This document shows, piece after piece, positions 1-64,000 of a stretch of 64,000 nt of DNA. The position numbers and the translations under genes were made by a program. Within the stretch, counting starts at the first letter, position 1; every line of letters starts with the position of its first letter. Source of the stretch: Bacteroidota bacterium (lineage in GTDB: Bacteria; Bacteroidota; Bacteroidia; Flavobacteriales; Schleiferiaceae); NCBI GenBank assembly GCA_024742495.1, contig JANSYJ010000002.1, positions 62,001-126,000 of the forward strand, given 5' to 3'. The notes under the pieces are model-generated. The model was not told where the DNA came from, ran no database searches, and worked only from the letters and a program-made list of their open reading frames with translations.

Positions 1-1871
1 CTCGTAACCCGGCAACAATCGCCGATAATGTTGGTGACAATGTAGGTGATGTAGCGGGTATGGGTGCCGACCTTTTCGGTTCTTATGTTGCTACCATCTT
101 GGCTACCATGGTATTGGGTCAGGAAATAGATAGCATGGATGATTTTGGCGGTATGGCCCCAATTTTACTTCCAATGGTAATTGCTGGTTTAGGCCTAATC
201 TTCTCGATTATCTCGATGGCATTTGTGCGCATTAGTAATGAAAATAGCTCCGTGCAAAATGCCTTGAATATTGGAAACTGGTCCTCTATGATTTTAGTAG
301 TGATCGCCTCTTTACCACTTTGTATGTGGATGTTACCAGATAGTATGGTTCTTCGCGGCTATGAGTTTAGCTCAATGGATGTATTCTACTCGATTTTAGT
401 AGGTACTGGTGTTGGTGCTTTAATGAGTTGGATAACGGAGTTTTATACCGCCATGGGTAAGAAACCAGTTAATTCTATTGTTCAGCAGTCTTCTACCGGT
501 CATGCAACCAACATTATTGGAGGTTTAGCAATGGGTATGCAGTCTACTGTTATTCCTATTATTATTCTAGCGGCTGGAATTATTCTTTCTTACACCTTTG
601 CAGGTCTTTACGGTGTGGCTATTGCTGCCGCTGGAATGATGGCAACTACAGCAATGCAGTTAGCTATTGATGCATTTGGACCTATTGCGGATAATGCTGG
701 TGGTATTGCCGAAATGAGTGGTTTACCCGATGAGGTGCGTGGACGTACCGATAATTTGGATGCAGTAGGAAACACTACCGCTGCTACTGGTAAAGGTTTT
801 GCAATTGCTTCTGCCGCCTTAACGGCTTTAGCGCTTTTTGCAGCTTTTGTGGGTATCGCTGGAATTGACTCTATTGATATTTACAAAGCGCCAGTATTAG
901 CAATGCTATTTATTGGTGGTATGATTCCATTCATATTCTCTTCATTGGCAATCTCGGCAGTAGGCCGTGCCGCTATGGCAATGGTGCATGAAGTACGTCG
1001 CCAGTTTAAAGAGATTCCAGGTATTATGGAGTACAAAGCTGAGCCAGAATATGAAAAGTGTGTTGAAATCTCAACCGCTGCTTCTATTCGCGAAATGATG
1101 CTTCCAGGAGCTATCGCTTTAATTACTCCAGTTTTAGTTGGTTTTGGTTTCAACGGTGTGTTTGAAGAAACTTCCTCAGCAGAAATGCTTGGTGGATTAT
1201 TAGCCGGTGTAACGGTTAGTGGTGTACTGATGGGTATCTTCCAGAACAATGCTGGTGGTGCTTGGGATAATGCTAAAAAATCTTTTGAGGCCGGCGTTGA
1301 GATTGACGGTAAAATGGAATACAAGGGTTCTGAAGCGCATAAAGCTTCTGTAACTGGAGACACTGTGGGTGATCCATTTAAAGATACTTCAGGGCCTTCT
1401 ATGAATATCTTAATCAAATTAATGTCTATCGTTTCCTTAGTAATTGCCCCACATATTCACGTTGAGAATGGAATGAGCAGTCATGCTGATGCGACTATGA
1501 GTCGTGATTCTATCACCGCGATGACTGGCGACTATGTAACAGTAGAAACAGGAAAGGCTGGATCAGTAGATTTCTTAGGACCAGAAAACCTTGGCGGAAC
1601 CTTAGAGGTTCAGGCTTTTCGTTTTGACTTTCCTGTGGAAGAAACCATCATCGACTTTCAAATGTTATTGGACAGCGATGACGCGGCGGCTATTTTAGGA
1701 ACATCATTTAGTGAAGTAGCTGTTTTTGCGGCAGAATTACACCGAAATGAAGACGGTCGCTATAGCGGTCAAGGAGAGATTACCTTAGATGGCAATGCTC
1801 GCCCAGCTCAAATCCGAATTAAATTAGTAGCAGAAGATAAGGTTGAAGCAACCGTAGCCATGAAAGGCTAA
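1..1871 (+). CDS. hppA: membrane-bound K+-dependent-type proton/sodium-pumping pyrophosphatase, 5'-truncated, with extra C-terminal domain
   Basis: The integral-membrane pyrophosphatase couples PPi hydrolysis to H+ (or Na+) export. The window opens inside the gene: the reading frame is open from base 3 and starts in the hallmark NVGDNVGDVAGMGADLFGSY region, so the N-terminal third is missing. Multiple TM segments follow. The GNTTAATGKG motif has Ala where K+-independent enzymes carry Lys, which suggests the K+-dependent class. The family normally ends just after the NILIKLMSIVSLVIAP helix (about base 1450). Here about 137 more residues follow, ending in a DGRYSGQGEITLDG-type block that resembles the second half of a YceI-like lipocalin fold. 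A hairpin terminator follows the stop. Family call is firm; ion specificity and the identity of the extension are inferred. Confidence 0.95.
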   Translation, partial: RNPATIADNVGDNVGDVAGMGADLFGSYVATILATMVLGQEIDSMDDFGGMAPILLPMVIAGLGLIFSIISMAFVRISNENSSVQNALNIGNWSSMILVVIASLPLCMWMLPDSMVLRGYEFSSMDVFYSILVGTGVGALMSWITEFYTAMGKKPVNSIVQQSSTGHATNIIGGLAMGMQSTVIPIIILAAGIILSYTFAGLYGVAIAAAGMMATTAMQLAIDAFGPIADNAGGIAEMSGLPDEVRGRTDNLDAVGNTTAATGKGFAIASAALTALALFAAFVGIAGIDSIDIYKAPVLAMLFIGGMIPFIFSSLAISAVGRAAMAMVHEVRRQFKEIPGIMEYKAEPEYEKCVEISTAASIREMMLPGAIALITPVLVGFGFNGVFEETSSAEMLGGLLAGVTVSGVLMGIFQNNAGGAWDNAKKSFEAGVEIDGKMEYKGSEAHKASVTGDTVGDPFKDTSGPSMNILIKLMSIVSLVIAPHIHVENGMSSHADATMSRDSITAMTGDYVTVETGKAGSVDFLGPENLGGTLEVQAFRFDFPVEETIIDFQMLLDSDDAAAILGTSFSEVAVFAAELHRNEDGRYSGQGEITLDGNARPAQIRIKLVAEDKVEATVAMKG

Positions 1872-1897
1872 GTCGAAAGCGCTAATATTAGCATACT

Positions 1898-1931
1898 AAA
1901 AAGCCCCTTGGAAATTCCAAGGGGCTTTTTA
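1898..1931. terminator. bidirectional intrinsic terminator between hppA and the deoxynucleoside kinase
   Basis: An 11-bp perfect stem (GCCCCTTGGAA/TTCCAAGGGGC) with a one-base loop is flanked by A-tract and T-tract, so it can work for both convergent genes. Confidence 0.85.
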
Positions 1932-1988
1932 ATTGCAGTAAAACTGCTTTAATATTATTTATAGAAGGGCGCTTATCAAAGCGATGCT

Positions 1989-2603
1989 TTAAAACAGCCC
2001 GTTAAGCTCCGCATCAATATTGTTGATGATTTTACCAAGGTCCTCCGGTTTATTGGCGAAATCATTATCATCCACATTTATGATGAGTAAATTACCCTTG
2101 TCATATCCCGAAATCCATGCTTCATAGCGCTCATTCAATCGGTTGAGGTAGTCGATGCGAATATTATTTTCATAGTCGCGACCTCTCTTTTGAATTTGAT
2201 CCACTAAGGTAGGAATGGAGGCACGCAGGTAAATCAATAGATCGGGTGGCGCTACAAAGGATTCCATAAGTTCAAATAGGGAAAGGTAATTTTCGTAATC
2301 GCGACTGGGCATAAGACCCATTGCATGCAAGTTGGGAGCAAAGATGTGGGCATCCTCATAAATAGTCCGATCTTGAATAATCTTCTTGCCACCATCGCGA
2401 ATTTCCTTTACCTGACGGAAGCGACTATTTAAAAAATAAATCTGCAAGTTGAAAGACCAGCGTTGCATTTCCCGGTAAAAATCATCGAGATAGGGATTGT
2501 CCTCTACATCTTCAAAGTGAGGGGTCCACTTGTAGTGTTTAGCAAGTAAGCGGGTGAGAGTTGTTTTCCCAGAACCGATATTTCCGGATATGGCAATATG
2601 CAT
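1989..2603 (-). CDS. deoxynucleoside kinase family protein
   Basis: A soluble 204-aa kinase of the dNK (deoxyadenosine/deoxyguanosine/deoxycytidine kinase) family, which phosphorylates deoxynucleosides at the 5' position for nucleotide salvage. The P-loop GNIGSGKT lies at residues 7-14. The ERS-like position is represented by the DRTIYEDAHIF stretch, and the lid region contains KRGRDYENNI, matching the arginine-rich lid of the family. Length is typical. It converges on hppA across a shared terminator and lies 54 nt downstream of the 2658-3479 gene, so it may be last in that minus-strand unit. A second, diverged family member sits at 9763-10359. Substrate preference cannot be read from the sequence. 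Confidence 0.9.
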   Translation of the reverse strand: MHIAISGNIGSGKTTLTRLLAKHYKWTPHFEDVEDNPYLDDFYREMQRWSFNLQIYFLNSRFRQVKEIRDGGKKIIQDRTIYEDAHIFAPNLHAMGLMPSRDYENYLSLFELMESFVAPPDLLIYLRASIPTLVDQIQKRGRDYENNIRIDYLNRLNERYEAWISGYDKGNLLIINVDDNDFANKPEDLGKIINNIDAELNGLF

Positions 2604-2657
2604 GAGCGCTGAATTTTTAAGCCCACAAATCTAAAGATTTTAATGCCATTAAGGACC

Positions 2658-3479
2658 TTATCGGCTATCGATCCATCGGTATTGATGCAATTGATTTTTA
2701 GTTCTTAGATAGACCGTGGGTGCATGGTAAAAGATTTCTTCAGCTTCAGCTAGAGGACAAATGATTAAGTCCGATTTGGCCCCATCTATTTTGTGAACTT
2801 GCAAACTGTTATTGCCGTATAGGACTATAATTTGACCATTATAATAGTCCCAAGACTTTAGTTCGAAGGGAAGCTCAATCGCTTTTTCAAAGGCACCTTG
2901 AGCATCAAAAATCAAAAATTTCTGTTTTTCATTAAGCTGTATTAAAACCACTACCTGATCAAATCCACTTTGAGAATTTAAAACGACAGGTTTTTGCTCA
3001 TTAATAAGCTTGCTGAGTAAGGGACTGCGATTAAGAACCTTTTCTTGATCTAAGTCATAAAGCAGCATACGATCGGCATTTTGATCGTAGAGCCAGATTC
3101 TATTGCCATTGGACGCTGCCAAGTTTTTAGGATCCTGAAATTGAAAAGAAAGGTTGTATTCTCGACTTTGATTTAAACGATTATCGAGCAAGCGAAGTAA
3201 ATTCGAACTCTGATAATAAATCAATGGATTCATAGGGTTTAGTAGGTCTACTTGGGAGATAGAGCCTTGCACGGGATCGCTGTAGCTAGAAAGAAACTTG
3301 CCATTGGCATCAAGCTTTCGCAGTTCATCGTCCAATACCAAATAGATATTCCCAAATTGATCTAAGTCTATGAAATCGGTTTTGGCATCGATGCTGAGCT
3401 TGGTGTTAAATTCAAGTTCTTGGGCCTGACTAATAATGCTCAGGACTAAAAATACGCAATTGACAAATGAAGGCCTCAT
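2658..3479 (-). CDS. hypothetical secreted protein, possible beta-propeller
   Basis: 273 aa with an N-terminal hydrophobic signal peptide ending around SQAQ (residues 1-20), so probably periplasmic or surface-exposed. The body is rich in short strands separated by DLDQFGNIYLV- and SNGNRIWLYDQ-like repeats, a pattern of NHL/propeller-like proteins, but no defined family motif is recognised. Its start overlaps the stop of the upstream GH3-family gene by 4 nt, indicating translational coupling and a shared transcript. No enzymatic residues can be assigned. Function unknown. Confidence 0.75.
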   Translation of the reverse strand: MRPSFVNCVFLVLSIISQAQELEFNTKLSIDAKTDFIDLDQFGNIYLVLDDELRKLDANGKFLSSYSDPVQGSISQVDLLNPMNPLIYYQSSNLLRLLDNRLNQSREYNLSFQFQDPKNLAASNGNRIWLYDQNADRMLLYDLDQEKVLNRSPLLSKLINEQKPVVLNSQSGFDQVVVLIQLNEKQKFLIFDAQGAFEKAIELPFELKSWDYYNGQIIVLYGNNSLQVHKIDGAKSDLIICPLAEAEEIFYHAPTVYLRTKNQLHQYRWIDSR

Positions 3480-4990
3480 GATTGCAAGGCTAGAAGTTCA
3501 TCGATATGCCCGCGATCATTACTTAGGCGTGGCACTTTATTTTGGCCACCCATTTTTCCTTTGGATCGGAGCCAATCGAAAAACAAACCTTTGCGGGCTT
3601 CAATTATCTCTAGTGGTCTTAAGGCCATTCCTTTGTATCGCTTCGCTTCGTAATCACTATTTAATGTGCAAAGCTTTTGGTCTAATAAACGAGCAAATTC
3701 CTCTAAATCGTCTGGCCGCTTTTCAAATTCAATTAACCATTGATGGGCACCACTTTCATTTTTCTTCATGTAAATGGGAGCGGCAGTATACTCATGGACC
3801 CGGCAATTGCATTGATGACATACTTCGGTTAAAGCGGTTTCCGCATTTTCTACGATGAGCTCCTCGCCAAAGACATTTATAAAATGCTTAGTTCTTCCGG
3901 TGATGTGAAAGCGGTAGGGGTTTTTGGAGGTAAAGCGAATGGTATCTCCAATCAGGTAGCGCCATAAGCCAGCATTGGTGCTTATTACTACCGCATAACT
4001 TTTATTTAATTCTACCTCGCTTAAGCTGATGGTTTTCGAGTCGGTACCTTGGTACTGATCCATGGGAATGAACTCATAATAGATGCCATAATCGAGCATT
4101 AGGAGCATTTCCCCTGGCTCATGGGTATCTTGTATGCCAAAGAAGCCTTCTGAGGCATTATAGGTTTCGAGATAGTTTATTTCTTTTCCAATGAGTTCTT
4201 CAAATTGTGGGCGGTAAGGATCGAAGTTTACCCCTCCGTGCATGTACAACTCTAAGTTGGGCCAAACGTCGATGATGTATTTTTTTCCGCTTATTTCCAA
4301 AATGCGCTGCAGTAAAACCATCATCCAAGAAGGAACTCCCGCTATGGAAGCTACATCCTCGCGCATGGAGGTATTAGAGATCGCCTCAATTTTTGCCTCC
4401 CATTCCGACATAAGCGAAATTTTATTATTTGGCGTACTTCGCATTTCTACCCAAAAGGGGAGGTTTTCGATTATGATTGCCGAAACATCGCCGTAATAAG
4501 AATTGATCGCTTCATTATCCACAAAAGTGCTCCCACCCAATCGGAGGTTCATACCGCTGAAAATTTTGGTTTCAGGATACAAATTGCAATAGATGCTCAG
4601 GAGGTCTTTGCCGCCTTTAAAATGGCAATCCTCTATGTGCTCCGAGCTTACGGGTAGAAATTTACTTTTAGAATTAGTGGTGCCGCTCGATTTGGCGAAC
4701 CAACGAATTTCACTGGGCCAAAACACGTCATCCGCACCATTTCTTACCCTTTGAATTTCATCCTCCATGTCCTCGTATTGGCTGAGGGGGATTCGTTCAC
4801 TAAACTCTTCTTCGCTACTAATGCTTTTAAAATCATAGCGTTTTCCCCATTCAGTATCCGCGGCAGCGCCCAACAAGCTTTGTAAAACCTCGGCCTGCAC
4901 TTCGAAGGGGTATTTCTTAAAAAGCTCAATCTGATGAAAGCGCTTTTTCATTCTCCAGCTTAGAAAGGAATTTACCAAGTCGAGCTTCAT
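3476..4990 (-). CDS. GH3 auxin-responsive promoter family protein (acyl-adenylate/thioester-forming superfamily)
   Basis: 504 aa, full length for the bacterial GH3 family. The ATP-binding loop is visible as FAKSSGTTNSKSKFLP (about residues 99-114). Later motifs include YNASEGFFG (adenylate-binding) and GLWRYLIGDTIRF (hinge), followed by a C-terminal domain with TGRTKHFINVFGEEL. Plant GH3 enzymes conjugate amino acids to hormone carboxylates through an acyl-adenylate. Bacterial members are widespread in Bacteroidota, but their substrates are largely unknown. It is co-transcribed with the secreted protein downstream (4-nt overlap) and diverges from the DUF2797 gene across only 32 nt. Confidence 0.88.
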   Translation of the reverse strand: MKLDLVNSFLSWRMKKRFHQIELFKKYPFEVQAEVLQSLLGAAADTEWGKRYDFKSISSEEEFSERIPLSQYEDMEDEIQRVRNGADDVFWPSEIRWFAKSSGTTNSKSKFLPVSSEHIEDCHFKGGKDLLSIYCNLYPETKIFSGMNLRLGGSTFVDNEAINSYYGDVSAIIIENLPFWVEMRSTPNNKISLMSEWEAKIEAISNTSMREDVASIAGVPSWMMVLLQRILEISGKKYIIDVWPNLELYMHGGVNFDPYRPQFEELIGKEINYLETYNASEGFFGIQDTHEPGEMLLMLDYGIYYEFIPMDQYQGTDSKTISLSEVELNKSYAVVISTNAGLWRYLIGDTIRFTSKNPYRFHITGRTKHFINVFGEELIVENAETALTEVCHQCNCRVHEYTAAPIYMKKNESGAHQWLIEFEKRPDDLEEFARLLDQKLCTLNSDYEAKRYKGMALRPLEIIEARKGLFFDWLRSKGKMGGQNKVPRLSNDRGHIDELLALQS

Positions 4991-5022
4991 AGGAAGGTTT
5001 AGATTTGTAAAAAAATAGACTA

Positions 5023-5829
5023 ATGGAAATTTCGCTTACCCTTGAAAAAATGCCGACCTGGTTAGATGAAAATGGCGTGGCGCGCTATTTATTAAAAACC
5101 GATCAGGATTTTATCCAAATGCAAAGTCTCTTGGGGCGCCAAATTACAATAGAATTCACGAATGAAAAATACTGTGCAAATTGTTCCAATCGATTTGAGC
5201 AGTTGTTTCGAATGGGCTTTTGTCAAAATTGCTTTTTCACTGCCCCTCAGGCTGGCGAGAGCATCATTAGACCTGAACTTAGTAGGGCCCACGAAGGAAT
5301 TGAAGATCGGGATTTAGAATTTGAGAAATCCTATCAATTGCAACCGCATATCGTTTATTTGGCCAATAGTGGTGCCTTAAAAGTAGGTGTAACTCGAGAA
5401 GCTCAAAGGCCAACACGTTGGATTGATCAAGGGGCAAGCGCAGCTATCGTTTTGGCAAAAACTAGTAATAGATTTGAGGCGGGGCAAGTAGAGGTGGCTA
5501 TGAAGGCTTTTACCGGCGACAAAACTCCCTGGCAGCGGATGTTGAAGAATGATATACCGGTATTAGATCTATTGGAAGAGAAACAAAATTTAAAGGCTCA
5601 TTTTCAAGGAGCCCTGGCCCCGTTTTATGCAGAGGGTGAAGATGAAATTACCAATATAGAATACCCCATTTCCAATTATCCCACAAAGGTAAAGTCTATT
5701 AATCTGGATAAAGAGCCTAAAATAGAATCGACTTTAGTAGGAATTAGAGGGCAGTATTTAATCTTTGAAGGCGGTCGAGTGCTGAATGTTAGATCTAATA
5801 CGGGCTATCGAATTAGCTTAACCTTTTAG
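5023..5829 (+). CDS. DUF2797 domain-containing protein
   Basis: 268 aa. The N-terminal part has a Cys4 putative zinc site, CANC (about residue 47) and CQNC (about residue 65). The centre has HIVYLANSGALKVGVTRE, which recalls the GIY-YIG-like strand pair of this domain (YLA...KVGVT), followed by RWIDQGAS and a basic/aromatic segment. Biochemical role is not established. A TAGATTTG sequence 16 nt upstream of the ATG fits a Bacteroidota -7 box, but no -33 element is evident. The 3' end overlaps the convergent flippase-like gene by 17 nt. Confidence 0.82.
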   Translation: MEISLTLEKMPTWLDENGVARYLLKTDQDFIQMQSLLGRQITIEFTNEKYCANCSNRFEQLFRMGFCQNCFFTAPQAGESIIRPELSRAHEGIEDRDLEFEKSYQLQPHIVYLANSGALKVGVTREAQRPTRWIDQGASAAIVLAKTSNRFEAGQVEVAMKAFTGDKTPWQRMLKNDIPVLDLLEEKQNLKAHFQGALAPFYAEGEDEITNIEYPISNYPTKVKSINLDKEPKIESTLVGIRGQYLIFEGGRVLNVRSNTGYRISLTF

Positions 5830-6757
5830 TAAAGCGATCCATTTCTATTTTTTTAAGTACACTAAGTCCGGTGATTGCGGGCATGGCCCAATTGAAAAAC
5901 CATACTACCGTTCCGGCCAAGGTGAAAGTCAGGGCATCTGCTTCAAATAGTTCAAAAAAGTAAAGGGCAAGGGTGCCTTTAATAATAAAGTCGAAGCCGG
6001 TATAGCTTGGGATGAGGGCCGAAATAAAATAGTAAAGCGGAATACTCCAATAGAGCTCCCAGCTGATAACCTCTGGCTTAAAACTGAGGATAACTAGGGC
6101 TAGTTGAGAGGAAAACAGTAAAAAGCGAAGACCATTTAAGCAAAGCACTAAAAGCTTGTCTTGAACTTCTGGCTTTCCTTTCACCATATAATCTTTTACC
6201 GGTCGTCTCCAAATTTGCTTTTCATTAAAATAGCTCAATAGGCTTTCGAGGCGCAAATAGATGAATAAACTAAGCGTGAATAAAAGGACAAGTACCAGAC
6301 TATAGCCTAAACTGCTTCCATTTAAAGGCAGCATTATGGCTAGAATTAAAAAGCTAAGCAGGGCTTTAGAGAATAGTTTTGGTGCATGGGTCCAAAAAGT
6401 GAGAAAGAGCGCTTTTTTGCGGTCGTAAGGGTTTTCCTGAATAATATAGCGTCCAGCTATTTCGCCACTGTTTAGAGGTGAAATAAAAGCCAGGCCATAA
6501 CATTTCAAATTGTGGATGAGAGCCGTTTTTAAACTGATGCGATGTAATATCGATTGTACCCTTTGCCAGGCTTTTGCATCCAAGAGCAAGTTCGCTGCCC
6601 AAGCCGCTAGAAAACCAATGATGGCAATCCAAGTATTGGCATGTCCACGCCAATTTAAATTGGAAATTTCTATGCTTTCAAGTTTTTGATAGAGGAAATA
6701 GAAAGCAAGGCTTAAAAACAGAATCTTAAAAATCCAGAAGCTGCTCTTTTTTACCAT
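5813..6757 (-). CDS. lysylphosphatidylglycerol synthase TM-region family (flippase-like) integral membrane protein
   Basis: 314 aa with about seven to eight hydrophobic segments. The conserved pattern includes LKCYGLAFISPLNSGEIAGRY (about residues 84-104), resembling the substrate region of LPG-synthase/flippase-like (UPF0104) proteins, and ALIPSYTGFDFIIKGTLAL near the C-terminus. Family members are proposed lipid or lipid-linked-sugar translocases; the substrate here is unknown. The start overlaps the stop of the upstream queuosine-precursor transporter gene by 7 nt, so the two are co-transcribed. The 3' end overlaps DUF2797 on the other strand. Confidence 0.8.
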   Translation of the reverse strand: MVKKSSFWIFKILFLSLAFYFLYQKLESIEISNLNWRGHANTWIAIIGFLAAWAANLLLDAKAWQRVQSILHRISLKTALIHNLKCYGLAFISPLNSGEIAGRYIIQENPYDRKKALFLTFWTHAPKLFSKALLSFLILAIMLPLNGSSLGYSLVLVLLFTLSLFIYLRLESLLSYFNEKQIWRRPVKDYMVKGKPEVQDKLLVLCLNGLRFLLFSSQLALVILSFKPEVISWELYWSIPLYYFISALIPSYTGFDFIIKGTLALYFFELFEADALTFTLAGTVVWFFNWAMPAITGLSVLKKIEMDRFTKRLS

Positions 6758-7446
6758 AATTCAATTTCTTCATTGACTTTCAATTCGAAATAATGCCGAA
6801 TTGCAAAAACAATAGGATATATGATTAAGGTATCAGCGGCAGCGAAAAGAGCTTTAAATAACCAACCATCTCTTATTAAAGGTACTAATTCTGAAAATTC
6901 CTTAAGTCCCCAAAAAATTACGGTGATCACTAAAATAGTATCAACTAATTGCGAGAAAACTGTGGAAAGGTTGTTTCGCAACCAAAGGTGCTTTCCTCTT
7001 GATTTGCCCTTAATCCAATGAAAAATTCGAACGTCAACAAACTGGGCGACGAGGTAGGCAATCATACTCGATGAAATAACTCTCCAGGAGTTCTGAAAAA
7101 CGATATCGTATTGTTCATTGCTTACGGGGGAGCTCTCTATACCTGGGAAAATATGACCTAAATAGAGAATAAGTAGCACTAATAATGATGCAAAGAAGCC
7201 GCTAAACACAACAATGCTGGTGTTGCGACGGCCATAAATTTCGCTTAAAAGATCAGTAAACAGAAAGGTTAAGGGGTAGGGGATTACTCCTGCGGAAACG
7301 ATAAAGGTTTTAAAGCCTAAATCAACCGTTACAAATTTATTGGCAATTAAGTTACAGGTGATTAGGGCGGCAATAAACAAAGCCGCCAGAATCAAAAATA
7401 AGATTCCGGCGTGCTTTTGTTTTTTATGAGATAGCCTTACGGTCAT
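6751..7446 (-). CDS. yhhQ: queuosine precursor transporter (VUT/YhhQ family)
   Basis: 231 aa with six predicted TM helices. It carries the family signature PYPLTFLFTDLLSEIYGRR (about residues 56-74), an AYLVAQFVDVRIFHWIK segment and LRNNLSTVFSQLVDT. YhhQ/VUT proteins import queuosine precursors (preQ0/preQ1) for tRNA modification. It sits between sppA (shared base at 7446) and the flippase-like gene (7-nt overlap) in a minus-strand operon. The family assignment is secure; whether it prefers preQ0, preQ1 or queuine cannot be decided. Confidence 0.9.
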   Translation of the reverse strand: MTVRLSHKKQKHAGILFLILAALFIAALITCNLIANKFVTVDLGFKTFIVSAGVIPYPLTFLFTDLLSEIYGRRNTSIVVFSGFFASLLVLLILYLGHIFPGIESSPVSNEQYDIVFQNSWRVISSSMIAYLVAQFVDVRIFHWIKGKSRGKHLWLRNNLSTVFSQLVDTILVITVIFWGLKEFSELVPLIRDGWLFKALFAAADTLIIYPIVFAIRHYFELKVNEEIELW

Positions 7447-9209
7447 TAATCAATTTGCAAATCAAACTCTAAACGAGTTTGGAAGCCTTGGCGGCTTTGA
7501 GCGTTTTGAATAAGTTCGAGGTAGTAGGCGTAATGTCCGAGCTCTCTTTCGAGGGTGCTGGTGCTAAATCCTTCGTTGAGTTCTTTCAGGAAGGCCTGTA
7601 AAGGATCCTCCAATTCGGGGTAATTTACTACCGAATAAGACTCACTAATCCCGGCTTTCTCAGCGGCAATTGCAACCGCTTCATCAAGACCACCCATCAT
7701 ATCAACTAAACCTAGTTCTAGGGCTTTTTTTCCAGAGTAAACACGTCCTTGACCAAGGCTGTCAACTAGGGCAATGTCCATCCCTCTTCCAGCTGCAACT
7801 CTTTGTTTAAAGGTTCCGTAGATATTATCCACTTGGCGGATTAAAATTGCTCTTTCTGATGGACTTAAATCGCGGTCGATGGTTCCTAAATCCGAGTGTT
7901 TATTGGTTTTAACCGTTTCGATATTGATTCCAATTTTATCGTGCATTAGCTCTTCGGCAGTAAAAAAGAGACCGAAGGCGCCAATGCTTCCCGTTACGGT
8001 ATTTTCTTGTGCTAATATGGTGTCGGCATAGCAGGCAATGTAGTATCCACCGCTGGCAGCTACATCACCCATTGAAGCAATTACCGGCTTTTCTTGACGA
8101 GCAAGATCCATTTCACGCCAGATTACTTCCGAAGCCAAGGCGCTACCACCGGGGCTGTTTACTCTTAGTACAATGGCCTTCACTTTTGAATTTTTACGCG
8201 CTTCACGAATAGCGCGTGCAATACGCTCCGAACCAATTACATATTCTGATCCTTCACCACCTTGGATCTCCCCTTGGGCGTAAATTACGGCGACTCTGCT
8301 TTCATTGTATTCTGAGCTACCATTAATGTCTAGTTTGGAAGCGTATTTAGCAGGGTTAATAAAATTCACCGCCGAAATATTATCTACTTCCACCGCCTTA
8401 ATGAGCATTTCGTGGATTTGGTCCTTATAAGCCAATCCTTTAATAAGGCCTTGCTCTTGAGCTACTTTGGGATCAGTAAGTAATTCATCGGCTAAGCTAT
8501 TCAGTTGCGCTGGACTTAAATTGGCGCTGGCTGATACTTCATCCAAGTACTGTCCCCAAATTGAACTTAGTAGTTCGGTTAGTTGCATGCGATTAGCAGC
8601 ACTCATGGTGTCGCTTAAGAAGGGCTCTACCGCGCTTTTGAATTTATTTCCTGTAGCACGCAAAACAACTGGTTTTAGGCCAATATTATCTAAGGCTTCT
8701 CGGTAGTAAGTTACACTGGCACTTAATCCAGAGAACTCTATAATACCTTCGGGGTTTAACATAAAAGAGTCGGCCACCGAGGCTAAGTAAAGTCCTTTTT
8801 GGGTAAGGATTTCCGAATAGCCATAGATGAATTTTCCACTGGCTTTGAAATCAAGTAAAGCCTCTCGGATATCCTTTAATGTTGCGCTTCCTCCCAGTGG
8901 AATACCACCATCAAGATAAACTCCTTTTATTTTGGGGTCATCCTTAGCCGCTTTTAGAGCACCAAGTACATGGTTAAGGCCAATTGCAGATTCCATCTCA
9001 CCTGAAAAAGGGTCAATACTTTCGAAGGGATTATTTTGTGCACGGTCAACGTATCGCCCGTTCATATCAATTCTCAACACGGTATTGTCTTGAACCTCAA
9101 GCTCTGGACTTGAAATCGACGCCAAGGAGGCAAAGAGAATAAAGATTAAAAAGATTAAGATACCGCCTCCTAAGATGGAAGCTAGTAGCATTTTTAAGAA
9201 TGTTTTCAT
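7446..9209 (-). CDS. sppA: signal peptide peptidase SppA, 67K type (S49)
   Basis: 587 aa, the long tandem-domain form of SppA. An N-terminal TM anchor (residues 8-30) precedes two S49 domains. The likely catalytic Lys is K138 in the YSEILTQKGLYLAS motif of the first domain, and the catalytic Ser is S386 in GDVAASGGYYIA of the second, matching the Lys/Ser dyad of the E. coli enzyme. It degrades cleaved signal peptides in the membrane. It is first in a minus-strand operon with yhhQ and the flippase-like gene, and diverges from folK over 52 nt. Confidence 0.95.
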   Translation of the reverse strand: MKTFLKMLLASILGGGILIFLIFILFASLASISSPELEVQDNTVLRIDMNGRYVDRAQNNPFESIDPFSGEMESAIGLNHVLGALKAAKDDPKIKGVYLDGGIPLGGSATLKDIREALLDFKASGKFIYGYSEILTQKGLYLASVADSFMLNPEGIIEFSGLSASVTYYREALDNIGLKPVVLRATGNKFKSAVEPFLSDTMSAANRMQLTELLSSIWGQYLDEVSASANLSPAQLNSLADELLTDPKVAQEQGLIKGLAYKDQIHEMLIKAVEVDNISAVNFINPAKYASKLDINGSSEYNESRVAVIYAQGEIQGGEGSEYVIGSERIARAIREARKNSKVKAIVLRVNSPGGSALASEVIWREMDLARQEKPVIASMGDVAASGGYYIACYADTILAQENTVTGSIGAFGLFFTAEELMHDKIGINIETVKTNKHSDLGTIDRDLSPSERAILIRQVDNIYGTFKQRVAAGRGMDIALVDSLGQGRVYSGKKALELGLVDMMGGLDEAVAIAAEKAGISESYSVVNYPELEDPLQAFLKELNEGFSTSTLERELGHYAYYLELIQNAQSRQGFQTRLEFDLQID

Positions 9210-9220
9210 TTTCGATGATT

Positions 9221-9228
9221 TAGTTTTG
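9221..9228 (+). promoter_or_regulatory. candidate -7 element for folK-dNK
   Basis: TAGTTTTG matches the Bacteroidota -7 consensus TAnnTTTG exactly and lies 33 nt upstream of the TTG start of folK. No clear TTG -33 element is present at the usual 17-23 nt spacing, so the call is tentative. Confidence 0.4.
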
Positions 9229-9261
9229 CCTATTTAAAGCAATATTAATTAATACTACGGT

Positions 9262-9762
9262 TTGTCGAAAGTTGTTCATGGCATTTACCTTCTTCTAGGC
9301 GCAAATCTGGGCGATCCCCCTCAGACTTTTCAGAAAGTTCGGCAAATGATGCTTCCGTCTATTTCTATAAGTAGGGTTTCGGAGCTATATATTACAGCGC
9401 CTTGGAAAATGTCTAGCGAAAATCTTTTTTTCAATCAGGTTTTAGAGATTGAAACCGATCTTGGACCGCAAGAACTGCTAAGCACTATTCTAAGCATTGA
9501 GAAGGATATCGGCAGGCAGAGAGGGGAAAGTGTAGGCTATGAAGATCGTTTAATCGATATTGATATTTTGCTTTACCGAGATTTAATATTGACCTCAGAA
9601 AATTTGAATATTCCCCAGAAAAATCTGGAGTTGCGAGCATTTGCATTGAAGCCTTTATTGGATATAAATCCAGATTTGATAGACCCCAGGACCCAATTGC
9701 CATTTGCTGGCTACATGAAGGCTTTGTCGGATAACTTAGCACAGATTAAAAAGTATAAATAG
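9262..9762 (+). CDS. folK: 2-amino-4-hydroxy-6-hydroxymethyldihydropteridine diphosphokinase
   Basis: 166 aa HPPK enzyme that transfers pyrophosphate from ATP to 6-hydroxymethyl-dihydropterin in folate synthesis. Visible family motifs are LLLGANLGD (N-terminal), SELYITAPWKM, FFNQVLEIETDL, and the HPPK signature RLIDIDILLYRD with its metal-binding DxD. The only start giving a full N-terminus is TTG at 9262, since no ATG or GTG precedes the GANLGD strand. The stop at 9760-9762 directly abuts the GTG of the next kinase, so the pair form an operon. Confidence 0.93.
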   Translation: MSKVVHGIYLLLGANLGDPPQTFQKVRQMMLPSISISRVSELYITAPWKMSSENLFFNQVLEIETDLGPQELLSTILSIEKDIGRQRGESVGYEDRLIDIDILLYRDLILTSENLNIPQKNLELRAFALKPLLDINPDLIDPRTQLPFAGYMKALSDNLAQIKKYK

Positions 9763-10359
9763 GTGAAGTACATTGCCATTGAAGGAAATATTGGTGCTGG
9801 TAAAACTACTTTGGCCAAGCTCCTATCTAAGAAGTTGAAAGGTCGCCTGGTTTTGGAAGAATTTGCGGATAATCCCTTTCTAGAAAAATTCTATCAAGAT
9901 CAAGAACGCTATGCCTTCTCTGTGGAGATGGCTTTTTTGGCCGATCGATATCATCAATTATCAGAAATACCAAGTAGTGGAGATTTATTTCAACCTTATA
10001 TCGTGGCAGACTATGCCCCTTTTAAGAGTTTAATCTTTGCTCAAAATAATTTAAGTCAGGATGAATTTAGATTATACCGTGAATTTTGGTCTTTAGCCTT
10101 TAATACGATCCGCCAACCAGATTTAATTATTTACCTCAATAGAAGTTTCGGCTCTTTACAAGGAAACATTAAAAAAAGAGGTCGTTCTTACGAGCAAAAC
10201 TTGGAGAATAATTATTTAGAAAGCCTTAGTAATCGCTATTCCTACTATTTAAAGCACTTTTGGGATGGTAAGATCATCCGTGTTGAAGCGGATGATGTGG
10301 ATTTTTTACAGTCTGAAACTGCGGTTGATTCTTTGATTCATGAGATATTAAGGAATTAG
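9763..10359 (+). CDS. deoxynucleoside kinase family protein (second copy)
   Basis: 198 aa, GTG start immediately after the folK stop. P-loop GNIGAGKT at residues 8-15, then FADNPFLEKFYQD, a DYAPFKS segment at the DRS-like position, and KKRGRSYEQN in the lid. These are the same landmarks as in the kinase at 1989-2603, so the two are diverged paralogs rather than a recent duplication. Paired dNKs in other bacteria form heterodimers or differ in deoxynucleoside preference; neither can be decided here. folK-dNK coupling points to co-expression with folate and thymidylate supply. Confidence 0.9.
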   Translation: MKYIAIEGNIGAGKTTLAKLLSKKLKGRLVLEEFADNPFLEKFYQDQERYAFSVEMAFLADRYHQLSEIPSSGDLFQPYIVADYAPFKSLIFAQNNLSQDEFRLYREFWSLAFNTIRQPDLIIYLNRSFGSLQGNIKKRGRSYEQNLENNYLESLSNRYSYYLKHFWDGKIIRVEADDVDFLQSETAVDSLIHEILRN

Positions 10360-10414
10360 CTAAAGTGGGCTAAAGAAGCTTCAATTAATTAATTTCACTT
10401 AAGGCTTAAATTTA

Positions 10415-10444
10415 TTTGCGGTTCTAGCGTTTTTAGTACTTTTG
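10415..10444 (+). promoter_or_regulatory. Bacteroidota-type promoter for the OmpA-family gene
   Basis: TTTG at 10415-10418 and TACTTTTG at 10437-10444 are separated by 18 nt, matching the TTTG/TAnnTTTG consensus. The ATG is 44 nt downstream of the -7 box. Confidence 0.65.
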
Positions 10445-10487
10445 CCGAGTAATTGTATAAGCGCAACTACTTAACCTTTTATTATTT

Positions 10488-11906
10488 ATGAAAAGAATAG
10501 TATTACTACTTAGCGGTTTGTTAGTATCCGCAGGTTTAAATGCACAAGATGAGGAGGTTCGTTATTCGGAAGCTCATCGTAGCAACTTCAGACATTGGTC
10601 CTTAGGCCTAAACGTTGGAGCAACGGCCTCTTTAGGGGATGCAGCCAGTTATTTCTTTGGAGAGAAAACAGACGCCATGCCTAGCGGTGTTGGTGGTTTT
10701 GAAATTGGTTTTCGCGGTAATTTAAATTATTGGTTTAGTCCGAGTATAGGATTATCTGGTTCGGCTGGTTACCATTCTACCTCCGGTACTGATTTTGATT
10801 TTTATTATGAAGGCTTTTTCATGGATGGAGATTTAAGCTTGGTATTTAATCTTACTAATATGTTTATCTATGGTAAGGATTATGACCGCAAAAATGCTCT
10901 ACTCTTTGGAATCGGTCTAGGTGCTACATATTTAGAGGCTGATGGGTACAACGAAGCAGGTGTTTTCCAGCGTTCCGTTGGTGGCGATGCAACCAGCGGT
11001 GGTGCTTTCACCACAGTTTTACCTATGAAGTTGGTTTACAAGCGTAAGCTAAATGATACTTGGGATTTTGATGTGATTTATCGTCATCAATTGACTTTGA
11101 TTGATGGAGCGGACGCATTAGGAAAAGGTGTTTCCACCGATTTCTTTGGCTATCTAGGAGTAGGTGCCGCCTACAACTTTGGTAGTGAGGATGAAAGCTC
11201 AATCGTATATTACAGTCCTTTCGAAGGAGTGTTTGCTGATATGACTGAAATCAAAAATAACTACGACAAGTTGGTTAATGATGATGATGGTGATGGAGTA
11301 AGCAATCTATTTGATCAAGATAACAGCACTCCAGCTGACGTAAATGTTGGACCGAATGGAGCGCCACTTGATATCGATGGTGATGGAATTCCTGACTATT
11401 TAGATTCTGATCCTTTCACTGCTAAAGGTGCTAAAGTTGACGATCAAGGTCGTATGGTGGATTCTGATGGTGATGGTGTTGGTGACTATATGGATGCCGA
11501 ACCTAATACTCCAGCTGGAGCATTGGTGAACTTTAAAGGTATTTCAGTTGCAAGTGCTACTTCCAGTAACGGAGGTGGAGTAGGAGCTTACCTACCATCT
11601 GTATTCTTTAGCTTCAACAGTGCAACTGTAAGCGATGCAAACTATTTACGTTTAGCCGCTATTGCAAATGCAATGAATTCTAACCCAGACGTGAACATCA
11701 TGTTAACAGGTTATACTGACGGATCAGGTCCGGAAGATTACAATAGAAAATTAGGTCAGCGTCGTGCGGATGAAGTGAAGCAAGAGCTTGTTCAAGTATT
11801 TGGAATTGATGCGAGTCGTATCTCTACCGGTACTGAAGGAGAGTCTAACCCACTTGCCAATGGTCGTAACAACGTAAACCGTCGTGTAGACGTTAGCGTT
11901 AAGTAA
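10488..11906 (+). CDS. OmpA family outer-membrane protein with barrel, TSP3 repeats and peptidoglycan-binding domain
   Basis: 472 aa. The signal peptide ends about SAGLNAQ (residue 20). Residues 35-250 look like an eight-stranded outer-membrane barrel rich in GLGATY- and GVGAAYNF-type strands. Residues 265-345 hold calcium-binding thrombospondin type 3 repeats (DDDGDGVSNLFDQD, DIDGDGIPDYLDSD, DSDGDGVGDYMDAE). The C-terminal OmpA domain has LTGYTDGSGPEDYN and LGQRRADEV, and the NGRNNVNRRVDV ending that binds peptidoglycan. It is probably an abundant structural porin-like protein: monocistronic, with a strong promoter match upstream and an intrinsic terminator downstream. Confidence 0.93.
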   Translation: MKRIVLLLSGLLVSAGLNAQDEEVRYSEAHRSNFRHWSLGLNVGATASLGDAASYFFGEKTDAMPSGVGGFEIGFRGNLNYWFSPSIGLSGSAGYHSTSGTDFDFYYEGFFMDGDLSLVFNLTNMFIYGKDYDRKNALLFGIGLGATYLEADGYNEAGVFQRSVGGDATSGGAFTTVLPMKLVYKRKLNDTWDFDVIYRHQLTLIDGADALGKGVSTDFFGYLGVGAAYNFGSEDESSIVYYSPFEGVFADMTEIKNNYDKLVNDDDGDGVSNLFDQDNSTPADVNVGPNGAPLDIDGDGIPDYLDSDPFTAKGAKVDDQGRMVDSDGDGVGDYMDAEPNTPAGALVNFKGISVASATSSNGGGVGAYLPSVFFSFNSATVSDANYLRLAAIANAMNSNPDVNIMLTGYTDGSGPEDYNRKLGQRRADEVKQELVQVFGIDASRISTGTEGESNPLANGRNNVNRRVDVSVK

Positions 11907-11926
11907 GATTTAGCTTATATAAAGAA

Positions 11927-11963
11927 GAGCCATTGTAGTCAATTGACTGCAATGGCTTTTTTT
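11927..11963. terminator. intrinsic terminator after the OmpA-family gene
   Basis: A 14-bp stem with one G-U pair (AGCCATTGTAGTCA/TGACTGCAATGGCT) is followed by a T-tract. It ends 3 nt before the convergent methyltransferase stop and may serve both strands. Confidence 0.85.
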
Positions 11964-11965
11964 GT

Positions 11966-12490
11966 TTAGATCATGCGACGGATGTAATCCCAAACGACGA
12001 TCCCTGCGCTTACCGAAATATTAAGCGAATGCTTGGTGCCAAATTGCGGGATTTCTATGGCTCCATCACAAATGGCCAGTATTTCATCACTCACCCCTTT
12101 AACCTCATTGCCAAAAACGAATATTTGTTTTTGCTTTAAATCAGGCTGCCAGTCCTCTAATAAAACCGAACCTTCGCATTGTTCAATAGCCCAAATTTGA
12201 TAGCCGTCCTTTTTTAGGTTTTCTAAATGCTTAAGACCATGAGGATGGTGCTCCCAGTCTACTGACTCAGTCGCTCCCAATGCAGTTTTACGCATTTCCT
12301 TATTAGGTTGTGGGCTAAGTCCACCTAAATGAATCTTCTCGCATCTAAAGGCGTCTGCAGTGCGAAAAACCGATCCTACGTTTAAAGTGCTGCGTACTTC
12401 ATCGAGGGCAATTTGAAAGGGATGTTTCTGCTCATTCTTAAATTCTTCGAGGCTTAATCTATTTAGCTCGCTCATTCGCAGCTTTCTCAT
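11966..12490 (-). CDS. SpoU/TrmH-family RNA 2'-O-methyltransferase
   Basis: 174 aa, SPOUT-fold methyltransferase acting on tRNA or rRNA ribose. The order of motifs is ALDEVRSTLNVGSVFRTADAF (motif 1, with the catalytic Arg), FGNEVKGVSDE (motif 2) and HSLNISVSAGIVVWDYIR (motif 3, with the Asn and Ser of the knot). Family length is typical for short TrmH/TrmL-like enzymes. It diverges from mutS across about 40 nt. The target nucleotide cannot be determined. Confidence 0.9.
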   Translation of the reverse strand: MRKLRMSELNRLSLEEFKNEQKHPFQIALDEVRSTLNVGSVFRTADAFRCEKIHLGGLSPQPNKEMRKTALGATESVDWEHHPHGLKHLENLKKDGYQIWAIEQCEGSVLLEDWQPDLKQKQIFVFGNEVKGVSDEILAICDGAIEIPQFGTKHSLNISVSAGIVVWDYIRRMI

Positions 12491-12529
12491 AGGGCTTTGT
12501 ATTTTAGCTCGCTCGCAAAATACTTCAAA

Positions 12530-15127
12530 TTGGCCGCTAAAAAGAAGACTGTTACTCCCTTAATGAAACAATATGGGGAGATTAAAGAAAAACACCCCGA
12601 CGCTATCCTTTTGTTTCGGGTAGGGGATTTCTATGAAACCTTCGGGGAAGACGCGGTTGCGGCCAGTAGAATATTGGGCATAGTCTTAACCAAACGGTCT
12701 AATGGTTCTGCTTCAGCGGTAGAGCTGGCTGGCTTTCCGCATCATAGCCTAGATACCTATTTACCCAAACTAGTGCGGGCAGGCAGACGGGTGGCTATTT
12801 GCGACCAATTGGAAGATCCAAAGCAAACAAAGAAAATTGTTAAAAGGGGGATAACCGAATTGGTGACGCCTGGATTGAGTACCCATGATCAGGTTTTAAA
12901 GAGCGGGGAAAACAACTTTTTATGTTCGGTGCATATCTCCGCTGCGCTTATTGGGGTTTCTTTTTGTGATATTTCTACCGGAGAAGTTATGCTGGCTCAA
13001 GGCAGTATGGAGCAAGTTGATAAATTGATTCAAAGTTTACAACCGGCGGAAATTCTGTTTAGTAAATCTAAGCGTGCTCAGTTCACGGAAAAATTCCCCA
13101 ATGCTAATTATCCTTTTGCTTTGGATGATTGGATTTTTCAATACGACTTCGCCGAGCAAATTCTCTTGGATCATTTTAAAACCAAATCATTAAAAGGATT
13201 TGGGGTAGAGGAGCTCGAAGAGGCAATTATAGCTTGTGGGGCGATTTTCCATTACCTAAAAGAAACCCATCATCATCAGATAGATCATATTCAATCCTTA
13301 GCGCGCATCGATCAGCATAATTATTTGTGGATGGATCGATTTACGATTCGGAACTTGGAGCTATTTCATTCCAATTCACCTAATGGAAGTAGCTTGTTTG
13401 AGGTTATTAATCAAACCAATTCCCCAATGGGATCGCGTTTGCTTTACCGCTGGTTGGCTATGCCATTAATTGATTTGGAAGCATTGGCTAAGCGCCACGC
13501 CGCCGTTGATGAGTTTTATCACCAACCTGACCTTCTAGCAGACCTCAGGGAGGCGCTTAAAAATATCGGTGATTTGGAGCGTTTAGCCGCCAAGGTTAGT
13601 ACTGCGAAAATTCTACCGAGGGAGTTTATTCAATTGGAAAAGGCCTTGACTTTGGCCATGGAAATTGAAGCTCTTTGCCAAAAAGGGGATAAGGCCACGC
13701 AGGGACTCTTAGCCGGCATGAAAAACGCTCAGCCTATAATTGAATGGATACAATCCTATCTTAAGGATGAGCCCCAAAACAATTTAGCCAAAGGCGAATA
13801 CATTCGTGATGGTTTATCGGCGGAGCTCGATGAGTATCGTGAACTCCTTTATAATGGCAAGGAGAAGCTTTTAGAAATTCAAAGGCGTGAGGCAGAGACT
13901 ACCGGCATAGCCAATTTAAAAGTTGCCTTTAATAATGTTTTTGGTTATTACCTAGAGGTTCGCAATAGTCAGAAAGATAAGGTGCCCGAGAACTGGATTC
14001 GAAAACAAACCCTGGTAAATGCTGAGCGCTATATTACGGAAGAACTAAAGGAGTATGAGCAAAAAATTCTAGAGGCTGAGGGCAAAACCACCCTTTTAGA
14101 ACAGAACTTATACCAAGAGCTGCTCAGCAAAGTACTGGGCGAACTACTAGTTATTCAGGGCAATGCTAGGGTGGTAGCGCAAATAGACTGCTTATCAGCC
14201 TTTGCCTTTCTGGCCCAGCGAAATAATTATCATAAACCAATTCTTAATCGCGACTTAGATTTAGAAATAAAGGCCGGGCGACATCCCGTTATAGAGCGGA
14301 GCTTAAAAGCTGATGAAGAGTATATAGCTAATGATGTCAACCTCAATCCACGTGATCAGCAGGTACTCATGATTACGGGCCCCAATATGAGTGGTAAGTC
14401 GGCCTTGTTGCGCCAAACAGCCTTAATCAGTCTCCTTGCTCAGATTGGCAGCTTTGTGCCAGCAGAGGAAGCCCATTTAGGTTTGTTGGATAAGATTTTT
14501 GTGCGTGTTGGCGCATCTGATAATATCTCTCAGGGTGAGTCGACCTTTATGGTGGAGATGAATGAAACCGCCAGCATCCTTAATAATCTTTCTGAGCGCA
14601 GTTTGGTGCTTTTAGATGAGATTGGACGAGGTACGAGTACCTATGATGGGATAAGCATCGCCTGGAGTATTGCCGAGTTTATCCATCAGCATCCCGCTAA
14701 GGCCAAAACCTTGTTTGCTACTCATTATCACGAGCTCAATGAGATGGAGAACAGCTTTGAGCGGATAAAGAATTTTAATGTTTCCTTAAAGGAAATGGGC
14801 GATAAAATCATTTTCATGCGCAAGTTAAAAGAAGGTGGTAGTGCTCATAGTTTTGGAATTCACGTTGCTAAGATGGCGGGGATGCCCAGTTTAGTAATCA
14901 ACAGATCGCAGCGCATTTTGGCAGAATTGGAAGCCAGTCGATCCAGCTCTACAAATCAAGAGAAATTAAAGAAACAAGCCTCTGAAATGCAGCTAAGCTT
15001 TTTTCAATTGGATGACCCTATTTTAGATACCATCCGCAAGGAATTGGAGGTTTTAGATATAAACACCCTAACGCCGGTAGAGGCATTGATGAAGTTAAAT
15101 GAAATCAAACAAAAAATTGGCGGATAA
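12530..15127 (+). CDS. mutS: DNA mismatch repair protein MutS
   Basis: About 865 aa. The N-terminal mismatch-binding domain has FRVGDFYETFGEDA, where the Phe-X-Glu motif contacts the mispair. The core and clamp follow, then the ATPase with Walker A GPNMSGKSALLR, LDEIGRGTSTYDG (Walker B and signature) and FATHYHEL. The start is uncertain: TTG at 12530 gives MAAKKKTVTPLMKQYG, matching the usual N-terminus of Bacteroidota MutS, whereas TTG at 12497 would add 11 atypical residues. It diverges from the SpoU methyltransferase and precedes two tRNA genes with their own promoter. Confidence 0.97.
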   Translation: MAAKKKTVTPLMKQYGEIKEKHPDAILLFRVGDFYETFGEDAVAASRILGIVLTKRSNGSASAVELAGFPHHSLDTYLPKLVRAGRRVAICDQLEDPKQTKKIVKRGITELVTPGLSTHDQVLKSGENNFLCSVHISAALIGVSFCDISTGEVMLAQGSMEQVDKLIQSLQPAEILFSKSKRAQFTEKFPNANYPFALDDWIFQYDFAEQILLDHFKTKSLKGFGVEELEEAIIACGAIFHYLKETHHHQIDHIQSLARIDQHNYLWMDRFTIRNLELFHSNSPNGSSLFEVINQTNSPMGSRLLYRWLAMPLIDLEALAKRHAAVDEFYHQPDLLADLREALKNIGDLERLAAKVSTAKILPREFIQLEKALTLAMEIEALCQKGDKATQGLLAGMKNAQPIIEWIQSYLKDEPQNNLAKGEYIRDGLSAELDEYRELLYNGKEKLLEIQRREAETTGIANLKVAFNNVFGYYLEVRNSQKDKVPENWIRKQTLVNAERYITEELKEYEQKILEAEGKTTLLEQNLYQELLSKVLGELLVIQGNARVVAQIDCLSAFAFLAQRNNYHKPILNRDLDLEIKAGRHPVIERSLKADEEYIANDVNLNPRDQQVLMITGPNMSGKSALLRQTALISLLAQIGSFVPAEEAHLGLLDKIFVRVGASDNISQGESTFMVEMNETASILNNLSERSLVLLDEIGRGTSTYDGISIAWSIAEFIHQHPAKAKTLFATHYHELNEMENSFERIKNFNVSLKEMGDKIIFMRKLKEGGSAHSFGIHVAKMAGMPSLVINRSQRILAELEASRSSSTNQEKLKKQASEMQLSFFQLDDPILDTIRKELEVLDINTLTPVEALMKLNEIKQKIGG

Positions 15128-15129
15128 TA

Positions 15130-15161
15130 TTGCTAGGGTTTAATAAATGATATTATATTTG
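15130..15161 (+). promoter_or_regulatory. promoter for tRNA-Gly
   Basis: TTG at 15130-15132, a 21-nt spacer and TATATTTG at 15154-15161 match the Bacteroidota promoter. The tRNA begins 48 nt after the -7 box. Confidence 0.6.
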
Positions 15162-15208
15162 CCGACCCAAAGCGAAAGCAAGCGTTCTTTTTTCGATGTT
15201 TTCAAATT

Positions 15209-15284
<76 letters not shown>

Positions 15285-15311
15285 AGGGCCCTCCTAGAGG
15301 GCTTTTTTTTT
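15285..15311 (+). terminator. intrinsic terminator after tRNA-Gly
   Basis: A perfect 6-bp GC-rich stem GCCCTC-CTA-GAGGGC is followed by nine T residues. It separates tRNA-Gly from tRNA-Leu. Confidence 0.85.
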
Positions 15312-15322
15312 CAATTCCCAAT

Positions 15323-15408
15323 GCCCTGGTGGTGGAATTGGTAGACACGCGGGACTTAAAATCCCGTGGGCAGTAATGCCCGTGCGGGTTCAAGTCCCGC
15401 CTGGGGCA
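15323..15408 (+). tRNA. tRNA-Leu(TAA)
   Basis: A class II tRNA with long variable arm. Acceptor GCCCTGG pairs with CTGGGGC (with G-U pairs). Anticodon stem CGGGA/TCCCG encloses CTTAAAA, giving anticodon TAA at 15357-15359. The variable arm is GGGC-AGTAAT-GCCC and the T-arm GCGGG-TTCAAGT-CCCGC. The CCA end is not encoded. Its 3' end from the T-arm onward is duplicated at 15731-15790. Confidence 0.95.
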
Positions 15409-15446
15409 CATTAAGAAAGGAGATGTTTTTCGAAGCGTCTCCTTTT
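15384..15446. repeat. direct repeat copy 1: tRNA-Leu 3' end plus terminator (att-like)
   Basis: This segment covers the tRNA-Leu T-arm and acceptor 3' strand and the hairpin terminator beyond. The same sequence recurs at 15731-15790 with one substitution (15403 G to A) and a 3-nt deletion (TTC of the T-loop). The repeat pair brackets the GIY-YIG gene, with 344 bp between equivalent positions after the indel. Confidence 0.85.
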
Positions 15447-15449
15447 TTT
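15417..15449 (+). terminator. terminator after tRNA-Leu
   Basis: A hairpin AGGAGATG/CGTCTCCT (G-U at one position) with a loop containing TTTTTCGAAG is followed by a T-tract. The duplicate at 15760-15790 ends in only TTTTCT and so is weaker. Confidence 0.75.
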
Positions 15450-15461
15450 GGTTTTGGTCAG

Positions 15462-15704
15462 ATGGAATATTTCGTTTACGTATTGAAAAGTGATTCTACG
15501 GCTGCCTTTTATAAAGGCATGACAAGTGATTTACAGAAAAGGTTGGAGCAACATAATGCGGGTAAGACTAAATCGACCAAGGGAAAAGGCCCTTGCCGGA
15601 TGGTTTACCAAGAATCCTTTGGGAATGCTGAAGAGGCACGTGCACGCGAAAAGTATTTTAAGACCGCGGCCGGTCGACGTTTTTTAAAAAGTTTAAATCT
15701 TTAA
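15462..15704 (+). CDS. small GIY-YIG nuclease family protein
   Basis: 80 aa. The GIY-YIG core is visible as YFVYVL (residues 3-8) and YKGMT (17-21), followed by the catalytic-type Arg27 and HNAG, then the EEARAREKYFK helix with the conserved Glu. The size matches the stand-alone UvrC-N-terminal-like (UPF0213) proteins of Bacteroidota. The ATG at 15462 is preferred because the open frame upstream runs back into tRNA-Leu. It is enclosed by direct repeats derived from the tRNA-Leu 3' end, which suggests insertion or local duplication. Its role is unknown; members of the class are housekeeping or mobile. Confidence 0.85.
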   Translation: MEYFVYVLKSDSTAAFYKGMTSDLQKRLEQHNAGKTKSTKGKGPCRMVYQESFGNAEEARAREKYFKTAAGRRFLKSLNL

Positions 15705-15730
15705 GTGAACGTCTGAAGCCATTCAGTGGG

Positions 15731-15790
15731 GCGGGAAGTCCCGCCTAGGGCACATTAAGAAAGGAGATGTTTTTCGAAGCGTCTCCTTTT
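15731..15790. repeat. direct repeat copy 2: displaced tRNA-Leu 3' fragment with terminator
   Basis: 59 of 60 positions match 15384-15446 after allowing for loss of three T-loop bases. It contains no other tRNA parts, so it is a remnant rather than a second tRNA gene. It provides a possible terminator for the GIY-YIG gene. Confidence 0.85.
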
Positions 15791-16038
15791 CTCCTTCACA
15801 ATCCCCATCTTTTAGGCATCAAGCAAGTCTCAGGCCTAAGGCCTCATATTCCTCAAACAGTAGCTCGGTAGAATTTTAACTACGACTAAATCAATAGGGT
15901 TCTACTTAGTAATCCGAGCGGATAGTGGTATTTTGTGATATAATTATTTAGTGCCTTTCTGGCGGTAGGGCATGCTGGAAATTTGCCTTTGAACAGATTT
16001 AGTATCTTCAATTAATTGATTTACATGTATTTATTGTT
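15791..16038. other. intergenic region upstream of the sensor kinase
   Basis: Together with the tRNA-derived repeat this forms a 334-nt gene-free stretch. No coding potential is seen. It holds a long-range inverted repeat: GCTCGG at 15863 and CCGAGC at 15914 enclose GTAGAA (15868-15873) and TTCTAC (15900-15905). The latter pair resembles the TCTACA motif found upstream of the kelch genes and is 32 bp apart, about three helical turns. No exact TAnnTTTG box was found. Confidence 0.4.
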
Positions 16039-19000
16039 TTGACTTGTATCCGATCTATATACTTAGCACTGGTATTTTTACTTAGTCATCTTGCATTGGC
16101 TACAGAAAAACCGCAGATAGTATGGGATAGCTTAAAGGAGCCAATCGATTATACTTACGCCTATTTGAATGCGCAAAATGGCTTGCTGCAAAATGAGATT
16201 AAGGACATGTTCTATCATCCTAAATCGAAAGTTCTCTGGTTGGGAACGCAGCAAGGTTTAGTGCGCTACAGTGGTCGAAAAGTAGAGGTGCTTAGCCCGC
16301 GAAATAATGCCCATCTCTATAATGCGAGGATTCGCGATTTCTATTCTTATCGGGACTCAGCCTGGATCGTGTACGGCGATAATAATGCCTATTGTGAAGT
16401 TGCCGCAGACGGTATTCATCTGCAAGAGTCTAAGCTGATACGGGAAGAGATGCTCTTCTCAGATCGAGGGAACTTAATTCCTAGAACAGGATTTAAGCAC
16501 ATGAAATTCTATCAACTGGCCCTTTCGGAAAAGTGTAATTACACCTTTATGGGGAATCCCATGAAATTCACCTACACCTGTGAAAATGTCCACTATCCCT
16601 TTGATATTAATTTTGAGCCCTATTTTGAAAATCACAGCTTTGCTTTAGGAAACAAGGCATTTGCGATAAGCCAGAGCGGTCACCTATTGCAGTTTGAAGA
16701 GAATGAGGTGGATACCCTGGCCTTAATCCCAGCCTGGGCGCAAAGAGAAAATGATGGCGATGAGGCTCAGGTACTTTGGCGTGGTTTCTACAAAAAGGCC
16801 TATTTGATTGTTGATGGGAAGCTGTACCAATTCAGTTTAAATGCCAAGGGGCAGCTAAATTTGCGTCTGCTTGCTCAAAATTTACCTAAGCATGAATACA
16901 GTGCTTGCATCGAGCTCGAAGAGCAATCCAAAATATTCCTAGGAACACGCCGCAGCGGTTTATTGACATTAAGTCCAAAGATTATTCAACAAGTTTTTAA
17001 TGCTGATTATTGTAAAGGCACTTATAGCAATTATGCCATCGCCGAAATTGGAAGAGACTCGGTAATATCAGCCGACGGAGTAATTTTCACACCAAATGGA
17101 ATTGATTGCTCCAAGCGCTTCAACCGCAGTGAGTTTTGGTATCCCTTAGCCTTTGACCCCGAAACCAATAAGCTTTTCACTGCTCGATCCAGAGATGAAT
17201 ATGGTCACTTCAATTTAAAGGATTGGACTTATCATAAAGATAGTATTGATCTTAATGAAGGTCATTTCCCGGGACCAATGATCAGGCATAAGGGCAAGTT
17301 GTATTCCTATATTGAGCAATATGGCCTATGTGTTTATAACTCTGGGAGATGGGATTTGCTGGGCAAGAAATTAGCCACGGGCATTCCCATGCCTCGTCAA
17401 ATGGTATTCGAAAGTGACTCGATCATTTGGCTTAGTACCCGTTACGAGGCTATTCGACTTAATTATTATACCGGCCACTTAAAGGGGCTAAAAACGCCAT
17501 ATGCGGTAAGTGGTCGCGCCATTAGCAGAATAAAGGATCGCGTATGGTTTAGCATGTATGGCAGTGGGGTTTTTATTCAAAATGGCGATTCTACCCTGCA
17601 TTTTTTACCACCCGAATATCCGGAGCTGGAGGCTGTTCACGCTATTGTGAACTATGATGACAAGGTGCTTTTCTCTACCAATAATGGTTTGTTTGAATTT
17701 AAGCATAGGGATATACTGAAATATGTCTCCGGGGAGATGGAGTATATACAGGCTTATGGCTTTTCGGAAGAAGATGGATTATTACAAAGGGAATTTAATG
17801 GTGGATGTCAGCCCGCACATTTAATTCTAAAGAATGGCAAAATGGCCTTTCCCAATCTTACCGGTCTCAGTTTTTTAAGGGCCGATTTTCAAGACTATAA
17901 AAGGCCCATAAATCAACTACCTATTATTCATCAATCTTATTATGATGGAAGAGACTCGATACTAGACTTTAGTAAAGAAATTGACCCTGACTTTGCCAGC
18001 TTGGGATTTGATTTAATACAAAGCTATTTTGGAGATGAGGATAATGCCCGCGTTTATTACCGAATTCCGGAAATAAGCAGCGCATGGCGTTTGTTAAACT
18101 TCATTGAAGGTATTCGCCTAGATCGACTACCTAGTAATCAAACTTATACCTTAGAAGTGCTAATGCCCGGCTTAGAATCGGGACAACAAGTCCATCAGTT
18201 GCTGAATTTTAAAGTGGGTCCTCGCTTTGTTCAAACTCTTACTTTTTACTTGGCTCTATTGTTTTCGGCTTTAGCTCTTTTTACGATAGCCCTGTTGATT
18301 ATGCAACATCGTAATCGTCTTCAGAAAAGGCGATTGGGGAAGGTGATCGCTGAAAGAACCTCCGAACTAGCCAAGAATAATGTGAATTTGCTAAACACGG
18401 TCGAGCTGTTAGAAAACTCTAAGGAGGATTTACGATCGGCCCTGGAAATGCGGGAGAAAATGATTGCAGTATTTTCACATGATATCCGCGGACCTTTGCG
18501 ATTCCTCGCAGATATTGCTACTTCCATAAAACAAAAGAACCCTGATAAAACCATTATTAAGGAGTTGGAGGTTTTAGAGGACGGAGCGAAAAGTGCCTAT
18601 TATACTGCAGATGATGTCTTAAAGTGGATCAAGAGCAAGCGCAATACCGGCTCCGAAAATTGGCTTTCGCTCTTAGAAGCAATACAGGCGGTTGTTAAGC
18701 GAAAAAAGACCGAATTAGAGCGCTATAATATCGAGCTTTCTTTAAAATTAGATAGTGATGTATTGGTGAAAACAAATCCCAAAACATTGGAGATAATCAT
18801 CGAGAATCTGCTTCAGAATGCGATTAAATTTTGTCGAGGCCAAATTAGCATCCAAGTTGCAACTCAAAATGAAAGGGTGCTTCTAAATATTATTGATGAT
18901 GGTTTTGGTGTGATGGATCCCAATACCCTACGTAAATTAAATACCGGCGTGGCGGTGAAAAGTGCCAAGGGCCGCAGAGGAGATGCCGGGGCAGGCTTGG

Positions 19001-19119
19001 GTCTCCTAATGGTTAGCGAAATACTCAAGAATTTGGGAGCGAGAATTAGGTACCAAAATGTTCCTGATGGTTTTCTGGTTCAGCTTAGTTTCCCTAAAAC
19101 ACCCGGATCAATCGAATAG
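16039..19119 (+). CDS. two-component sensor histidine kinase with periplasmic Reg_prop-type propeller
   Basis: 1026 aa from a TTG start, chosen because the nearby ATG at 16025 runs into a stop. Signal peptide at residues 1-21. The long periplasmic part contains two-component regulator propeller repeats such as KVLWLGTQQGLVRYS, and a region before the membrane resembling a Y_Y_Y domain (SAWRLLNF...NQTYTLEVLMPG). One TM lies at about 729-757. A coiled segment is followed by HisKA with H814 in FSHDIRGPLR, the N-box ENLLQNAIKF and the G-box GDAGAGLGLL. No receiver or HTH is fused, so it differs from the hybrid HTCS regulators. It converges on a LuxR-type regulator 32 nt away, its likely partner. 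Confidence 0.9.
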   Translation: MTCIRSIYLALVFLLSHLALATEKPQIVWDSLKEPIDYTYAYLNAQNGLLQNEIKDMFYHPKSKVLWLGTQQGLVRYSGRKVEVLSPRNNAHLYNARIRDFYSYRDSAWIVYGDNNAYCEVAADGIHLQESKLIREEMLFSDRGNLIPRTGFKHMKFYQLALSEKCNYTFMGNPMKFTYTCENVHYPFDINFEPYFENHSFALGNKAFAISQSGHLLQFEENEVDTLALIPAWAQRENDGDEAQVLWRGFYKKAYLIVDGKLYQFSLNAKGQLNLRLLAQNLPKHEYSACIELEEQSKIFLGTRRSGLLTLSPKIIQQVFNADYCKGTYSNYAIAEIGRDSVISADGVIFTPNGIDCSKRFNRSEFWYPLAFDPETNKLFTARSRDEYGHFNLKDWTYHKDSIDLNEGHFPGPMIRHKGKLYSYIEQYGLCVYNSGRWDLLGKKLATGIPMPRQMVFESDSIIWLSTRYEAIRLNYYTGHLKGLKTPYAVSGRAISRIKDRVWFSMYGSGVFIQNGDSTLHFLPPEYPELEAVHAIVNYDDKVLFSTNNGLFEFKHRDILKYVSGEMEYIQAYGFSEEDGLLQREFNGGCQPAHLILKNGKMAFPNLTGLSFLRADFQDYKRPINQLPIIHQSYYDGRDSILDFSKEIDPDFASLGFDLIQSYFGDEDNARVYYRIPEISSAWRLLNFIEGIRLDRLPSNQTYTLEVLMPGLESGQQVHQLLNFKVGPRFVQTLTFYLALLFSALALFTIALLIMQHRNRLQKRRLGKVIAERTSELAKNNVNLLNTVELLENSKEDLRSALEMREKMIAVFSHDIRGPLRFLADIATSIKQKNPDKTIIKELEVLEDGAKSAYYTADDVLKWIKSKRNTGSENWLSLLEAIQAVVKRKKTELERYNIELSLKLDSDVLVKTNPKTLEIIIENLLQNAIKFCRGQISIQVATQNERVLLNIIDDGFGVMDPNTLRKLNTGVAVKSAKGRRGDAGAGLGLLMVSEILKNLGARIRYQNVPDGFLVQLSFPKTPGSIE

Positions 19120-19151
19120 ATAGGCTATGATCTTTTTTACAATAGGGCTCA

Positions 19152-19805
19152 TTAAGGGAATATTAATCCCTCTTTAAGGGCCCATTTGTATAAATCGAAA
19201 TTACTGCTCACCCCAATTTTCTGAAAAACGCGCGAACGATAGGTGGCTATCGAGCTTTTATGCAAACCCAAAATATCACTGATTTCCTGGGTGTTCTTGC
19301 CTTTTACCATCAAGGATAGGATTTCAGATTCGCGATCTGAAAGTTTATGTACAGAATGCTCCTCGGCCGGTTGACCATTATCGCCAATGGCCTCCATGAG
19401 CACATCACTGGAAAAATAACCGCGACCATTAAGTATGCTTCGAATGGCAAAAAGTAATTCCTCATCAGGGGCAGTCTTATCTACAAAGCCACTTACCCCT
19501 AGCTCTATTAGTCGTTTAACATACAATTTGGGTGGTTCCATCGAGAACATTAATACAGACGTTTCGGGCACATAATGCCGCACCTTTTTTACCAAGGATA
19601 TTATTTCATAATCCGGTAAGTTGATGTCCATTATTATTAAGTCGTAATGTGACTTCTTTTTGGCGGCAAGCTGACAATAATGCACAGCCTCTCTACCAGT
19701 GCCTGCTATATCATGTTCCTTGAATAGCTTGTTGTTTTCAATAAAAAATTTCATACCTATCTGAACAACAGGATGGTCATCAATTAATAGTAGTCGGCTC
19801 ATCAT
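19152..19805 (-). CDS. LuxR/NarL-family response regulator 1
   Basis: 217 aa. Receiver domain with the acidic pair D9-D10, phosphoacceptor D60 in IIMDINLPD and the conserved Lys in FVDKTA. The C-terminal LuxR-type HTH (about 150-215) has LSDRESEILSLMVKGKNTQEIS and SSIATYRSRVFQKIGV. It lies tail to tail with the sensor kinase and head to head with the first giant kelch gene across 479 nt. It shares long identical blocks (FSMEPPKLYVKRLI, KTAPDEELLFAI) with the regulator at 30369-31019, so the two are close paralogs. A palindrome lies 60 nt upstream of its start. Confidence 0.93.
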   Translation of the reverse strand: MMSRLLLIDDHPVVQIGMKFFIENNKLFKEHDIAGTGREAVHYCQLAAKKKSHYDLIIMDINLPDYEIISLVKKVRHYVPETSVLMFSMEPPKLYVKRLIELGVSGFVDKTAPDEELLFAIRSILNGRGYFSSDVLMEAIGDNGQPAEEHSVHKLSDRESEILSLMVKGKNTQEISDILGLHKSSIATYRSRVFQKIGVSSNFDLYKWALKEGLIFP

Positions 19806-19864
19806 CTATTTTTTTGCAAGGACGGAAAGCCAATTATTTAATGATTTAAAATATTTGCCAAATA

Positions 19865-19886
19865 AGTGTAGAAAATGGACTACACT
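19865..19886. promoter_or_regulatory. palindrome upstream of response regulator 1
   Basis: A perfect inverted repeat AGTGTAG-N8-CTACACT lies 60 nt upstream of the regulator start. Its core TGTAGA (19867-19872) matches the half-site repeated upstream of the kelch genes. It is a plausible autoregulatory operator; no binding is shown. Confidence 0.5.
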
Positions 19887-20001
19887 AAAAGCGCATTGAA
19901 GGCTTAAGGACCTCAATATTCTGTTGGCATTTTTTCTCCTTTAAGTTGAATTTTTAAGTCCGTCCTTTTTTGGGAGTTGATGACATAGCCCTCGCAATTG
20001 T

Positions 20002-20048
20002 TCTACAAGAATCCCTAGAGTTCTACAAAAACTAAGTTTTATTCTACA
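20002..20048. promoter_or_regulatory. TCTACA repeat array upstream of giant kelch gene 1
   Basis: Direct repeats of TCTACA begin at 20002, 20022 and 20043. Each is preceded by T, and the first two are followed by A. The spacings of 20 and 21 bp put all three on one face of the helix. It is a candidate binding array for the LuxR-type regulators. Confidence 0.55.
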
Positions 20049-20284
20049 GTTCTCGATTTTTAGAAATGGGATGTTTGTTCTGTTGAAATATGCCTAGGCG
20101 AAAGCTTTGTAAATAAGGGTGTTGGTTTTCTGAAGACTTAATATGAATTATAAGAAAATATAGCATCTAGGTCAGGGAATCTATACTCTAAAGCTATAAA
20201 CCCTTATCCTCAGCCATTGCAAGCATTGTTTTGAAGGCATCTCTCAACGCTATTTAGGAAAATCCAATTCAAAATTAGAGGCTC

Positions 20285-23200
20285 ATGTCGAAATCTACTT
20301 TTTACTTTCTGATCATCGCGTTTTTAAGCCTTTCTTTTTGCCGTGCACAACAGCTAAGAGGGGTACGCTTGTCCGCAGAAGGCGATCAAAGTGGCTTGCC
20401 CATTTACGGGGTCAAAGGCGAGGGATATCGCAGCCATCCCGAAGGTTTAGCCGATCAATGTTTATGGCATACGGGCGATACCATTTATATGTTCGGTGGT
20501 AGGACTAATGTTCAAGGGGTTGCACTATCTAACCGTGTGAATAATCGATTATGGCGCTACAGCCCCAATGGCAATTGGGAATTAATTGGGGGCGATTCTA
20601 TAAGCTTGGGAAATTCTAATCCTTTGGATTCCTTCACGGTACGTTACGGAACTGTCGGGCAGGCCTCCGAGGGTAATCAACCGGGGCCTAGGATGGGGGC
20701 TTCCTATTTTACTGGCATAGATGGGCGCTTTTACATGTATGGCGGCTACGGACTGGCAACAGATACCATAGGAACTTTAGGTGATTTATGGTCTTATTCC
20801 AATGGTCTTTGGACTTTTTTAGCGGGTGATAGTATAGCAAATCCTCAAGCATTTCATGTCAATCAAGGTCCCTCATTGGCTTTTGCAAAACCAGGCGCTC
20901 GTTTTCAAAGTGCATGCTGGATGGATGATCAAGAGGATATCTGGCTCTTTGCCGGTTCTAAATATGATTATAATTCTATCGATAGTAATTATCAAGATTT
21001 ATGGAAATGGGACGGGCTAACTTGGTCTTGGCAAGGGGGAGACTCCTTGTTGAATCAAGGTAGCGAGGTGCTTAATCAAGACACAATTTGGCCAGCATCT
21101 AGGCACGGTGCGGCAAGCACTTATTTCAATGGTAACTTGTATTTAATTGGTGGTTTTGGAAGTGAGAATCGTCCGGATAATGATTTTCTACAAAACCTTT
21201 GGTCCTGGGATGGCGCGGCCTGGACAATACTCTCCAATTGTTCTGGTTCCTCCTCTCCAGCGCCCAGCGCTAATGCCTTTCTAACGGTTATTAATAATCA
21301 GCTAACGCTAATTGGAATAAGCACCGCCAATATCTTTTTGGCGGGCATTCCAGGCCTAAAGTATAATGGCTCCCAAGCGATTTATAAATATTTAGGCAAT
21401 GGGGCTTGGTCCGAAGATTTTATCGGTCTCAGTAATGGCTTTCAGCAAAGAGGACCTCTAGGTCTGTATCATCCAGAACTTAGTCCCTTCTTTTCAAGTT
21501 CCAATATGGCATGTGTAAATACCGGCTCTGAGCTTTATCTATACGGCGGGCAATTAGACCAAGACTACACCCAAGTTCAAAGTGATTTCTATAAATACAA
21601 TGGTAGTAATTGGGCCTTTCTATCGGGAGCGGGAATTCAAGATTCATTTCAAAATGCATCTGGCCCTTTTGCTCAGCCCGGCGAGCGTTACCTGGCAACG
21701 GGTTTTTTCGACAAACAAAATTCCAAGTTCTATTATTTCGGAGGTAAGGGAAAGGATGTTAATGGTCGGGTAGGTAATTTAAATGATCTGTGGCTATATG
21801 ATCGTGGTGCTTGGAAATGGCTTTCGGGTTCTCAAGAACGAAACCCAAGGGCACGATATGGTATCAAATACCAAAGTGATTCTGGTTCCACCCCCGGGGG
21901 GCGCCAAAGTGCAGCATCATGGCTTGATGGCAATGGGGATTTTTGGTTAATGGGAGGGAGGGGATATGACTATGATGGCAATTATGGTTACCTCAATGAT
22001 TTATGGAAATTTGATGGTGTATTTTGGACCTGGATGTCAGGTGATTCCATTGTGGATCAAAGTGGTGTTTATGGGCTTTTAAATATTGCTGATTCTGCTA
22101 ATAGTCCAAGAGCTCGTGATGGCCATCACATCTGGTTAAAGCCCAATGGCGATTTAATTCTATTTGGCGGTCAAGGCCTCTATAATGGGAGCACCCGCCG
22201 ATTTAATGATTTATGGAAATGGGATGGGAGCACTTGGACCTGGATTGGAGGTAGCTCAAGTGGTGATCCAAGTAGCGTTTATACCGGAGTAAATGCTATA
22301 CCAGGTGGCCGATCTTATGCCGCAATAAGCGCCTATGATGATGGTTTTTATTTATTCGGAGGCATCGGTCGAAATCAAGCTAATCTATATTCTTATCTCG
22401 ATGAGCTTTGGCATTTTGACGGCAGTGAATGGGAATTGCTGGATGGTCGGATTGGAGAGCGCTATCCAAAGCCATTGGCGGCTAAGGCTAGCGATAATGC
22501 CGACTCTGTGCAACCAGGTGGGGTATATGGTGCGCATCTTTGGAAGCTAGATTCTAGCCTCTATCTTTTTGGAGGGCGGGCGCATTATGCCGATGAAGGT
22601 AAATCCTTTGCAAGTAACACCCTCTGGCATTGGGATGGGGAGAATTGGGCCTTTTTAAAGGGAGATACCACTTCAGTTGACAGTCTGCATAAAACTATTG
22701 GGCCAAATATTGATGGCGAATTTTCTTTTAATAGCCTTGCTTCAGGAAGGTATCAAGGAATATGCTGGCAAGAGCTGGATGGCTTGCACTTAATTGGAGG
22801 TTATGGCATTGGCGATGATGGAGCGCTTGGTCCCTACTTATCGGATCATTGGACCTTAGATCAAGGAAACCTCTGGGATGGTCATTCATGGTCGCTGGGA
22901 ACTTCGAATTCTAAAGCGCAAAATGCCCAAATATCTGGAACCATATCTCCGGGAAATCTTCAGGCCAAAGATTTATTTATTGATGCCGATTGCACTATGG
23001 ATTTCACGGGTGATAGCCTGCGGATTAGTGGCGACCTCTATTTGCAACACAATATACTCGGTAGACCTTTGGTGGAATTTAATGGACTTGCTTATCAGGA
23101 AATCCTCGGTGAAGATTCCTTATATGTCCTTGGGATAGTTAAGCTTGATTCACTTGCGACTTTAAAGGCTAATGAAAGGTTGTGCATTGGCGCCCAAAAT

Positions 23201-24607
23201 GATAGCATCCACGGCCAGCTTTTTAACCATGGTGAAATTGAAGGCCTTGTTGAATTTGAGTATTACCTCAATTTGGATAGCTCAGCGAATAATGGGCGCT
23301 ACTTTCATATCGGCAATGTGCTTGATAGTGTTAGCATCTTAGATTTCAATCAAGGCGGTATAATGAATACGGGAAACGATAATTCCGGTGTTAACACTGT
23401 TTGGCAATGGGATGCCACTAATTCAAATTGGTTTTCCCCTTCTAATAGACTATTAGCCCCGGGAACGGGATTGGCGATTTATGCTGGCGCTAATGCAAGT
23501 GGCAACTTTATTTTTAATGATAATCAATCGCGGCGATTAGTAGTGCGAGCCAAGGTGCCAAAGCTGGCTCCAGTTCAACTTAATTTAGATTACCATAATG
23601 GACAAGGGAGCGGACTAAGCTTTAACGGAGGAAACAGTAGCCAGCAAACCGAGGGATGGAATTTAATTAGTAATCCCTTTCCACATGACTTGGATTTAGA
23701 GCCAATTTTAACCCAGCTCAATAACAGCGCCCTTTATATGTGGAATGGGGAATCCTATGCTGCATGGGCCGGTGTTTCAATTAATGGAGGTTCATCTGTT
23801 TTGGCTCCAGGACAAGGCTTTTATATTCAATTGGATGATGGGCAATCGAGTTTGTCATCCTTAAATATAAGCAGTTCCCCAGCGGGAATGGGCGCTTCGC
23901 AAAGACATAAAACCGAAAGCGCCAAGGAGGGGTTGCTCCTGAGTTTAAAGCAGGGATCTCGAAATTTAGATCAGCTTTGGTGTGGAATTGATAGGAAGGC
24001 AACAGCCGGTTTTGATGGGAAACTCGATGCCTGGCAAATGAATTACAATCAGGCTCAATTTGCCGCTCAGCTTGATAGCGGGCAATGTACAATCGCTCAT
24101 TACCACCCCGATTCTATTGACATTATTCCCTTATCTCTTTTGGCAAGAAGCTATCAGGGACAAGATCTAGAGATAGTGCTAGAGCGAATTAATCTAGCGG
24201 CTAGCATCGAGGTTTTCCTTGTAGATCGCTTAAGGGACCAAGAACTAAAGATTAGTGCTGGTATGCGCTATTCCTTTAGGCATGATAGCTTGTGGAGCCA
24301 GCGTTTCCTGCTCCGCTTTCAAAAAGGGGGAGCCTTAGAGGAAAAGGAGGAGTCCAATTTTCATCAGGCCTTTGTTTACCAGGAGGGCAGCTCTTGTTTT
24401 TTAGACTTAAAGGCTTTTAACGATCGCGAACTAAACCTTAGACTGTTTAATAGCTCAGGTGCTTTGGTGGAAGAGTACCTAAAAGTTACAGCCCGTCATA
24501 GAATTGAAATTCTGAGAGAGAGTCCATCGGCTTGCTATTTCCTCCACATAAGTGATGCCCAATCGAGCTCAAGCCTCATTGAGAGTATGAGTTTATATAA
24601 ACCTTGA
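20285..24607 (+). CDS. giant secreted kelch-repeat protein with T9SS-type C-terminus (paralog 1)
   Basis: 1440 aa. Signal peptide at residues 1-22. Residues 30 to about 855 are a long series of kelch/galactose-oxidase-like repeats of roughly 70-80 residues. Each has a YMFGG/YLFGG/WLMGG strand, an NDLWKWDG strand and a SWxWxxGG strand with a PGxR spacer. At about 861 an LWDGHSW element starts a non-kelch stalk; GWNLISNPFPH lies at about 1122. The last 75 residues (AFVYQEGSSCFLDLKAF... to SMSLYKP) look like a T9SS sorting domain, so surface export is inferred. Preceded by a TCTACA array. A paralog of the same architecture lies at 25885-30255. Ligand unknown. Confidence 0.88.
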   Translation: MSKSTFYFLIIAFLSLSFCRAQQLRGVRLSAEGDQSGLPIYGVKGEGYRSHPEGLADQCLWHTGDTIYMFGGRTNVQGVALSNRVNNRLWRYSPNGNWELIGGDSISLGNSNPLDSFTVRYGTVGQASEGNQPGPRMGASYFTGIDGRFYMYGGYGLATDTIGTLGDLWSYSNGLWTFLAGDSIANPQAFHVNQGPSLAFAKPGARFQSACWMDDQEDIWLFAGSKYDYNSIDSNYQDLWKWDGLTWSWQGGDSLLNQGSEVLNQDTIWPASRHGAASTYFNGNLYLIGGFGSENRPDNDFLQNLWSWDGAAWTILSNCSGSSSPAPSANAFLTVINNQLTLIGISTANIFLAGIPGLKYNGSQAIYKYLGNGAWSEDFIGLSNGFQQRGPLGLYHPELSPFFSSSNMACVNTGSELYLYGGQLDQDYTQVQSDFYKYNGSNWAFLSGAGIQDSFQNASGPFAQPGERYLATGFFDKQNSKFYYFGGKGKDVNGRVGNLNDLWLYDRGAWKWLSGSQERNPRARYGIKYQSDSGSTPGGRQSAASWLDGNGDFWLMGGRGYDYDGNYGYLNDLWKFDGVFWTWMSGDSIVDQSGVYGLLNIADSANSPRARDGHHIWLKPNGDLILFGGQGLYNGSTRRFNDLWKWDGSTWTWIGGSSSGDPSSVYTGVNAIPGGRSYAAISAYDDGFYLFGGIGRNQANLYSYLDELWHFDGSEWELLDGRIGERYPKPLAAKASDNADSVQPGGVYGAHLWKLDSSLYLFGGRAHYADEGKSFASNTLWHWDGENWAFLKGDTTSVDSLHKTIGPNIDGEFSFNSLASGRYQGICWQELDGLHLIGGYGIGDDGALGPYLSDHWTLDQGNLWDGHSWSLGTSNSKAQNAQISGTISPGNLQAKDLFIDADCTMDFTGDSLRISGDLYLQHNILGRPLVEFNGLAYQEILGEDSLYVLGIVKLDSLATLKANERLCIGAQNDSIHGQLFNHGEIEGLVEFEYYLNLDSSANNGRYFHIGNVLDSVSILDFNQGGIMNTGNDNSGVNTVWQWDATNSNWFSPSNRLLAPGTGLAIYAGANASGNFIFNDNQSRRLVVRAKVPKLAPVQLNLDYHNGQGSGLSFNGGNSSQQTEGWNLISNPFPHDLDLEPILTQLNNSALYMWNGESYAAWAGVSINGGSSVLAPGQGFYIQLDDGQSSLSSLNISSSPAGMGASQRHKTESAKEGLLLSLKQGSRNLDQLWCGIDRKATAGFDGKLDAWQMNYNQAQFAAQLDSGQCTIAHYHPDSIDIIPLSLLARSYQGQDLEIVLERINLAASIEVFLVDRLRDQELKISAGMRYSFRHDSLWSQRFLLRFQKGGALEEKEESNFHQAFVYQEGSSCFLDLKAFNDRELNLRLFNSSGALVEEYLKVTARHRIEILRESPSACYFLHISDAQSSSSLIESMSLYKP

Positions 24608-24701
24608 TAGAATTTAGGAGCTAGTCGGATGTCTTGCTAATTCCTGCTGAAACAGTGAGAAGATAGCTTTTAAGCGGTGCTCTGCCTTATTACTTCTGGT
24701 T

Positions 24702-24792
24702 TGTAGAACAGGGCTTACAAAACGCCCTAAATATCTCCTTCAAATTCTACAAAACTGTAGATAGTTCTACAAAAGAATAAAATTTATCTACA
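24702..24792. promoter_or_regulatory. phased TCTACA/TGTAGA array upstream of the receiver-kelch 2 operon
   Basis: Half-sites are TGTAGA at 24702, TCTACA at 24746, TGTAGA at 24756, TCTACA at 24766 and TCTACA at 24787. The middle three form two overlapping palindromes with 4-bp spacers (TCTACA-N4-TGTAGA-N4-TCTACA). All steps are near multiples of one helical turn (44, 10, 10, 21). This resembles a cooperative operator ending about 41 nt before the receiver ATG. Confidence 0.6.
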
Positions 24793-24833
24793 AATTAAAA
24801 TCAATTATTAATTGACATTTGAAAAGTCTAAAA

Positions 24834-25220
24834 ATGATAGAAGTGAAAGTTTTAATACTAGAGGATAATAAGTTTATACTTTCAATTATCCAAGCCGCAA
24901 TAAAGGAATTTAATGTAGAGGTTCAGGTTGCAACAAATGTTTCGGAGGCCTTAAGTCTTTATGCTGATTTTCAACCCGACTTAATCATGTCGGATCTGCA
25001 CATGGAGTCAGGTACAAGTGTAAGTTTCCTGGAGGAGGTTTCCAAGTCTAAATCACATCATGTCTTGGTAGTAAGTTCAGATTTTGAACTCTTGTCAGAG
25101 GTGGAGGAGAAATTAGGTGGTGAAAAATGGCGCTATGTTAATAAGAATAATAGGCGTTGGTTAATGCAGGTAAAGAAAGAATTAAAGTCTTCTATAGTGC
25201 TTCAGGGGGAAATGTATTAA
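24834..25220 (+). CDS. stand-alone response-regulator receiver protein
   Basis: 128 aa, receiver domain only, without an output domain. Acidic pair E10-D11, phosphoacceptor D54 in LIMSDLHMESG, Ser-rich strand VLVVSSDF and Lys in YVNKNN (K104). The ATG at 24834 is preferred over an in-frame TTG at 24819 because it starts directly before the first receiver strand (VKVLILED). It heads a compact group with two small membrane-associated proteins and the second giant kelch gene. It could act as a phosphate sink or as a protein-protein switch for the neighbouring kinase. Confidence 0.88.
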   Translation: MIEVKVLILEDNKFILSIIQAAIKEFNVEVQVATNVSEALSLYADFQPDLIMSDLHMESGTSVSFLEEVSKSKSHHVLVVSSDFELLSEVEEKLGGEKWRYVNKNNRRWLMQVKKELKSSIVLQGEMY

Positions 25221-25231
25221 GTGTTATTAAT

Positions 25232-25435
25232 ATGTATAAAATGACTAAAAAATATATTGTGTTGCTGTTTGTCTTGTGGTTGAATGTCGATTTAGCGGCA
25301 CAGCCCCAATCGGGAGGCGGTAATTCAAATCCAACTCCCATCGGTTTTACCGAGGTATTGCTTCTTGGCGGTGCTGTTGTGGGGGCTCAAAAAATCAGGA
25401 ATCGTAAAAAACAGAATGATGCTAATTTATCGTAA
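25232..25435 (+). CDS. small secreted protein with PID-CTERM-like sorting tail
   Basis: 67 aa (ATG at 25232, alternative ATG at 25241). An N-terminal signal peptide (KKYIVLLFVLWLNVDLAAQ) is followed by a Gly/Asn/Pro-rich linker and a C-terminal tripartite tail: TPIG, hydrophobic TEVLLLGGAVVGA, and basic KIRNRKKQ. This order matches the PID-CTERM type of small Bacteroidota proteins, although the canonical PIDGG is here PIGF, so the assignment is tentative. It sits 11 nt after the receiver gene and overlaps the next gene by 20 nt. Too short to carry an enzymatic function. Confidence 0.7.
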   Translation: MYKMTKKYIVLLFVLWLNVDLAAQPQSGGGNSNPTPIGFTEVLLLGGAVVGAQKIRNRKKQNDANLS

Positions 25436-25805
25436 CACCAGCGGAGTGCTAAGGGCTCTGCTAACCGAACTTTTTATTATTTCCTTAGGCACCTTATTAT
25501 GCCTGTTAGTTCTAATGCAGTTAGAAATACATATTCTCTGGGTTATTCTTCCCGCTTCATTACTAATTATGGCTTCAGTGTGGAAAAGCGTCTATCAGAG
25601 TTCCAATGCTTCTTTGATAGAGATGGGTGGTGTGGTTTGGTATAACAATGGCCTTCAACGCAAATGCCTCGGGCAAAGAGGGTCTTTGCATATTAAAAAG
25701 TCTTGGCTACTGCCTTATAGCGCCTATTGGTTAATTGGTGATGAGGCTTCCATTCTTATGATAAAATCAGATTATCCAGTTCTCAATATCGAAGGTGAGC
25801 TTTAA
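25416..25805 (+). CDS. small two-TM membrane protein of unknown function
   Basis: 129 aa from ATG 25416 (or 25419), overlapping the previous gene by 20 nt. Two adjacent hydrophobic helices, about residues 12-31 (LTELFIISLGTLLCLLVLMQ) and 35-50 (ILWVILPASLLIMASV), are followed by a soluble beta-rich tail of about 75 residues. I do not recognise a family. Tight packing between the PID-CTERM-like gene and giant kelch gene 2 suggests a role in display or regulation of those proteins, but this is inference only. Confidence 0.7.
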   Translation: MMLIYRNTSGVLRALLTELFIISLGTLLCLLVLMQLEIHILWVILPASLLIMASVWKSVYQSSNASLIEMGGVVWYNNGLQRKCLGQRGSLHIKKSWLLPYSAYWLIGDEASILMIKSDYPVLNIEGEL

Positions 25806-25884
25806 GAGCTGGCTGCTTTTGGATCAATCAGTCCAGAGTAGAAGTACCTATAAAAAATCAAAGCAATTATTTAACAGTTTCAAA

Positions 25885-28800
25885 ATGAAATTAAGACTAC
25901 TTATTTTTCTCTTTGCTTGGCTATGCTTAAGCTTGGAAGGACAACATTTAAGTACCGCATATATAAATGGTTCACTATCAGGTAGCGTAAATGGGATTTA
26001 CGGAACTCAAGGTGTGAATTCTAATAGTAAGCCTGAGGCATTAGGATCTGCCTGCATGTGGTCCGATGGAACCGCTATTTATCTCTTCGGTGGGGAAGTT
26101 AATGCTAGTTCTTTAGGTGATTCACTCATTATAAATAACCGGCTCTGGCAATGGACAGAGGCGAATTCCTGGTCTTTAGTTTCAGGAGACCTTGGAAATG
26201 TGCGAATAAACAACACTAACCAAAATGGGGTAAACCTTGGTACGGTAAATTACGGTACTAAGGGTGTGGCTTCCGCTTCCAATCAGCCTGGCGCAAGAGC
26301 GGGTGCGGCCTATGCCACTGGGAATAATGGAGAGTTTTACATGTATGGTGGCTATGGTGTTGCTAGTGATGGATTGGGGGCCCTTTCGGATTTGTGGAAA
26401 TATGAGAACGGTCTTTGGACCTGGATTGGGGGTTCAAACTTAAAGGATGTAGCCGCCACTTACGGAACCTTATTGGCAAGTGGAGGCAGTGAGCCCGGCG
26501 CAAGGGTAGATGCCAATCTCTGGGTAGATGCATCGGATGATGTCTTCATTTTTGGCGGCGGTACCGGCTTTTATGGTCAGTATCATGATAATTATGCCAG
26601 TTTGATGCGCTTTAATGGTACTGACTGGTCTTGGCGGATCGGTTCGAGTGCATTAAACGCGGGTCCGGTTCAAGCCTCAGGTAGCACGACTTATATTGAG
26701 CCGGCTGCAAGACGAGCCGCGGCTGGAGTATATACAGATGGTAAATTTTACTTGAAGGGAGGATCTGTTGATCAAAATCCTGGCGAGTACCGAGAGCAAT
26801 CCGATTATTGGTCCTATGATGGACAGAGCTGGACTTTAATTGTGGGTGACCCGGGTACCGATGAGTCGGAGAATGAAACTGGCTCTGGTGCTTTTTGCGG
26901 CGCCGTATTGCTTAGTTTGAATGAAGAGATATATCATAAGGGGGGCTTGTTTAGAGGCGAGTTTGTTTCTTTGAGCCTTTTATCCATTTTTAAATGGCAA
27001 GACACCATTTTTAACACATTGGGATTGTCATCATCTTTGGAGTCAAATCCAGGGATATATCAGTCGGCGCATCCGAGTCTAAATAATAATATCTTTTCAT
27101 ATATTTCAAATCGACCTGCTGTCGCCATTCATAAAAATGAGGCCTATTTTTATGGAACCCAAGGTCACGCTGCGGGCTCATCAGATTTATTTGCAAAATT
27201 TAACGGTGAAGCCTGGGCTTATATCGGTGGAGGGGAATCACCCGAAACTTATATTTCGGGTACTCAAACCAAACCCGGAGCAAGAGCGGAAGCAGCTTAT
27301 ATCTATGATGAGGACGCCGAGAAACTATATCTCTTTGGTGGTAATGCTTTTCCCGAATCTGGATATCGCGGCCGCAGTAATGACTTTTGGCAATACAGCA
27401 ATGGGCAATGGGTGTGGTTAAGCGGTTCCAAAACCTCAGGCTCCAGCTCAGTATATGGCACCTATCAAGTGCCGGCAGCAGCCAATACCCCGGGAGCAAG
27501 AATTAATGCTCAAATGTGGATCGATGGCTCTGGCGATGTTTGGCTTTTTGGGGGCTATGGAAAGGATGAAAATGGTGATCTAGGTTATTTAAATGACCTC
27601 TGGAAATACAGCAATGGGCAATGGTCCTGGGAAAGGGGATCTAAACTAAGGAATCAACAGCCGGTCTCCGGAGCCTTTGGGGTGGCTGACGCCAGCTATA
27701 CCCCTGGTGCAAAAGTTCAGGCGGTAACTTGGCGGGATGCTAATAACGATCTCTATCTTTTTGGGGGATTAGGTACTACTTCTACTGGAAGTACCGCCCG
27801 GACCAATGGTTTATGGAAATGGGATGGTTCTAATTGGTCTATGGAAGCAGGATCAACTACTGCTAATGGCGCCGGAAGCTATGGTACCAAGGGCGTGTCG
27901 GCTCCCTCCAATTACCCCAGTGCCCGCAGTGCTTGTAGCTTTTGGGGTGATGACGATGTTCTTTACTTATATGGCGGACAGGGTATTTCTTCAATAGGAG
28001 CCTTTGGTTACCTCGATCAGTTATGGAAGTATGATAGAGCCAGCGGTGAATGGACTTGGTTAAGCGGAACAGGTGGCTCCCTTTCGGTGTCAGCTGCCTA
28101 TGGGGAATCTACCGACAATACAGCTTCCGTAAATCCTGGGAACCTGCGTTCAGCGATATTGTGGTCAAATAATGGTACAGATCTTTTTCTTTTTGGAGGA
28201 ATTCGCCTGAGTCCAAACCTGGCAAATACTTTTGTTCCTACCAATAACTTATGGCATTGGGATGGCTCCCATTGGGCCTGGCTTAAGGGTGACCAGAATT
28301 CGAGCTATAGCAATATGACGGCCGAAATCAACGCTGATGGTGAATTCACTTATTCTAATCTTCCTTCAGCGCGTGCCTCCGCAGTGGCGTGGTCCAGTGA
28401 TAATGGCTTTTACTTATGGGGAGGTTTAGGTGTAAACAGCAATGGAACGAGCAATATTAGCTTTAACGACTTCTGGATAATGGAGGAAGGAAATGCTTGG
28501 GATGGAAGCGATTGGACCAAAGGCAAGCCATCAGTAGGAGTGAGTGATGTCCTTATTCGATCAAATACAACGCCATCGGCGGCACTTAGCACTAAAGATC
28601 TAATTGTAGACGCTAACTTCAGCTTTGACCTCGATAGTCACGATTTGGAAATAACCGGTGATATTTACAATTATGGCGATTGGATTGATATGGCTACCAT
28701 TACTCTCAACGGGGAGAGTGATCAATACCTAAATGGTAGCCGTTGGGATATGGATGGGCTTTTATTAGTGAACTCCAATAGCACCTTTCATACGAACGAT

Positions 28801-30255
28801 TCTTTGAGAATTAAGGCGAATTCCACTACCGATTTTGGACAGCTTTACAGTGCTGGACAAGTATCCGGAAGTTTGGAATTCCAATATTACCTTGACTTAC
28901 AATCCTTCACTCATAATGGTCGATTCTTTCAAATGGGCTCCACCCTGGATGGCGTGGAGATTGGTGATTTTGCCCAGGGAGGAATCCTAAATACCGGTAA
29001 CGCAAACTCGGCTGTAAATACTGTTTGGTATTGGAAAGCGAATGATTCAGAATGGCGATCACCAGCTGCAGGCTTGACAAGCGAAGGGCGGGGTTATTCC
29101 TTTTACGCCGGTCATAATAGTTCGGGCAACTTTTTATTTCAGGATGGAACCCAGCCAGGGGTAGTGACTATCAGAGGAACTTACCGAGCGAGTAGTTTTG
29201 GGTCTTATAGTTTAGATTATGACGACGGTCAAAGTTCCAGTGTTACTTTTAATGGAGGCACTCATCAAGACCAAACCCAAGGCTGGAATTTATTGTGCAA
29301 CCCATTTACCTATAGCGTTACAATTGAAAACATGCTTAATTCTTCTTCCGTAAATGACGCTATCTATTATTACCATGCTGCCTCTCCGCTGATTACCCAT
29401 TATGCCTCTTATGTGAATGGCGTAGGCGCAAATGGAGGCTCTGCGGTGATTGCTCCAGGTCAGGCCTTCTATGTACAGTGTACAACCGGTCCCTTGGGTT
29501 TTGCAGCTGGTACATCACCGGCATATTCATCAAATACGGAAAGATTCAAAAGATCAGACAAAGACTTATTAAGACTTAAGCTTCTGCATAGTTCTATGGA
29601 AGATGAGGTGGTGGTCTCCTTTGATTTCAGAGCAAGCAAGGCTTTTGATTCTCAATTTGATGCTTGGAATTTAAGTTCGCCCTCCACTCCGATAGATTTA
29701 GCTATTGTTTCTAGAGGCGATGTGGAGTTTGCAATTGGAGGTTTTAGTCCCGATTCCATTGATGAAATATTCTTAAGTCCAAAAATGAATGTGGCTGGAG
29801 ATGACAGTTTGGTTTTAAGCGCAGATGCCAGCCAATTAAGCGCCTTTAATCAGGTTTACCTCTTCGATCATAAGCTAGATATAATCCACGATTTAAATTT
29901 AAATCCCAATTATCATTTTAAGAACGATAGCAGCTTTCAGGAAAAACGTTTTCAATTGTTTTTCGGTCACAATTCTGGATTAGGTATTGCCGCCAAAGAG
30001 CTAAATAAATTGCCTTTATATGCCTATCAAAATGAAGCTGGGAACTTTTTAAGGTGGATTAATAAGCGACCCTCGGGAAAGGTGAAGCTGAAAGTATTTG
30101 CGGCCAATGGTGTCCTAATTGAAGACTTAGACTGGCTTGAAGAGGAAAGAGAGCGGTCTATTTTAAGAACAGCCAAGACTGGTATTTACATAATTCAACT
30201 CATCGATGCCCAAGGTGAAATATATTCCCTTAAGGTTTTGAAAAAGCCACAATAA
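25885..30255 (+). CDS. giant secreted kelch-repeat protein with T9SS-type C-terminus (paralog 2)
   Basis: 1456 aa from ATG 25885, which starts the signal peptide MKLRLLIFLFAWLCLSLEGQ; the frame is open from a GTG at 25795, but that would bury the signal sequence. Kelch repeats (YLFGGE, YMYGGYG, VWLFGGYGKD, DLYLFGGLG with NDLWKYSNG) occupy residues 50 to about 865. NAWDGSDWTKGKP is at about 869 and GWNLLCNPFTY at about 1131, almost the same positions as in paralog 1. The C-terminus (residues about 1375-1456, ending SLKVLKKPQ) resembles a T9SS sorting domain. It is the last gene of its operon and is followed by a strong terminator. The ligand or enzymatic activity is unknown. Confidence 0.88.
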   Translation: MKLRLLIFLFAWLCLSLEGQHLSTAYINGSLSGSVNGIYGTQGVNSNSKPEALGSACMWSDGTAIYLFGGEVNASSLGDSLIINNRLWQWTEANSWSLVSGDLGNVRINNTNQNGVNLGTVNYGTKGVASASNQPGARAGAAYATGNNGEFYMYGGYGVASDGLGALSDLWKYENGLWTWIGGSNLKDVAATYGTLLASGGSEPGARVDANLWVDASDDVFIFGGGTGFYGQYHDNYASLMRFNGTDWSWRIGSSALNAGPVQASGSTTYIEPAARRAAAGVYTDGKFYLKGGSVDQNPGEYREQSDYWSYDGQSWTLIVGDPGTDESENETGSGAFCGAVLLSLNEEIYHKGGLFRGEFVSLSLLSIFKWQDTIFNTLGLSSSLESNPGIYQSAHPSLNNNIFSYISNRPAVAIHKNEAYFYGTQGHAAGSSDLFAKFNGEAWAYIGGGESPETYISGTQTKPGARAEAAYIYDEDAEKLYLFGGNAFPESGYRGRSNDFWQYSNGQWVWLSGSKTSGSSSVYGTYQVPAAANTPGARINAQMWIDGSGDVWLFGGYGKDENGDLGYLNDLWKYSNGQWSWERGSKLRNQQPVSGAFGVADASYTPGAKVQAVTWRDANNDLYLFGGLGTTSTGSTARTNGLWKWDGSNWSMEAGSTTANGAGSYGTKGVSAPSNYPSARSACSFWGDDDVLYLYGGQGISSIGAFGYLDQLWKYDRASGEWTWLSGTGGSLSVSAAYGESTDNTASVNPGNLRSAILWSNNGTDLFLFGGIRLSPNLANTFVPTNNLWHWDGSHWAWLKGDQNSSYSNMTAEINADGEFTYSNLPSARASAVAWSSDNGFYLWGGLGVNSNGTSNISFNDFWIMEEGNAWDGSDWTKGKPSVGVSDVLIRSNTTPSAALSTKDLIVDANFSFDLDSHDLEITGDIYNYGDWIDMATITLNGESDQYLNGSRWDMDGLLLVNSNSTFHTNDSLRIKANSTTDFGQLYSAGQVSGSLEFQYYLDLQSFTHNGRFFQMGSTLDGVEIGDFAQGGILNTGNANSAVNTVWYWKANDSEWRSPAAGLTSEGRGYSFYAGHNSSGNFLFQDGTQPGVVTIRGTYRASSFGSYSLDYDDGQSSSVTFNGGTHQDQTQGWNLLCNPFTYSVTIENMLNSSSVNDAIYYYHAASPLITHYASYVNGVGANGGSAVIAPGQAFYVQCTTGPLGFAAGTSPAYSSNTERFKRSDKDLLRLKLLHSSMEDEVVVSFDFRASKAFDSQFDAWNLSSPSTPIDLAIVSRGDVEFAIGGFSPDSIDEIFLSPKMNVAGDDSLVLSADASQLSAFNQVYLFDHKLDIIHDLNLNPNYHFKNDSSFQEKRFQLFFGHNSGLGIAAKELNKLPLYAYQNEAGNFLRWINKRPSGKVKLKVFAANGVLIEDLDWLEEERERSILRTAKTGIYIIQLIDAQGEIYSLKVLKKPQ

Positions 30256-30340
30256 GATTGCAATCGGTTTTTATTAGAAAGAATACGGTGCTCTCAGGCC
30301 ATTAGTTCCTTCCCAAATCTTCTGAAACTGAGTCACTGTT

Positions 30341-30371
30341 CCGGCCCGCTATATGTGGGCCGGTTTTTTTA
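30341..30371 (+). terminator. intrinsic terminator after giant kelch gene 2
   Basis: A perfect 7-bp stem CCGGCCC/GGGCCGG with a 9-nt loop is followed by seven T residues. It overlaps the last codon region of the convergent regulator. Confidence 0.9.
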
Positions 30372-31019
30372 GGGATGAATGAGGCCTTCTTTTAAGGCCC
30401 ACTGGTACAGTTCAAAATTTGAATTGACTCCAAGCTTGTCAAAAATGCGGGTTCGGTATGTGGCCACCGAACTCTTGTGCAGGCTTAGGAGCTCGCAAAT
30501 CTCTTTGGGAGATTTCCCACGAATCATAAGTGATAGGATTTCTGATTCACGGTCGGATAATTCATTAGCTACGGCGCTAATTTCATCGTCGGCATTATTT
30601 ACTATATCCGTCATTATCTCGCTGGAAAAATAGGTCTTCCCTGCCTTAACATTCTTAATGGCAAATAGCAACTCCTCGTCGGGAGCGGTTTTGTTTAAGA
30701 ATCCCTTTATGCCCATATTAATAAGACGCTTGACATAAAGCTTTGGTGGCTCCATCGAAAACATGATGATGGGCGTGTTCGGGCTGTTGTCCATAATGAA
30801 TTTCACTAGGGCAATGGCCTCATAATCCGGTAGGTTTATGTCCACTATTGCCATTTCATAAAAGCCCGGCTCTGCTCGATGCTCCTTTATAAATTGGACG
30901 GCTTCTTTCCCGGTGCCGGCAACATCAGTATGTTCAAAGAGTTTGTATCGATCTACAAAGGAGCGCATTCCCATTTGCACTACTGGATGATCATCGACGA
31001 TTAAAATATTACTTCCCAT
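30369..31019 (-). CDS. LuxR/NarL-family response regulator 2
   Basis: 216 aa, paralog of the regulator at 19152-19805. Acidic pair D9-D10, phosphoacceptor D60 in IVDINLPD, Lys in FLNKTA, and a LuxR-type HTH with LSDRESEILSLMIRGKSPKEIC and SSVATYRTRIFDKLGV. The HTH recognition region is nearly the same in both paralogs (HKSSxATYRxRxF), so they may bind the same DNA motif. No kinase is adjacent, so it is an orphan that could share the kinase at 16039-19119. It converges on giant kelch gene 2. No TCTACA element is seen in its own upstream region. Confidence 0.93.
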   Translation of the reverse strand: MGSNILIVDDHPVVQMGMRSFVDRYKLFEHTDVAGTGKEAVQFIKEHRAEPGFYEMAIVDINLPDYEAIALVKFIMDNSPNTPIIMFSMEPPKLYVKRLINMGIKGFLNKTAPDEELLFAIKNVKAGKTYFSSEIMTDIVNNADDEISAVANELSDRESEILSLMIRGKSPKEICELLSLHKSSVATYRTRIFDKLGVNSNFELYQWALKEGLIHP

Positions 31020-31099
31020 AATTTTGCACGCTTAAATCTCCATCCAAGTTAAGGATTACCATGTAAAACACTTGTTTTAATCTAATCGACTTTTAAATG

Positions 31100-31657
31100 T
31101 TAATTTTTAATTTCGGCTGAAGCCTTAAAAAGGAGATCCATTTTTTGGTCGTGAGCCTCCCTTGGCAGTTCATCAAGAACCATAAAGGGATAGGCTAAGG
31201 CAAGTTTAATAGCTTGAGGATGCTTAGCTAAAAACCGATCATAGTAGCCTCCGCCATAACCTAATCGCTCACCTTTACTATTAAAACCTAAACCTGGACA
31301 AAGTATTAGTTTGGGCTCAAGGGTGGAGGCTTCATCATGCCTGGCTTCCATTATGCCCCAGCTATTTAATGCGAGATCGTCCATGCTTCTAACCTCAATT
31401 TGTATTAACTGGCGTTTCGGTGCCATTTTGGGTAGTATTAAAGGACGATTTGTTTTCCAGCAGAATTCTAGAATTGGCTTTATGTCTATTTCATGCGGCA
31501 TGGGGAAGTAGGCATGTAAGTGCCTTACTTCCTGCTTTTTCAGGTAATCGATTACCAAAGTGCACAATTCCTTATCCCAGGCTTTTTTCTGCTCGGCAGG
31601 TATGGACTTCAATTTTTTTAGAAGTATTGAGCGTAACTCTTTTTTCGACTTATTCAT
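31100..31657 (-). CDS. 5-formyltetrahydrofolate cyclo-ligase
   Basis: 185 aa. ATP-dependent conversion of 5-formyl-THF to 5,10-methenyl-THF. Motifs include the N-terminal KKELRSILLKKLKSIP basic helix, HAYFPMPHEIDIKPI, and the C-terminal ATP-binding FNSKGERLGYGGGYYDRFLA signature. Start overlaps the Kdo-transferase stop by 8 nt, so the two are co-transcribed. The 77-nt gap before regulator 2 lacks recognisable signals. Confidence 0.93.
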   Translation of the reverse strand: MNKSKKELRSILLKKLKSIPAEQKKAWDKELCTLVIDYLKKQEVRHLHAYFPMPHEIDIKPILEFCWKTNRPLILPKMAPKRQLIQIEVRSMDDLALNSWGIMEARHDEASTLEPKLILCPGLGFNSKGERLGYGGGYYDRFLAKHPQAIKLALAYPFMVLDELPREAHDQKMDLLFKASAEIKN

Positions 31658-32891
31658 GGGTCTCTAATAGTTCGAGACAGGCATGGAGTATTTTATTACT
31701 AGCACCTAGTTTTTGCTCCAGAAACAGCTTCGATAAATCTTCAAATTTTTGCTTTGATCCTGGCTTCAAGAAATTATTCATGGCGGCTTCCAGTTGCTTA
31801 TAGTTTTCAATCATTTTGGCTAGGCCAATTTTTTCCATTTCGATTGTTTCTGGAAACTTTTTATGATTAGGGCCAAAAAGAATCGGAATCTGATATACTG
31901 CGGCCTCTAAGGTACTGTGAACTCCTTTGCCAAATCCGCCGCCAATTAAAGCTAATTTGGCGTAACGATAAAGAAATTTGAGGTCTCCAATGCTGTCGAT
32001 AATTAACAGCCTAGAATTTTTATTGAGATGATTTGATGTGAATAGACTAGGGCTAAATTCTCTAAATTCTCGTACAAGCCTTTCAATATTCGAAGGGCCT
32101 ATCTCATGAGGGGCCAATATCAAGTTATAGGAGGTATTCTGGAGAATCTTTAAGCCCAAATTTTCCTCTTTGGGCCAGGAGCTGCCAATGATGATACAAT
32201 CATTTTGGGAGGCAAATTCTTGTGCGATTTTGGAGATATAGGATTGCTCCCTGTTTTCTTGAGCGCGCTCCAAACGACTGTCGCCACATATACTTAGCTG
32301 TTTAAGTTTAAGAGGACTTAGCAAAGCCATGCTTGCTTCATCTTGGACTAATATGTGATCAAAATTGTGAAGACTTTTGGTGAGCCAATTGTATTTATGC
32401 GCTTTAAAATAAACTTGCTGAGGTCTAAATACCGCTGGTGCTAATACCAACTTGCAATCTTCAGCTTTAAGCGATGCTAAAAGGTTTGGCCAAATTTCAT
32501 ACTTAATGAAAAGGGCTAATTGGGCTTGCACAATTGAGGCGAAGTCAGCCGCATTCTTAGAACTGTCTTCGGGTAGGTAAATTAAGAGATCGTATAGCTT
32601 ACTCTCCTTAAAGTGTTCATAGCCGCTCGGCGAATAAAAGCTAAGGATAATTTGATGCTCGGGTTTAGCCTCACGGAGTTTTTTGAGTACTGGCAGGCCT
32701 TGTTCCATTTCGCCTAAAGAAGCGGCGTGGACTAAAATACGCGGCTTATTAGGGTCGATCTTCGAAGCTAAAAGCTCGCGCCAATTTTCACGTCCTTCAA
32801 TCCATTTTTTCGCTTTTTCGGAGCGAAAAGATGCCAGTCTAATTAAAGCTTTATAAGCGCGAATGGCTATTTCGTAAATCGCTTTTTGCAA
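31650..32891 (-). CDS. waaA: 3-deoxy-D-manno-octulosonic acid (Kdo) transferase
   Basis: About 413 aa, GT30 enzyme that adds Kdo to lipid A precursor at the inner membrane. Motifs include an N-terminal anchor helix, HAASLGEMEQGLPV (catalytic Glu region), KYEIWPNLL, and in the C-terminal nucleotide-binding half GGGFGKGVHSTLEAAVYQIPILFGPN. TTG at 32891 starts one base after the stop of the upstream gene and gives the usual family N-terminus. An in-frame GTG at 32924 would add 11 residues and overlap the neighbour by 32 nt. Both are possible. Confidence 0.93.
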   Translation of the reverse strand: MQKAIYEIAIRAYKALIRLASFRSEKAKKWIEGRENWRELLASKIDPNKPRILVHAASLGEMEQGLPVLKKLREAKPEHQIILSFYSPSGYEHFKESKLYDLLIYLPEDSSKNAADFASIVQAQLALFIKYEIWPNLLASLKAEDCKLVLAPAVFRPQQVYFKAHKYNWLTKSLHNFDHILVQDEASMALLSPLKLKQLSICGDSRLERAQENREQSYISKIAQEFASQNDCIIIGSSWPKEENLGLKILQNTSYNLILAPHEIGPSNIERLVREFREFSPSLFTSNHLNKNSRLLIIDSIGDLKFLYRYAKLALIGGGFGKGVHSTLEAAVYQIPILFGPNHKKFPETIEMEKIGLAKMIENYKQLEAAMNNFLKPGSKQKFEDLSKLFLEQKLGASNKILHACLELLETHE

Positions 32892-32892
32892 A

Positions 32893-33645
32893 TTAATTGA
32901 AATAGTATTCTTCTGTTTTTCCACCTAGGTAAATGGGGATATACCATTTCAGCTTTAAGCTGTAGAGCATGTTGAACTGGGTTTCATTGCTGAGCTCTCC
33001 TATCGGATAGTAATAGGCCCTCATATCTTGCGACCAGATTTGGTTTAGCTCAAATGACAATTTGAAATTTACGAGGCGACTCTCCGAAAGGTATATATAG
33101 CCGAAGGACTGGCGGAGTTGAAATCCTTGTCCTAAGCGGTCGTAACCTTTTTCATATTCATCTATCACCTGAGGCGAGTCGTTGCCAACATTATCTACAT
33201 TCAGCCAATGCCAGGCATAACCGCCAAACACTCCCACGTTAAAACCGCTATTTAAATTCGGACTGAGCCAAGGAACGGTTTTCTCGAGACCAAAATTTAC
33301 AAATGTTCCGCGTTGATTAATATTAACTTGAGCATAGCTACCGTTTAAATTAATTAGGTTTCCATCCTCGGTAAGAAGATTATTTAAAGCTCCATTTCGA
33401 TTTGGAATATCGCTGCCAAATAAATAATCCCATTCTAAAGTGAAGGTATAGTTAGACTTTAACTTCCGTCCTAAATGGGCTCCAATTGTATAATTAGTGC
33501 CAAATTGTTGAGACCAGTCACCTTGTGCTGAATTAGCACCAATGCTGGCGCCAAATAGCCACGCACGGTCGGGTGTTTCAGCCTGCTGCGCCTTTAAACC
33601 AATGAGGCTAAAAACAACGATACAAGCTATATATATTTTCCTCAT
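32893..33645 (-). CDS. outer-membrane beta-barrel-like secreted protein
   Basis: 250 aa. Signal peptide MRKIYIACIVVFSLIGLKAQ. The mature part shows alternating amphipathic strands (FTLEWDYLFG, TFVNFGLEKT, NVGVFGGYAWHW, FNMLYSLKLKWYIPIYLG), typical of small barrels. No specific family motif. It is immediately upstream of waaA, one base apart, hence the same operon; a role in the outer membrane is inferred from fold and context only. Confidence 0.8.
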   Translation of the reverse strand: MRKIYIACIVVFSLIGLKAQQAETPDRAWLFGASIGANSAQGDWSQQFGTNYTIGAHLGRKLKSNYTFTLEWDYLFGSDIPNRNGALNNLLTEDGNLINLNGSYAQVNINQRGTFVNFGLEKTVPWLSPNLNSGFNVGVFGGYAWHWLNVDNVGNDSPQVIDEYEKGYDRLGQGFQLRQSFGYIYLSESRLVNFKLSFELNQIWSQDMRAYYYPIGELSNETQFNMLYSLKLKWYIPIYLGGKTEEYYFN

Positions 33646-33691
33646 TCTTTATTTTAATTACGAAAATAAGCCGCTTTATGTTAATGCTATT

Positions 33692-33699
33692 TATCTTTG
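33692..33699 (+). promoter_or_regulatory. candidate -7 element for the nucleotide-sugar operon
   Basis: TATCTTTG matches TAnnTTTG exactly, 19 nt before the DegT ATG. A convincing -33 TTG is missing. Confidence 0.45.
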
Positions 33700-33717
33700 T
33701 GGACATTTATTTTTTGC

Positions 33718-34860
33718 ATGAAGAAAATTCAGATGGTTGACCTCCTCAGCCAGTACGAAAAAATTCAGGGAGAAGTTGACCAAGCCATTCAAAATGTTGT
33801 TCGGTCATCCGCTTATATAAACGGCCCTGAAGTGAAATCATTTCAGGCTGACTTAGAAGCCTATCTTGGAGTGAAGCATGTTATCCCTTGTGCCAACGGT
33901 ACTGATGCCTTGCAAATTGCGATGATGGGATTGGATTTGAAGCCTGGTGATGAGGTTATTACGGCTACCTTCACCTACGTCGCAACCGCTGAAGTTATCG
34001 CTCTCTTAGGTCTGAAGCCGGTTCTTGTTGATGTGAATGAGGATACATTTGACCTCAATCCAGATCAAGTGCGGGCGGCGATTACCGAACGTACCAAAGC
34101 AATTGTTCCGGTACATTTATTCGGACAATGCGCAAATATGGACGCAATAATGGATATTGCTAAGGAGCATAATCTTTTTGTGGTTGAGGATACCGCTCAG
34201 GCAATTGGAGCAGATTATACTTTTAATGATGGCTCTCAAGCCAGTGCAGGTTGCATGGGTGACATTGGAACAACATCATTTTTCCCCAGTAAAAACCTGG
34301 GTTGCTATGGTGATGGTGGTGCAATTTTCACCAATAATGATGAGCTTGCAAAAAAGATGCGCATCATTTCCAACCATGGACAAACAGTGCGTTATTACCA
34401 TGATATGATCGGTGTAAACTCACGATTGGATTCCATGCAGGCTGCCATACTACGATGTAAACTACCACATTTAAACGATTATATTTCGGCTCGTCAAGCG
34501 GCAGCAGACTATTATGATCAGGCCTTTAAAAATGTTCCTGAGCTCAAAGTACCTGCCCGTAATTCAAATTCTTCTCATGTCTTTCATCAGTATACACTTG
34601 TCTTATCAGATGATATTGATCGTAATGCCTTAGTGGAGTATTTGAAGACCAAGGATATTCCAGCTATGATATATTATCCCGTGGCCTTACATATGCAAAA
34701 AGCCTACAAGGATGAGCGCTATAGTGATGGGGACTTCCCGGTTACTGAAAGACTTGTAAGCAGGGTTTTCTCATTGCCCATGCACACAGAATTAGAAACG
34801 AATCAACTTGAATTAATAACTTCTGAAGTAATAAACTTCATCAACAACCAAAGATCATGA
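33718..34860 (+). CDS. DegT/DnrJ/EryC1/StrS family sugar aminotransferase
   Basis: 380 aa from ATG 33718, which gives the usual [14 protein letters not shown]-terminus; upstream codons lack support. PLP-dependent transamination of a nucleotide-linked keto sugar. The PLP Lys is in [15 protein letters not shown]. Other motifs are [30 protein letters not shown] and [10 protein letters not shown]. It is first in a five-gene plus-strand operon and overlaps ugd by 4 nt (ATGA), suggesting translational coupling. Candidate substrates are keto sugars made downstream, for example from RfbB, but these could be others. Confidence 0.93.
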
Positions 34861-36176
34861 AAATTGTAATTGTTGGAACAGGATACGTAGGCTTGGTAAC
34901 AGGTACTTGCCTTGCTGAGGTTGGAATTGACGCAATTTGCGTTGATGTAGACCTAAAAAAGATAGAGAATTTAAAGAATGGAATATTACCAATCTATGAG
35001 CCGGGATTGGATAAACTCGTTCATCGAAATTTCGAGAAAGGCCGGCTACAATTTTCCACGGATTTAAGTGAAGCTATTAAAGGCGCAGATGCGGCTTTTA
35101 TCGCGGTTGGAACCCCTCCAGGTGAAGATGGTAGTGCAGATTTAAAATACGTTTTAACCGTTGCTCGTCAAATTGGTGAGAACATGAACGACTATGGTGT
35201 AATTATCACCAAGTCTACAGTACCAGTAGGTACCGCCGCCAAAGTGAAGAAGGAAATTCAAGAGGCCTTGAACAAAAGAGGCGCTGATATTGAGTTCGAT
35301 GTGGCTTCAAATCCAGAATTTCTAAAAGAGGGTGCCGCTGTAAATGACTTTATGAAACCCGATCGTATTGTAGTTGGTGTTGAGTCTGAGCGCGCTAAAA
35401 ATGTATTGGAAAAACTATATCATCCATTTACCTTAAATGGTCATCCGGTAATTTTCATGGATGTACCGTCGGCGGAGATGACTAAATATGCCGCCAACGC
35501 TATGCTTGCAACAAAGATTTCATTTATGAATGATGTTGCAAACCTTTGCGAAATTATGGGTGCCGATGTGAACTTGGTTCGTCGTGGTATTGGTACTGAC
35601 CCTCGTATTGGAAATAAATTTATTTACCCAGGAATTGGTTACGGTGGTAGCTGTTTCCCTAAGGATGTAAAAGCATTGGTGCGCACTGCCCGTGAAAACG
35701 GTCATGAGATGAGAATCCTCCAGGCCGTAGAGGATGTAAATGAGGACCAGAAGTCGGTACTTTTTAATAAAGTAATGAAGCGCTTCAATGGCGATCTTAA
35801 AGGAAAGCACTTTGCTATGTGGGGATTGTCCTTTAAGCCCAATACGGATGATATGCGAGAAGCGCCATCGGTTGTTATTATTGAGAAACTTCTTGCAGAA
35901 GGAGCTACCGTTTCCGCTTATGATCCTGTAGCCATGGAAGAGGCAAAGCATGATTTAGGCGATCGTATTACCTATGCTGAAAATGAGTATGATGCAGTAA
36001 AAGGAGCCGATGCTCTTTTAGTTGTAACCGAATGGAGCGAATTCCGAGTTCCAGATTTTGAAGAAATCAAAGCGGCACTTACCAACCCATTGATTTTTGA
36101 TGGTCGTAATATTTTCGAAATTCAACGAATGGCAGATCTAGGTTTTGAATACCTCTGCATTGGTGTTAAATCCTAA
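34857..36176 (+). CDS. ugd: UDP-glucose 6-dehydrogenase
   Basis: 439 aa. NAD-dependent four-electron oxidation of UDP-glucose to UDP-glucuronate. N-terminal Rossmann motif [17 protein letters not shown], the [16 protein letters not shown] loop, the [10 protein letters not shown] motif, the [20 protein letters not shown] segment and the catalytic Cys in [14 protein letters not shown]. Full length. Its product is the substrate for the decarboxylase that follows 9 nt downstream, so the two steps make UDP-xylose. Confidence 0.95.
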
Positions 36177-36185
36177 TATATAGAT

Positions 36186-37178
36186 ATGAAAAGGGTACTG
36201 ATAACTGGAGCTGCAGGCTTCCTTGGTTCACATCTTTGTGATCGCTTTATTAAAGAAGGCTTTCATGTAATCGGAATGGACAATCTGATCACGGGGGACC
36301 TGAAAAATATTGAACACCTGTTTGCATTGGAAAACTTTGATTTCTATCATCACGATGTGTCCAAGTTTATACATGTACCCGGAGAGCTGGATTATATCTT
36401 GCACTTTGCCTCGCCAGCAAGCCCGATCGATTATCTGAAAATACCTATTCAAACCCTAAAGGTGGGTTCCTTAGGTATTCATAATTGTTTAGGCTTGGCG
36501 ATGTCGAAAGGTGCGCGGCTTATCATCGCTTCTACTTCTGAGGTTTATGGTGATCCCCAAGTTCATCCGCAGAAAGAAGAATACTGGGGTCACGTTAATC
36601 CCGTGGGTCCACGTGGTGTTTACGATGAGGCAAAGCGCTTTCAAGAAGCGATGACCATGGCTTATCACACCTACCATGGTTTAGAAACCAGAATAGTAAG
36701 GATTTTCAATACTTATGGCCCTCGAATGAGACTAAATGATGGTAGAGTATTACCAGCATTTATTGGTCAGGCCTTAAGAGGAGAGGATCTAACCGTTTTT
36801 GGTGACGGATCACAAACACGTTCTTTCTGCTATGTTGATGATTTGGTGGAAGGCATATATCGACTTCTAATGAGTGATCATGCGGATCCAGTGAATGTTG
36901 GAAACCCAGATGAGATTACCATTGGTGAATTCGCTGAGGAAATAATTAAACTTACCGGAACTGATCAAAAGGTGATTTATAAAGACTTGCCGAAGGATGA
37001 TCCTACCCAAAGACAACCGGATATCACTAAAGCGAGGGAGATTTTAGACTGGGAGCCAAAGGTGAGCCGTTCTGAAGGATTAAAAATTACCTACGAATAT
37101 TTTAAGTCTTTACCAGAAGAAGAGCTCTATAAAAAAGAGCATAAGGACTTTAAGGATTACGCGCGCCAAAACAAATAA
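36186..37178 (+). CDS. UDP-glucuronate decarboxylase (UDP-xylose synthase)
   Basis: 330 aa, extended SDR. The NAD site is [14 protein letters not shown], and [20 protein letters not shown] is a hallmark of UXS. Catalytic Tyr and Lys are in [29 protein letters not shown] and [13 protein letters not shown] follow. Decarboxylates UDP-glucuronate to UDP-xylose. It lies directly after ugd and before galE. Other SDR epimerases are excluded by the ASP(A/S)SP and YDEAKR pattern. Confidence 0.92.
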
Positions 37179-37181
37179 TAT

Positions 37182-38204
37182 ATGGCACAGATTCTTGTAA
37201 CGGGTGGTCTTGGATTTATAGGGTCCCACACTGTTGTTGAATTAATTGCTGCAGGTCATGAGCCTATTATAGTGGACAACCTCAGTAATTCTACAATCTC
37301 AGTGTTAGACGGAATTGCTGCTATAAGTGGTAAGCGTCCTGCTTTTGAACAGGTTGACTTAAAGGAGAAATCCCAGGTACAAGACCTTTTTAAGAAGTAT
37401 TCCTCTATTAAGGGCATCATCCATTTTGCCGCCTTCAAGGCAGTTGGTGAATCGGTTGGTAAACCCTTGGAATATTACGAAAACAACTTAGGCTCTCTAG
37501 TCTACATCCTTCAAGAGATGCGAGATCACCACTTGGATAACTTGATCTTCAGCAGTAGTTGTACAGTTTATGGGGAAGCGGATGAACTACCAATCACTGA
37601 ATCTAGCCCTGTTAAAGTTGCAATATCGCCTTATGGGAATACAAAACAGGTGGGAGAAGAGCTCATTCAAGCCGCAAGTGAAGCACATGATTTTAACGTT
37701 ATTTCACTTCGATACTTTAATCCAATTGGAGCTCATCCCAGTGCACAAATTGGTGAATCGCCACTAGGAGTACCCTTAAATTTGGTGCCTTTTGTAACCC
37801 AAACCGCAGCAGGTGTAAGAGAGCAACTTTCTGTATTTGGTGATGATTATGAAACTCGTGACGGCACCAATGAGCGAGATTATATCCACGTTGTTGATGT
37901 AGCAAAGGCGCATGTTGTCGCTCTTGGTCGCTTATTGAATCGCAAGAATGAAGATGCTTATGAAGTTTATAACCTTGGAACCGGCAAAGGCTCTACGGTT
38001 TTAGAAGTTATTCAATCATTTGAAAGAGTATCCGCTTCTAAGCTAAACTATAAAATCGTTGAGCGTCGGCGAGGTGATGTTACTGCGGCTTATGCCGACA
38101 CTACCAAGGCTAATGAGGTTTTAGGCTGGTTTGCGGAAAAATCATTAGATGATGCCATAGCAGATGCTTGGCGCTGGGAGAAAAAAATTCGAAATATTGA
38201 CTAG
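37182..38204 (+). CDS. galE: UDP-glucose 4-epimerase
   Basis: 340 aa. NAD-binding GGLGFIGSHTVVEL, HFAAFKAVGESVGKPLEYYENN, SSSCTVYGE, catalytic Tyr and Lys in SPYGNTKQVGEE, and RYFNPIGAHPS with a C-terminal RDYIHVVDVAKAH. Interconverts UDP-glucose and UDP-galactose (or the N-acetyl forms). 3 nt from the preceding and 2 nt from the following gene, so part of the operon. Confidence 0.94.
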   Translation: MAQILVTGGLGFIGSHTVVELIAAGHEPIIVDNLSNSTISVLDGIAAISGKRPAFEQVDLKEKSQVQDLFKKYSSIKGIIHFAAFKAVGESVGKPLEYYENNLGSLVYILQEMRDHHLDNLIFSSSCTVYGEADELPITESSPVKVAISPYGNTKQVGEELIQAASEAHDFNVISLRYFNPIGAHPSAQIGESPLGVPLNLVPFVTQTAAGVREQLSVFGDDYETRDGTNERDYIHVVDVAKAHVVALGRLLNRKNEDAYEVYNLGTGKGSTVLEVIQSFERVSASKLNYKIVERRRGDVTAAYADTTKANEVLGWFAEKSLDDAIADAWRWEKKIRNID

Positions 38205-38206
38205 CT

Positions 38207-39262
38207 ATGGCTAAGAAAATTTTAATCACCGGCGGTGCTGGTTTTATTGGTTCTCATGTAGTTCGTTTATTCGTAAATAAATATGAAGACTACGAAATTT
38301 ACAACCTTGATGCACTTACCTATGCTGGTAATCTAGAGAACCTAAAGGATATTGAGGATAAATCTAATTACCACTTTATCCGCATGGATATTGTTGATGA
38401 AGCGGCTATAAACGACTTATTCGCAGAGCATAAATTTGAAGGCGTCTTACATTTAGCGGCCGAAAGCCATGTAGACCGTAGTATTACCGACCCACTTTCA
38501 TTTGTGCGCACTAATGTAATTGGAACGGTTAACCTTCTAAATGCCTTCCGCGATACCTGGAAAGGGAATTTTGAAGGCAAACGCTTTTACCACATTAGCA
38601 CCGATGAGGTTTATGGGACGCTTGGCGCTGAAGGGCTTTTTGAAGAAACCACTGCCTATGATCCAAACTCTCCTTATTCGGCATCAAAGGCTAGCTCCGA
38701 CCACTTTGTAAGAGCCTACGGCGAAACTTATGGAATGCCCTATGTGATTACCAATTGCTCAAATAACTACGGTTCTTTTCAGTTTCCTGAGAAGCTAATT
38801 CCATTATTTATCCATAATGTGCGTAATAACAAAGCTTTACCAGTTTATGGTGATGGCAAATACACCCGTGATTGGCTTTATGTAGTGGATCATGCCATTG
38901 CGATTGATCTGGTTTATCACGATGGAAAGAACAAGGAGACCTACAATATTGGAGGCTTCAATGAATGGCAAAATATTGAGTTGATCAAAATTCTGTGCAC
39001 GCAGATGGATGAAAAACTCGGTCGCGTACCGGGTACTTCCGAAAAACTCATCACCTATGTAACCGATCGACCAGGTCACGATCGTAGATATGCGATTGAT
39101 GCCACCAAGATTAATAGAGAATTAGGTTGGAAGCCAAGCGTAACTTTTGAAGAAGGTCTGGCCAAAACAATTGATTGGTATCTAGCTAATGAAGAGTGGT
39201 TGAACAATGTAACCTCAGGCGATTACCAGAAATATTACAACAATATGTACAGCGATCGTTAA
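38207..39262 (+). CDS. rfbB: dTDP-glucose 4,6-dehydratase
   Basis: 351 aa. GGAGFIGSHVVRLF, NLDALTYAGNLENL, HLAAESHVDRSI, YHISTDEVYGTLG (catalytic Thr-Asp-Glu), YSASKASSDH (Tyr-Lys) and the NNYGSFQFPEKLIPLFIHN signature. Makes dTDP-4-keto-6-deoxyglucose. The usual partners rfbA, rfbC and rfbD are not in the window, so they must be elsewhere, or the product is diverted, for instance to the DegT aminotransferase. The stop lies 6 nt from the convergent transporter with no terminator between. Confidence 0.95.
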   Translation: MAKKILITGGAGFIGSHVVRLFVNKYEDYEIYNLDALTYAGNLENLKDIEDKSNYHFIRMDIVDEAAINDLFAEHKFEGVLHLAAESHVDRSITDPLSFVRTNVIGTVNLLNAFRDTWKGNFEGKRFYHISTDEVYGTLGAEGLFEETTAYDPNSPYSASKASSDHFVRAYGETYGMPYVITNCSNNYGSFQFPEKLIPLFIHNVRNNKALPVYGDGKYTRDWLYVVDHAIAIDLVYHDGKNKETYNIGGFNEWQNIELIKILCTQMDEKLGRVPGTSEKLITYVTDRPGHDRRYAIDATKINRELGWKPSVTFEEGLAKTIDWYLANEEWLNNVTSGDYQKYYNNMYSDR

Positions 39263-39268
39263 ATCGAT

Positions 39269-41467
39269 TTAGCTAAGTACTTCACCAAACTCAACCTCCT
39301 GAGACGCCAAAACAAATAAGGTGCTCGGGAGGTTTTTCGTTTTATCCGTAAGATTCTTATAGTACTTCTGATAATCAATATTCTCATTGGGAATGGCCAT
39401 TCCCAGCATTATCAAATCGGCTCCTTTGGAGTTGGCTTCCAGTACTTCGTAGAAATCGGCATCGGGTTCAAAAATTACCTTCTCATTATGATCCACCCGC
39501 ATTTCCTTCAATAAGCCAGATAAATTTTCACTTGCTCCAATGCTAGCGGGCTCACTGCGTGACAACATTTTAACATTAACCTCGGAGCCTTTCCAATTAA
39601 TACTCCTTTGCAGTAGATGGGCGAGTACAATCATTAAGCCGCCATTGGCTTTTAAACCTCCCCACCAGATATCGATGCGTAGATCCTTTTTAACTTTAAA
39701 GTCCTCGGCATTTCGAGCGATCAAAATATTCTTCCTTAAGGCATAGCAGTGATCAATCAAACGGCAGTAATCGGGCAAATTATCTGCGTTTTCCGAAGCA
39801 CCCATCAAAATAGTATTAGGCGTTATCTGGCCCAAGCCATAAGTGCTAATCATACTCTTAGTGCCTTCTAATACCTTAGATGCATAATAAACACGAACTA
39901 AACTATTAACTCCTTTCTGCAGTAAATAATCCTTAATGTTCGCTTCCATTTTTAGCTGACGCTCAATGGGAATGTCGGTTTTACTAATCGCAGTGGCAAC
40001 GGTCATTAAGCTGCGATTCTGACTTAAATCATGCCCTAGCTGTATAAGATGCCAGCGTTTGGTTGGAGCGCCAGAAAGTACCAGAATATGTGGCCTCCAA
40101 TTCTTTGGATCCGCCGTTCTTCTAATCCGCAATAAGGCGCTTCTGCTGATAGCCATCCATAGGCCTTGGCGAACGTCTCCCCAAGTAGTTTTAAGCTCTC
40201 GCCTTTGGAGCCATAAAAAAAGTAGCACCATGAAAACTATAGCGATGGCTGTAGCTCCGGCATTAATTAGCAGCATAACAGCAATACAAGCAATGGCCCC
40301 CAAAAAGGAGAAAAACCAATGCACTTTAAAAGTGGGGCGAAAGGATGGACTGCCCAAAACTTTTTCCAGTGTAGCGGATATGTTAAGGACGCCATAGGTG
40401 GTTAGGAAAAACATTGAAAGTACCGGCGCAACCAGATTGAGATTACCAAAGTAAACGGCAATCAAGGCCAAGGCAATGGTGAATATGGTTCCGGCCCTTG
40501 GATTATCATCTTCTCCCTTTCCTTTTCCCAGCCAGCGCAGGGAGGAAGGTAAAACACGATCACGAGCCAAGGCTTGCAAAACACGCGGAGCCCCTAGGAT
40601 ACTGCCAATAGCGCTGCTTAATGTAGCACCCCAAACCCCGAGTAATATAGCATTACCCCAAAAGGAAATTTTGCGCATCACTAAAGGATCGCTAATTAAA
40701 CTTTCGGCGCTGGCCCGATTTGCCAACAAGATGGGTAGCGTCATGTAAATTAGATAGCCCACGCCGATAGCCAAAAAGGTGCCTCTGGGAATGGCTCGCT
40801 TGGCGTTTTTTAAATCGCCAGACATATTAACGCCTGCCATGATACCAGTTACCGCAGGAAAGAAAACCGCAAAAACGGTCCAAAACCCCGCTTGGCCTTC
40901 GCCTGACCATATACCCACATTTGCCTCCTCAACTGCTTTTCCGAATATGAGGGAGAGTAAAGACAATGCAATGGCCACCATAATGAAGAACTGGCTGCGG
41001 ATGGCAATCTTGGCTGAAAAAAGAGCCAGTCCTCCTACAAGCACGGTGGTAATCATTCCCGCCCAGCGCTGATCGATTTGTGGGAATACCTGATGCAAGC
41101 TTTCGGCAAAACCAATAGTGTATAAAGCAATAGACAAAGCTTGGGCTAAGAATAAAGGGATGCCAATTGCCCCGCCAGTTTCAATGCCTAGCGAGCGACT
41201 AATCATGTAATAGGCCCCGCCCGTTCTTACATGTTGATCGGTGGCAATTGAAGCAATGGATAAAGCAGTTAAAAAGGTAATACTGGTTGAAAGGGTAACG
41301 ATTACCAAGGTGCCAACTAAACCAACTTGGCCGAGTACCCAACCAAATCGCAGGTACATGATAACGCCTAAAATCGTTAAAATACTGGGTGTAAATACCC
41401 CTGCAAAAGTTCCGAAGCCTCCAGAATTTTGACTAGCTACCTTTCCCGAACTTTTGGCCTGATTCAT
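39269..41467 (-). CDS. SLC12-like cation-chloride cotransporter / APC-superfamily permease
   Basis: 732 aa with about 12 TM segments in the first 440 residues and a soluble C-terminal part of about 290. TM1 has the motif GVFTPSILTILGVIMYLRFGWVLG, which closely resembles Na-K-Cl and K-Cl cotransporters rather than ordinary amino-acid permeases; FFPAVTGIMAGVNMSGDLKNAKRAIPRGT is likewise CCC-like. The C-terminal domain contains HILVLSGAPTKRWHLIQLGHDLS, as in SLC12 proteins. Ion specificity is unknown. Lies convergent to rfbB and 24 nt before the M16 peptidase in the transcription direction, which may share a transcript. Confidence 0.83.
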   Translation of the reverse strand: MNQAKSSGKVASQNSGGFGTFAGVFTPSILTILGVIMYLRFGWVLGQVGLVGTLVIVTLSTSITFLTALSIASIATDQHVRTGGAYYMISRSLGIETGGAIGIPLFLAQALSIALYTIGFAESLHQVFPQIDQRWAGMITTVLVGGLALFSAKIAIRSQFFIMVAIALSLLSLIFGKAVEEANVGIWSGEGQAGFWTVFAVFFPAVTGIMAGVNMSGDLKNAKRAIPRGTFLAIGVGYLIYMTLPILLANRASAESLISDPLVMRKISFWGNAILLGVWGATLSSAIGSILGAPRVLQALARDRVLPSSLRWLGKGKGEDDNPRAGTIFTIALALIAVYFGNLNLVAPVLSMFFLTTYGVLNISATLEKVLGSPSFRPTFKVHWFFSFLGAIACIAVMLLINAGATAIAIVFMVLLFLWLQRRELKTTWGDVRQGLWMAISRSALLRIRRTADPKNWRPHILVLSGAPTKRWHLIQLGHDLSQNRSLMTVATAISKTDIPIERQLKMEANIKDYLLQKGVNSLVRVYYASKVLEGTKSMISTYGLGQITPNTILMGASENADNLPDYCRLIDHCYALRKNILIARNAEDFKVKKDLRIDIWWGGLKANGGLMIVLAHLLQRSINWKGSEVNVKMLSRSEPASIGASENLSGLLKEMRVDHNEKVIFEPDADFYEVLEANSKGADLIMLGMAIPNENIDYQKYYKNLTDKTKNLPSTLFVLASQEVEFGEVLS

Positions 41468-41491
41468 ATTTCAAAGAAACTGAAAAATAGG

Positions 41492-42727
41492 CTAAGGCTG
41501 ATTATTCCGATAGATGAGACTGCTAAAGTTTTCTAGACGAAAAACTTCGTTGGCAACCTCCATGAGCACTTCGGCATCTATGTTTTCAACATCCTTCACG
41601 ATTTCGTCAAAGCTTTCAATTTCATTGTGAAACAGTAGCGACTTACCGAAAGAGAGCATCAAAGCGCCATTATTCTCCTGGGCCATTGCAAATTGACCAA
41701 GAATTTGCTTCTTCGCTTTGGAAAGCTGCAATACCCCTAATTTTTGTTCTCTCAATTTTTTTAATTCCTTTTCCACCAGCTGTATTGAGCGATCTGCCGT
41801 GCCGGGATCTGTACCGAGGTAAATACCAAAAAGACCAGTATCGAGATAAGGGTGGTAAAAGGATTCTAAATGATAGGTGAATCCATAGCGTTCCCTAATG
41901 TTTAGGTTTAGCCTTGAGTTCATGCCGGGACCACCCAAAAGATTGTTTACCAATGCCAATGGCCGCATTAAGTCATGGCGCGCTTCATAGGCCCTCGTAC
42001 CCAAAACCACATGGGTTTGATAACCGCTTCTTGATTGCTCTTCTTTAAGGGGCTTAAAACTAGGGGGGGCTATTAAAGTTCTTTCATTGCCGGGCTCCAA
42101 AGCCTCATTTCCTAGCTCACGTTCTAGCAGACGATGTAATTTTTCCTTACTTATGTTTCCCACTGAACTGAAAACCATTCGTTCGGGGCTGTAATTTCGT
42201 GCAAGAAAGTTCTTAATTTGATCTACACGCATGTTCTTAACACTCTCTATAGTGCCAAGAATATTGCGACCTAAGCCATGGTCGGGGAAAATGAGTTCTT
42301 CGAAATCATCGAAAATGCTTTCGGATGGATTGTCTTTGTAAGAATGGATTTCATCAATAATGACCTCTTTTTCCTTTTCGCATTCTTTAAGGGGGAAAGT
42401 ACTGCGAAAAGCAATGTCGCAGATTAATTCCACTGCTCTCGAATAATCGGCGCTCAGGAAACTACTGTGAATAACAGTTTCCTCTTTACTGGTAAAGGCA
42501 TTGAGCTCGCCTCCCACATCTTCCATCCTGCTTAAAATGTGATAGGCCTTTCGCTTTTGGGTACCTTTAAACAAGCAATGCTCTATAAAATGGGCCAAAC
42601 CCTGCTCGTCTTCCCGCTCATCTCTTGATCCTGCAGCAACAAGAAATCCAAAATGCGCTACCGGTCGATTTATTCTCCGGTGCACCACACGAATACCATT
42701 ACTTAGGGTGAAAATTTGCAGGTCCAT
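41492..42727 (-). CDS. M16 family zinc metallopeptidase (pitrilysin-like)
   Basis: 411 aa. Inverted zinc motif HFIEH at residues 46-50 (H46, E49, H50), then a distal Glu in the KECEKEKEVIIDEIHSY segment. The second inactive-type M16 half extends through the C-terminus, including GGPGMNSRLNLNIRERYGFTY. Likely processing peptidase; N-terminal signal peptide is absent, so cytosolic or peripheral. Upstream, on the minus strand, is the LytTR regulator 33 nt away. Confidence 0.92.
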   Translation of the reverse strand: MDLQIFTLSNGIRVVHRRINRPVAHFGFLVAAGSRDEREDEQGLAHFIEHCLFKGTQKRKAYHILSRMEDVGGELNAFTSKEETVIHSSFLSADYSRAVELICDIAFRSTFPLKECEKEKEVIIDEIHSYKDNPSESIFDDFEELIFPDHGLGRNILGTIESVKNMRVDQIKNFLARNYSPERMVFSSVGNISKEKLHRLLERELGNEALEPGNERTLIAPPSFKPLKEEQSRSGYQTHVVLGTRAYEARHDLMRPLALVNNLLGGPGMNSRLNLNIRERYGFTYHLESFYHPYLDTGLFGIYLGTDPGTADRSIQLVEKELKKLREQKLGVLQLSKAKKQILGQFAMAQENNGALMLSFGKSLLFHNEIESFDEIVKDVENIDAEVLMEVANEVFRLENFSSLIYRNNQP

Positions 42728-42760
42728 AATTTCTAAAAAGCCTGCAAAGCTACCGAAAAG

Positions 42761-43534
42761 CTAGCGGTCGAGCCAAGCTTTAAAAGCGGCAGTTTTATCT
42801 CTGCTAACTAAGATGTCATCATCATCGCAGCCATTGATTTTCAGCTTTATGCGACTGCCGGAATAACTGCGCATATCCGCAATCGACTCCAATCGAATAA
42901 GATACTTTCTATTTATCCTAAAGAAATCCTCAGATATAAGCATTTCCTCCACTTGATCAAGACTGTGATCAATCGGGTAGGATTTGTGCTCTTGATCGAG
43001 AAGATAGGTGGCCTTATCGGCCGAAAAAAAGCATGCCACCTCCTGTACGGGCTTGCTCAATATTCGATCGCCAATTTTTATCAGGAATCGTTTCTTCTTG
43101 GATGCATCTGGCTTAAGCCCCTGCAAGCTTTTTAGGAGTGAACTCATGGATGGCAGCTCCTGCTGAGGGGCATTATAAAAAGACTTGTACTTCATCAAAG
43201 CGCGGTCTAAATCATCGGGCTCCACAGGCTTAAGCAAATAGTCGATACTATTTAGTTTAAAGGCTTCTAATGCATATTGATCATAGGCCGTGCAAAAGAT
43301 GATAGGTGTATCCAGCTGCAGCTGATTAAATATTTCGAAGCTGGGACCATCTGAAAGATGAATGTCCATAAAAATAAGATCGTAAGCTTCACTATTTTTA
43401 AGGTGGTTTACGCTGTCGGCGATTCCAGTGCAAGGCCCATTAATGCTGCCTTCGAAATGGGAGCTTCGCTTTAAAAGTCGCTCCAATTGTCGGGCGGCAG
43501 GAATTTCATCTTCTATAATTAATATGTTCATCAT
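42761..43534 (-). CDS. LytTR-family response regulator
   Basis: 257 aa. Receiver with phosphoacceptor D57 in LIFMDIHLSDG, and conserved Lys in DYLLKPVEPDD. C-terminal LytTR DNA-binding domain with FFSADKATYLL, FFRINRKYLIRLESI and SGSRIKLKI. Its start overlaps the stop of the sensor kinase by 4 nt, so they are a cognate pair. Position next to a TPR-like protein and TonB receptor suggests control of those genes, but this is inference. Confidence 0.94.
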   Translation of the reverse strand: MMNILIIEDEIPAARQLERLLKRSSHFEGSINGPCTGIADSVNHLKNSEAYDLIFMDIHLSDGPSFEIFNQLQLDTPIIFCTAYDQYALEAFKLNSIDYLLKPVEPDDLDRALMKYKSFYNAPQQELPSMSSLLKSLQGLKPDASKKKRFLIKIGDRILSKPVQEVACFFSADKATYLLDQEHKSYPIDHSLDQVEEMLISEDFFRINRKYLIRLESIADMRSYSGSRIKLKINGCDDDDILVSRDKTAAFKAWLDR

Positions 43535-44577
43535 GCAGGTATTAAGGGAATCTTAACCTTAAAGGTGTGATCAGTCTCTGTAATAATTGGGGCATCGGCA
43601 TTTAAAAATTCATAGCGCCGCCGCAGATTTGAAAGACCTATACCTAAATGGTCGGATTGCTCGCTTCTTTTTTGCAGACTGTTTTGGATGAGCAGGCTTT
43701 TCCCCTCCTGCACGATACTTAATTTTAGAGGTTCCTTGGTGCTACAACGATTGTGTTTTAAGGCGTTTTCCACTAAAAGCTGCAAGGCTAAAGGTGGTAC
43801 TTTAAATCCTTTAGTATCCTTAAGTTCCTGGGAGTAGAGGAGGGCTTCCGCGCCAAAACGTTCTTGCTGAAGTTCTATATAATCATTGGTGAATTTTAAT
43901 TCTCGATCGAGGCCTACTAAATCTTCATTTTGTACCTCAAGCACGTAGCGATAAAATCGACTTAAATTTCGGATATAATCTGCGGATTGGTCAGCATCCT
44001 CATATACCAAGTTCGTTAGCACATTTAGGGCATTAAAAAGGAAATGAGGATTTAATTGATCTCGCAGCATCCGCACTTCACTGCGGTATTTTTCGGTTTG
44101 AAGCTTTTCGGCTCTAATGGCTTCGGCTTTAGCTCTTTTAAGGAAGCCACTACTAATGAAAAAGGCCGTAATTCCATAGCCAATGAACAGCGGGATTAAA
44201 GCATTCTCTGCCAAAGTGGCCCAGGGGAAGTTGCTGTAATCGATCAAACCAAAAATGGTGAAGAACAGCACATTCATTATAAAGGAAGCACTGAAACCTA
44301 AAATGCTTACTCCAATGATCTCAAAGAATAACCTTTTGCCCGCATGTTCGAGCCAGGGGTAATGTCGGTTGAGTATTTGCTCATTAAATCCTACGGCCAA
44401 ACTAATGCCACAAGACATCATGAAGCCATAAAGCATATCATCCCAAGTAGTTTTTAATCCTTCAATAGAGGTATATCCTTCAATTTTGTAAAAGGCAGGA
44501 ACCGAAATACCTATAATAGCATTTATAAGAAGCCATTTTAAAATGTCTTGACGTCGGCTTGGGCTGATAGTACTCAT
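43531..44577 (-). CDS. LytS-like sensor histidine kinase
   Basis: 348 aa. Four TM helices in the first 145 residues, then a coiled linker and the His_kinase domain with the phosphoacceptor H178 in LRDQLNPHFLFNALN. The C-terminal HATPase has LLVENALKHN and HLGIGLSNLRRRY. No extracytoplasmic sensor domain is apparent, so it probably senses through the membrane. Partner of the LytTR regulator downstream (4-nt overlap) and 10 nt below the TPR-like gene. Confidence 0.93.
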   Translation of the reverse strand: MSTISPSRRQDILKWLLINAIIGISVPAFYKIEGYTSIEGLKTTWDDMLYGFMMSCGISLAVGFNEQILNRHYPWLEHAGKRLFFEIIGVSILGFSASFIMNVLFFTIFGLIDYSNFPWATLAENALIPLFIGYGITAFFISSGFLKRAKAEAIRAEKLQTEKYRSEVRMLRDQLNPHFLFNALNVLTNLVYEDADQSADYIRNLSRFYRYVLEVQNEDLVGLDRELKFTNDYIELQQERFGAEALLYSQELKDTKGFKVPPLALQLLVENALKHNRCSTKEPLKLSIVQEGKSLLIQNSLQKRSEQSDHLGIGLSNLRRRYEFLNADAPIITETDHTFKVKIPLIPA

Positions 44578-44586
44578 GGGCTGAAA

Positions 44587-45240
44587 TTACTTATTTCCTT
44601 GGCAACGATTGGTCATTGCTTGGGCTTGGTTTTCACCCCAGCTTGGTTCGATGCTTTTAATTTCGCCTTGGGCCTGATAGAGCTCTAAAGCTTTAGCCAT
44701 ATAGGAACAAGCTTCTTCCGTAGAGGATCCAAAAAACTGAGCGCTGCCATATTTCCATCGACCGAACATTAAATTGGCACGTGGATTCTCGGGGTCCATA
44801 GCCAAGGCTTTCGCGAAAAGTCCGCTAACCTTAGGGCTTAAGGTCATTCCTCTGAGACCGGGATTCACCGAAACTTTAGCCATAAAAACATAGCCACGAA
44901 GAAGAACAATCTCAGATGTTTCTCCAATTATCTCTTCGGCTTGATCGACATAAGACTCTGCTTTATCTAAATAATCATCGCGCTTTTCATTCTCTATGCC
45001 ATCAACAAAACTCATATAGATGTGAGTAAGTGCTGCGTAGTAGGGGGGAAGCCATTCTTCGCTTTCGGCCGCTGCAATGCGATCCAAGCGGTTTGCGATT
45101 TCCTGATAGTCTTTTAAGCTTTCTACACTGTCGTAGAGGGCTAAGGTTTCACTCATATAAGACTGGTACTGTGCCTTTGATTGTCCATGGAGTCCGAAAC
45201 TAATGAAGATAAAACCGAAGATTGCCATTACATTTTTCAT
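44587..45240 (-). CDS. secreted TPR-like protein
   Basis: 217 aa. Signal peptide MKNVMAIFGFIFISFGLHGQ, so periplasmic. Helical throughout, with a TPR-like pair near the C-terminus (LFAKALAMDPENPRANLMFGRWKYG and YMAKALELYQAQGE). No enzymatic motif. It lies 17 nt below the TonB-dependent receptor and 10 nt above the LytS-like kinase, an arrangement often seen in Bacteroidota, and may be a periplasmic partner of the receptor or kinase. Confidence 0.8.
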   Translation of the reverse strand: MKNVMAIFGFIFISFGLHGQSKAQYQSYMSETLALYDSVESLKDYQEIANRLDRIAAAESEEWLPPYYAALTHIYMSFVDGIENEKRDDYLDKAESYVDQAEEIIGETSEIVLLRGYVFMAKVSVNPGLRGMTLSPKVSGLFAKALAMDPENPRANLMFGRWKYGSAQFFGSSTEEACSYMAKALELYQAQGEIKSIEPSWGENQAQAMTNRCQGNK

Positions 45241-45257
45241 AATAATTGATTTTAATT

Positions 45258-47372
45258 TTAAAGATTATTGAGTTGATTCGCTTTCTTATCGCTAGAAAGT
45301 GTGTAGAAAATTCCAAGAAAGACAAAGCGTTTAGCAGACTGGGGTATAGCCATTTGTTGAAACTGTCCTTGATCGTTCGGGCTGCTGCTGTATTGATAGC
45401 CAAATACATTTTCGCGACCAAGCACATTGGTGATTTCGAAGTGAATAATAAAGTTTGGTTTTGGGAGATAGCTCCAGCTTAAATTAAGACTGTGAAAGGC
45501 CTTGGTGCGGGATTCCATTTCACCAGGAAGGTTGGGGTTCTCGTAGGTATAGCCATTGTTAATATTAAAGCTCGTGCCAATTTGAGAGTTTAAAGCCCCT
45601 AACCAGTATTTAGTTACTAATGATGCATTATGTTTAGGAGCAAAGCTCGGTTGGACCATAGACTCAAATCCGCGCCAATGCCTTTTACTATCAATGAAAG
45701 AATAACTTATCCAATAATCTAGATTAGAAATCCCACCTCGGTTTCGCCAGAAGAAATCAAATCCACGCGCGTATCCTTGACCCTGTGCATTGTAATTTGG
45801 ATTGCTACGCAAGAGACCGCGGTATTCCTTATTGTAGGCTTCAATCCGAAAGCTGTGATTATCCTTGGTGAACTGATAGTTAAGAACCAAGTGGCGAGCG
45901 GAGGAGGAACTCAGGTTTTCGGCTTGAAGTAAAACCTTTGGCGAATGTTCCTGAAAGTAATCACCATAGGCAAGCGAAAAACTCGAAGCATTATTCAGGC
46001 GATAAGCCATTGAAACACGAGGCATGAGGTATGCACTATTGGCGTACCAGGCCTGACGTAGACCAAGCTTTAATACAAGATCGCTATTGAAATGATAATC
46101 TCCTTCAGCGAAAGCGGCAAATTGCGGTTTATTGAAGGTCCTGCCCGCGGCATTAAAAGCCTCATGGAAATAGCGTTGGAAATACTCAGTACCGAACTTG
46201 AATTTTAAGCGATTATTGGCGAAGTATTGATGACGAATTTTTCCGTGAATCAAATGGGATTTTTGACCTATGATATTGCTATCCAATTTAATGTTATCCT
46301 GATTGCTGGATAAACTTAAACCACCATCAATGAGGTTTTTAGAGTTTAAATCTTGCTTGTAGTTTAGGTTTAAATGATGAAAGAAATTATTCAATTTGGT
46401 CTGCTGCGGTTCCTCGCTTTCCATTTGCTCCTGCAATACTTCCAAACCGGAGTATTGGTAGGCATAGAATACTTTAAAAAGACCGCGCTTTGAGACCTTT
46501 TGGCGAAAAAGGATTTCGGCACTAAGCCCATTCGGCGCCTCCATGAACTCAATGTTTTGAGGAACAAAGCTCATATAAGGCTGTAGGTTGGTATAGCTGA
46601 AATTGCTTGTAATTGATTGGCGTTTAAATATTTCAGTATGACTTATAGAGGCTCCCACGCTAGTTAAACCTATATCGGTTTGGCGACGTAATGGAAAATC
46701 AACACTATTGAGGGAGAGCACGGATGACAAGGCCTGTCCAAACTCAGCAGAATAGGCGCCAGTGCTAAAATAGCTTCCCTTAAAAAGTTGTGGGCTGAAG
46801 CGACTACGGGTGGGAATTCCACTGAGACTTGTGCCAAAGGCATTTCCCAAACGCAAGCCATCAATGAAAATGGCGGTTTCACCTGCGGATCCACCTCTTA
46901 CAAATAATCGGCCATCATTGGCATTATTTGTCGTGCCTGGGAGGGTTTTGAGCGCGCCAACCACATCTCCAAGAGCTCCGGAAGTGGTAACTATATCTAA
47001 GGGGTTTAATACAACGGCCTTTTGTTCATCGCTTACTTCCATGCTTCCGGCCGATACCTGGACCGCCTTTAGTTTATTAAAGGCCTCATCCATTAGAATC
47101 AGCATCTCAGAGCTTAGGTCTTTTTCTTTGAGGATGATCGTTTGAGTATCAAAACCGAGCATGCTAAAAATTAGGGTGTCGCCTAATTTTACATCCCTTA
47201 GGCTAAAGCGACCGAAGGCGTCTGTGCTGGTTCCATTGTAGCTGTTTTTAAGATAAACGTTTACAGCAACTAAGGATTCTTGATTTTGGTCTATCACACG
47301 GCCCTGAACCTGAGCTTTTAGGCTGCTAAGCGCGATTAGACTTAGTATAAAGATGATAAAGTAGCGATTCAT
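45258..47372 (-). CDS. TonB-dependent receptor with N-terminal carboxypeptidase-like domain
   Basis: 704 aa. Signal peptide MNRYFIIFILSLIALSSLKAQ. Residues 22-95 form the CarboxypepD_reg-like domain (VQGRVIDQNQESLVAVNVYL...TSTDAFGRFSL). The plug follows with VVGALKTLPGTTNNANDGRLFVRGGSAGETAIFIDGL, then the barrel to FVFLGIFYTLS. No SusD partner is adjacent, so this is a non-SUS type receptor, possibly for a metal complex or peptide. First gene of a minus-strand group with the TPR-like protein, the kinase and the regulator. Confidence 0.92.
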   Translation of the reverse strand: MNRYFIIFILSLIALSSLKAQVQGRVIDQNQESLVAVNVYLKNSYNGTSTDAFGRFSLRDVKLGDTLIFSMLGFDTQTIILKEKDLSSEMLILMDEAFNKLKAVQVSAGSMEVSDEQKAVVLNPLDIVTTSGALGDVVGALKTLPGTTNNANDGRLFVRGGSAGETAIFIDGLRLGNAFGTSLSGIPTRSRFSPQLFKGSYFSTGAYSAEFGQALSSVLSLNSVDFPLRRQTDIGLTSVGASISHTEIFKRQSITSNFSYTNLQPYMSFVPQNIEFMEAPNGLSAEILFRQKVSKRGLFKVFYAYQYSGLEVLQEQMESEEPQQTKLNNFFHHLNLNYKQDLNSKNLIDGGLSLSSNQDNIKLDSNIIGQKSHLIHGKIRHQYFANNRLKFKFGTEYFQRYFHEAFNAAGRTFNKPQFAAFAEGDYHFNSDLVLKLGLRQAWYANSAYLMPRVSMAYRLNNASSFSLAYGDYFQEHSPKVLLQAENLSSSSARHLVLNYQFTKDNHSFRIEAYNKEYRGLLRSNPNYNAQGQGYARGFDFFWRNRGGISNLDYWISYSFIDSKRHWRGFESMVQPSFAPKHNASLVTKYWLGALNSQIGTSFNINNGYTYENPNLPGEMESRTKAFHSLNLSWSYLPKPNFIIHFEITNVLGRENVFGYQYSSSPNDQGQFQQMAIPQSAKRFVFLGIFYTLSSDKKANQLNNL

Positions 47373-47522
47373 ATTTCCCTTATTTGACCGCTAAACTAGA
47401 GGCTGTAATAGGGGCTGGAAACTTAAATTGGATGAGTCGGGACTTTGAGAGATGAGCCGTAGAATGATCCTGCTAAATCGGAATCTTGCTTTTTAATTTG
47501 AAGGAGCTAATCACTGCCAAAA

Positions 47523-47556
47523 ATAAAAAAGCCAGCATTAAAAAATGCTGGCTTTA
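47523..47556 (-). terminator. intrinsic terminator after the S9 peptidase
   Basis: An 8-bp stem GCCAGCAT/ATGCTGGC with a 6-nt loop; on the minus strand it is followed by a T-rich run. The 201-nt gap to the TonB receptor start holds nothing else recognisable. Confidence 0.8.
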
Positions 47557-47573
47557 AAGTCTTTAGGCTAAAA

Positions 47574-49598
47574 CTACTTCAGCCATTGGTCTAACCAACC
47601 AAAAAACTGATCGTGCCATACCAGGCCGTTTTGTGGACTTAAAATCCAATGACCTTCGTTGGGAAAGTAAAGGAAACGCGCTGGCACACCCATGAGTTTG
47701 GCCGCCTGAAAGGCCTCCATACCTTGGTTTTCCGGAACGCGGAAATCTTTTCCGCCATGGATTACAAGCATCGGAGTGTTCCAGTTTTGAACGTAATCTT
47801 TCGGGTCGAAACTGCTGAAGGAGGCGGCATTGGCCTCTTCCCAGAAAGGACCTCCCAAATCATAATTGGCGAAGAACATTTCTTCGGTACTTAGATACCA
47901 GCTCTCCAAATCAAATAGGCCACAGTGGGAAATGAAGCTTTTAAAGCGTCCTTCGTGGATTCCGGCGAGCATATAAACGGAGTAGCCACCATAACTAGCA
48001 CCAACACAACCTAAATTATCATTATCCACATAGGGTTCCTTGGCAACGGCATCAATAGCAGCAAGATAATCTCGCATTGGTTGCCCGCCCCAGTCCTTAG
48101 ATATTTTCTCATTCCATTCCCGTCCGAAACCAGGTAATCCTCGGCGGTTTGGTGCCACTACGATATAACCTTGAGCGGCCATAAGTTGAAAATTCCATCT
48201 GAAGCTGTAAAATTGGGACACCATAGATTGCGGTCCACCTTGGCAGTAGAGCAATGTTGGGTATTTTTTAGCCGGATCGAAATTGGGTGGATAAATTACC
48301 CAGGTGAGCATGTCTTTACCGTCGGAGGTTTTTATCATCCGTTTTTCCACCTTGCTTTTACCAATGGAAGCGTAAATTTCATCGTTGATATGGGTAAGTT
48401 GTTTAGCCTTGCCATTATCCTTAATGAAATAAATTTCCGTGGCATTATTCATATCTTGACGAGCCACCAATAATCCACCTTTCGCAATTTCGAAATGGTT
48501 GTGATTATGGTCGCCTTTGCTAATTTTTTCAAATTCCCAAGAATTCCCTTTAGCCTCTACTTCAAAGATTTGATTGCTACCCATATAAGGGATTCCTACA
48601 ATAAACTCATCTTCATCTTCCCAGGCAAAGGAGTTTATGGTGTACTTATCGTAGAGCCCGCTGCTTTTTAGCACATGCTTTTTCTCCTTGGTTTTTAGAT
48701 CCAAAACAATGAGGTCATTTACATCACTTTCATAACCATTAGTGGCCATACTCAGCCAAGCTATTTTTGACCCATCGGGTGAAAATTGAGGATTTTTATC
48801 ATAACCCTCCATGCCTTCACTAATATTGGAACTGTTGCCTGAGCTTAAATCAACTAAGAATAGATCGCTATTGGTTTGTTCGGCAAAGTCCTTACCCGTG
48901 AGCATTTTGGTTTCATAAACTACGTATTTACCATTTGGGCTTAGGGTATAACTTTCCGATCCGCCAAAGGGAGGAACCGGACTGTCAAAGGAGCTACCTT
49001 CTAAAAGGTTTTTGAAGCTTTTTACTGGTGACCCGTCATAGCTGCTAATGCAAACCTGCATGGACTCGAAATCATCCCACGAATCCCAGTGGCGATACAT
49101 CAGGTCGTCCATCACTCTAAATTCTGCTTCGGGAAGATCGGGATACATTTCGCCAGGAGTATCGGCGGTTTTAAAGCTTTTGCTGAAGAGAATTTTCAAA
49201 CTTCCATCAGCCATAGCATAGGCCTTGGCCCCTGAGACACCACCATCAACATTAGTTAATGCTTTTAGGCCTTTGCCGTCGGTGCCAATCCAGTGCAATT
49301 GACCTCCGTGATTAAAAGCTATGCCACCATTAACAAAGTGAGCACCATATTCTCCACCTGCCAAGTCGGTTAATTGGCTAATAGCTCCAGACTTAATATT
49401 CATCAGGTAGAGGTCCCGATTACCCGAATTCGCTTTTATATCGTAGCGTGAAACGCCATAAACGAAGGTGTTTCCATCGGGAGACACGGCATCAAGGCCA
49501 ACACGACCCAGTTCCCAAAGTTTCTGCGGAGTCATTACTCCATCTTGTCCCATCAAGCCATAGCTGATAAGGACCAAAAAGGCAATATATTTTTTCAT
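47574..49598 (-). CDS. S9 family prolyl oligopeptidase-type peptidase, secreted
   Basis: 674 aa. Signal peptide MKKYIAFLVLISYGLMGQ. The first 400 residues are a WD40-like/TolB-like propeller (SPDGNTFVYGVSRYD, SPDGSKIAWLSM). The C-terminal alpha/beta hydrolase has the nucleophile Ser in GCVGASYGGYSVYM, the Asp in VIHGGKDFRVP and the His in FPNEGHWIL. Likely periplasmic dipeptidyl/acylaminoacyl-type peptidase; specificity cannot be assigned. Flanked by terminators on both sides, so monocistronic. Confidence 0.94.
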   Translation of the reverse strand: MKKYIAFLVLISYGLMGQDGVMTPQKLWELGRVGLDAVSPDGNTFVYGVSRYDIKANSGNRDLYLMNIKSGAISQLTDLAGGEYGAHFVNGGIAFNHGGQLHWIGTDGKGLKALTNVDGGVSGAKAYAMADGSLKILFSKSFKTADTPGEMYPDLPEAEFRVMDDLMYRHWDSWDDFESMQVCISSYDGSPVKSFKNLLEGSSFDSPVPPFGGSESYTLSPNGKYVVYETKMLTGKDFAEQTNSDLFLVDLSSGNSSNISEGMEGYDKNPQFSPDGSKIAWLSMATNGYESDVNDLIVLDLKTKEKKHVLKSSGLYDKYTINSFAWEDEDEFIVGIPYMGSNQIFEVEAKGNSWEFEKISKGDHNHNHFEIAKGGLLVARQDMNNATEIYFIKDNGKAKQLTHINDEIYASIGKSKVEKRMIKTSDGKDMLTWVIYPPNFDPAKKYPTLLYCQGGPQSMVSQFYSFRWNFQLMAAQGYIVVAPNRRGLPGFGREWNEKISKDWGGQPMRDYLAAIDAVAKEPYVDNDNLGCVGASYGGYSVYMLAGIHEGRFKSFISHCGLFDLESWYLSTEEMFFANYDLGGPFWEEANAASFSSFDPKDYVQNWNTPMLVIHGGKDFRVPENQGMEAFQAAKLMGVPARFLYFPNEGHWILSPQNGLVWHDQFFGWLDQWLK

Positions 49599-49660
49599 TT
49601 GTGGATTTGTTTGATGAGGGGAAGTTAGGCTTTAATCCAAAAATGATAGAATATTAGGCC

Positions 49661-49691
49661 TAAAAAAAGGCCCCCCGATTAGAGGGACCTT
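49661..49691 (-). terminator. intrinsic terminator after the outer-membrane protein gene
   Basis: Read on the minus strand, AAGGTCCCTC pairs with GGGGGGCCTT (two G-U pairs) around TAATC, followed by a T-tract. Confidence 0.75.
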
Positions 49692-49726
49692 AGCTCATTT
49701 GTGATATAGAGAGCTATTGAAAAAAC

Positions 49727-50380
49727 TTAGTTTAAGAGAATGCTTAGGCCAAGGTTTAGATTAAACTCATTAGAGTAGTGGTATTCATCATAAGTTTCCA
49801 ACTCTGGGTCCCATTGTTGTAGGTACTGATAACCAATTGACAGATCGAGAAAGGTCATGGTGCTAATTTTAAAAGCCAGACCTGCGGACAATGAGCCGTA
49901 AAATAGATTCTCAAGCCTTTCGTCATCCTCGAAAAAAGAATTGTCCTTGTAGTCCAGAGCTATCTTGGATTGGCCATAAGCTCCACTAGCTTCAAAAAAT
50001 AGGAGTTGATTGTTAAGCGGGATGTAATAGCGTAAAAAGGGACCTCCTACTAGAGCTTGTTGAGAGAGTTTATCGGAACTGCTGCCATTAACGGATTGAT
50101 TATAGCCGTATAGGAAATCAAGTCCCATGGCGAAATGATCCGCTATGAAATAGCCTAATTTGGGCTTTATGTTGAATGCAAAATCTTCATTGTCGTCGGA
50201 TTTAACATAATTTGGATTATCAGATTGGAAGTTGCTCATCCCAAAGGAGAGTCCTCCTAATTCTGATCCTCCGAAATTACTTGATAGACCCAGGATAAAA
50301 TTTCCTTTTTCAGTTTGAGCGTTCAGAGAGAGAAAGGAGCATGTAATTGCTCCAAGAAGTAGAAAACGTAGTCGATTCAT
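49727..50380 (-). CDS. small outer-membrane beta-barrel protein
   Basis: 217 aa from ATG 50380, which begins the signal peptide MNRLRFLLLGAITCSFLSLNAQ; the frame is open 15 codons further upstream but that would precede the signal sequence. Body resembles an OmpW/OmpX-like barrel with FAFNIKPKLGYFIADHFAMGLDFLYGYN and a final FNLNLGLSILLN strand ending in a non-aromatic residue. No specific function. Flanked by terminators. Confidence 0.82.
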   Translation of the reverse strand: MNRLRFLLLGAITCSFLSLNAQTEKGNFILGLSSNFGGSELGGLSFGMSNFQSDNPNYVKSDDNEDFAFNIKPKLGYFIADHFAMGLDFLYGYNQSVNGSSSDKLSQQALVGGPFLRYYIPLNNQLLFFEASGAYGQSKIALDYKDNSFFEDDERLENLFYGSLSAGLAFKISTMTFLDLSIGYQYLQQWDPELETYDEYHYSNEFNLNLGLSILLN

Positions 50381-50464
50381 CGTAGATTGTTTTGATTTGA
50401 ACCGCAAGAACCTATATCTAATCAAGAAATTCTGTAGAACTTTTAAGCAAGATTATTTTTAGAC

Positions 50465-50495
50465 AAAAAAAAAGCCCGCTGTAAATGGCGGGCTT
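50465..50495 (-). terminator. intrinsic terminator after the OmpA lipoprotein gene
   Basis: The stem AAGCCCGC/GCGGGCTT with an 8-nt loop is followed on the minus strand by nine T residues. Confidence 0.85.
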
Positions 50496-50517
50496 AAAAT
50501 TCGGTTAGGAAGTATTA

Positions 50518-51351
50518 CTATTTGGCTTGGGCCATTCCCTCCTCAATTAGATTATAAAACTCATCCAGTTTTGGTAGAATCACAATACGAGTGCGTCTAT
50601 TCATTGCGCGACCTTCAGCGCTATCATTATCACCGATAGGAGCATATTCTCCTTTGCCAGCAACTGTCATTCGCTTAGGATCAATTTCAAAATCCGTTTG
50701 TAAACTGCGAACTACCGAGGCTGCTCTTAAAGCACTTAATTCCCAGTTGTCCTTAAATGAAGCGCTAGACATAACTGCCTTATTATCGGTATGACCTTCA
50801 ACCATAAATTCTAGTTCAGGTTGAGCTTTTAATACTTGGGCAACTTTTCCTAAGACCCTTTGCGCATCCGATCCCATGCTTGAACTTCCACTCTTAAAGA
50901 GAAGCTTATCGCTGATGGATACGTAAACAACACCTTTTTCGACATTGATGCTGATATCTTCATCATCCATGCCTACGGTAGCTCCTTTTAACCTGGTTAC
51001 CAATGCAAAGGTTACGGAGTCACGTTTGTTAATCGCATTTTGAAGACTATTAATTGTCATGTCTTTTTCCTTAATCTGAGCCAATGAACGCTCTAAATTT
51101 TCCGCTTCCTTCTTACTGAGGGTAGACATGTTACCAATATTTTTCAATAATTGGTAATTCGTTTTCTTCAAATAGTCAATCTCCTTTTTAGCGTTCTTTT
51201 TGTTATCCAAGCAGGCCGCTAGTTCCATGCGTGTTTTACTAAGCTCATCGCTAGTTTCATTATGCTGGTTCTGCAGCTCAGTGAACTTCGACTTACTTAC
51301 GCAAGAGCTTAAAAATAAGATGCTCCCTACTAATACAATTCCCTTTTTCAT
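50518..51351 (-). CDS. OmpA family lipoprotein
   Basis: 277 aa. Lipoprotein signal with lipobox LSSC (Cys17). Residues 20-115 are a long coiled coil. The C-terminal OmpA domain includes FMVEGHTDNKAVMSS, ELSALRAASVV and RAMNRRTRIVILP, which binds peptidoglycan. Most likely anchors the outer membrane to the wall. It sits 57 nt downstream of rng in the same orientation and has its own terminator. Confidence 0.93.
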   Translation of the reverse strand: MKKGIVLVGSILFLSSCVSKSKFTELQNQHNETSDELSKTRMELAACLDNKKNAKKEIDYLKKTNYQLLKNIGNMSTLSKKEAENLERSLAQIKEKDMTINSLQNAINKRDSVTFALVTRLKGATVGMDDEDISINVEKGVVYVSISDKLLFKSGSSSMGSDAQRVLGKVAQVLKAQPELEFMVEGHTDNKAVMSSASFKDNWELSALRAASVVRSLQTDFEIDPKRMTVAGKGEYAPIGDNDSAEGRAMNRRTRIVILPKLDEFYNLIEEGMAQAK

Positions 51352-51408
51352 CTCTATTTTTCTATTTGTCTGTAATTTAAATCTTATAGTTTTTTAGGCC
51401 TATGAGGT

Positions 51409-52956
51409 CTAGTTAAATTCGAATTTCTCGTCTTTATCATTAAAGAAGTGATATTCTAAGAATTTAAATGAGTCTCGAGGCATAACTTTAATATTTCGCT
51501 TATACTTTTTAGACCACTTCCTACGGATAGAATTAAATAAGCCTTTGCTTACATAAGCCGCAATAAAGGGATGTAAGTGGAGGTATATATTTTTATCCTT
51601 TTCCTGCTTGGTGATAAGCTCCAGTTTATTCTCGATTTCATCGATAATCAGAATTGGTGCTTCTACTTCACCGGATCCATCAGGGTTTTCCTCTCTGGTT
51701 TGAATAGCCATTTCTGGCCTAACACGTTGACGAGTAATCTCAATCAAACCAAAGCGAGATGGTGGGAGTATTTTATGCTTAGCACGATCGGTGGACATTT
51801 CCTCCTTTAGCTTTTCGTAAAGTTTTTTACGATTTTCGGCTTTGTGCATGTCAATAAAGTCCACTACCACTATACCACCCATATCTCGCAGTCGCAGTTG
51901 TCGCGCTATTTCTTCGGCAGCCGAAAGATTAACTGCCAAGGCGTTAAATTCTTGGTTTTCGGATGAATTGGTGCGATTACCACTGTTTACGTCGATTACG
52001 TGCATGGCTTCGGTGTGCTCGATAATTAAATAAGCTCCCTTGCCCATACTTACCGATCGCCCGAATGCAGATTTAATCTGGCGTTCAATACCGAAGTGTT
52101 CGAATATTGGAATTCGGCCTTGGTAATACTTTACAATCTTCTCTTTATCCGGTTCGATATTGCGCATATAATCCTTCACTTCATTAAAGAGTTCAAGATT
52201 ATCAAGGGCTATCGAATTAAAGGAGTCGTTTAGAACATCTCTTAAAAGAGCCGATACTCGATTAAGTTCTCTTAGGATTCTTTTTGGCGCACGTACCCTC
52301 TGGATACCGCGGTGTAATTGTTTCCATTTGTCTACGAGCTCTTGGATATCACTATCTAGATCCGCTACTTGGCAATCTTCCGCAGCAGTGCGCACAATAA
52401 CGCCAAAGCCTTTTGGTCGAATGCTTTTTACCAAGCGTCGTAGACGATCTTTTTCGTCTTTGTCGCGTAATTTACTACTTACGCTTACCCTTTTGGAAAA
52501 GGGCACCAAAACCACGTAACGGCCGGCTAATGATAGCTCAGAGGTTATGCGTGGGCCTTTGGTTGAGATGGGTTCTTTGGCGATTTGCACTAAAATATTG
52601 TGCCCCTCGCGCAGAACCTTGTCGATACTACCGTTCTTATCAATGTCCGCTTCTGGTTCAAAGTCGGTAAGAGACCAACGTTGTTTTCCAGTTTGCGTTT
52701 TTCGGGTAAACTTGTTTAGCGATTTTATTTGTGGTCCTAAGTCATGATAGTGCAAGAAAGCATCTTTCTCATAACCCACATCCACAAATGCAGCATTTAA
52801 ACCGGGAACAATCTTTTTGATTTTCCCCATATAAATATCGCCTACAGCAAACTCATCTGAATTGTCGTAATGCAATTCAGAAAGCTTACCCTCCTTGAGT
52901 AGCGCTACCGCTACAGAATCGGCAGTACGCGAATTAATAACTAATTCTGTACTCAC
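51409..52956 (-). CDS. rng: ribonuclease E/G family protein
   Basis: 515 aa, RNase G type without the RNase E C-terminal scaffold. Inserted S1 domain at about 36-130 (VGDIYMGKIKKIVPGLNAAFVDVGYEKDAFL). Catalytic-core aspartates lie in MHVIDVNSGNR and GGIVVVDFIDM. Processes 5' ends of rRNA and mRNA. Conserved block with the small COX24-like gene, the TPR gene and HU upstream. The expected zinc-link CPxCxGxG motif is not seen at the C-terminus, which ends after FKFLEYHFFNDKDEKFEFN. Confidence 0.94.
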   Translation of the reverse strand: MSTELVINSRTADSVAVALLKEGKLSELHYDNSDEFAVGDIYMGKIKKIVPGLNAAFVDVGYEKDAFLHYHDLGPQIKSLNKFTRKTQTGKQRWSLTDFEPEADIDKNGSIDKVLREGHNILVQIAKEPISTKGPRITSELSLAGRYVVLVPFSKRVSVSSKLRDKDEKDRLRRLVKSIRPKGFGVIVRTAAEDCQVADLDSDIQELVDKWKQLHRGIQRVRAPKRILRELNRVSALLRDVLNDSFNSIALDNLELFNEVKDYMRNIEPDKEKIVKYYQGRIPIFEHFGIERQIKSAFGRSVSMGKGAYLIIEHTEAMHVIDVNSGNRTNSSENQEFNALAVNLSAAEEIARQLRLRDMGGIVVVDFIDMHKAENRKKLYEKLKEEMSTDRAKHKILPPSRFGLIEITRQRVRPEMAIQTREENPDGSGEVEAPILIIDEIENKLELITKQEKDKNIYLHLHPFIAAYVSKGLFNSIRRKWSKKYKRNIKVMPRDSFKFLEYHFFNDKDEKFEFN

Positions 52957-53072
52957 CTTAAATGTTTTTTAATCCCACAGGGGGATTGATATCAACCTAA
53001 AAATTTTAAGAAACGCCGAAAGCACCGCGAATTCGGGTGCTAGGGCAGAGGATGGATCCAAGGATCACAATC

Positions 53073-53162
53073 CTACTTTTTCTTATGACGGTTTTTTCTC
53101 AAGCGTTTTTTGCGCTTGTGGGTCGACATCTTATGACGTTTTCTTTTCTTACCGCTAGGCAT
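53073..53162 (-). CDS. tiny basic AURKAIP1/COX24-domain (mS38-like) protein
   Basis: 29 aa encoded from ATG 53162 to TAG: starts MPSGKKRKRHKMSTHKRKKR and ends KNRHKKK, so more than half Lys/Arg. The sequence matches the AURKAIP1/COX24 C-terminal motif (KRKRHKM...HKRKKRLRKNRHK), a short ribosome-associated peptide known from mitochondria (mS38) and conserved in Bacteroidota. Probably a small ribosomal-subunit protein. Lies between the TPR gene (11-nt gap) and rng (116-nt gap). It is too short for automatic gene callers and easily missed. Confidence 0.85.
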   Translation of the reverse strand: MPSGKKRKRHKMSTHKRKKRLRKNRHKKK

Positions 53163-53173
53163 AACAATTACTT

Positions 53174-53680
53174 TTAATTAGGATTAATACTGGCCAATTC
53201 TTCACGAATGGCGTTTTTAGTTTCTTCGCTGCTAAGTGTTTCTAATGCAGATTCAAGACTTTCTATAGCTCCCAGGCTGTCACCAATTGATGTTTTTGCT
53301 CTGGCTAAGAGTAAATGGGCATCAAGGTTTTGAGCATCCGATTTAAGTACTTTTAAAAAACGCTCCTGCGCTTTTTCGTACTGGCCGGTTTGCATGCTCA
53401 TTACCCCTAGGGTGAAATTAGCTTTAATGTTTTCTGGGAATTTTTCCGCAACATCGCGAATACTCAGCACCGCCTGCATGGGGGGGAGTTCTCCGCTCTC
53501 TAATTTCTGAAGGGCAACATCCACTAGGGAGTCCGCTATTGAGTAAGAGTGGTCTAATGTTTCGTGCATCGCCGATCCTACCGCATCATCTTCCTCTCCT
53601 CCTGGTGTTCGGGGCATAAACATTAATGCACCAATCAGGACGATTCCTAAAAGAACTAATATGGCGGGACCAGTTTTCAA
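53174..53680 (-). CDS. membrane-anchored TPR protein
   Basis: 168 aa. One N-terminal TM helix (residues 6-22, AILVLLGIVLIGALMF), then a helical region with at least two TPR units (ANFTLGVMSMQTGQYEKAQERFLKVLKSD and AHLLLARAKTSIGDSLGAIESLESAL). Function unknown; position between HU and COX24-rng is conserved in this phylum. 5 nt downstream of HU, so the same transcript. Confidence 0.85.
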   Translation of the reverse strand: MKTGPAILVLLGIVLIGALMFMPRTPGGEEDDAVGSAMHETLDHSYSIADSLVDVALQKLESGELPPMQAVLSIRDVAEKFPENIKANFTLGVMSMQTGQYEKAQERFLKVLKSDAQNLDAHLLLARAKTSIGDSLGAIESLESALETLSSEETKNAIREELASINPN

Positions 53681-53685
53681 GCGTC

Positions 53686-53976
53686 TTAGCTAACTTTTAC
53701 CTTCTTCTTAACCGACTCTACGAAAGTCTTAGCTGGTTTAAAAGATGGGATGTTGTGTGCAGGAATAATAATGGTGGTGTTCTTTGAGATGTTACGGCCG
53801 GTTTTTTCCGCACGCTTCTTAATAATGAAGCTACCAAAACCTCTCAAATACACATTTTCCCCAGATTCCAAGCTGTTTCTAACCTCCTTCATGAAAGACT
53901 CCACAACCGCCTGTACGTCAGACTTCTCCATGCCGGTCTTATCAGTAATTCGGTTTACGATGTCAGCTTTAGTCAT
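53686..53976 (-). CDS. HU/IHF family DNA-binding protein
   Basis: 96 aa. N-terminal helices MTKADIVNRITDKTGM, then NVYLRGFGSFIIKKRAEKTGRNISKN, the HU signature, and a C-terminal helix FKPAKTFVESVKKKVKV. Nucleoid protein that bends DNA. Head of the HU-TPR-COX24-rng operon; it diverges from mutY across 123 nt. Confidence 0.95.
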   Translation of the reverse strand: MTKADIVNRITDKTGMEKSDVQAVVESFMKEVRNSLESGENVYLRGFGSFIIKKRAEKTGRNISKNTTIIIPAHNIPSFKPAKTFVESVKKKVKVS

Positions 53977-54099
53977 TTGAATATCAATTATGTGTTAAAA
54001 CTCTAATTTTGAGGGCTGCAAATATAGCAGGAAAAATATTAAAGAGAATCAACCTTTTAGGAATAATTTTGTCAGCTAAAGCACTCAAATACAAATATT

Positions 54100-55173
54100 T
54101 TGGATTGGACCACTATTCGGACTGAACTTCATAAATGGTATTTTAATCATAAGCGCGATTTACCTTGGCGAAAAACGACTGATGCCTATACTATTTGGCT
54201 TAGCGAAATTATTCTGCAACAAACAAGGGTTGAACAGGGCTTACCTTACTTTAATCGTTTTGTTAAGCGCTTTCCAAAGGTGTCGGATTTGGCGGCAGCC
54301 GAACAGGATGAGGTTTTGCGCCTTTGGGAAGGTTTGGGTTATTACAGCAGAGCTCGCAATCTTCACCAAGCTTCTAAGTCTGTGGTTACTGAGCACGAAG
54401 GTGAATTCCCAAAATCCTATGCCAGCATTAAAAACTTAAAAGGCATAGGAGATTATACGGCAGCGGCCATTTCTTCTTTCGCCTATAATTTGCCTCATGC
54501 GGTAGTTGATGGAAATGTATACCGGGTTTTAAGTCGAATTTGTGGTGAAGCCACACCCATCAACACCAATGAAGGGAAAAAGCGATTTCAGTCTTTAGCA
54601 GATGCCTTCTTAGATAAGGAGAAGCCTGGAGACCATAATCAAGCAATAATGGAGTTTGGGGCTTTGCAATGTGTGCCGAAAAACCCCAATTGCCTCGATT
54701 GCCCTTTAAAAGAAGCCTGTGTTGCTCATGCAAGAGCTATGGTTTCAGAATTGCCTCAGAAGCTGAGAAAAACTTATAACAAACAACGCTATCTCAATTA
54801 TTGGTTTTTTCAGTTTGAGGATGGCACTTGGGTGGAACAAAGACAAGAAGGCATCTGGAAGGCTTTGCATCAATTTCCCTTATACGAATCAGAAAGGCCA
54901 TTGGAAGGAGAGGAGCTTCCTTCTATTTTGGAGGAAAGGTATCAGCTCAATCCAAATGATTATAAGATGCAACTTTGGCGCTTGCCTTTGCATAAACTTA
55001 GTCATCAGAGTCTATATATAAGCATGTGGGAAATTCATCTATCAAAGCAAGCTGCCCAAAAGCTGGAAGGTTTATACAAGCAACTTAAGCTCACGCAATT
55101 AAAGGAGCTTGCACTTCCTAGGCCCTTGCGTAAATTCCTCGATGAAAATCAACTAACTTTGCCGCTTGATTAG
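54100..55173 (+). CDS. mutY: A/G-specific adenine glycosylase MutY
   Basis: 357 aa. TTG start gives the family N-terminus (WYFNHKRDLPWR). Catalytic Glu36 in SEIILQQTRV, helix-hairpin-helix KGIGDYTAAAI and Asp137 in HAVVDGNVYRVLSRI, Fe-S cluster C-X6-C-X2-C-X5-C within CVPKNPNCLDCPLKEAC, and a C-terminal NUDIX-like domain. Removes A opposite 8-oxoG. 45 nt upstream of ssb in a conserved order. Confidence 0.96.
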   Translation: MDWTTIRTELHKWYFNHKRDLPWRKTTDAYTIWLSEIILQQTRVEQGLPYFNRFVKRFPKVSDLAAAEQDEVLRLWEGLGYYSRARNLHQASKSVVTEHEGEFPKSYASIKNLKGIGDYTAAAISSFAYNLPHAVVDGNVYRVLSRICGEATPINTNEGKKRFQSLADAFLDKEKPGDHNQAIMEFGALQCVPKNPNCLDCPLKEACVAHARAMVSELPQKLRKTYNKQRYLNYWFFQFEDGTWVEQRQEGIWKALHQFPLYESERPLEGEELPSILEERYQLNPNDYKMQLWRLPLHKLSHQSLYISMWEIHLSKQAAQKLEGLYKQLKLTQLKELALPRPLRKFLDENQLTLPLD

Positions 55174-55218
55174 CCGCAACGATTTGTATATTCGTTTGCA
55201 AGCATTAAGAAGGTATAA

Positions 55219-55695
55219 ATGGCCAACGGAAGTTTAAATAAGGTAATACTAATTGGTAATCTTGGAGCAGATCCAGAAGTAAAGCATTTTGAGAATGGTG
55301 GCTCTTTAGCTCGTTTTCCTATCGCTACTTCTGAGTCCTATACAAATAGGTCTGGTGAGCAAGTAACCCAAACAGAATGGCATAATATAGTGGTGCGCGG
55401 AGGACTAGTAGATGTTGTAAGTAAGTATCTACATAAAGGCGATAAGGTTTATGTGGAAGGACGCATCAGAACCCGAAGCTGGCAAGATCAAACAAGCAAG
55501 GAAACGCGCTACACCACCGAAATTATGACCGATAACTTTATGATGCTCGGCGGGAAACCCAATGCGAACGCTAATCCTAATGCCCAGCAAAACCAAAATA
55601 CGGGAGCAAATCCAGCAAACCCAAGTAGTAGCCCCAATCCCAGCAGTGGATTTGAGTCATCTGCTAGTGAACAGGAAGACGATCTTCCCTTCTAA
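55219..55695 (+). CDS. ssb: single-stranded DNA-binding protein
   Basis: 158 aa. OB-fold residues 1-110 with LNKVILIGNLGADPEVKHF, TEWHNIVVRGGL and KVYVEGRIRTRSW, then an Asn/Pro/Ser-rich linker and the acidic tip EDDLPF that recruits repair partners. Lies between mutY and gldE. Confidence 0.96.
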   Translation: MANGSLNKVILIGNLGADPEVKHFENGGSLARFPIATSESYTNRSGEQVTQTEWHNIVVRGGLVDVVSKYLHKGDKVYVEGRIRTRSWQDQTSKETRYTTEIMTDNFMMLGGKPNANANPNAQQNQNTGANPANPSSSPNPSSGFESSASEQEDDLPF

Positions 55696-55716
55696 GTATT
55701 AACCAAAACACCGACT

Positions 55717-57060
55717 TTGGACCCTGAACCCTCGAGTTTATTTGTTCTTCTTGATATTCTTAAGCCATTTAGCCTAGAGCTATTATTCCCCTTGCTTTTA
55801 CTTCTGATTCTTCTTTTGGCTTCTGCTTTAGTTAGCGGATCGGAAGTAGCCTTTTTTTCAATAAATCCACGTGATTTAGAGGAGCTTAAGGCTGGTAAAC
55901 ATCCTCGTTTTGACAGTCTGGTTGATTTACTGGATAAACCTAAAACCCTATTAGCAACCATACTCATTGCGAATAATTTTATAAACGTTGGGGTCGTCAT
56001 CCTGTCTTCTTTCATCAGTGATTCCATATTTGATTTTACTGATTTAAGCCCATCTTGGCTTTCTATTGCCATTCCTATCGCTACCGTTACCTTTTTGATT
56101 TTACTCTTTGGTGAAGTCTTGCCAAAGGTTTATGCGACTAAAAATGCACAGGGCTTTAGTTTAAGGATGTGTGGTTTGATGTTGGTGTTACGCAGAATTT
56201 TCAAGCCCTTGAGCTTAGTGCTTGTGCGTTCTACCGGGATTTTCGAAAAGCGTCTTCAGAAGCGATCTGAAGCTTTATCTGTGGATGATTTAAGCCAAGC
56301 TTTGGAAATTACCAGCAATGAGGAAAGTCCGCAAGAGGAGCAAAAAATCCTAGAGGGAATTGTGAAATTTGGTTCTACCAATGTGAAGCAAATTATGAAG
56401 CCTCGGATGGATGTGGTAACCCTAGATCGAGAAAAGGAGTATCGAGAGGTTTTGCAAGTGATTTTAGATAGCGGATATTCTAGGATTCCTGTTTACCGTG
56501 ATAATTTTGATACGGTTGAAGGTGTTCTCTACATAAAGGACTTGCTGCCTCATATTGATGCCCCGGATAATTTTGATTGGCATCAATTACTGAGAGAGCC
56601 CTTCTTTGTGCCAGAGAATAAGAAGATTGATGATCTACTGCGCGAATTTCAAGATCGGAAGATCCACCTAGCCATTGTGGTGGATGAATATGGTGGCACC
56701 TCCGGTATTGTAAGTTTAGAAGATATAATTGAAGAAATTGTAGGTGAGATAAGTGATGAGTTTGATGATGAAGAACTCTTTTATTCTAAACTCGATGATC
56801 GCAATTATGTCTTTGAAGCCAAGATCCACCTCACCGATTTCTTTAGAGTTGTAGAAGCGGAGGAGTCCGATTTTGAGCGTTACCTAGATGAGGTTGAGAC
56901 CTTAGCCGGCTTTCTTTTGGAAGTCGCCGGTAAATTCCCAGAGAAAAACGAAGAGTTCGATTTTAAGCATTATCGCTTTAAAGTAGAAAGCTTGGAGGGA
57001 AGACGCATGAAGCGAATTAAAGTGAGCATACTAGATAAAGAAGCTAATGAAGAGTCCTAA
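55717..57060 (+). CDS. gldE: gliding motility-associated protein GldE
   Basis: 447 aa from TTG 55717. DUF21 membrane domain with helices at about 17-40, 75-110 and 120-140 (LASALVSGSEVAFFSI), a CBS pair (MKPRMDVVTLDREKEYREVL; DEYGGTSGIVSLEDIIEEIVGEI) and a C-terminal CorC_HlyC domain. Gene order ssb-gldE-gldD, with a 14-nt overlap to gldD, supports the GldE name over generic hemolysin-like proteins. Confidence 0.93.
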   Translation: MDPEPSSLFVLLDILKPFSLELLFPLLLLLILLLASALVSGSEVAFFSINPRDLEELKAGKHPRFDSLVDLLDKPKTLLATILIANNFINVGVVILSSFISDSIFDFTDLSPSWLSIAIPIATVTFLILLFGEVLPKVYATKNAQGFSLRMCGLMLVLRRIFKPLSLVLVRSTGIFEKRLQKRSEALSVDDLSQALEITSNEESPQEEQKILEGIVKFGSTNVKQIMKPRMDVVTLDREKEYREVLQVILDSGYSRIPVYRDNFDTVEGVLYIKDLLPHIDAPDNFDWHQLLREPFFVPENKKIDDLLREFQDRKIHLAIVVDEYGGTSGIVSLEDIIEEIVGEISDEFDDEELFYSKLDDRNYVFEAKIHLTDFFRVVEAEESDFERYLDEVETLAGFLLEVAGKFPEKNEEFDFKHYRFKVESLEGRRMKRIKVSILDKEANEES

Positions 57061-57607
57061 AATTATAGTCTTTCTTGCTCTGATGCTTTTAATGGGCTGT
57101 GAATCGAATTACAGCCCAAAGCCTTCAGGCTATTTTCGCATAGATACTCCCAAACAGGAGTATCAACTCTTTAGTGAAGATTGTCCATTTAAATTTGATT
57201 ACAATAAAGTGGTACGCTTGAAAGACAAAGGGAATTGCTGGTATGATTTACGCTATCCGAGTTTAAAAGCAACTTTGCAATTGACCTATCGCCAAGTAAC
57301 AGAAACCAATCTTGATACCTTACTCAAGGAAGGGCATGCCTTGGCCTATGAGCATACTGTAAAGGCGGATGGCATTGATGAAAAGTTGTTTCTAAACGAA
57401 GAGGAACGCGTTTTTGGCTTGATGTATAAATTAAAGGGCGACGCGGCAACGAGCTTACAGTTTTTTATGACTGATAGTGCGGATCACTTTTTACGAGGTG
57501 TACTCTACTTTTATGCCAGTCCAAATGCGGATTCCCTTCGCCCGGTGAATCAGTTTATGGAATCAGAATTAATGCATTTGGTTGAAAGCCTAGAATGGGA
57601 AAGCTAG
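57047..57607 (+). CDS. gldD: gliding motility lipoprotein GldD
   Basis: 186 aa. Lipobox LLMGC (Cys18), then PSGYFRIDTPKQEYQLF, a typical GldD start (YPRP-like GYFRI), followed by the CPFKFDYNKVV and CWYDLRYPSLKATLQLTY segments. Outer-membrane or periplasmic component needed for gliding in Flavobacterium, associated with the T9SS. Overlaps gldE by 14 nt and the DUF2007 gene by 13 nt. Confidence 0.94.
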   Translation: MKSPKIIVFLALMLLMGCESNYSPKPSGYFRIDTPKQEYQLFSEDCPFKFDYNKVVRLKDKGNCWYDLRYPSLKATLQLTYRQVTETNLDTLLKEGHALAYEHTVKADGIDEKLFLNEEERVFGLMYKLKGDAATSLQFFMTDSADHFLRGVLYFYASPNADSLRPVNQFMESELMHLVESLEWES

Positions 57608-57825
57608 TAAGCATTGCAGAATATGGCACTGCTGCTGAAGCGCATATTGTTAAAAGTAGATTAGAAGCGGAAGGGATTCCATGTTATCTCTACAATGAGA
57701 ATCTAAATTCCATTTTGGCAGGAGTAAGTTTTGCCAGAATCAAATTGCAAGTCCCTTTGGAGCATAGCCTCAAAGCCGCTGATATCATTTTAGAAAACCC
57801 AAGCGATCCCCCAACTACTTTATAG
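57595..57825 (+). CDS. DUF2007 domain small protein
   Basis: 76 aa, single DUF2007 (putative signal-transducing) domain: VSIAEYGTAAEAHIVKSRLEAEGIPCYLYNEN with a RIKLQVPLEHSLKAADIIL second half. Cytosolic. Its start overlaps gldD by 13 nt, so it is co-transcribed with the gliding genes; its end overlaps the convergent heme A synthase by 11 nt. Molecular role not known. Confidence 0.85.
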   Translation: MGKLVSIAEYGTAAEAHIVKSRLEAEGIPCYLYNENLNSILAGVSFARIKLQVPLEHSLKAADIILENPSDPPTTL

Positions 57826-58852
57826 GGATAATTCGCTTTTCACCATGGAGATGCAGGTAAAACAAGGCCTGAATCTGCAATCCAAAGAGGATGGATCCAA
57901 GCAAGAGGTGCAGGGGTTGAGCGAAATAGGGAAGATTAAAATAAGCCAGAATTATTCCTGCTAAAACTTCCAAGGCCAGAATTACAAGGATATAATTCCA
58001 CTGCCAATATCCAAGCTTCAGATTTTTGTTTTGTTTCCAAAGCCAAAAATTAAGGCCTATTACAAGGATGGAAAAGCTTCGATGGATATAAAATACGAGA
58101 TCCATATTGTCCATCCATTGATTTCTTGCCATTCCCATTTGCTGCAAGTGATCCACCGTCTCCCTTACCTGCGTACCCAAGCCAACTTGAATGAGCGTAG
58201 CAAAGATGCTTATGGTGCTAAGAAATTTGAATTTAGCGGTAAAACCCGCATCAGGCTTGCTTTCTCTTTCTAATATGGCATTTAGCAAAAGCAAAATTGC
58301 CAATATTAATAAGGCCCCAATCATATGGATAGTGATGCTTCCCGGAATCAAATTACCGTCAACCACGAGCTTTCCTAACCAAGCTTCAAAACCCAGCATA
58401 AATAAACCAGCTGCCGAGAGGACCAAATAGCGCCAATTCTCCCTAAAGAGAAAAACACTTAAGAAAACCAGGGCCAGCATGGGTAATCCTGATAGGGCCC
58501 CTAGCAGTCGATTTATATATTCTATCCAAGTATGAACGGGATTGAAAAGCGCATAATCATGTTTCGTGTACTTCGCCCAATTTTCATCATTAAACGAACT
58601 GGAGCTAGTAAAGCCTTCTCTAGCATAGTATAGCGCTTCATCTTTTATGATGATTTGCTTTTTCTTGAAATCCGTTTCTGGCTTCCAATCTAGCTGTGCT
58701 CTTTCCGTGGGCGGTATTAAATGTCCAAAGCATTTTGGCCAATCAGGGCAGCCCATGCCAGAGCCACTCATACGCACCACAGAACCGGCGATAATGACTA
58801 AAAATATGAGAACAATTTCTATTCTTGAAAGAAGAATTAACCACTTTTTCAT
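57815..58852 (-). CDS. ctaA: heme A synthase (COX15/CtaA)
   Basis: 345 aa with about eight TM segments. N-terminal GSVVRMSGSGMGCPDWPKCFGHLIPPT includes the conserved Cys pair of the extracytoplasmic loop; heme-ligand His residues occur in NPVHTWIEYINRLLGAL, TIHMIGALL and FYIHRSFSI. Oxidises heme O to heme A for cytochrome oxidase. Convergent with DUF2007 (11-nt overlap). Confidence 0.94.
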   Translation of the reverse strand: MKKWLILLSRIEIVLIFLVIIAGSVVRMSGSGMGCPDWPKCFGHLIPPTERAQLDWKPETDFKKKQIIIKDEALYYAREGFTSSSSFNDENWAKYTKHDYALFNPVHTWIEYINRLLGALSGLPMLALVFLSVFLFRENWRYLVLSAAGLFMLGFEAWLGKLVVDGNLIPGSITIHMIGALLILAILLLLNAILERESKPDAGFTAKFKFLSTISIFATLIQVGLGTQVRETVDHLQQMGMARNQWMDNMDLVFYIHRSFSILVIGLNFWLWKQNKNLKLGYWQWNYILVILALEVLAGIILAYFNLPYFAQPLHLLLGSILFGLQIQALFYLHLHGEKRIIPIK

Positions 58853-58904
58853 GCGACAAATTTAGGGCAGAAAAGGGTTAAAGGCATTCCAAATAGCGCT
58901 CCTT

Positions 58905-60101
58905 TTATGGGCGAATCATAATTCTTTCATGAAATACCGAACCATCTTCCGCTTCAAAGCGAATAAGGTATATGGCATCATTTAAGGAGCTGAGATCCAG
59001 TGATTCTTTTGGTGTATCCCAAGATTGCACTGTTCTACCTTGTAAATCTTGAATCACTATTCTTTCCCAAGTTTTCTCATTGCTAATTCGCACCATACCT
59101 TCGCTTGGGTTAGGGTAGAATAGTCCTTTGGTTAAAGCTTCTTCTTCAAGACCAATACCGGCGCTATTGAAGGAATACTTAAACATGGTAGTAGGGAAAG
59201 TTTGATTAAAGCGATTAAAGCCACCAAAGAAATAAAGGGTATCACCTACCACGAAGGATCCTGGTGCCCAACGACTAACCCCTGGATGAGAATCTGATTG
59301 TGTCCATGTGTCATTTCCAGAATCATAGCGCCACATTTCACCTTTAGACATGAAGCTGTGATTGTCGCCATCACCGCTAAGAACATAACCGTATCCATTA
59401 TGGTCAAACTGCGTGCCTGCAACCCTAGCCTCACCGGGGAAATCAGTAAGCGTTTGCCAAGAATTATTCACGGTATCAAAACGATACCAATCATCATAGA
59501 TAATTTGACCGCCATGACCCATACCTGCGAATACCTCTCCATTTACAGAAAACATAAAAGGATGATGACGGGCAAGTCCTGGAATGTTTGGTAGTTGAGA
59601 CCACGAATCACTAGGAATATCATAAACCCAAAAGTCCCTTAGATCGCCATTGGCATTGTTTCCTAAGCCTAAGTAGATTTTATCGTTTGCCGCCATAAAA
59701 GCGGGGTGTCTGCGGCCAATGCAGCCACAATCTGCTAATTGTGTCCATTGGTTAGTAGCTGTGTCAAAGCGCCATAAGTCTTTATAATACTGCCCGCTTC
59801 CCGCACCAAAACCCAGGTAGCCATATCCTTTATATTCTAGTCCTATCGAAAAACTTCGTGATGCTCCAGGGAAATCAGTCATGGTAGCCCATGAATCAAT
59901 TTTGGGATTATAGCGATACATTTTTTTGGTCTCAGCACCGAAGCTGTTGGTACCGGTAATCATGTAGCCAAAGTCGCCAATTGCAAAAGTTACCGGGTGA
60001 TGCAGGCCTACTGGGACATCACCAACTGGCAACCATGTTTGATTTTGGGCCACCAGGCTACAGCTAAATAGGAATGCACAGAGGATAGTAAATTTCTTCA
60101 T
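58905..60101 (-). CDS. secreted kelch-repeat protein with T9SS type A sorting domain
   Basis: 398 aa. Signal peptide MKKFTILCAFLFSCSLVAQ. Six kelch-like blades (KMYRYNPKIDSWATMTDFPG, DLWRFDTATNQWTQL, DFWVYDIPSDSWSQLPNIPG, TLYFFGGF) make one propeller. The C-terminal T9SS sorting domain starts FYPNPSEGMVRIS and ends HERIMIRP. Surface attached or released. Much shorter than the giant kelch proteins and with no regulatory genes beside it, so a separate lineage. Confidence 0.92.
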   Translation of the reverse strand: MKKFTILCAFLFSCSLVAQNQTWLPVGDVPVGLHHPVTFAIGDFGYMITGTNSFGAETKKMYRYNPKIDSWATMTDFPGASRSFSIGLEYKGYGYLGFGAGSGQYYKDLWRFDTATNQWTQLADCGCIGRRHPAFMAANDKIYLGLGNNANGDLRDFWVYDIPSDSWSQLPNIPGLARHHPFMFSVNGEVFAGMGHGGQIIYDDWYRFDTVNNSWQTLTDFPGEARVAGTQFDHNGYGYVLSGDGDNHSFMSKGEMWRYDSGNDTWTQSDSHPGVSRWAPGSFVVGDTLYFFGGFNRFNQTFPTTMFKYSFNSAGIGLEEEALTKGLFYPNPSEGMVRISNEKTWERIVIQDLQGRTVQSWDTPKESLDLSSLNDAIYLIRFEAEDGSVFHERIMIRP

Positions 60102-60213
60102 TTTGTATCTTTTGGATGTCGTTTAAACAAGTCGATAGCGTCAAAGTTCAAACATTTATTTAACAAGTTGAGCTAATTTAACAAATGATAGTGTGGCAAT
60201 CTAGGATTGCGTT

Positions 60214-60221
60214 TAAATTTG
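60214..60221 (+). promoter_or_regulatory. candidate -7 element for the membrane glycosyltransferase
   Basis: TAAATTTG matches TAnnTTTG exactly, 20 nt before the ATG. No matching -33 TTG is present. Confidence 0.4.
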
Positions 60222-60240
60222 TTTCGAAAATTCCTTTGAA

Positions 60241-61653
60241 ATGTTTAAGTTTCCCTTGAATCGTTTGGCTTTTATTTTGTCCCTCGGGCTTGTTCTTCCC
60301 TTTCTCATTATGAAAGGAATGTTTATGGATGGACTCATGTATGCGGCGGTAAGTAAAAATCTAGCTCTTGGTATCGGTGAGTTTTGGCAGCCATTTTATG
60401 GAGAGGATTACTTTGGCTTGCCTGGGTTTTATGAGAACCCGCCCTTAGGGATTTACAACCTCGCTTTATTCTTTAAGCTTTTTGGAACCGCATTTTGGGT
60501 TGAGAGACTTTTTATTCTGGTCTTGTACCTTCTTACTATGGTAGGTATTTGGTTAAACCTTAAAGCCGTGATTGGTGAGGCTGCCAAAGGAGTATTTTGG
60601 TTTTGTTTATTGGCTTGGGCATTGATCCCTACTGTATTTTGGAGTTTTCGTCAAAACATGATGGAGATTCAGATGCTTCCTTTTTTACTTTTTAGTAATT
60701 GGGTTCTAATTAAAACGCTAAAAAGGGAAATTGCCTTCGCACAGGGTATTTTGTTTTTTTCGCTTCTCACCGTGGCAGCCTTTTTAGTGAAGGGAGTGGT
60801 AGGCGCTTTTTTAATAGGCGCCCCTTTCGCTTATTTTATAGCGGTGGAGCGAAATTTAAGAGCAATCTATTTCGGTATGGCGAGCTTGTTATTGCTTTTG
60901 ATCAATGGATTCGTGTTCTATCAAAACCCAGAAGTAAAGGAGTTTTTCTATTACTACTTAGAGATTAGAACCGCTAACAGAATTAATCACGTTCCTATTG
61001 TTGGCAATAGGTTTTGGATAATAGGGGAGTTTTTACAACAAATGATTATTCCCTTGGTTTTGGCTCTAATTGTGTACTTCAGCCAACGAAAAGTAGGATC
61101 GGATTTTAGAACAGAGAAAAGTAAAAATTGGATCTTGTTTTTTATCCTACTTGGTATTGGAGGTTCTCTGCCCTTTATGATTACAAAGGTTCAAAGACCA
61201 TTTTACCTGATGACGAGTTTCCCTTTCTATATTATTGCCCTGAGCTTGTTTTTAGAACCTAAGATTAGGACTATTTCGCATCGCCTAAGTCAGAATAAGC
61301 CAGTCTTAAAAGCCTTAAATGTTTTTAGCCTTGTATTAGGCTTGCTTGTTATTAGCTTAAGCCTAGTAAATTGGGGTGATTATCGGAGGGATGAACAGCT
61401 CCAAAAGGACTTGGCTAGTTTAAAAATTGACTTAGATCAAACCACCAAAGTTTATGTTTCAGGTGCGCTTAAAAGTCACTGGTCTTTAAAGGCCTATGCA
61501 GTTCGAAATGTGGATATTGACCTCCTTCATGTCGAGGGATTTGATCCCGAACAGTCTAAATATGTAATTAGCAAAGAAAACCTTACAAAGGAACATGGGC
61601 AGTTTAAAGAATTCAAAAACTACGATTCATTTACGGTGTATATATTAGAGTAA
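60241..61653 (+). CDS. ArnT/PMT-like membrane glycosyltransferase
   Basis: 470 aa with 10-12 hydrophobic segments, GT-C superfamily. First loop carries the DG motif (MFMDGLMYAAVSKNLALG) and the second loop FYENPPLGIYNL, equivalent to the EHPPL-type motif of ArnT and PMT enzymes. A C-terminal periplasmic domain follows about residue 390. Transfers a sugar from a lipid carrier to lipid A or protein; substrate unknown. Overlaps the convergent GH16 gene by 9 nt. Confidence 0.82.
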   Translation: MFKFPLNRLAFILSLGLVLPFLIMKGMFMDGLMYAAVSKNLALGIGEFWQPFYGEDYFGLPGFYENPPLGIYNLALFFKLFGTAFWVERLFILVLYLLTMVGIWLNLKAVIGEAAKGVFWFCLLAWALIPTVFWSFRQNMMEIQMLPFLLFSNWVLIKTLKREIAFAQGILFFSLLTVAAFLVKGVVGAFLIGAPFAYFIAVERNLRAIYFGMASLLLLLINGFVFYQNPEVKEFFYYYLEIRTANRINHVPIVGNRFWIIGEFLQQMIIPLVLALIVYFSQRKVGSDFRTEKSKNWILFFILLGIGGSLPFMITKVQRPFYLMTSFPFYIIALSLFLEPKIRTISHRLSQNKPVLKALNVFSLVLGLLVISLSLVNWGDYRRDEQLQKDLASLKIDLDQTTKVYVSGALKSHWSLKAYAVRNVDIDLLHVEGFDPEQSKYVISKENLTKEHGQFKEFKNYDSFTVYILE

Positions 61654-63027
61654 ATAAATCTTCCGACTTTGAGCGGAACCATCATTAAAGTTAAAGCGGA
61701 AAATTATAAGGCCAGGTTTATCGTGATGCTTTAGATGCTCAGCAATGAGCGATTCGATGTCTCTTGGCTCGGCTGAGACCTTGGTATTCTCATTTATCAA
61801 CTTGCCAACTGCATCATAAACAGAATAGGAAATAATTTTAAGGTGAAGGGCGTCATTTGCACCATTCCCCTTATCAATTAGAATTTCCTGATCTGTGATG
61901 GCATCTAATTCAACAGTTCTTGCGCCTTTCGTGTCAAAGCCACTTTCTATCGTGATATCTTTGGCGGCTTTAATAATTAGATAGTCAAGTTTGTTGAAAT
62001 AGTCGGCTTCAGACAATCTAACTTCTCCCCCTGTTACTATTCCATCATAGTCATTAGCATCGATAATGGTATTATCAAATTTAAGCTTACCGGAGGGCTT
62101 GATAGCTTGTATGACTCTAAGATTCAGAAGCTTTAATTCTTTGGGTTCAGTTAGATTTCTCTGAAGGTCATAGTGAACGCCTTGCCCAATAAATAGGCGC
62201 ATTGGTTTATCAAAAGGAAAATACCTCGATTGTCGGACAATGGAACCTTTGGATGGATTGGCAAGTGGACGGTAAGACATATCGCGCCAACGATAATGAA
62301 TCCAATCAGGCTTATCTAACTTATCTCTATAGAATTCTAATCGGTATTTCTGCCAATTCAGCTTGGCGCTGAGGGTGTTGTGGAAAAAGCCGTCTTCTAG
62401 GAATTTGGTTTTTATCAATCGACATTTTTCAGGGTCTTCACAGTTGTCATCCTGATGGAGGGTGTAGGTAATTTCTTGGGTCCAATCGTTGTGGAATAAA
62501 CTTTTTCCATAGAAATACTCGAAGATGTCTATTTCCTGTTGACAATCGCCGAGTAACCAAAATGCAGGCCATTGTGCACTTAGCGCCTCAATTTCATATT
62601 CTAGTTCAAACTCACCTCGAGTGAAAACCATTCTTGAAAAAATTCCAGCACTAGAATAATCTTTTAAAACTGGCCTAGTTCCGACTAACTGCCCATCTTG
62701 AAAAACGAAGGTGTCAAATTCCCTTGGTCGAAATTCAGTTTTTATTATGGCGGCATCGTCTTCGAAGCGAAGATTTTCTTCGGCCATTCCTTCCAGGGAT
62801 TCGGGTATGAGAATTTTCCCCCAAGGAAAGCCGAAGCCCCATAAGTCAGGATTTAGGTTTGGCCCTTTAAAACTGTCTTGGAAAACAACAACTTTCGGTA
62901 AATTCCATTCGGAATCTTGATCTTCTGAAATAATAACTATGCGCAGGTCGCAAGCGTTTTTTTGCCCCCACGTATTACCTTGTATAAGGTAAAGGCAGCA
63001 AAAAATTAAAATTCGCAGATTAAACAC
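61645..63027 (-). CDS. secreted glycoside hydrolase family 16 protein
   Basis: 460 aa, GTG start right after the stop of the upstream gene. Signal peptide (MFNLRILIFCCLYLIQGNTWG). GH16 jelly-roll at about residues 45-310 with the catalytic EIDIFE motif (E165, D167, E170) and aromatic WPAFWLLGD. The C-terminal 150 residues include repeats of unclear type and a tail ending SRKIYLL that may be a sorting signal. Likely cleaves a beta-glucan or galactan; exact substrate not inferable. Forms an operon with the coiled-coil protein 63028-63555. Confidence 0.9.
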   Translation of the reverse strand: MFNLRILIFCCLYLIQGNTWGQKNACDLRIVIISEDQDSEWNLPKVVVFQDSFKGPNLNPDLWGFGFPWGKILIPESLEGMAEENLRFEDDAAIIKTEFRPREFDTFVFQDGQLVGTRPVLKDYSSAGIFSRMVFTRGEFELEYEIEALSAQWPAFWLLGDCQQEIDIFEYFYGKSLFHNDWTQEITYTLHQDDNCEDPEKCRLIKTKFLEDGFFHNTLSAKLNWQKYRLEFYRDKLDKPDWIHYRWRDMSYRPLANPSKGSIVRQSRYFPFDKPMRLFIGQGVHYDLQRNLTEPKELKLLNLRVIQAIKPSGKLKFDNTIIDANDYDGIVTGGEVRLSEADYFNKLDYLIIKAAKDITIESGFDTKGARTVELDAITDQEILIDKGNGANDALHLKIISYSVYDAVGKLINENTKVSAEPRDIESLIAEHLKHHDKPGLIIFRFNFNDGSAQSRKIYLL

Positions 63028-63555
63028 TTATTTCGATTCTAATTGTTTCAAACGCTTGTTTAATTGAAGAATGTAAAGACTCAGTTCTTCCACTTTTTCC
63101 AAAAGTTGCTTATTGGATTCGGCTAAATCCAGACCTTCTTCTTCTAATTGCTCTCTTGTTGGAATGCCGGGTAAATGACCTTGGTCATGAATATAGGACT
63201 CCAATTCCTCCAGGCTTATTAAATCGTAATCTTCCTCAAATACATAATCGGCCCAACCGTTAGTCTTGGCAATATCAACTTTAACTCTTTCCGTTCGGAT
63301 ACCTTTTTCGACATAAAGATAATAACCATCTGCGGTGCTTTCTTCTTTTAGCAATTGAGGACCAATGTGAAGAATGCCTTCGGAGGAAATACTCAGAAGG
63401 TTTTCATTAGGTTCCTGCGTATTAAAAACGCGGAATACTTTATCGGAATTTTGATTAAACTCCACTTGGCTGAAATGATTCTTTTGAGTTAGTGGAATAA
63501 AGGCCAAAAAAATAAAGGCAAAGGCAATTATTACTGTGAATTTTAGATTTTTCAT
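63028..63555 (-). CDS. secreted/anchored coiled-coil protein resembling tail-fibre-type proteins
   Basis: 175 aa from ATG 63555, which starts the hydrophobic segment MKNLKFTVIIAFAFIFLAFI (a second in-frame ATG is at 63576). The C-terminal half has the phrase WADYVFEEDYDLISLEELESYI, then HLPGIPTREQLEEEGLDL and a leucine-rich coiled coil KQLLEKVEELSLYILQLNKRL. This HLPGIPS/coiled-coil ending is common at the C-terminus of Bacteroidota surface proteins with tail-fibre-like trimers. Here it lacks a preceding repeat domain. Directly precedes GH16, sharing its transcript. Function unknown. Confidence 0.75.
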   Translation of the reverse strand: MKNLKFTVIIAFAFIFLAFIPLTQKNHFSQVEFNQNSDKVFRVFNTQEPNENLLSISSEGILHIGPQLLKEESTADGYYLYVEKGIRTERVKVDIAKTNGWADYVFEEDYDLISLEELESYIHDQGHLPGIPTREQLEEEGLDLAESNKQLLEKVEELSLYILQLNKRLKQLESK

Positions 63556-63600
63556 ATTTGAAAGTAAATAAACCATCGGACAATCCCAGATGATGCGGTG

Positions 63601-64000
63601 TTAAAAGCTGTACTTAAGACCTAGTATAAAATTTCGCCCCGTCGCTACCAAACCACTGCTATAAGGTCGATAGCGCTGGTCGCTGATGTTCTCTAAACCA
63701 AGGCTTAAAAGCAACTGTTCCTTTATGCTATAGCTAGCTCTAAAGTTCAGGCTGTACCAGCTGGGGGAATAAAGCTCGCCACTAGCATCTTCTAAATATA
63801 AGTGATCTTTTTCGCGCTCTTCAAAATTGAGATCCGCCGCAGCAACCGCACCGGAAAACTGAGCATTTAGTTCCAAGTAGATTTTTTCATATTCGTAAAC
63901 CACTCTGCTAAGTCCAAACCATGGAGCCGCATGCCGTGAAGGTCCTACGCTACCATCGGGGTTTTCGGCTCTTCCGCGTTGCCAGTTAAAGCGTGCACGC
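63601..64000 (-). CDS. TonB-dependent receptor, C-terminal fragment (truncated by the window end)
   Basis: The frame is open from the window edge to the stop at 63601. The fragment of about 132 aa has barrel strands, PSWYSLNFRASYSI, LGLENISDQRYRPYSSG and the terminal GRNFILGLKYSF with aromatic last residue, typical of TonB-dependent receptors. The plug and most of the barrel lie outside the window. Upstream of the coiled-coil gene by 45 nt and in the same orientation, so possibly the same transcript. Confidence 0.88.
   Translation of the reverse strand, partial: RARFNWQRGRAENPDGSVGPSRHAAPWFGLSRVVYEYEKIYLELNAQFSGAVAAADLNFEEREKDHLYLEDASGELYSPSWYSLNFRASYSIKEQLLLSLGLENISDQRYRPYSSGLVATGRNFILGLKYSF

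Follow-up and report, generated by a model that had tools for sequence, protein, structure and literature searches.

A candidate type IX surface-protein module under two-component control, with an exosortase-type partner peptide, in an accessory slot beside tRNA genes

Introduction

The closest described relatives of the locus reported here come from protein export, protein sorting and gene regulation. RemZ of Flavobacterium johnsoniae is a Type A substrate of the type IX secretion system (T9SS) and has been trapped in the translocon (PMC10994853). In the same organism, the exosortase gene xrtF matters for surface colonization, and the report describing this leaves the substrates to future work (PMC10936215). 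A second sorting pathway is represented by the PID-CTERM/XrtX families (NCBIfam NF046080-NF046082), and on the regulatory side, the NarL-type regulators include the GacA/UvrY type, with a GacA box of TGTAAG-N6-CTTACA (PMC4950607). In the literature that we searched, no statement was found that PID-CTERM proteins pair with T9SS giants.

Here, we describe a locus of a Schleiferiaceae bacterium (Bacteroidota; assembly GCA_024742495.1) that resembles each of these systems in part. It lies in a stretch of 64,000 nucleotides of contig JANSYJ010000002.1 (positions 62,001 to 126,000, forward strand), hereafter the window, in which all coordinates are given. Its two giant proteins, KEL1 and KEL2, have a C-terminal module that matches RemZ, but their N-terminal part is a kelch array and they are encoded together with a PID peptide and regulators. 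Like proteins of the PID-CTERM type, the peptide begins in the manner of a signal peptide and continues with a Pro-containing stretch, a short motif, a hydrophobic segment and a basic tail, whereas its motif is PTPIGF, the curated model misses it, and it is encoded on a different contig from the exosortases. As for the F. johnsoniae XrtF system, the genome holds XrtF and its associated membrane protein; four genomes of family f3 carry an XrtF/XrtX-like gene without a PID match in the first profile search. Finally, the regulators RR1 and RR2 resemble GacA/UvrY-type proteins in the order of their domains, in their best family matches and in an 18-bp TGTA...TACA palindrome, but score below the GacA/UvrY and MctR cut-offs, form a paralogous pair accompanied by lone receivers, and have a candidate operator with different G/C positions.

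Results

A variable slot beside two tRNA genes

The left border of the slot is formed by tRNA-Gly and tRNA-Leu genes (15209..15409, plus strand; ARAGORN and Rfam). The same pair is present in L018, L020, L021 and L032, as well as in L357, where the slot is empty. When the same neighbourhood was sought in other genomes, as the initial annotation had proposed, the gene set was found to recur, rearranged, in this one chromosomal slot adjoining the tRNA pair: the slot is occupied in five of seven same-genus genomes, with a different gene order each time, and is empty in one (G004), although synteny and co-occurrence among relatives partly reflect phylogeny and G001 and G005 are close relatives. 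The kinase and giants are only about 30-48% identical to those of relatives, versus about 75-94% for mutS or the sugar genes, though divergence is also seen in the two right-flank genes closest to the slot (about 40-56%). For the adjoining sugar genes, the best NCBIfam matches are of aminotransferase, nucleotide-sugar dehydrogenase, GalE and dTDP-glucose dehydratase types, all generic; therefore, we make no claim that they are T9SS linking-sugar (Wbp) genes.

Reshuffled content, an empty slot in one relative and low conservation would all suit a hotspot beside tRNAs, in which surface and signalling genes were acquired independently, have no common function and are neighbours as mere passengers. 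Kelch giants and regulators are, moreover, each also found alone. Two same-genus genomes together hold four kelch giants (1460-1494 aa) with neither a regulator of the RR1/RR2 type nor a PID peptide nearby, although a kinase gene of weak similarity lies at about 3.6 kb from two of these giants. Furthermore, 8 of 16 regulator genes lack a module giant in the stretches examined around each, so that an obligate linkage of kelch giants with regulator and kinase is not supported. Kelch giants as a whole do not depend on the regulators, and the combination that recurs more generally is a giant plus a PID-type peptide. What speaks against the hotspot reading comes from the receiver operon and the intergenic DNA described below.

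Sensor kinase and regulators

The slot genes begin with a sensor histidine kinase of 1026 aa (16039..19119, plus strand), recognized by Pfam HATPase_c (8.9e-12) and by kinase-core PDB matches. Its N-terminus is hydrophobic, with a signal peptide read by eye, and one transmembrane segment at about residues 736-754 (hydropathy) precedes a kinase core with H, N and G boxes; the sensor region of about 700 aa gave no Pfam match in the stretch tested. Tail to tail with the kinase, as the initial annotation had described, lies RR1 (19152..19805, minus strand), a NarL/UvrY-like protein made of a receiver (Response_reg, 1.4e-16) and a LuxR/GerE helix-turn-helix domain (GerE, 6.1e-15), which is divergent from KEL1, head to head, with 479 bp between them. 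RR2 (30369..31019, minus strand; Pfam and NCBIfam) is tail to tail with KEL2. The view of the two as paralogous LuxR regulators is borne out: both have the receiver and GerE domains above both Pfam cut-offs, which places them in the NarL/LuxR type, and they are 56% identical. In NCBIfam, RR1 scores 129 bits with MctR, below the cut-off, and RR1 and RR2 score 122 and 116 bits with the GacA/UvrY equivalog, whose cut-off is 280 bits, so that neither is a member by this score. RR2 orthologues (69-80% identity) stand beside the same flank gene in L018-L021. A profile search of genome contigs with the regulator alignment gave, among the matches listed, generic relatives of 28-36% identity, and was left unused. 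Because RR1 and RR2 are both on the minus strand, the layout is not mirrored; in this respect the initial annotation has to be corrected, while its genes are real and lie where it placed them.

A large periplasmic sensor kinase together with surface proteins is reminiscent of SusC/D loci, and the set could be read as a glycan-uptake locus with a hybrid two-component sensor. However, none of the eight proteins matches a SusC/D or glycoside hydrolase family in Pfam, the kinase has no detected receiver or helix-turn-helix domain (Pfam, E up to 0.1), unlike a hybrid PUL sensor, in which receiver and AraC helix-turn-helix are joined to the kinase, and the regulators are separate NarL-type proteins. 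A SusC/D-type reading is already disfavoured and in our view scarcely credible, in agreement with the distinction from such loci drawn earlier.

Two kelch giants with a RemZ-like C-terminal module

KEL1 (20285..24607, plus strand; 1440 aa) and its paralogue KEL2 (25885..30255, plus strand; 1456 aa, or 1486 aa from an upstream GTG at 25795) match Pfam kelch families. Both are intact and 35% identical nearly end to end, as expected from their description as two paralogous giants of about 1450 aa. KEL2 starts 79 bp behind TM2, in the same direction. In a profile (A6) of the giants' C-terminal module, about 320 positions at the C-terminal end match RemZ at 6.5e-21; matches of this profile, and of profiles A2, A3 and A5, to their own source loci are by construction. 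With the NCBIfam Por_Secre_tail model, KEL2 reaches 21.3 bits against a cut-off of 23 and KEL1 gives no match. Signal-peptide ends were read by eye as ...CRAQQ (KEL1) and ...LEGQH (KEL2). On the basis of the RemZ-like module, KEL1 is a predicted type IX cargo.

A receiver operon with a PID-type mini-protein

Between the giants lies what had been called an operon of a receiver, a PID-CTERM-like peptide and a two-TM protein. Its first gene encodes REC (24819..25220, plus strand; Response_reg, 8.4e-11), a lone receiver domain whose acidic pocket, phospho-Asp and Lys are all in place as read by eye, with homologues in L018-L021 and L025. It is followed by a mini-protein of 64 aa (25241..25435, plus strand; alternative ATG at 25232), which has a signal-peptide-like start ending in AQP, a Pro-containing stretch, PTPIGF, one hydrophobic segment and a basic tail. 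The likeness to PID-CTERM proteins stands, by anatomy and by BLAST to homologues, but the peptide has no match to the curated PID_CTERM model NF046080 (cut-off 26 bits) and is not a member by that measure, while another copy in the same genome scores 44.3 bits. The matches of the window peptide to peptide profile A4, which was built with it, and to profile A7 are by construction. The third gene, TM2 (25419..25805, plus strand), overlaps the end of the PID gene and encodes a small membrane protein, in which a simple hydropathy scan flags only one strong membrane segment rather than two. We also tested whether TM2 is related to XrtF/XrtX-associated membrane proteins and obtained no support for this.

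Against a mere collection of passengers, the order REC-PID-TM2 is kept in the window, L019 and L021, and PID-TM2 in L018 and L030. TM2 occurs only in the five genus genomes with regulators in the slot (0 of 54 others among 59 genomes searched), and is absent in G004 and G006, both of which lack the regulators.

A candidate operator in slot intergenic DNA

The shared DNA motifs noticed earlier are real and beyond chance: they comprise an 18-bp palindrome and arrays of three TCTACA. The palindrome TGTAG-N8-CTACA ranks first among all 5-mer inverted repeats with spacers of 0-20 in 57,830 bp of slot DNA, where its seven copies, from four genomes, are all intergenic. Over seven genomes, 7 of 16 exact copies fall in the slots, which make up 0.24% of the DNA, although counts over the whole genomes reveal no excess of it (16 sites vs 19 for a reversed control). 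An exact, fully symmetric copy is also present in L025, a regulator locus of another genus. In the window, the candidate operator lies in the RR1/KEL1 divergent region (19867..19884) and a copy with one mismatch (TGTAGAACAGGGCTTACA, 24702..24719) upstream of the receiver operon; no exact copy was found upstream of RR2 or the kinase. Each is accompanied on the plus strand by a triple TCTACA array with spacings of 20 and 21, upstream of KEL1 (20002..20048) and of the receiver operon (24746..24792). These are the only two such arrays in the 3.6-Mb genome, and none was found in nine other genomes searched. A third element, GTTCTACA, first noticed in the window, has 3, 3 and 4 copies in slot intergenic DNA of G001, G002 and G005, respectively, and 0, 0 and 0 in the other intergenic DNA examined of these genomes. 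The G003 slot has neither an exact palindrome, only a one-mismatch copy, nor GTTCTACA. Another operator guess, TCTACAAA-N5-TAGA, was dropped because its 12 matches against 8.1 expected were no better than chance.

In sequence, the palindrome resembles the GacA box. It stands before kinase, giant, PID or REC genes across four genomes, and in the window the TCTACA triplets mark exactly KEL1 and the REC operon. Together with the conserved gene order and the distribution of TM2, this common element renders the passenger hotspot unlikely.

PID mini-genes mostly stand behind RemZ-like giants

Among 97 PIDs, 61 lie downstream of a same-strand module gene whose end is no more than 250 bp away, in 54 of the 97 no more than 60 bp away, and none has a module gene on the other strand; among 954 other genes, a single one stands within 60 bp behind a module gene. 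A module gene lies within 250 bp downstream of eight PIDs, three of which have one on both sides. When whole-genome matches in 18 genomes were used, a module match ended within 700 bp upstream of 57 of 75 PIDs. Counts from the class searches, which scored the best 16 or best 7 candidates per genome depending on the search, are lower bounds. The pairing is not universal: by default scoring, a module gene is missing from the 700 bp upstream of 30 of 97 PIDs, a few of which lie at contig ends, and 47 of 103 module proteins are not followed by a PID over the next 700 bp. Within the genus slot, the PID does not immediately follow a giant.

The 97 peptides share a Pro-containing stretch, then PxP(I/F/L)(D)G, then the hydrophobic segment, and in 95% of them the column that follows the predicted cleavage site is occupied by Gln. 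Such anatomy invites another explanation, that an exosortase frees a short pyroglutamyl, proline-containing PID fragment, which is sensed by the periplasmic region of the kinase to give feedback on surface proteins. Indeed, PID and kinase genes are at most 1 kb apart in L018, L021, L023, L026 and L030, and two other PIDs (L029 and L193) adjoin LytS/LytTR pairs. In L019 and in the window, however, the 2.5 kb on either side of the PID hold no kinase gene, two-component genes show no enrichment around PIDs relative to background genes (11/97 vs 38/414), and the usual partners of PIDs are giants, not kinases. Peptide signalling of this kind is thus quite improbable, and on the same counts we dropped a general association of PIDs with two-component systems; these counts also speak for a hotspot without common function.

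Exosortases in PID genomes

Matches to the XrtX model of at least 95 bits were found in 34 of 38 PID genomes versus 9 of 61 genomes without PID; in four PID genomes, no exosortase match was found. G020 had appeared to lack an exosortase with PF09721, which reflects a sensitivity limit, since the XrtX model finds one. Direct linkage is occasional: an XrtX gene stands one or two genes behind a PID in L307 and L315, and in L307, beside a PID and a giant, it reaches 170.4 bits (cut-off 170) with a weak XrtX-associated match of 43.5 bits (cut-off 75). The exosortases of the window's own genome score as XrtF and XrtK, both on a contig other than that of the window PID, and XrtF (129 bits, cut-off 90) comes with its associated membrane protein (46.6 bits, cut-off 35). 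In all four f3 genomes among the relatives, an exosortase is present, yet the first PID profile search gave no PID match; another search gave one in G061, at 2.3e-8. Because those four genomes, with their XrtF/XrtX-like gene, gave no PID match in the first search, PID is unlikely to be the only type of XrtF substrate.

Discussion

We consider that the locus is probably a T9SS surface-protein module that is controlled by a two-component system, includes an exosortase-type partner peptide and occupies an accessory slot next to tRNA genes. Its recurrence in the slot, the restriction of TM2 to those genomes and the enrichment of the shared operator support the self-contained regulated module proposed in the initial annotation, whose symmetric layout and obligate kelch-regulator/kinase linkage are not upheld.

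With its large periplasmic region, the kinase would sense a signal from the envelope or from outside and phosphorylate RR1 and RR2, with REC possibly competing as a phosphate sink or relay. The regulators would then bind TGTAG-N8-CTACA, and perhaps the TCTACA triplets, before KEL1 and REC-PID-TM2(-KEL2), and so switch on both units. The giants would exit by Sec and then by T9SS, which their RemZ-like C-terminus supports. The PID mini-protein would be inserted in the inner membrane, where its N-terminal Gln may be cyclized under the Bacteroidetes Q-rule, and an XrtF/XrtX-type exosortase may cut it, judging from signal anatomy, co-occurrence and occasional linkage. Going by the gene pairing, it might help to process, anchor or escort the adjacent giant, a role that we infer.

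That PID mini-genes stand mostly right behind similar giants in relatives suggests that two separately known sorting pathways cooperate. We tentatively raise the possibility that PID-CTERM mini-proteins act in trans, as partners that sort or anchor RemZ-like type IX giants: the mini-protein would be processed by an exosortase of the XrtX/XrtF kind, and its product would modify, anchor or escort the adjacent giant. If this is true, type IX export and exosortase sorting would form one coupled surface-display pathway in these bacteria, here with its own NarL-type switch. For exosortase substrates in the phylum, the pairing of PIDs with RemZ-like giants, seen singly and in arrays, supplies concrete candidates together with candidate partners, and links them to type IX secretion. 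The locus also provides a small candidate regulon for which an operator is predicted, so that two promoters suffice to test its signalling half.

Gene content of the block

The block is bordered on the left by tRNA-Gly/tRNA-Leu (15209-15409) and on the right by the 5-formyltetrahydrofolate cyclo-ligase gene (31100-31657). Between these borders lie, in order, a small GIY-YIG gene, a sensor kinase, the LuxR/NarL-type response regulator RR1, the giant kelch protein KEL1, a lone receiver (REC), a PID-CTERM-type mini-protein (PID), the small membrane protein TM2, the second giant KEL2 and the second regulator RR2. RR1 and RR2 share 56% identity, and KEL1 and KEL2 share 35% across almost their full length. 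The initial annotation described the regulators as mirrored, which is incorrect: both are on the minus strand, and RR1 and KEL1 point away from each other. Two hydrophobic segments occur in the kinase, one at the N-terminus and the other internal, and the kinase core follows the internal one; the part of the sensor region that was scanned gave no Pfam match, and the kinase's matches to solved structures are confined to the core. The block is not distinct by GC (0.427 versus 0.416 and 0.415). At its left end, a 55-nt direct repeat (98%; 15392-15790) copies the 3' end of tRNA-Leu together with its terminator, and the GIY-YIG nuclease gene (15426-15704; PF01541, 1e-12) lies between the two copies, an arrangement resembling a very small cassette that was inserted where the tRNA ends.

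The C-terminal module common to KEL1, KEL2 and their relatives (alignment A6) matches RemZ (8gl8_D, 6.5e-21, profile positions 184-500), which is, according to PMC10994853, a Type A substrate bound within the pore of SprA. KEL2 falls slightly below the cut-off of the sorting domain model of the type IX secretion system (T9SS). We take the giants to be predicted T9SS cargo.

An accessory slot with loosely linked genes

Regulator profile A2 (E<=1e-40) matched 8 of 99 genomes including our own (G000), with 16 genes in total: two genes in each of five of the seven genus genomes, and the rest in the family genomes G022, G024 and G041. The RR2 orthologue adjoins the same right-flank gene in the relatives G001, G002, G003 and G005, and the gene mixtures of their slots differ. 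The G002 slot contains kinase, two giants, RR1, REC, PID, TM2, REC and RR2; that of G003 contains kinase, REC, PID, TM2 and RR2, with the second regulator gene elsewhere (locus L022); in G001 and G005 the genes are divided between the slot and a second slot beyond a porin-like gene. G004 has mutS, both tRNAs and the cyclo-ligase gene, and 363 bp separate the two protein genes, so its slot is empty. In G006 the flank genes are split between two contigs, and different genes adjoin the cyclo-ligase gene. TM2 occurs in all five genus genomes with a filled slot and is absent from the other 54 searched, a set that includes G022 and G024, with their more distant regulators, and excludes G041. In G005, a protein of near-identical repeats (WG-type by eye) is encoded directly behind a kelch giant (L020, 18709-19500).

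A kinase homologue occurs in the fetched stretches around 14 of the 16 regulator genes (none around L022 and L024), and a giant with the common module around 8 of the 16. Furthermore, four kelch giants of 1460-1494 aa (L242-L245; G001 and G003) stand without such a regulator and without a PID; at L243 and L245 a weakly similar kinase gene is located ~3.6 kb from the giant. An obligate link of kelch giants to these regulators is therefore not supported. At class level, profile A3 passes 1e-40 in at least 44 of 395 genomes (own included; 7 candidates scored per genome). Among the matches listed, the best outside our genome reaches 167 bits versus 364 and 353 bits for its own genes; thus the close regulator type was not seen among them in the other 394 genomes, a set whose share of family members the listing does not give. 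Locus L025 in G022 (C62) places such a regulator next to a kinase-like gene of 281 aa and two genes for lone receivers.

DNA elements concentrated in the slots

The suggestion of shared DNA motifs was borne out. Three TCTACA words with spacings of 20 and 21 bp occur in the intergenic region before KEL1 and likewise before REC; these are the only two exact triples in the 3.6-Mb genome, and nine other genomes have none (reversed control: 0 in our genome, 1 in G005). The sequence GTTCTACA was found in slot intergenic DNA 4, 3, 3, 4 and 0 times in G000, G001, G002, G005 and G003, versus 1, 0, 0, 0 and 1 times, respectively, in the other intergenic DNA examined.

A palindrome, TGTAG-N8-CTACA, was first proposed by eye from upstream regions. 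It shows no overall excess in the seven genus genomes (16 exact sites versus 19 for the reversed control), and 7 of the 16 are inside slots. Because the motif had been found by eye, every 5-mer inverted repeat with a spacer of 0-20 was ranked across the slot DNA (57,830 bp). TGTAG-N8 headed the list; its 7 copies are spread over 4 genomes and are all intergenic (runner-up, 5 copies). In the window, the copy lies before KEL1/RR1. In G002, copies precede the kinase (a small ORF intervening), a giant and REC/RR1; in G005, a giant and PID; and in G001, PID. The PID copies of G001 and G005 are probably one ancestral site. One-mismatch forms occur ahead of REC, both in the window and in G003. In addition, an exact, fully symmetric palindrome, TGTAGCACTAGTGCTACA, lies at 1463 in L025, in the gap that separates a lone receiver gene from the gene following it. 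The closest curated relatives of RR1 and RR2 are MctR and UvrY/SirA/GacA. The GacA site, as given in PMC4950607, is TGTAAG-N6-CTTACA, and like the slot element it is an 18-bp TGTA...TACA palindrome.

PID peptides are mostly paired with giants

The window peptide, encoded between REC and TM2, begins like a signal peptide, up to AQP; next come a stretch containing Pro, PTPIGF, one hydrophobic segment and a basic tail. An eight-row PID profile matched 38 of 99 relatives (maximum 8 per genome); a 37-row profile, for which 16 candidates were scored in each genome, reached 1e-6 in at least 130 of the 395 class genomes. Gln follows the predicted cleavage site in 95% of 97 aligned peptides, the expectation of the Bacteroidetes Q-rule (PMC5837995). 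Among open-licence PMC papers, we found none using the term PID-CTERM and none on PID peptides.

Neighbours were counted for 97 PIDs in 87 loci. For 61 of them (69 with filters off), a same-strand module gene ends upstream at a distance of no more than 250 bp, and for 54 at no more than 60 bp; of 954 other genes, 1 comes within 60 bp behind such a gene. The upstream arrangement outweighs the downstream one 61 to 8, and giants can also stand behind the PID: in those eight a module gene starts within 250 bp downstream, three having an upstream one too. No module gene lies on the opposite strand within 250 bp of any of the 97. Pairing was also tested without any choice of loci, by comparing whole-genome matches in 18 genomes. 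Here 57 of 75 PIDs lie behind a same-strand module match whose end is no more than 700 bp away (no more than 200 bp for 50 of them), and 56 of the 103 module proteins are followed by a PID. In our genome, each of the three PIDs belongs to a module locus (L029, L217 and the window, where REC separates KEL1 from PID), and each of the four module proteins to a PID locus. At class level, a module gene is directly upstream in 17 of 29 loci outside the window, where the 1.5-kb flank would miss giants in front.

Two-component genes lie within 2.5 kb of 11/97 PIDs versus 38/414 background genes; a link with two-component systems is thus peculiar to loci of the window's type. The second PID locus of our genome, L029 (G000:C30:238001-258000), encodes a 1639-aa giant with the common module and, 9 bp behind it, a 60-aa PID-CTERM peptide; they face a two-component pair of the LytS/LytTR type, and L193 in G003 is comparable. 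PID genes also form arrays, five in G033 and four in G019 (L144-L146 and L150-L151), within about 22-31 kb. Nearly every PID gene in them follows a module giant, and the arrays look like products of serial duplication.

Exosortases and a proposed mechanism

An XrtF/XrtX-like gene lies one or two genes downstream in 4 of the 29 class-level loci; two exceed the XrtX cut-off, one falls 1.5 bits short of it, and the fourth is a weak match without a model score. XrtX-model matches of at least 95 bits occur in 34 of 38 PID-positive versus 9 of 61 PID-negative relatives, with weaker matches in 15 further PID-negative ones; the cut-off itself is passed by no relative. Our genome encodes an XrtF (129 bits against a cut-off of 90) and the protein associated with it. 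It also has an XrtK exosortase at L241 (G000:C30:107001-119000; 128 bits, cut-off 55). Two groups argue against a simple story: four f3 relatives have an exosortase and no match to the eight-row PID profile (one of them, G061, has a PID match at 2.3e-8 in the class search with the 37-row profile), and G021, G044, G048 and G083 have a PID without an exosortase match.

The analysis establishes the order of the genes, the palindrome with its clustering in the slots, the homology of the module and the pairing of PIDs with giants; the steps that follow are inferred. We propose that phosphotransfer from the kinase to RR1 and RR2, and their binding to the palindrome, would form a switch for KEL1 and for the REC-PID-TM2-KEL2 run. 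The giants would then be exported by the T9SS, and the peptide would be cleaved by an exosortase and may act as a partner of the giant.
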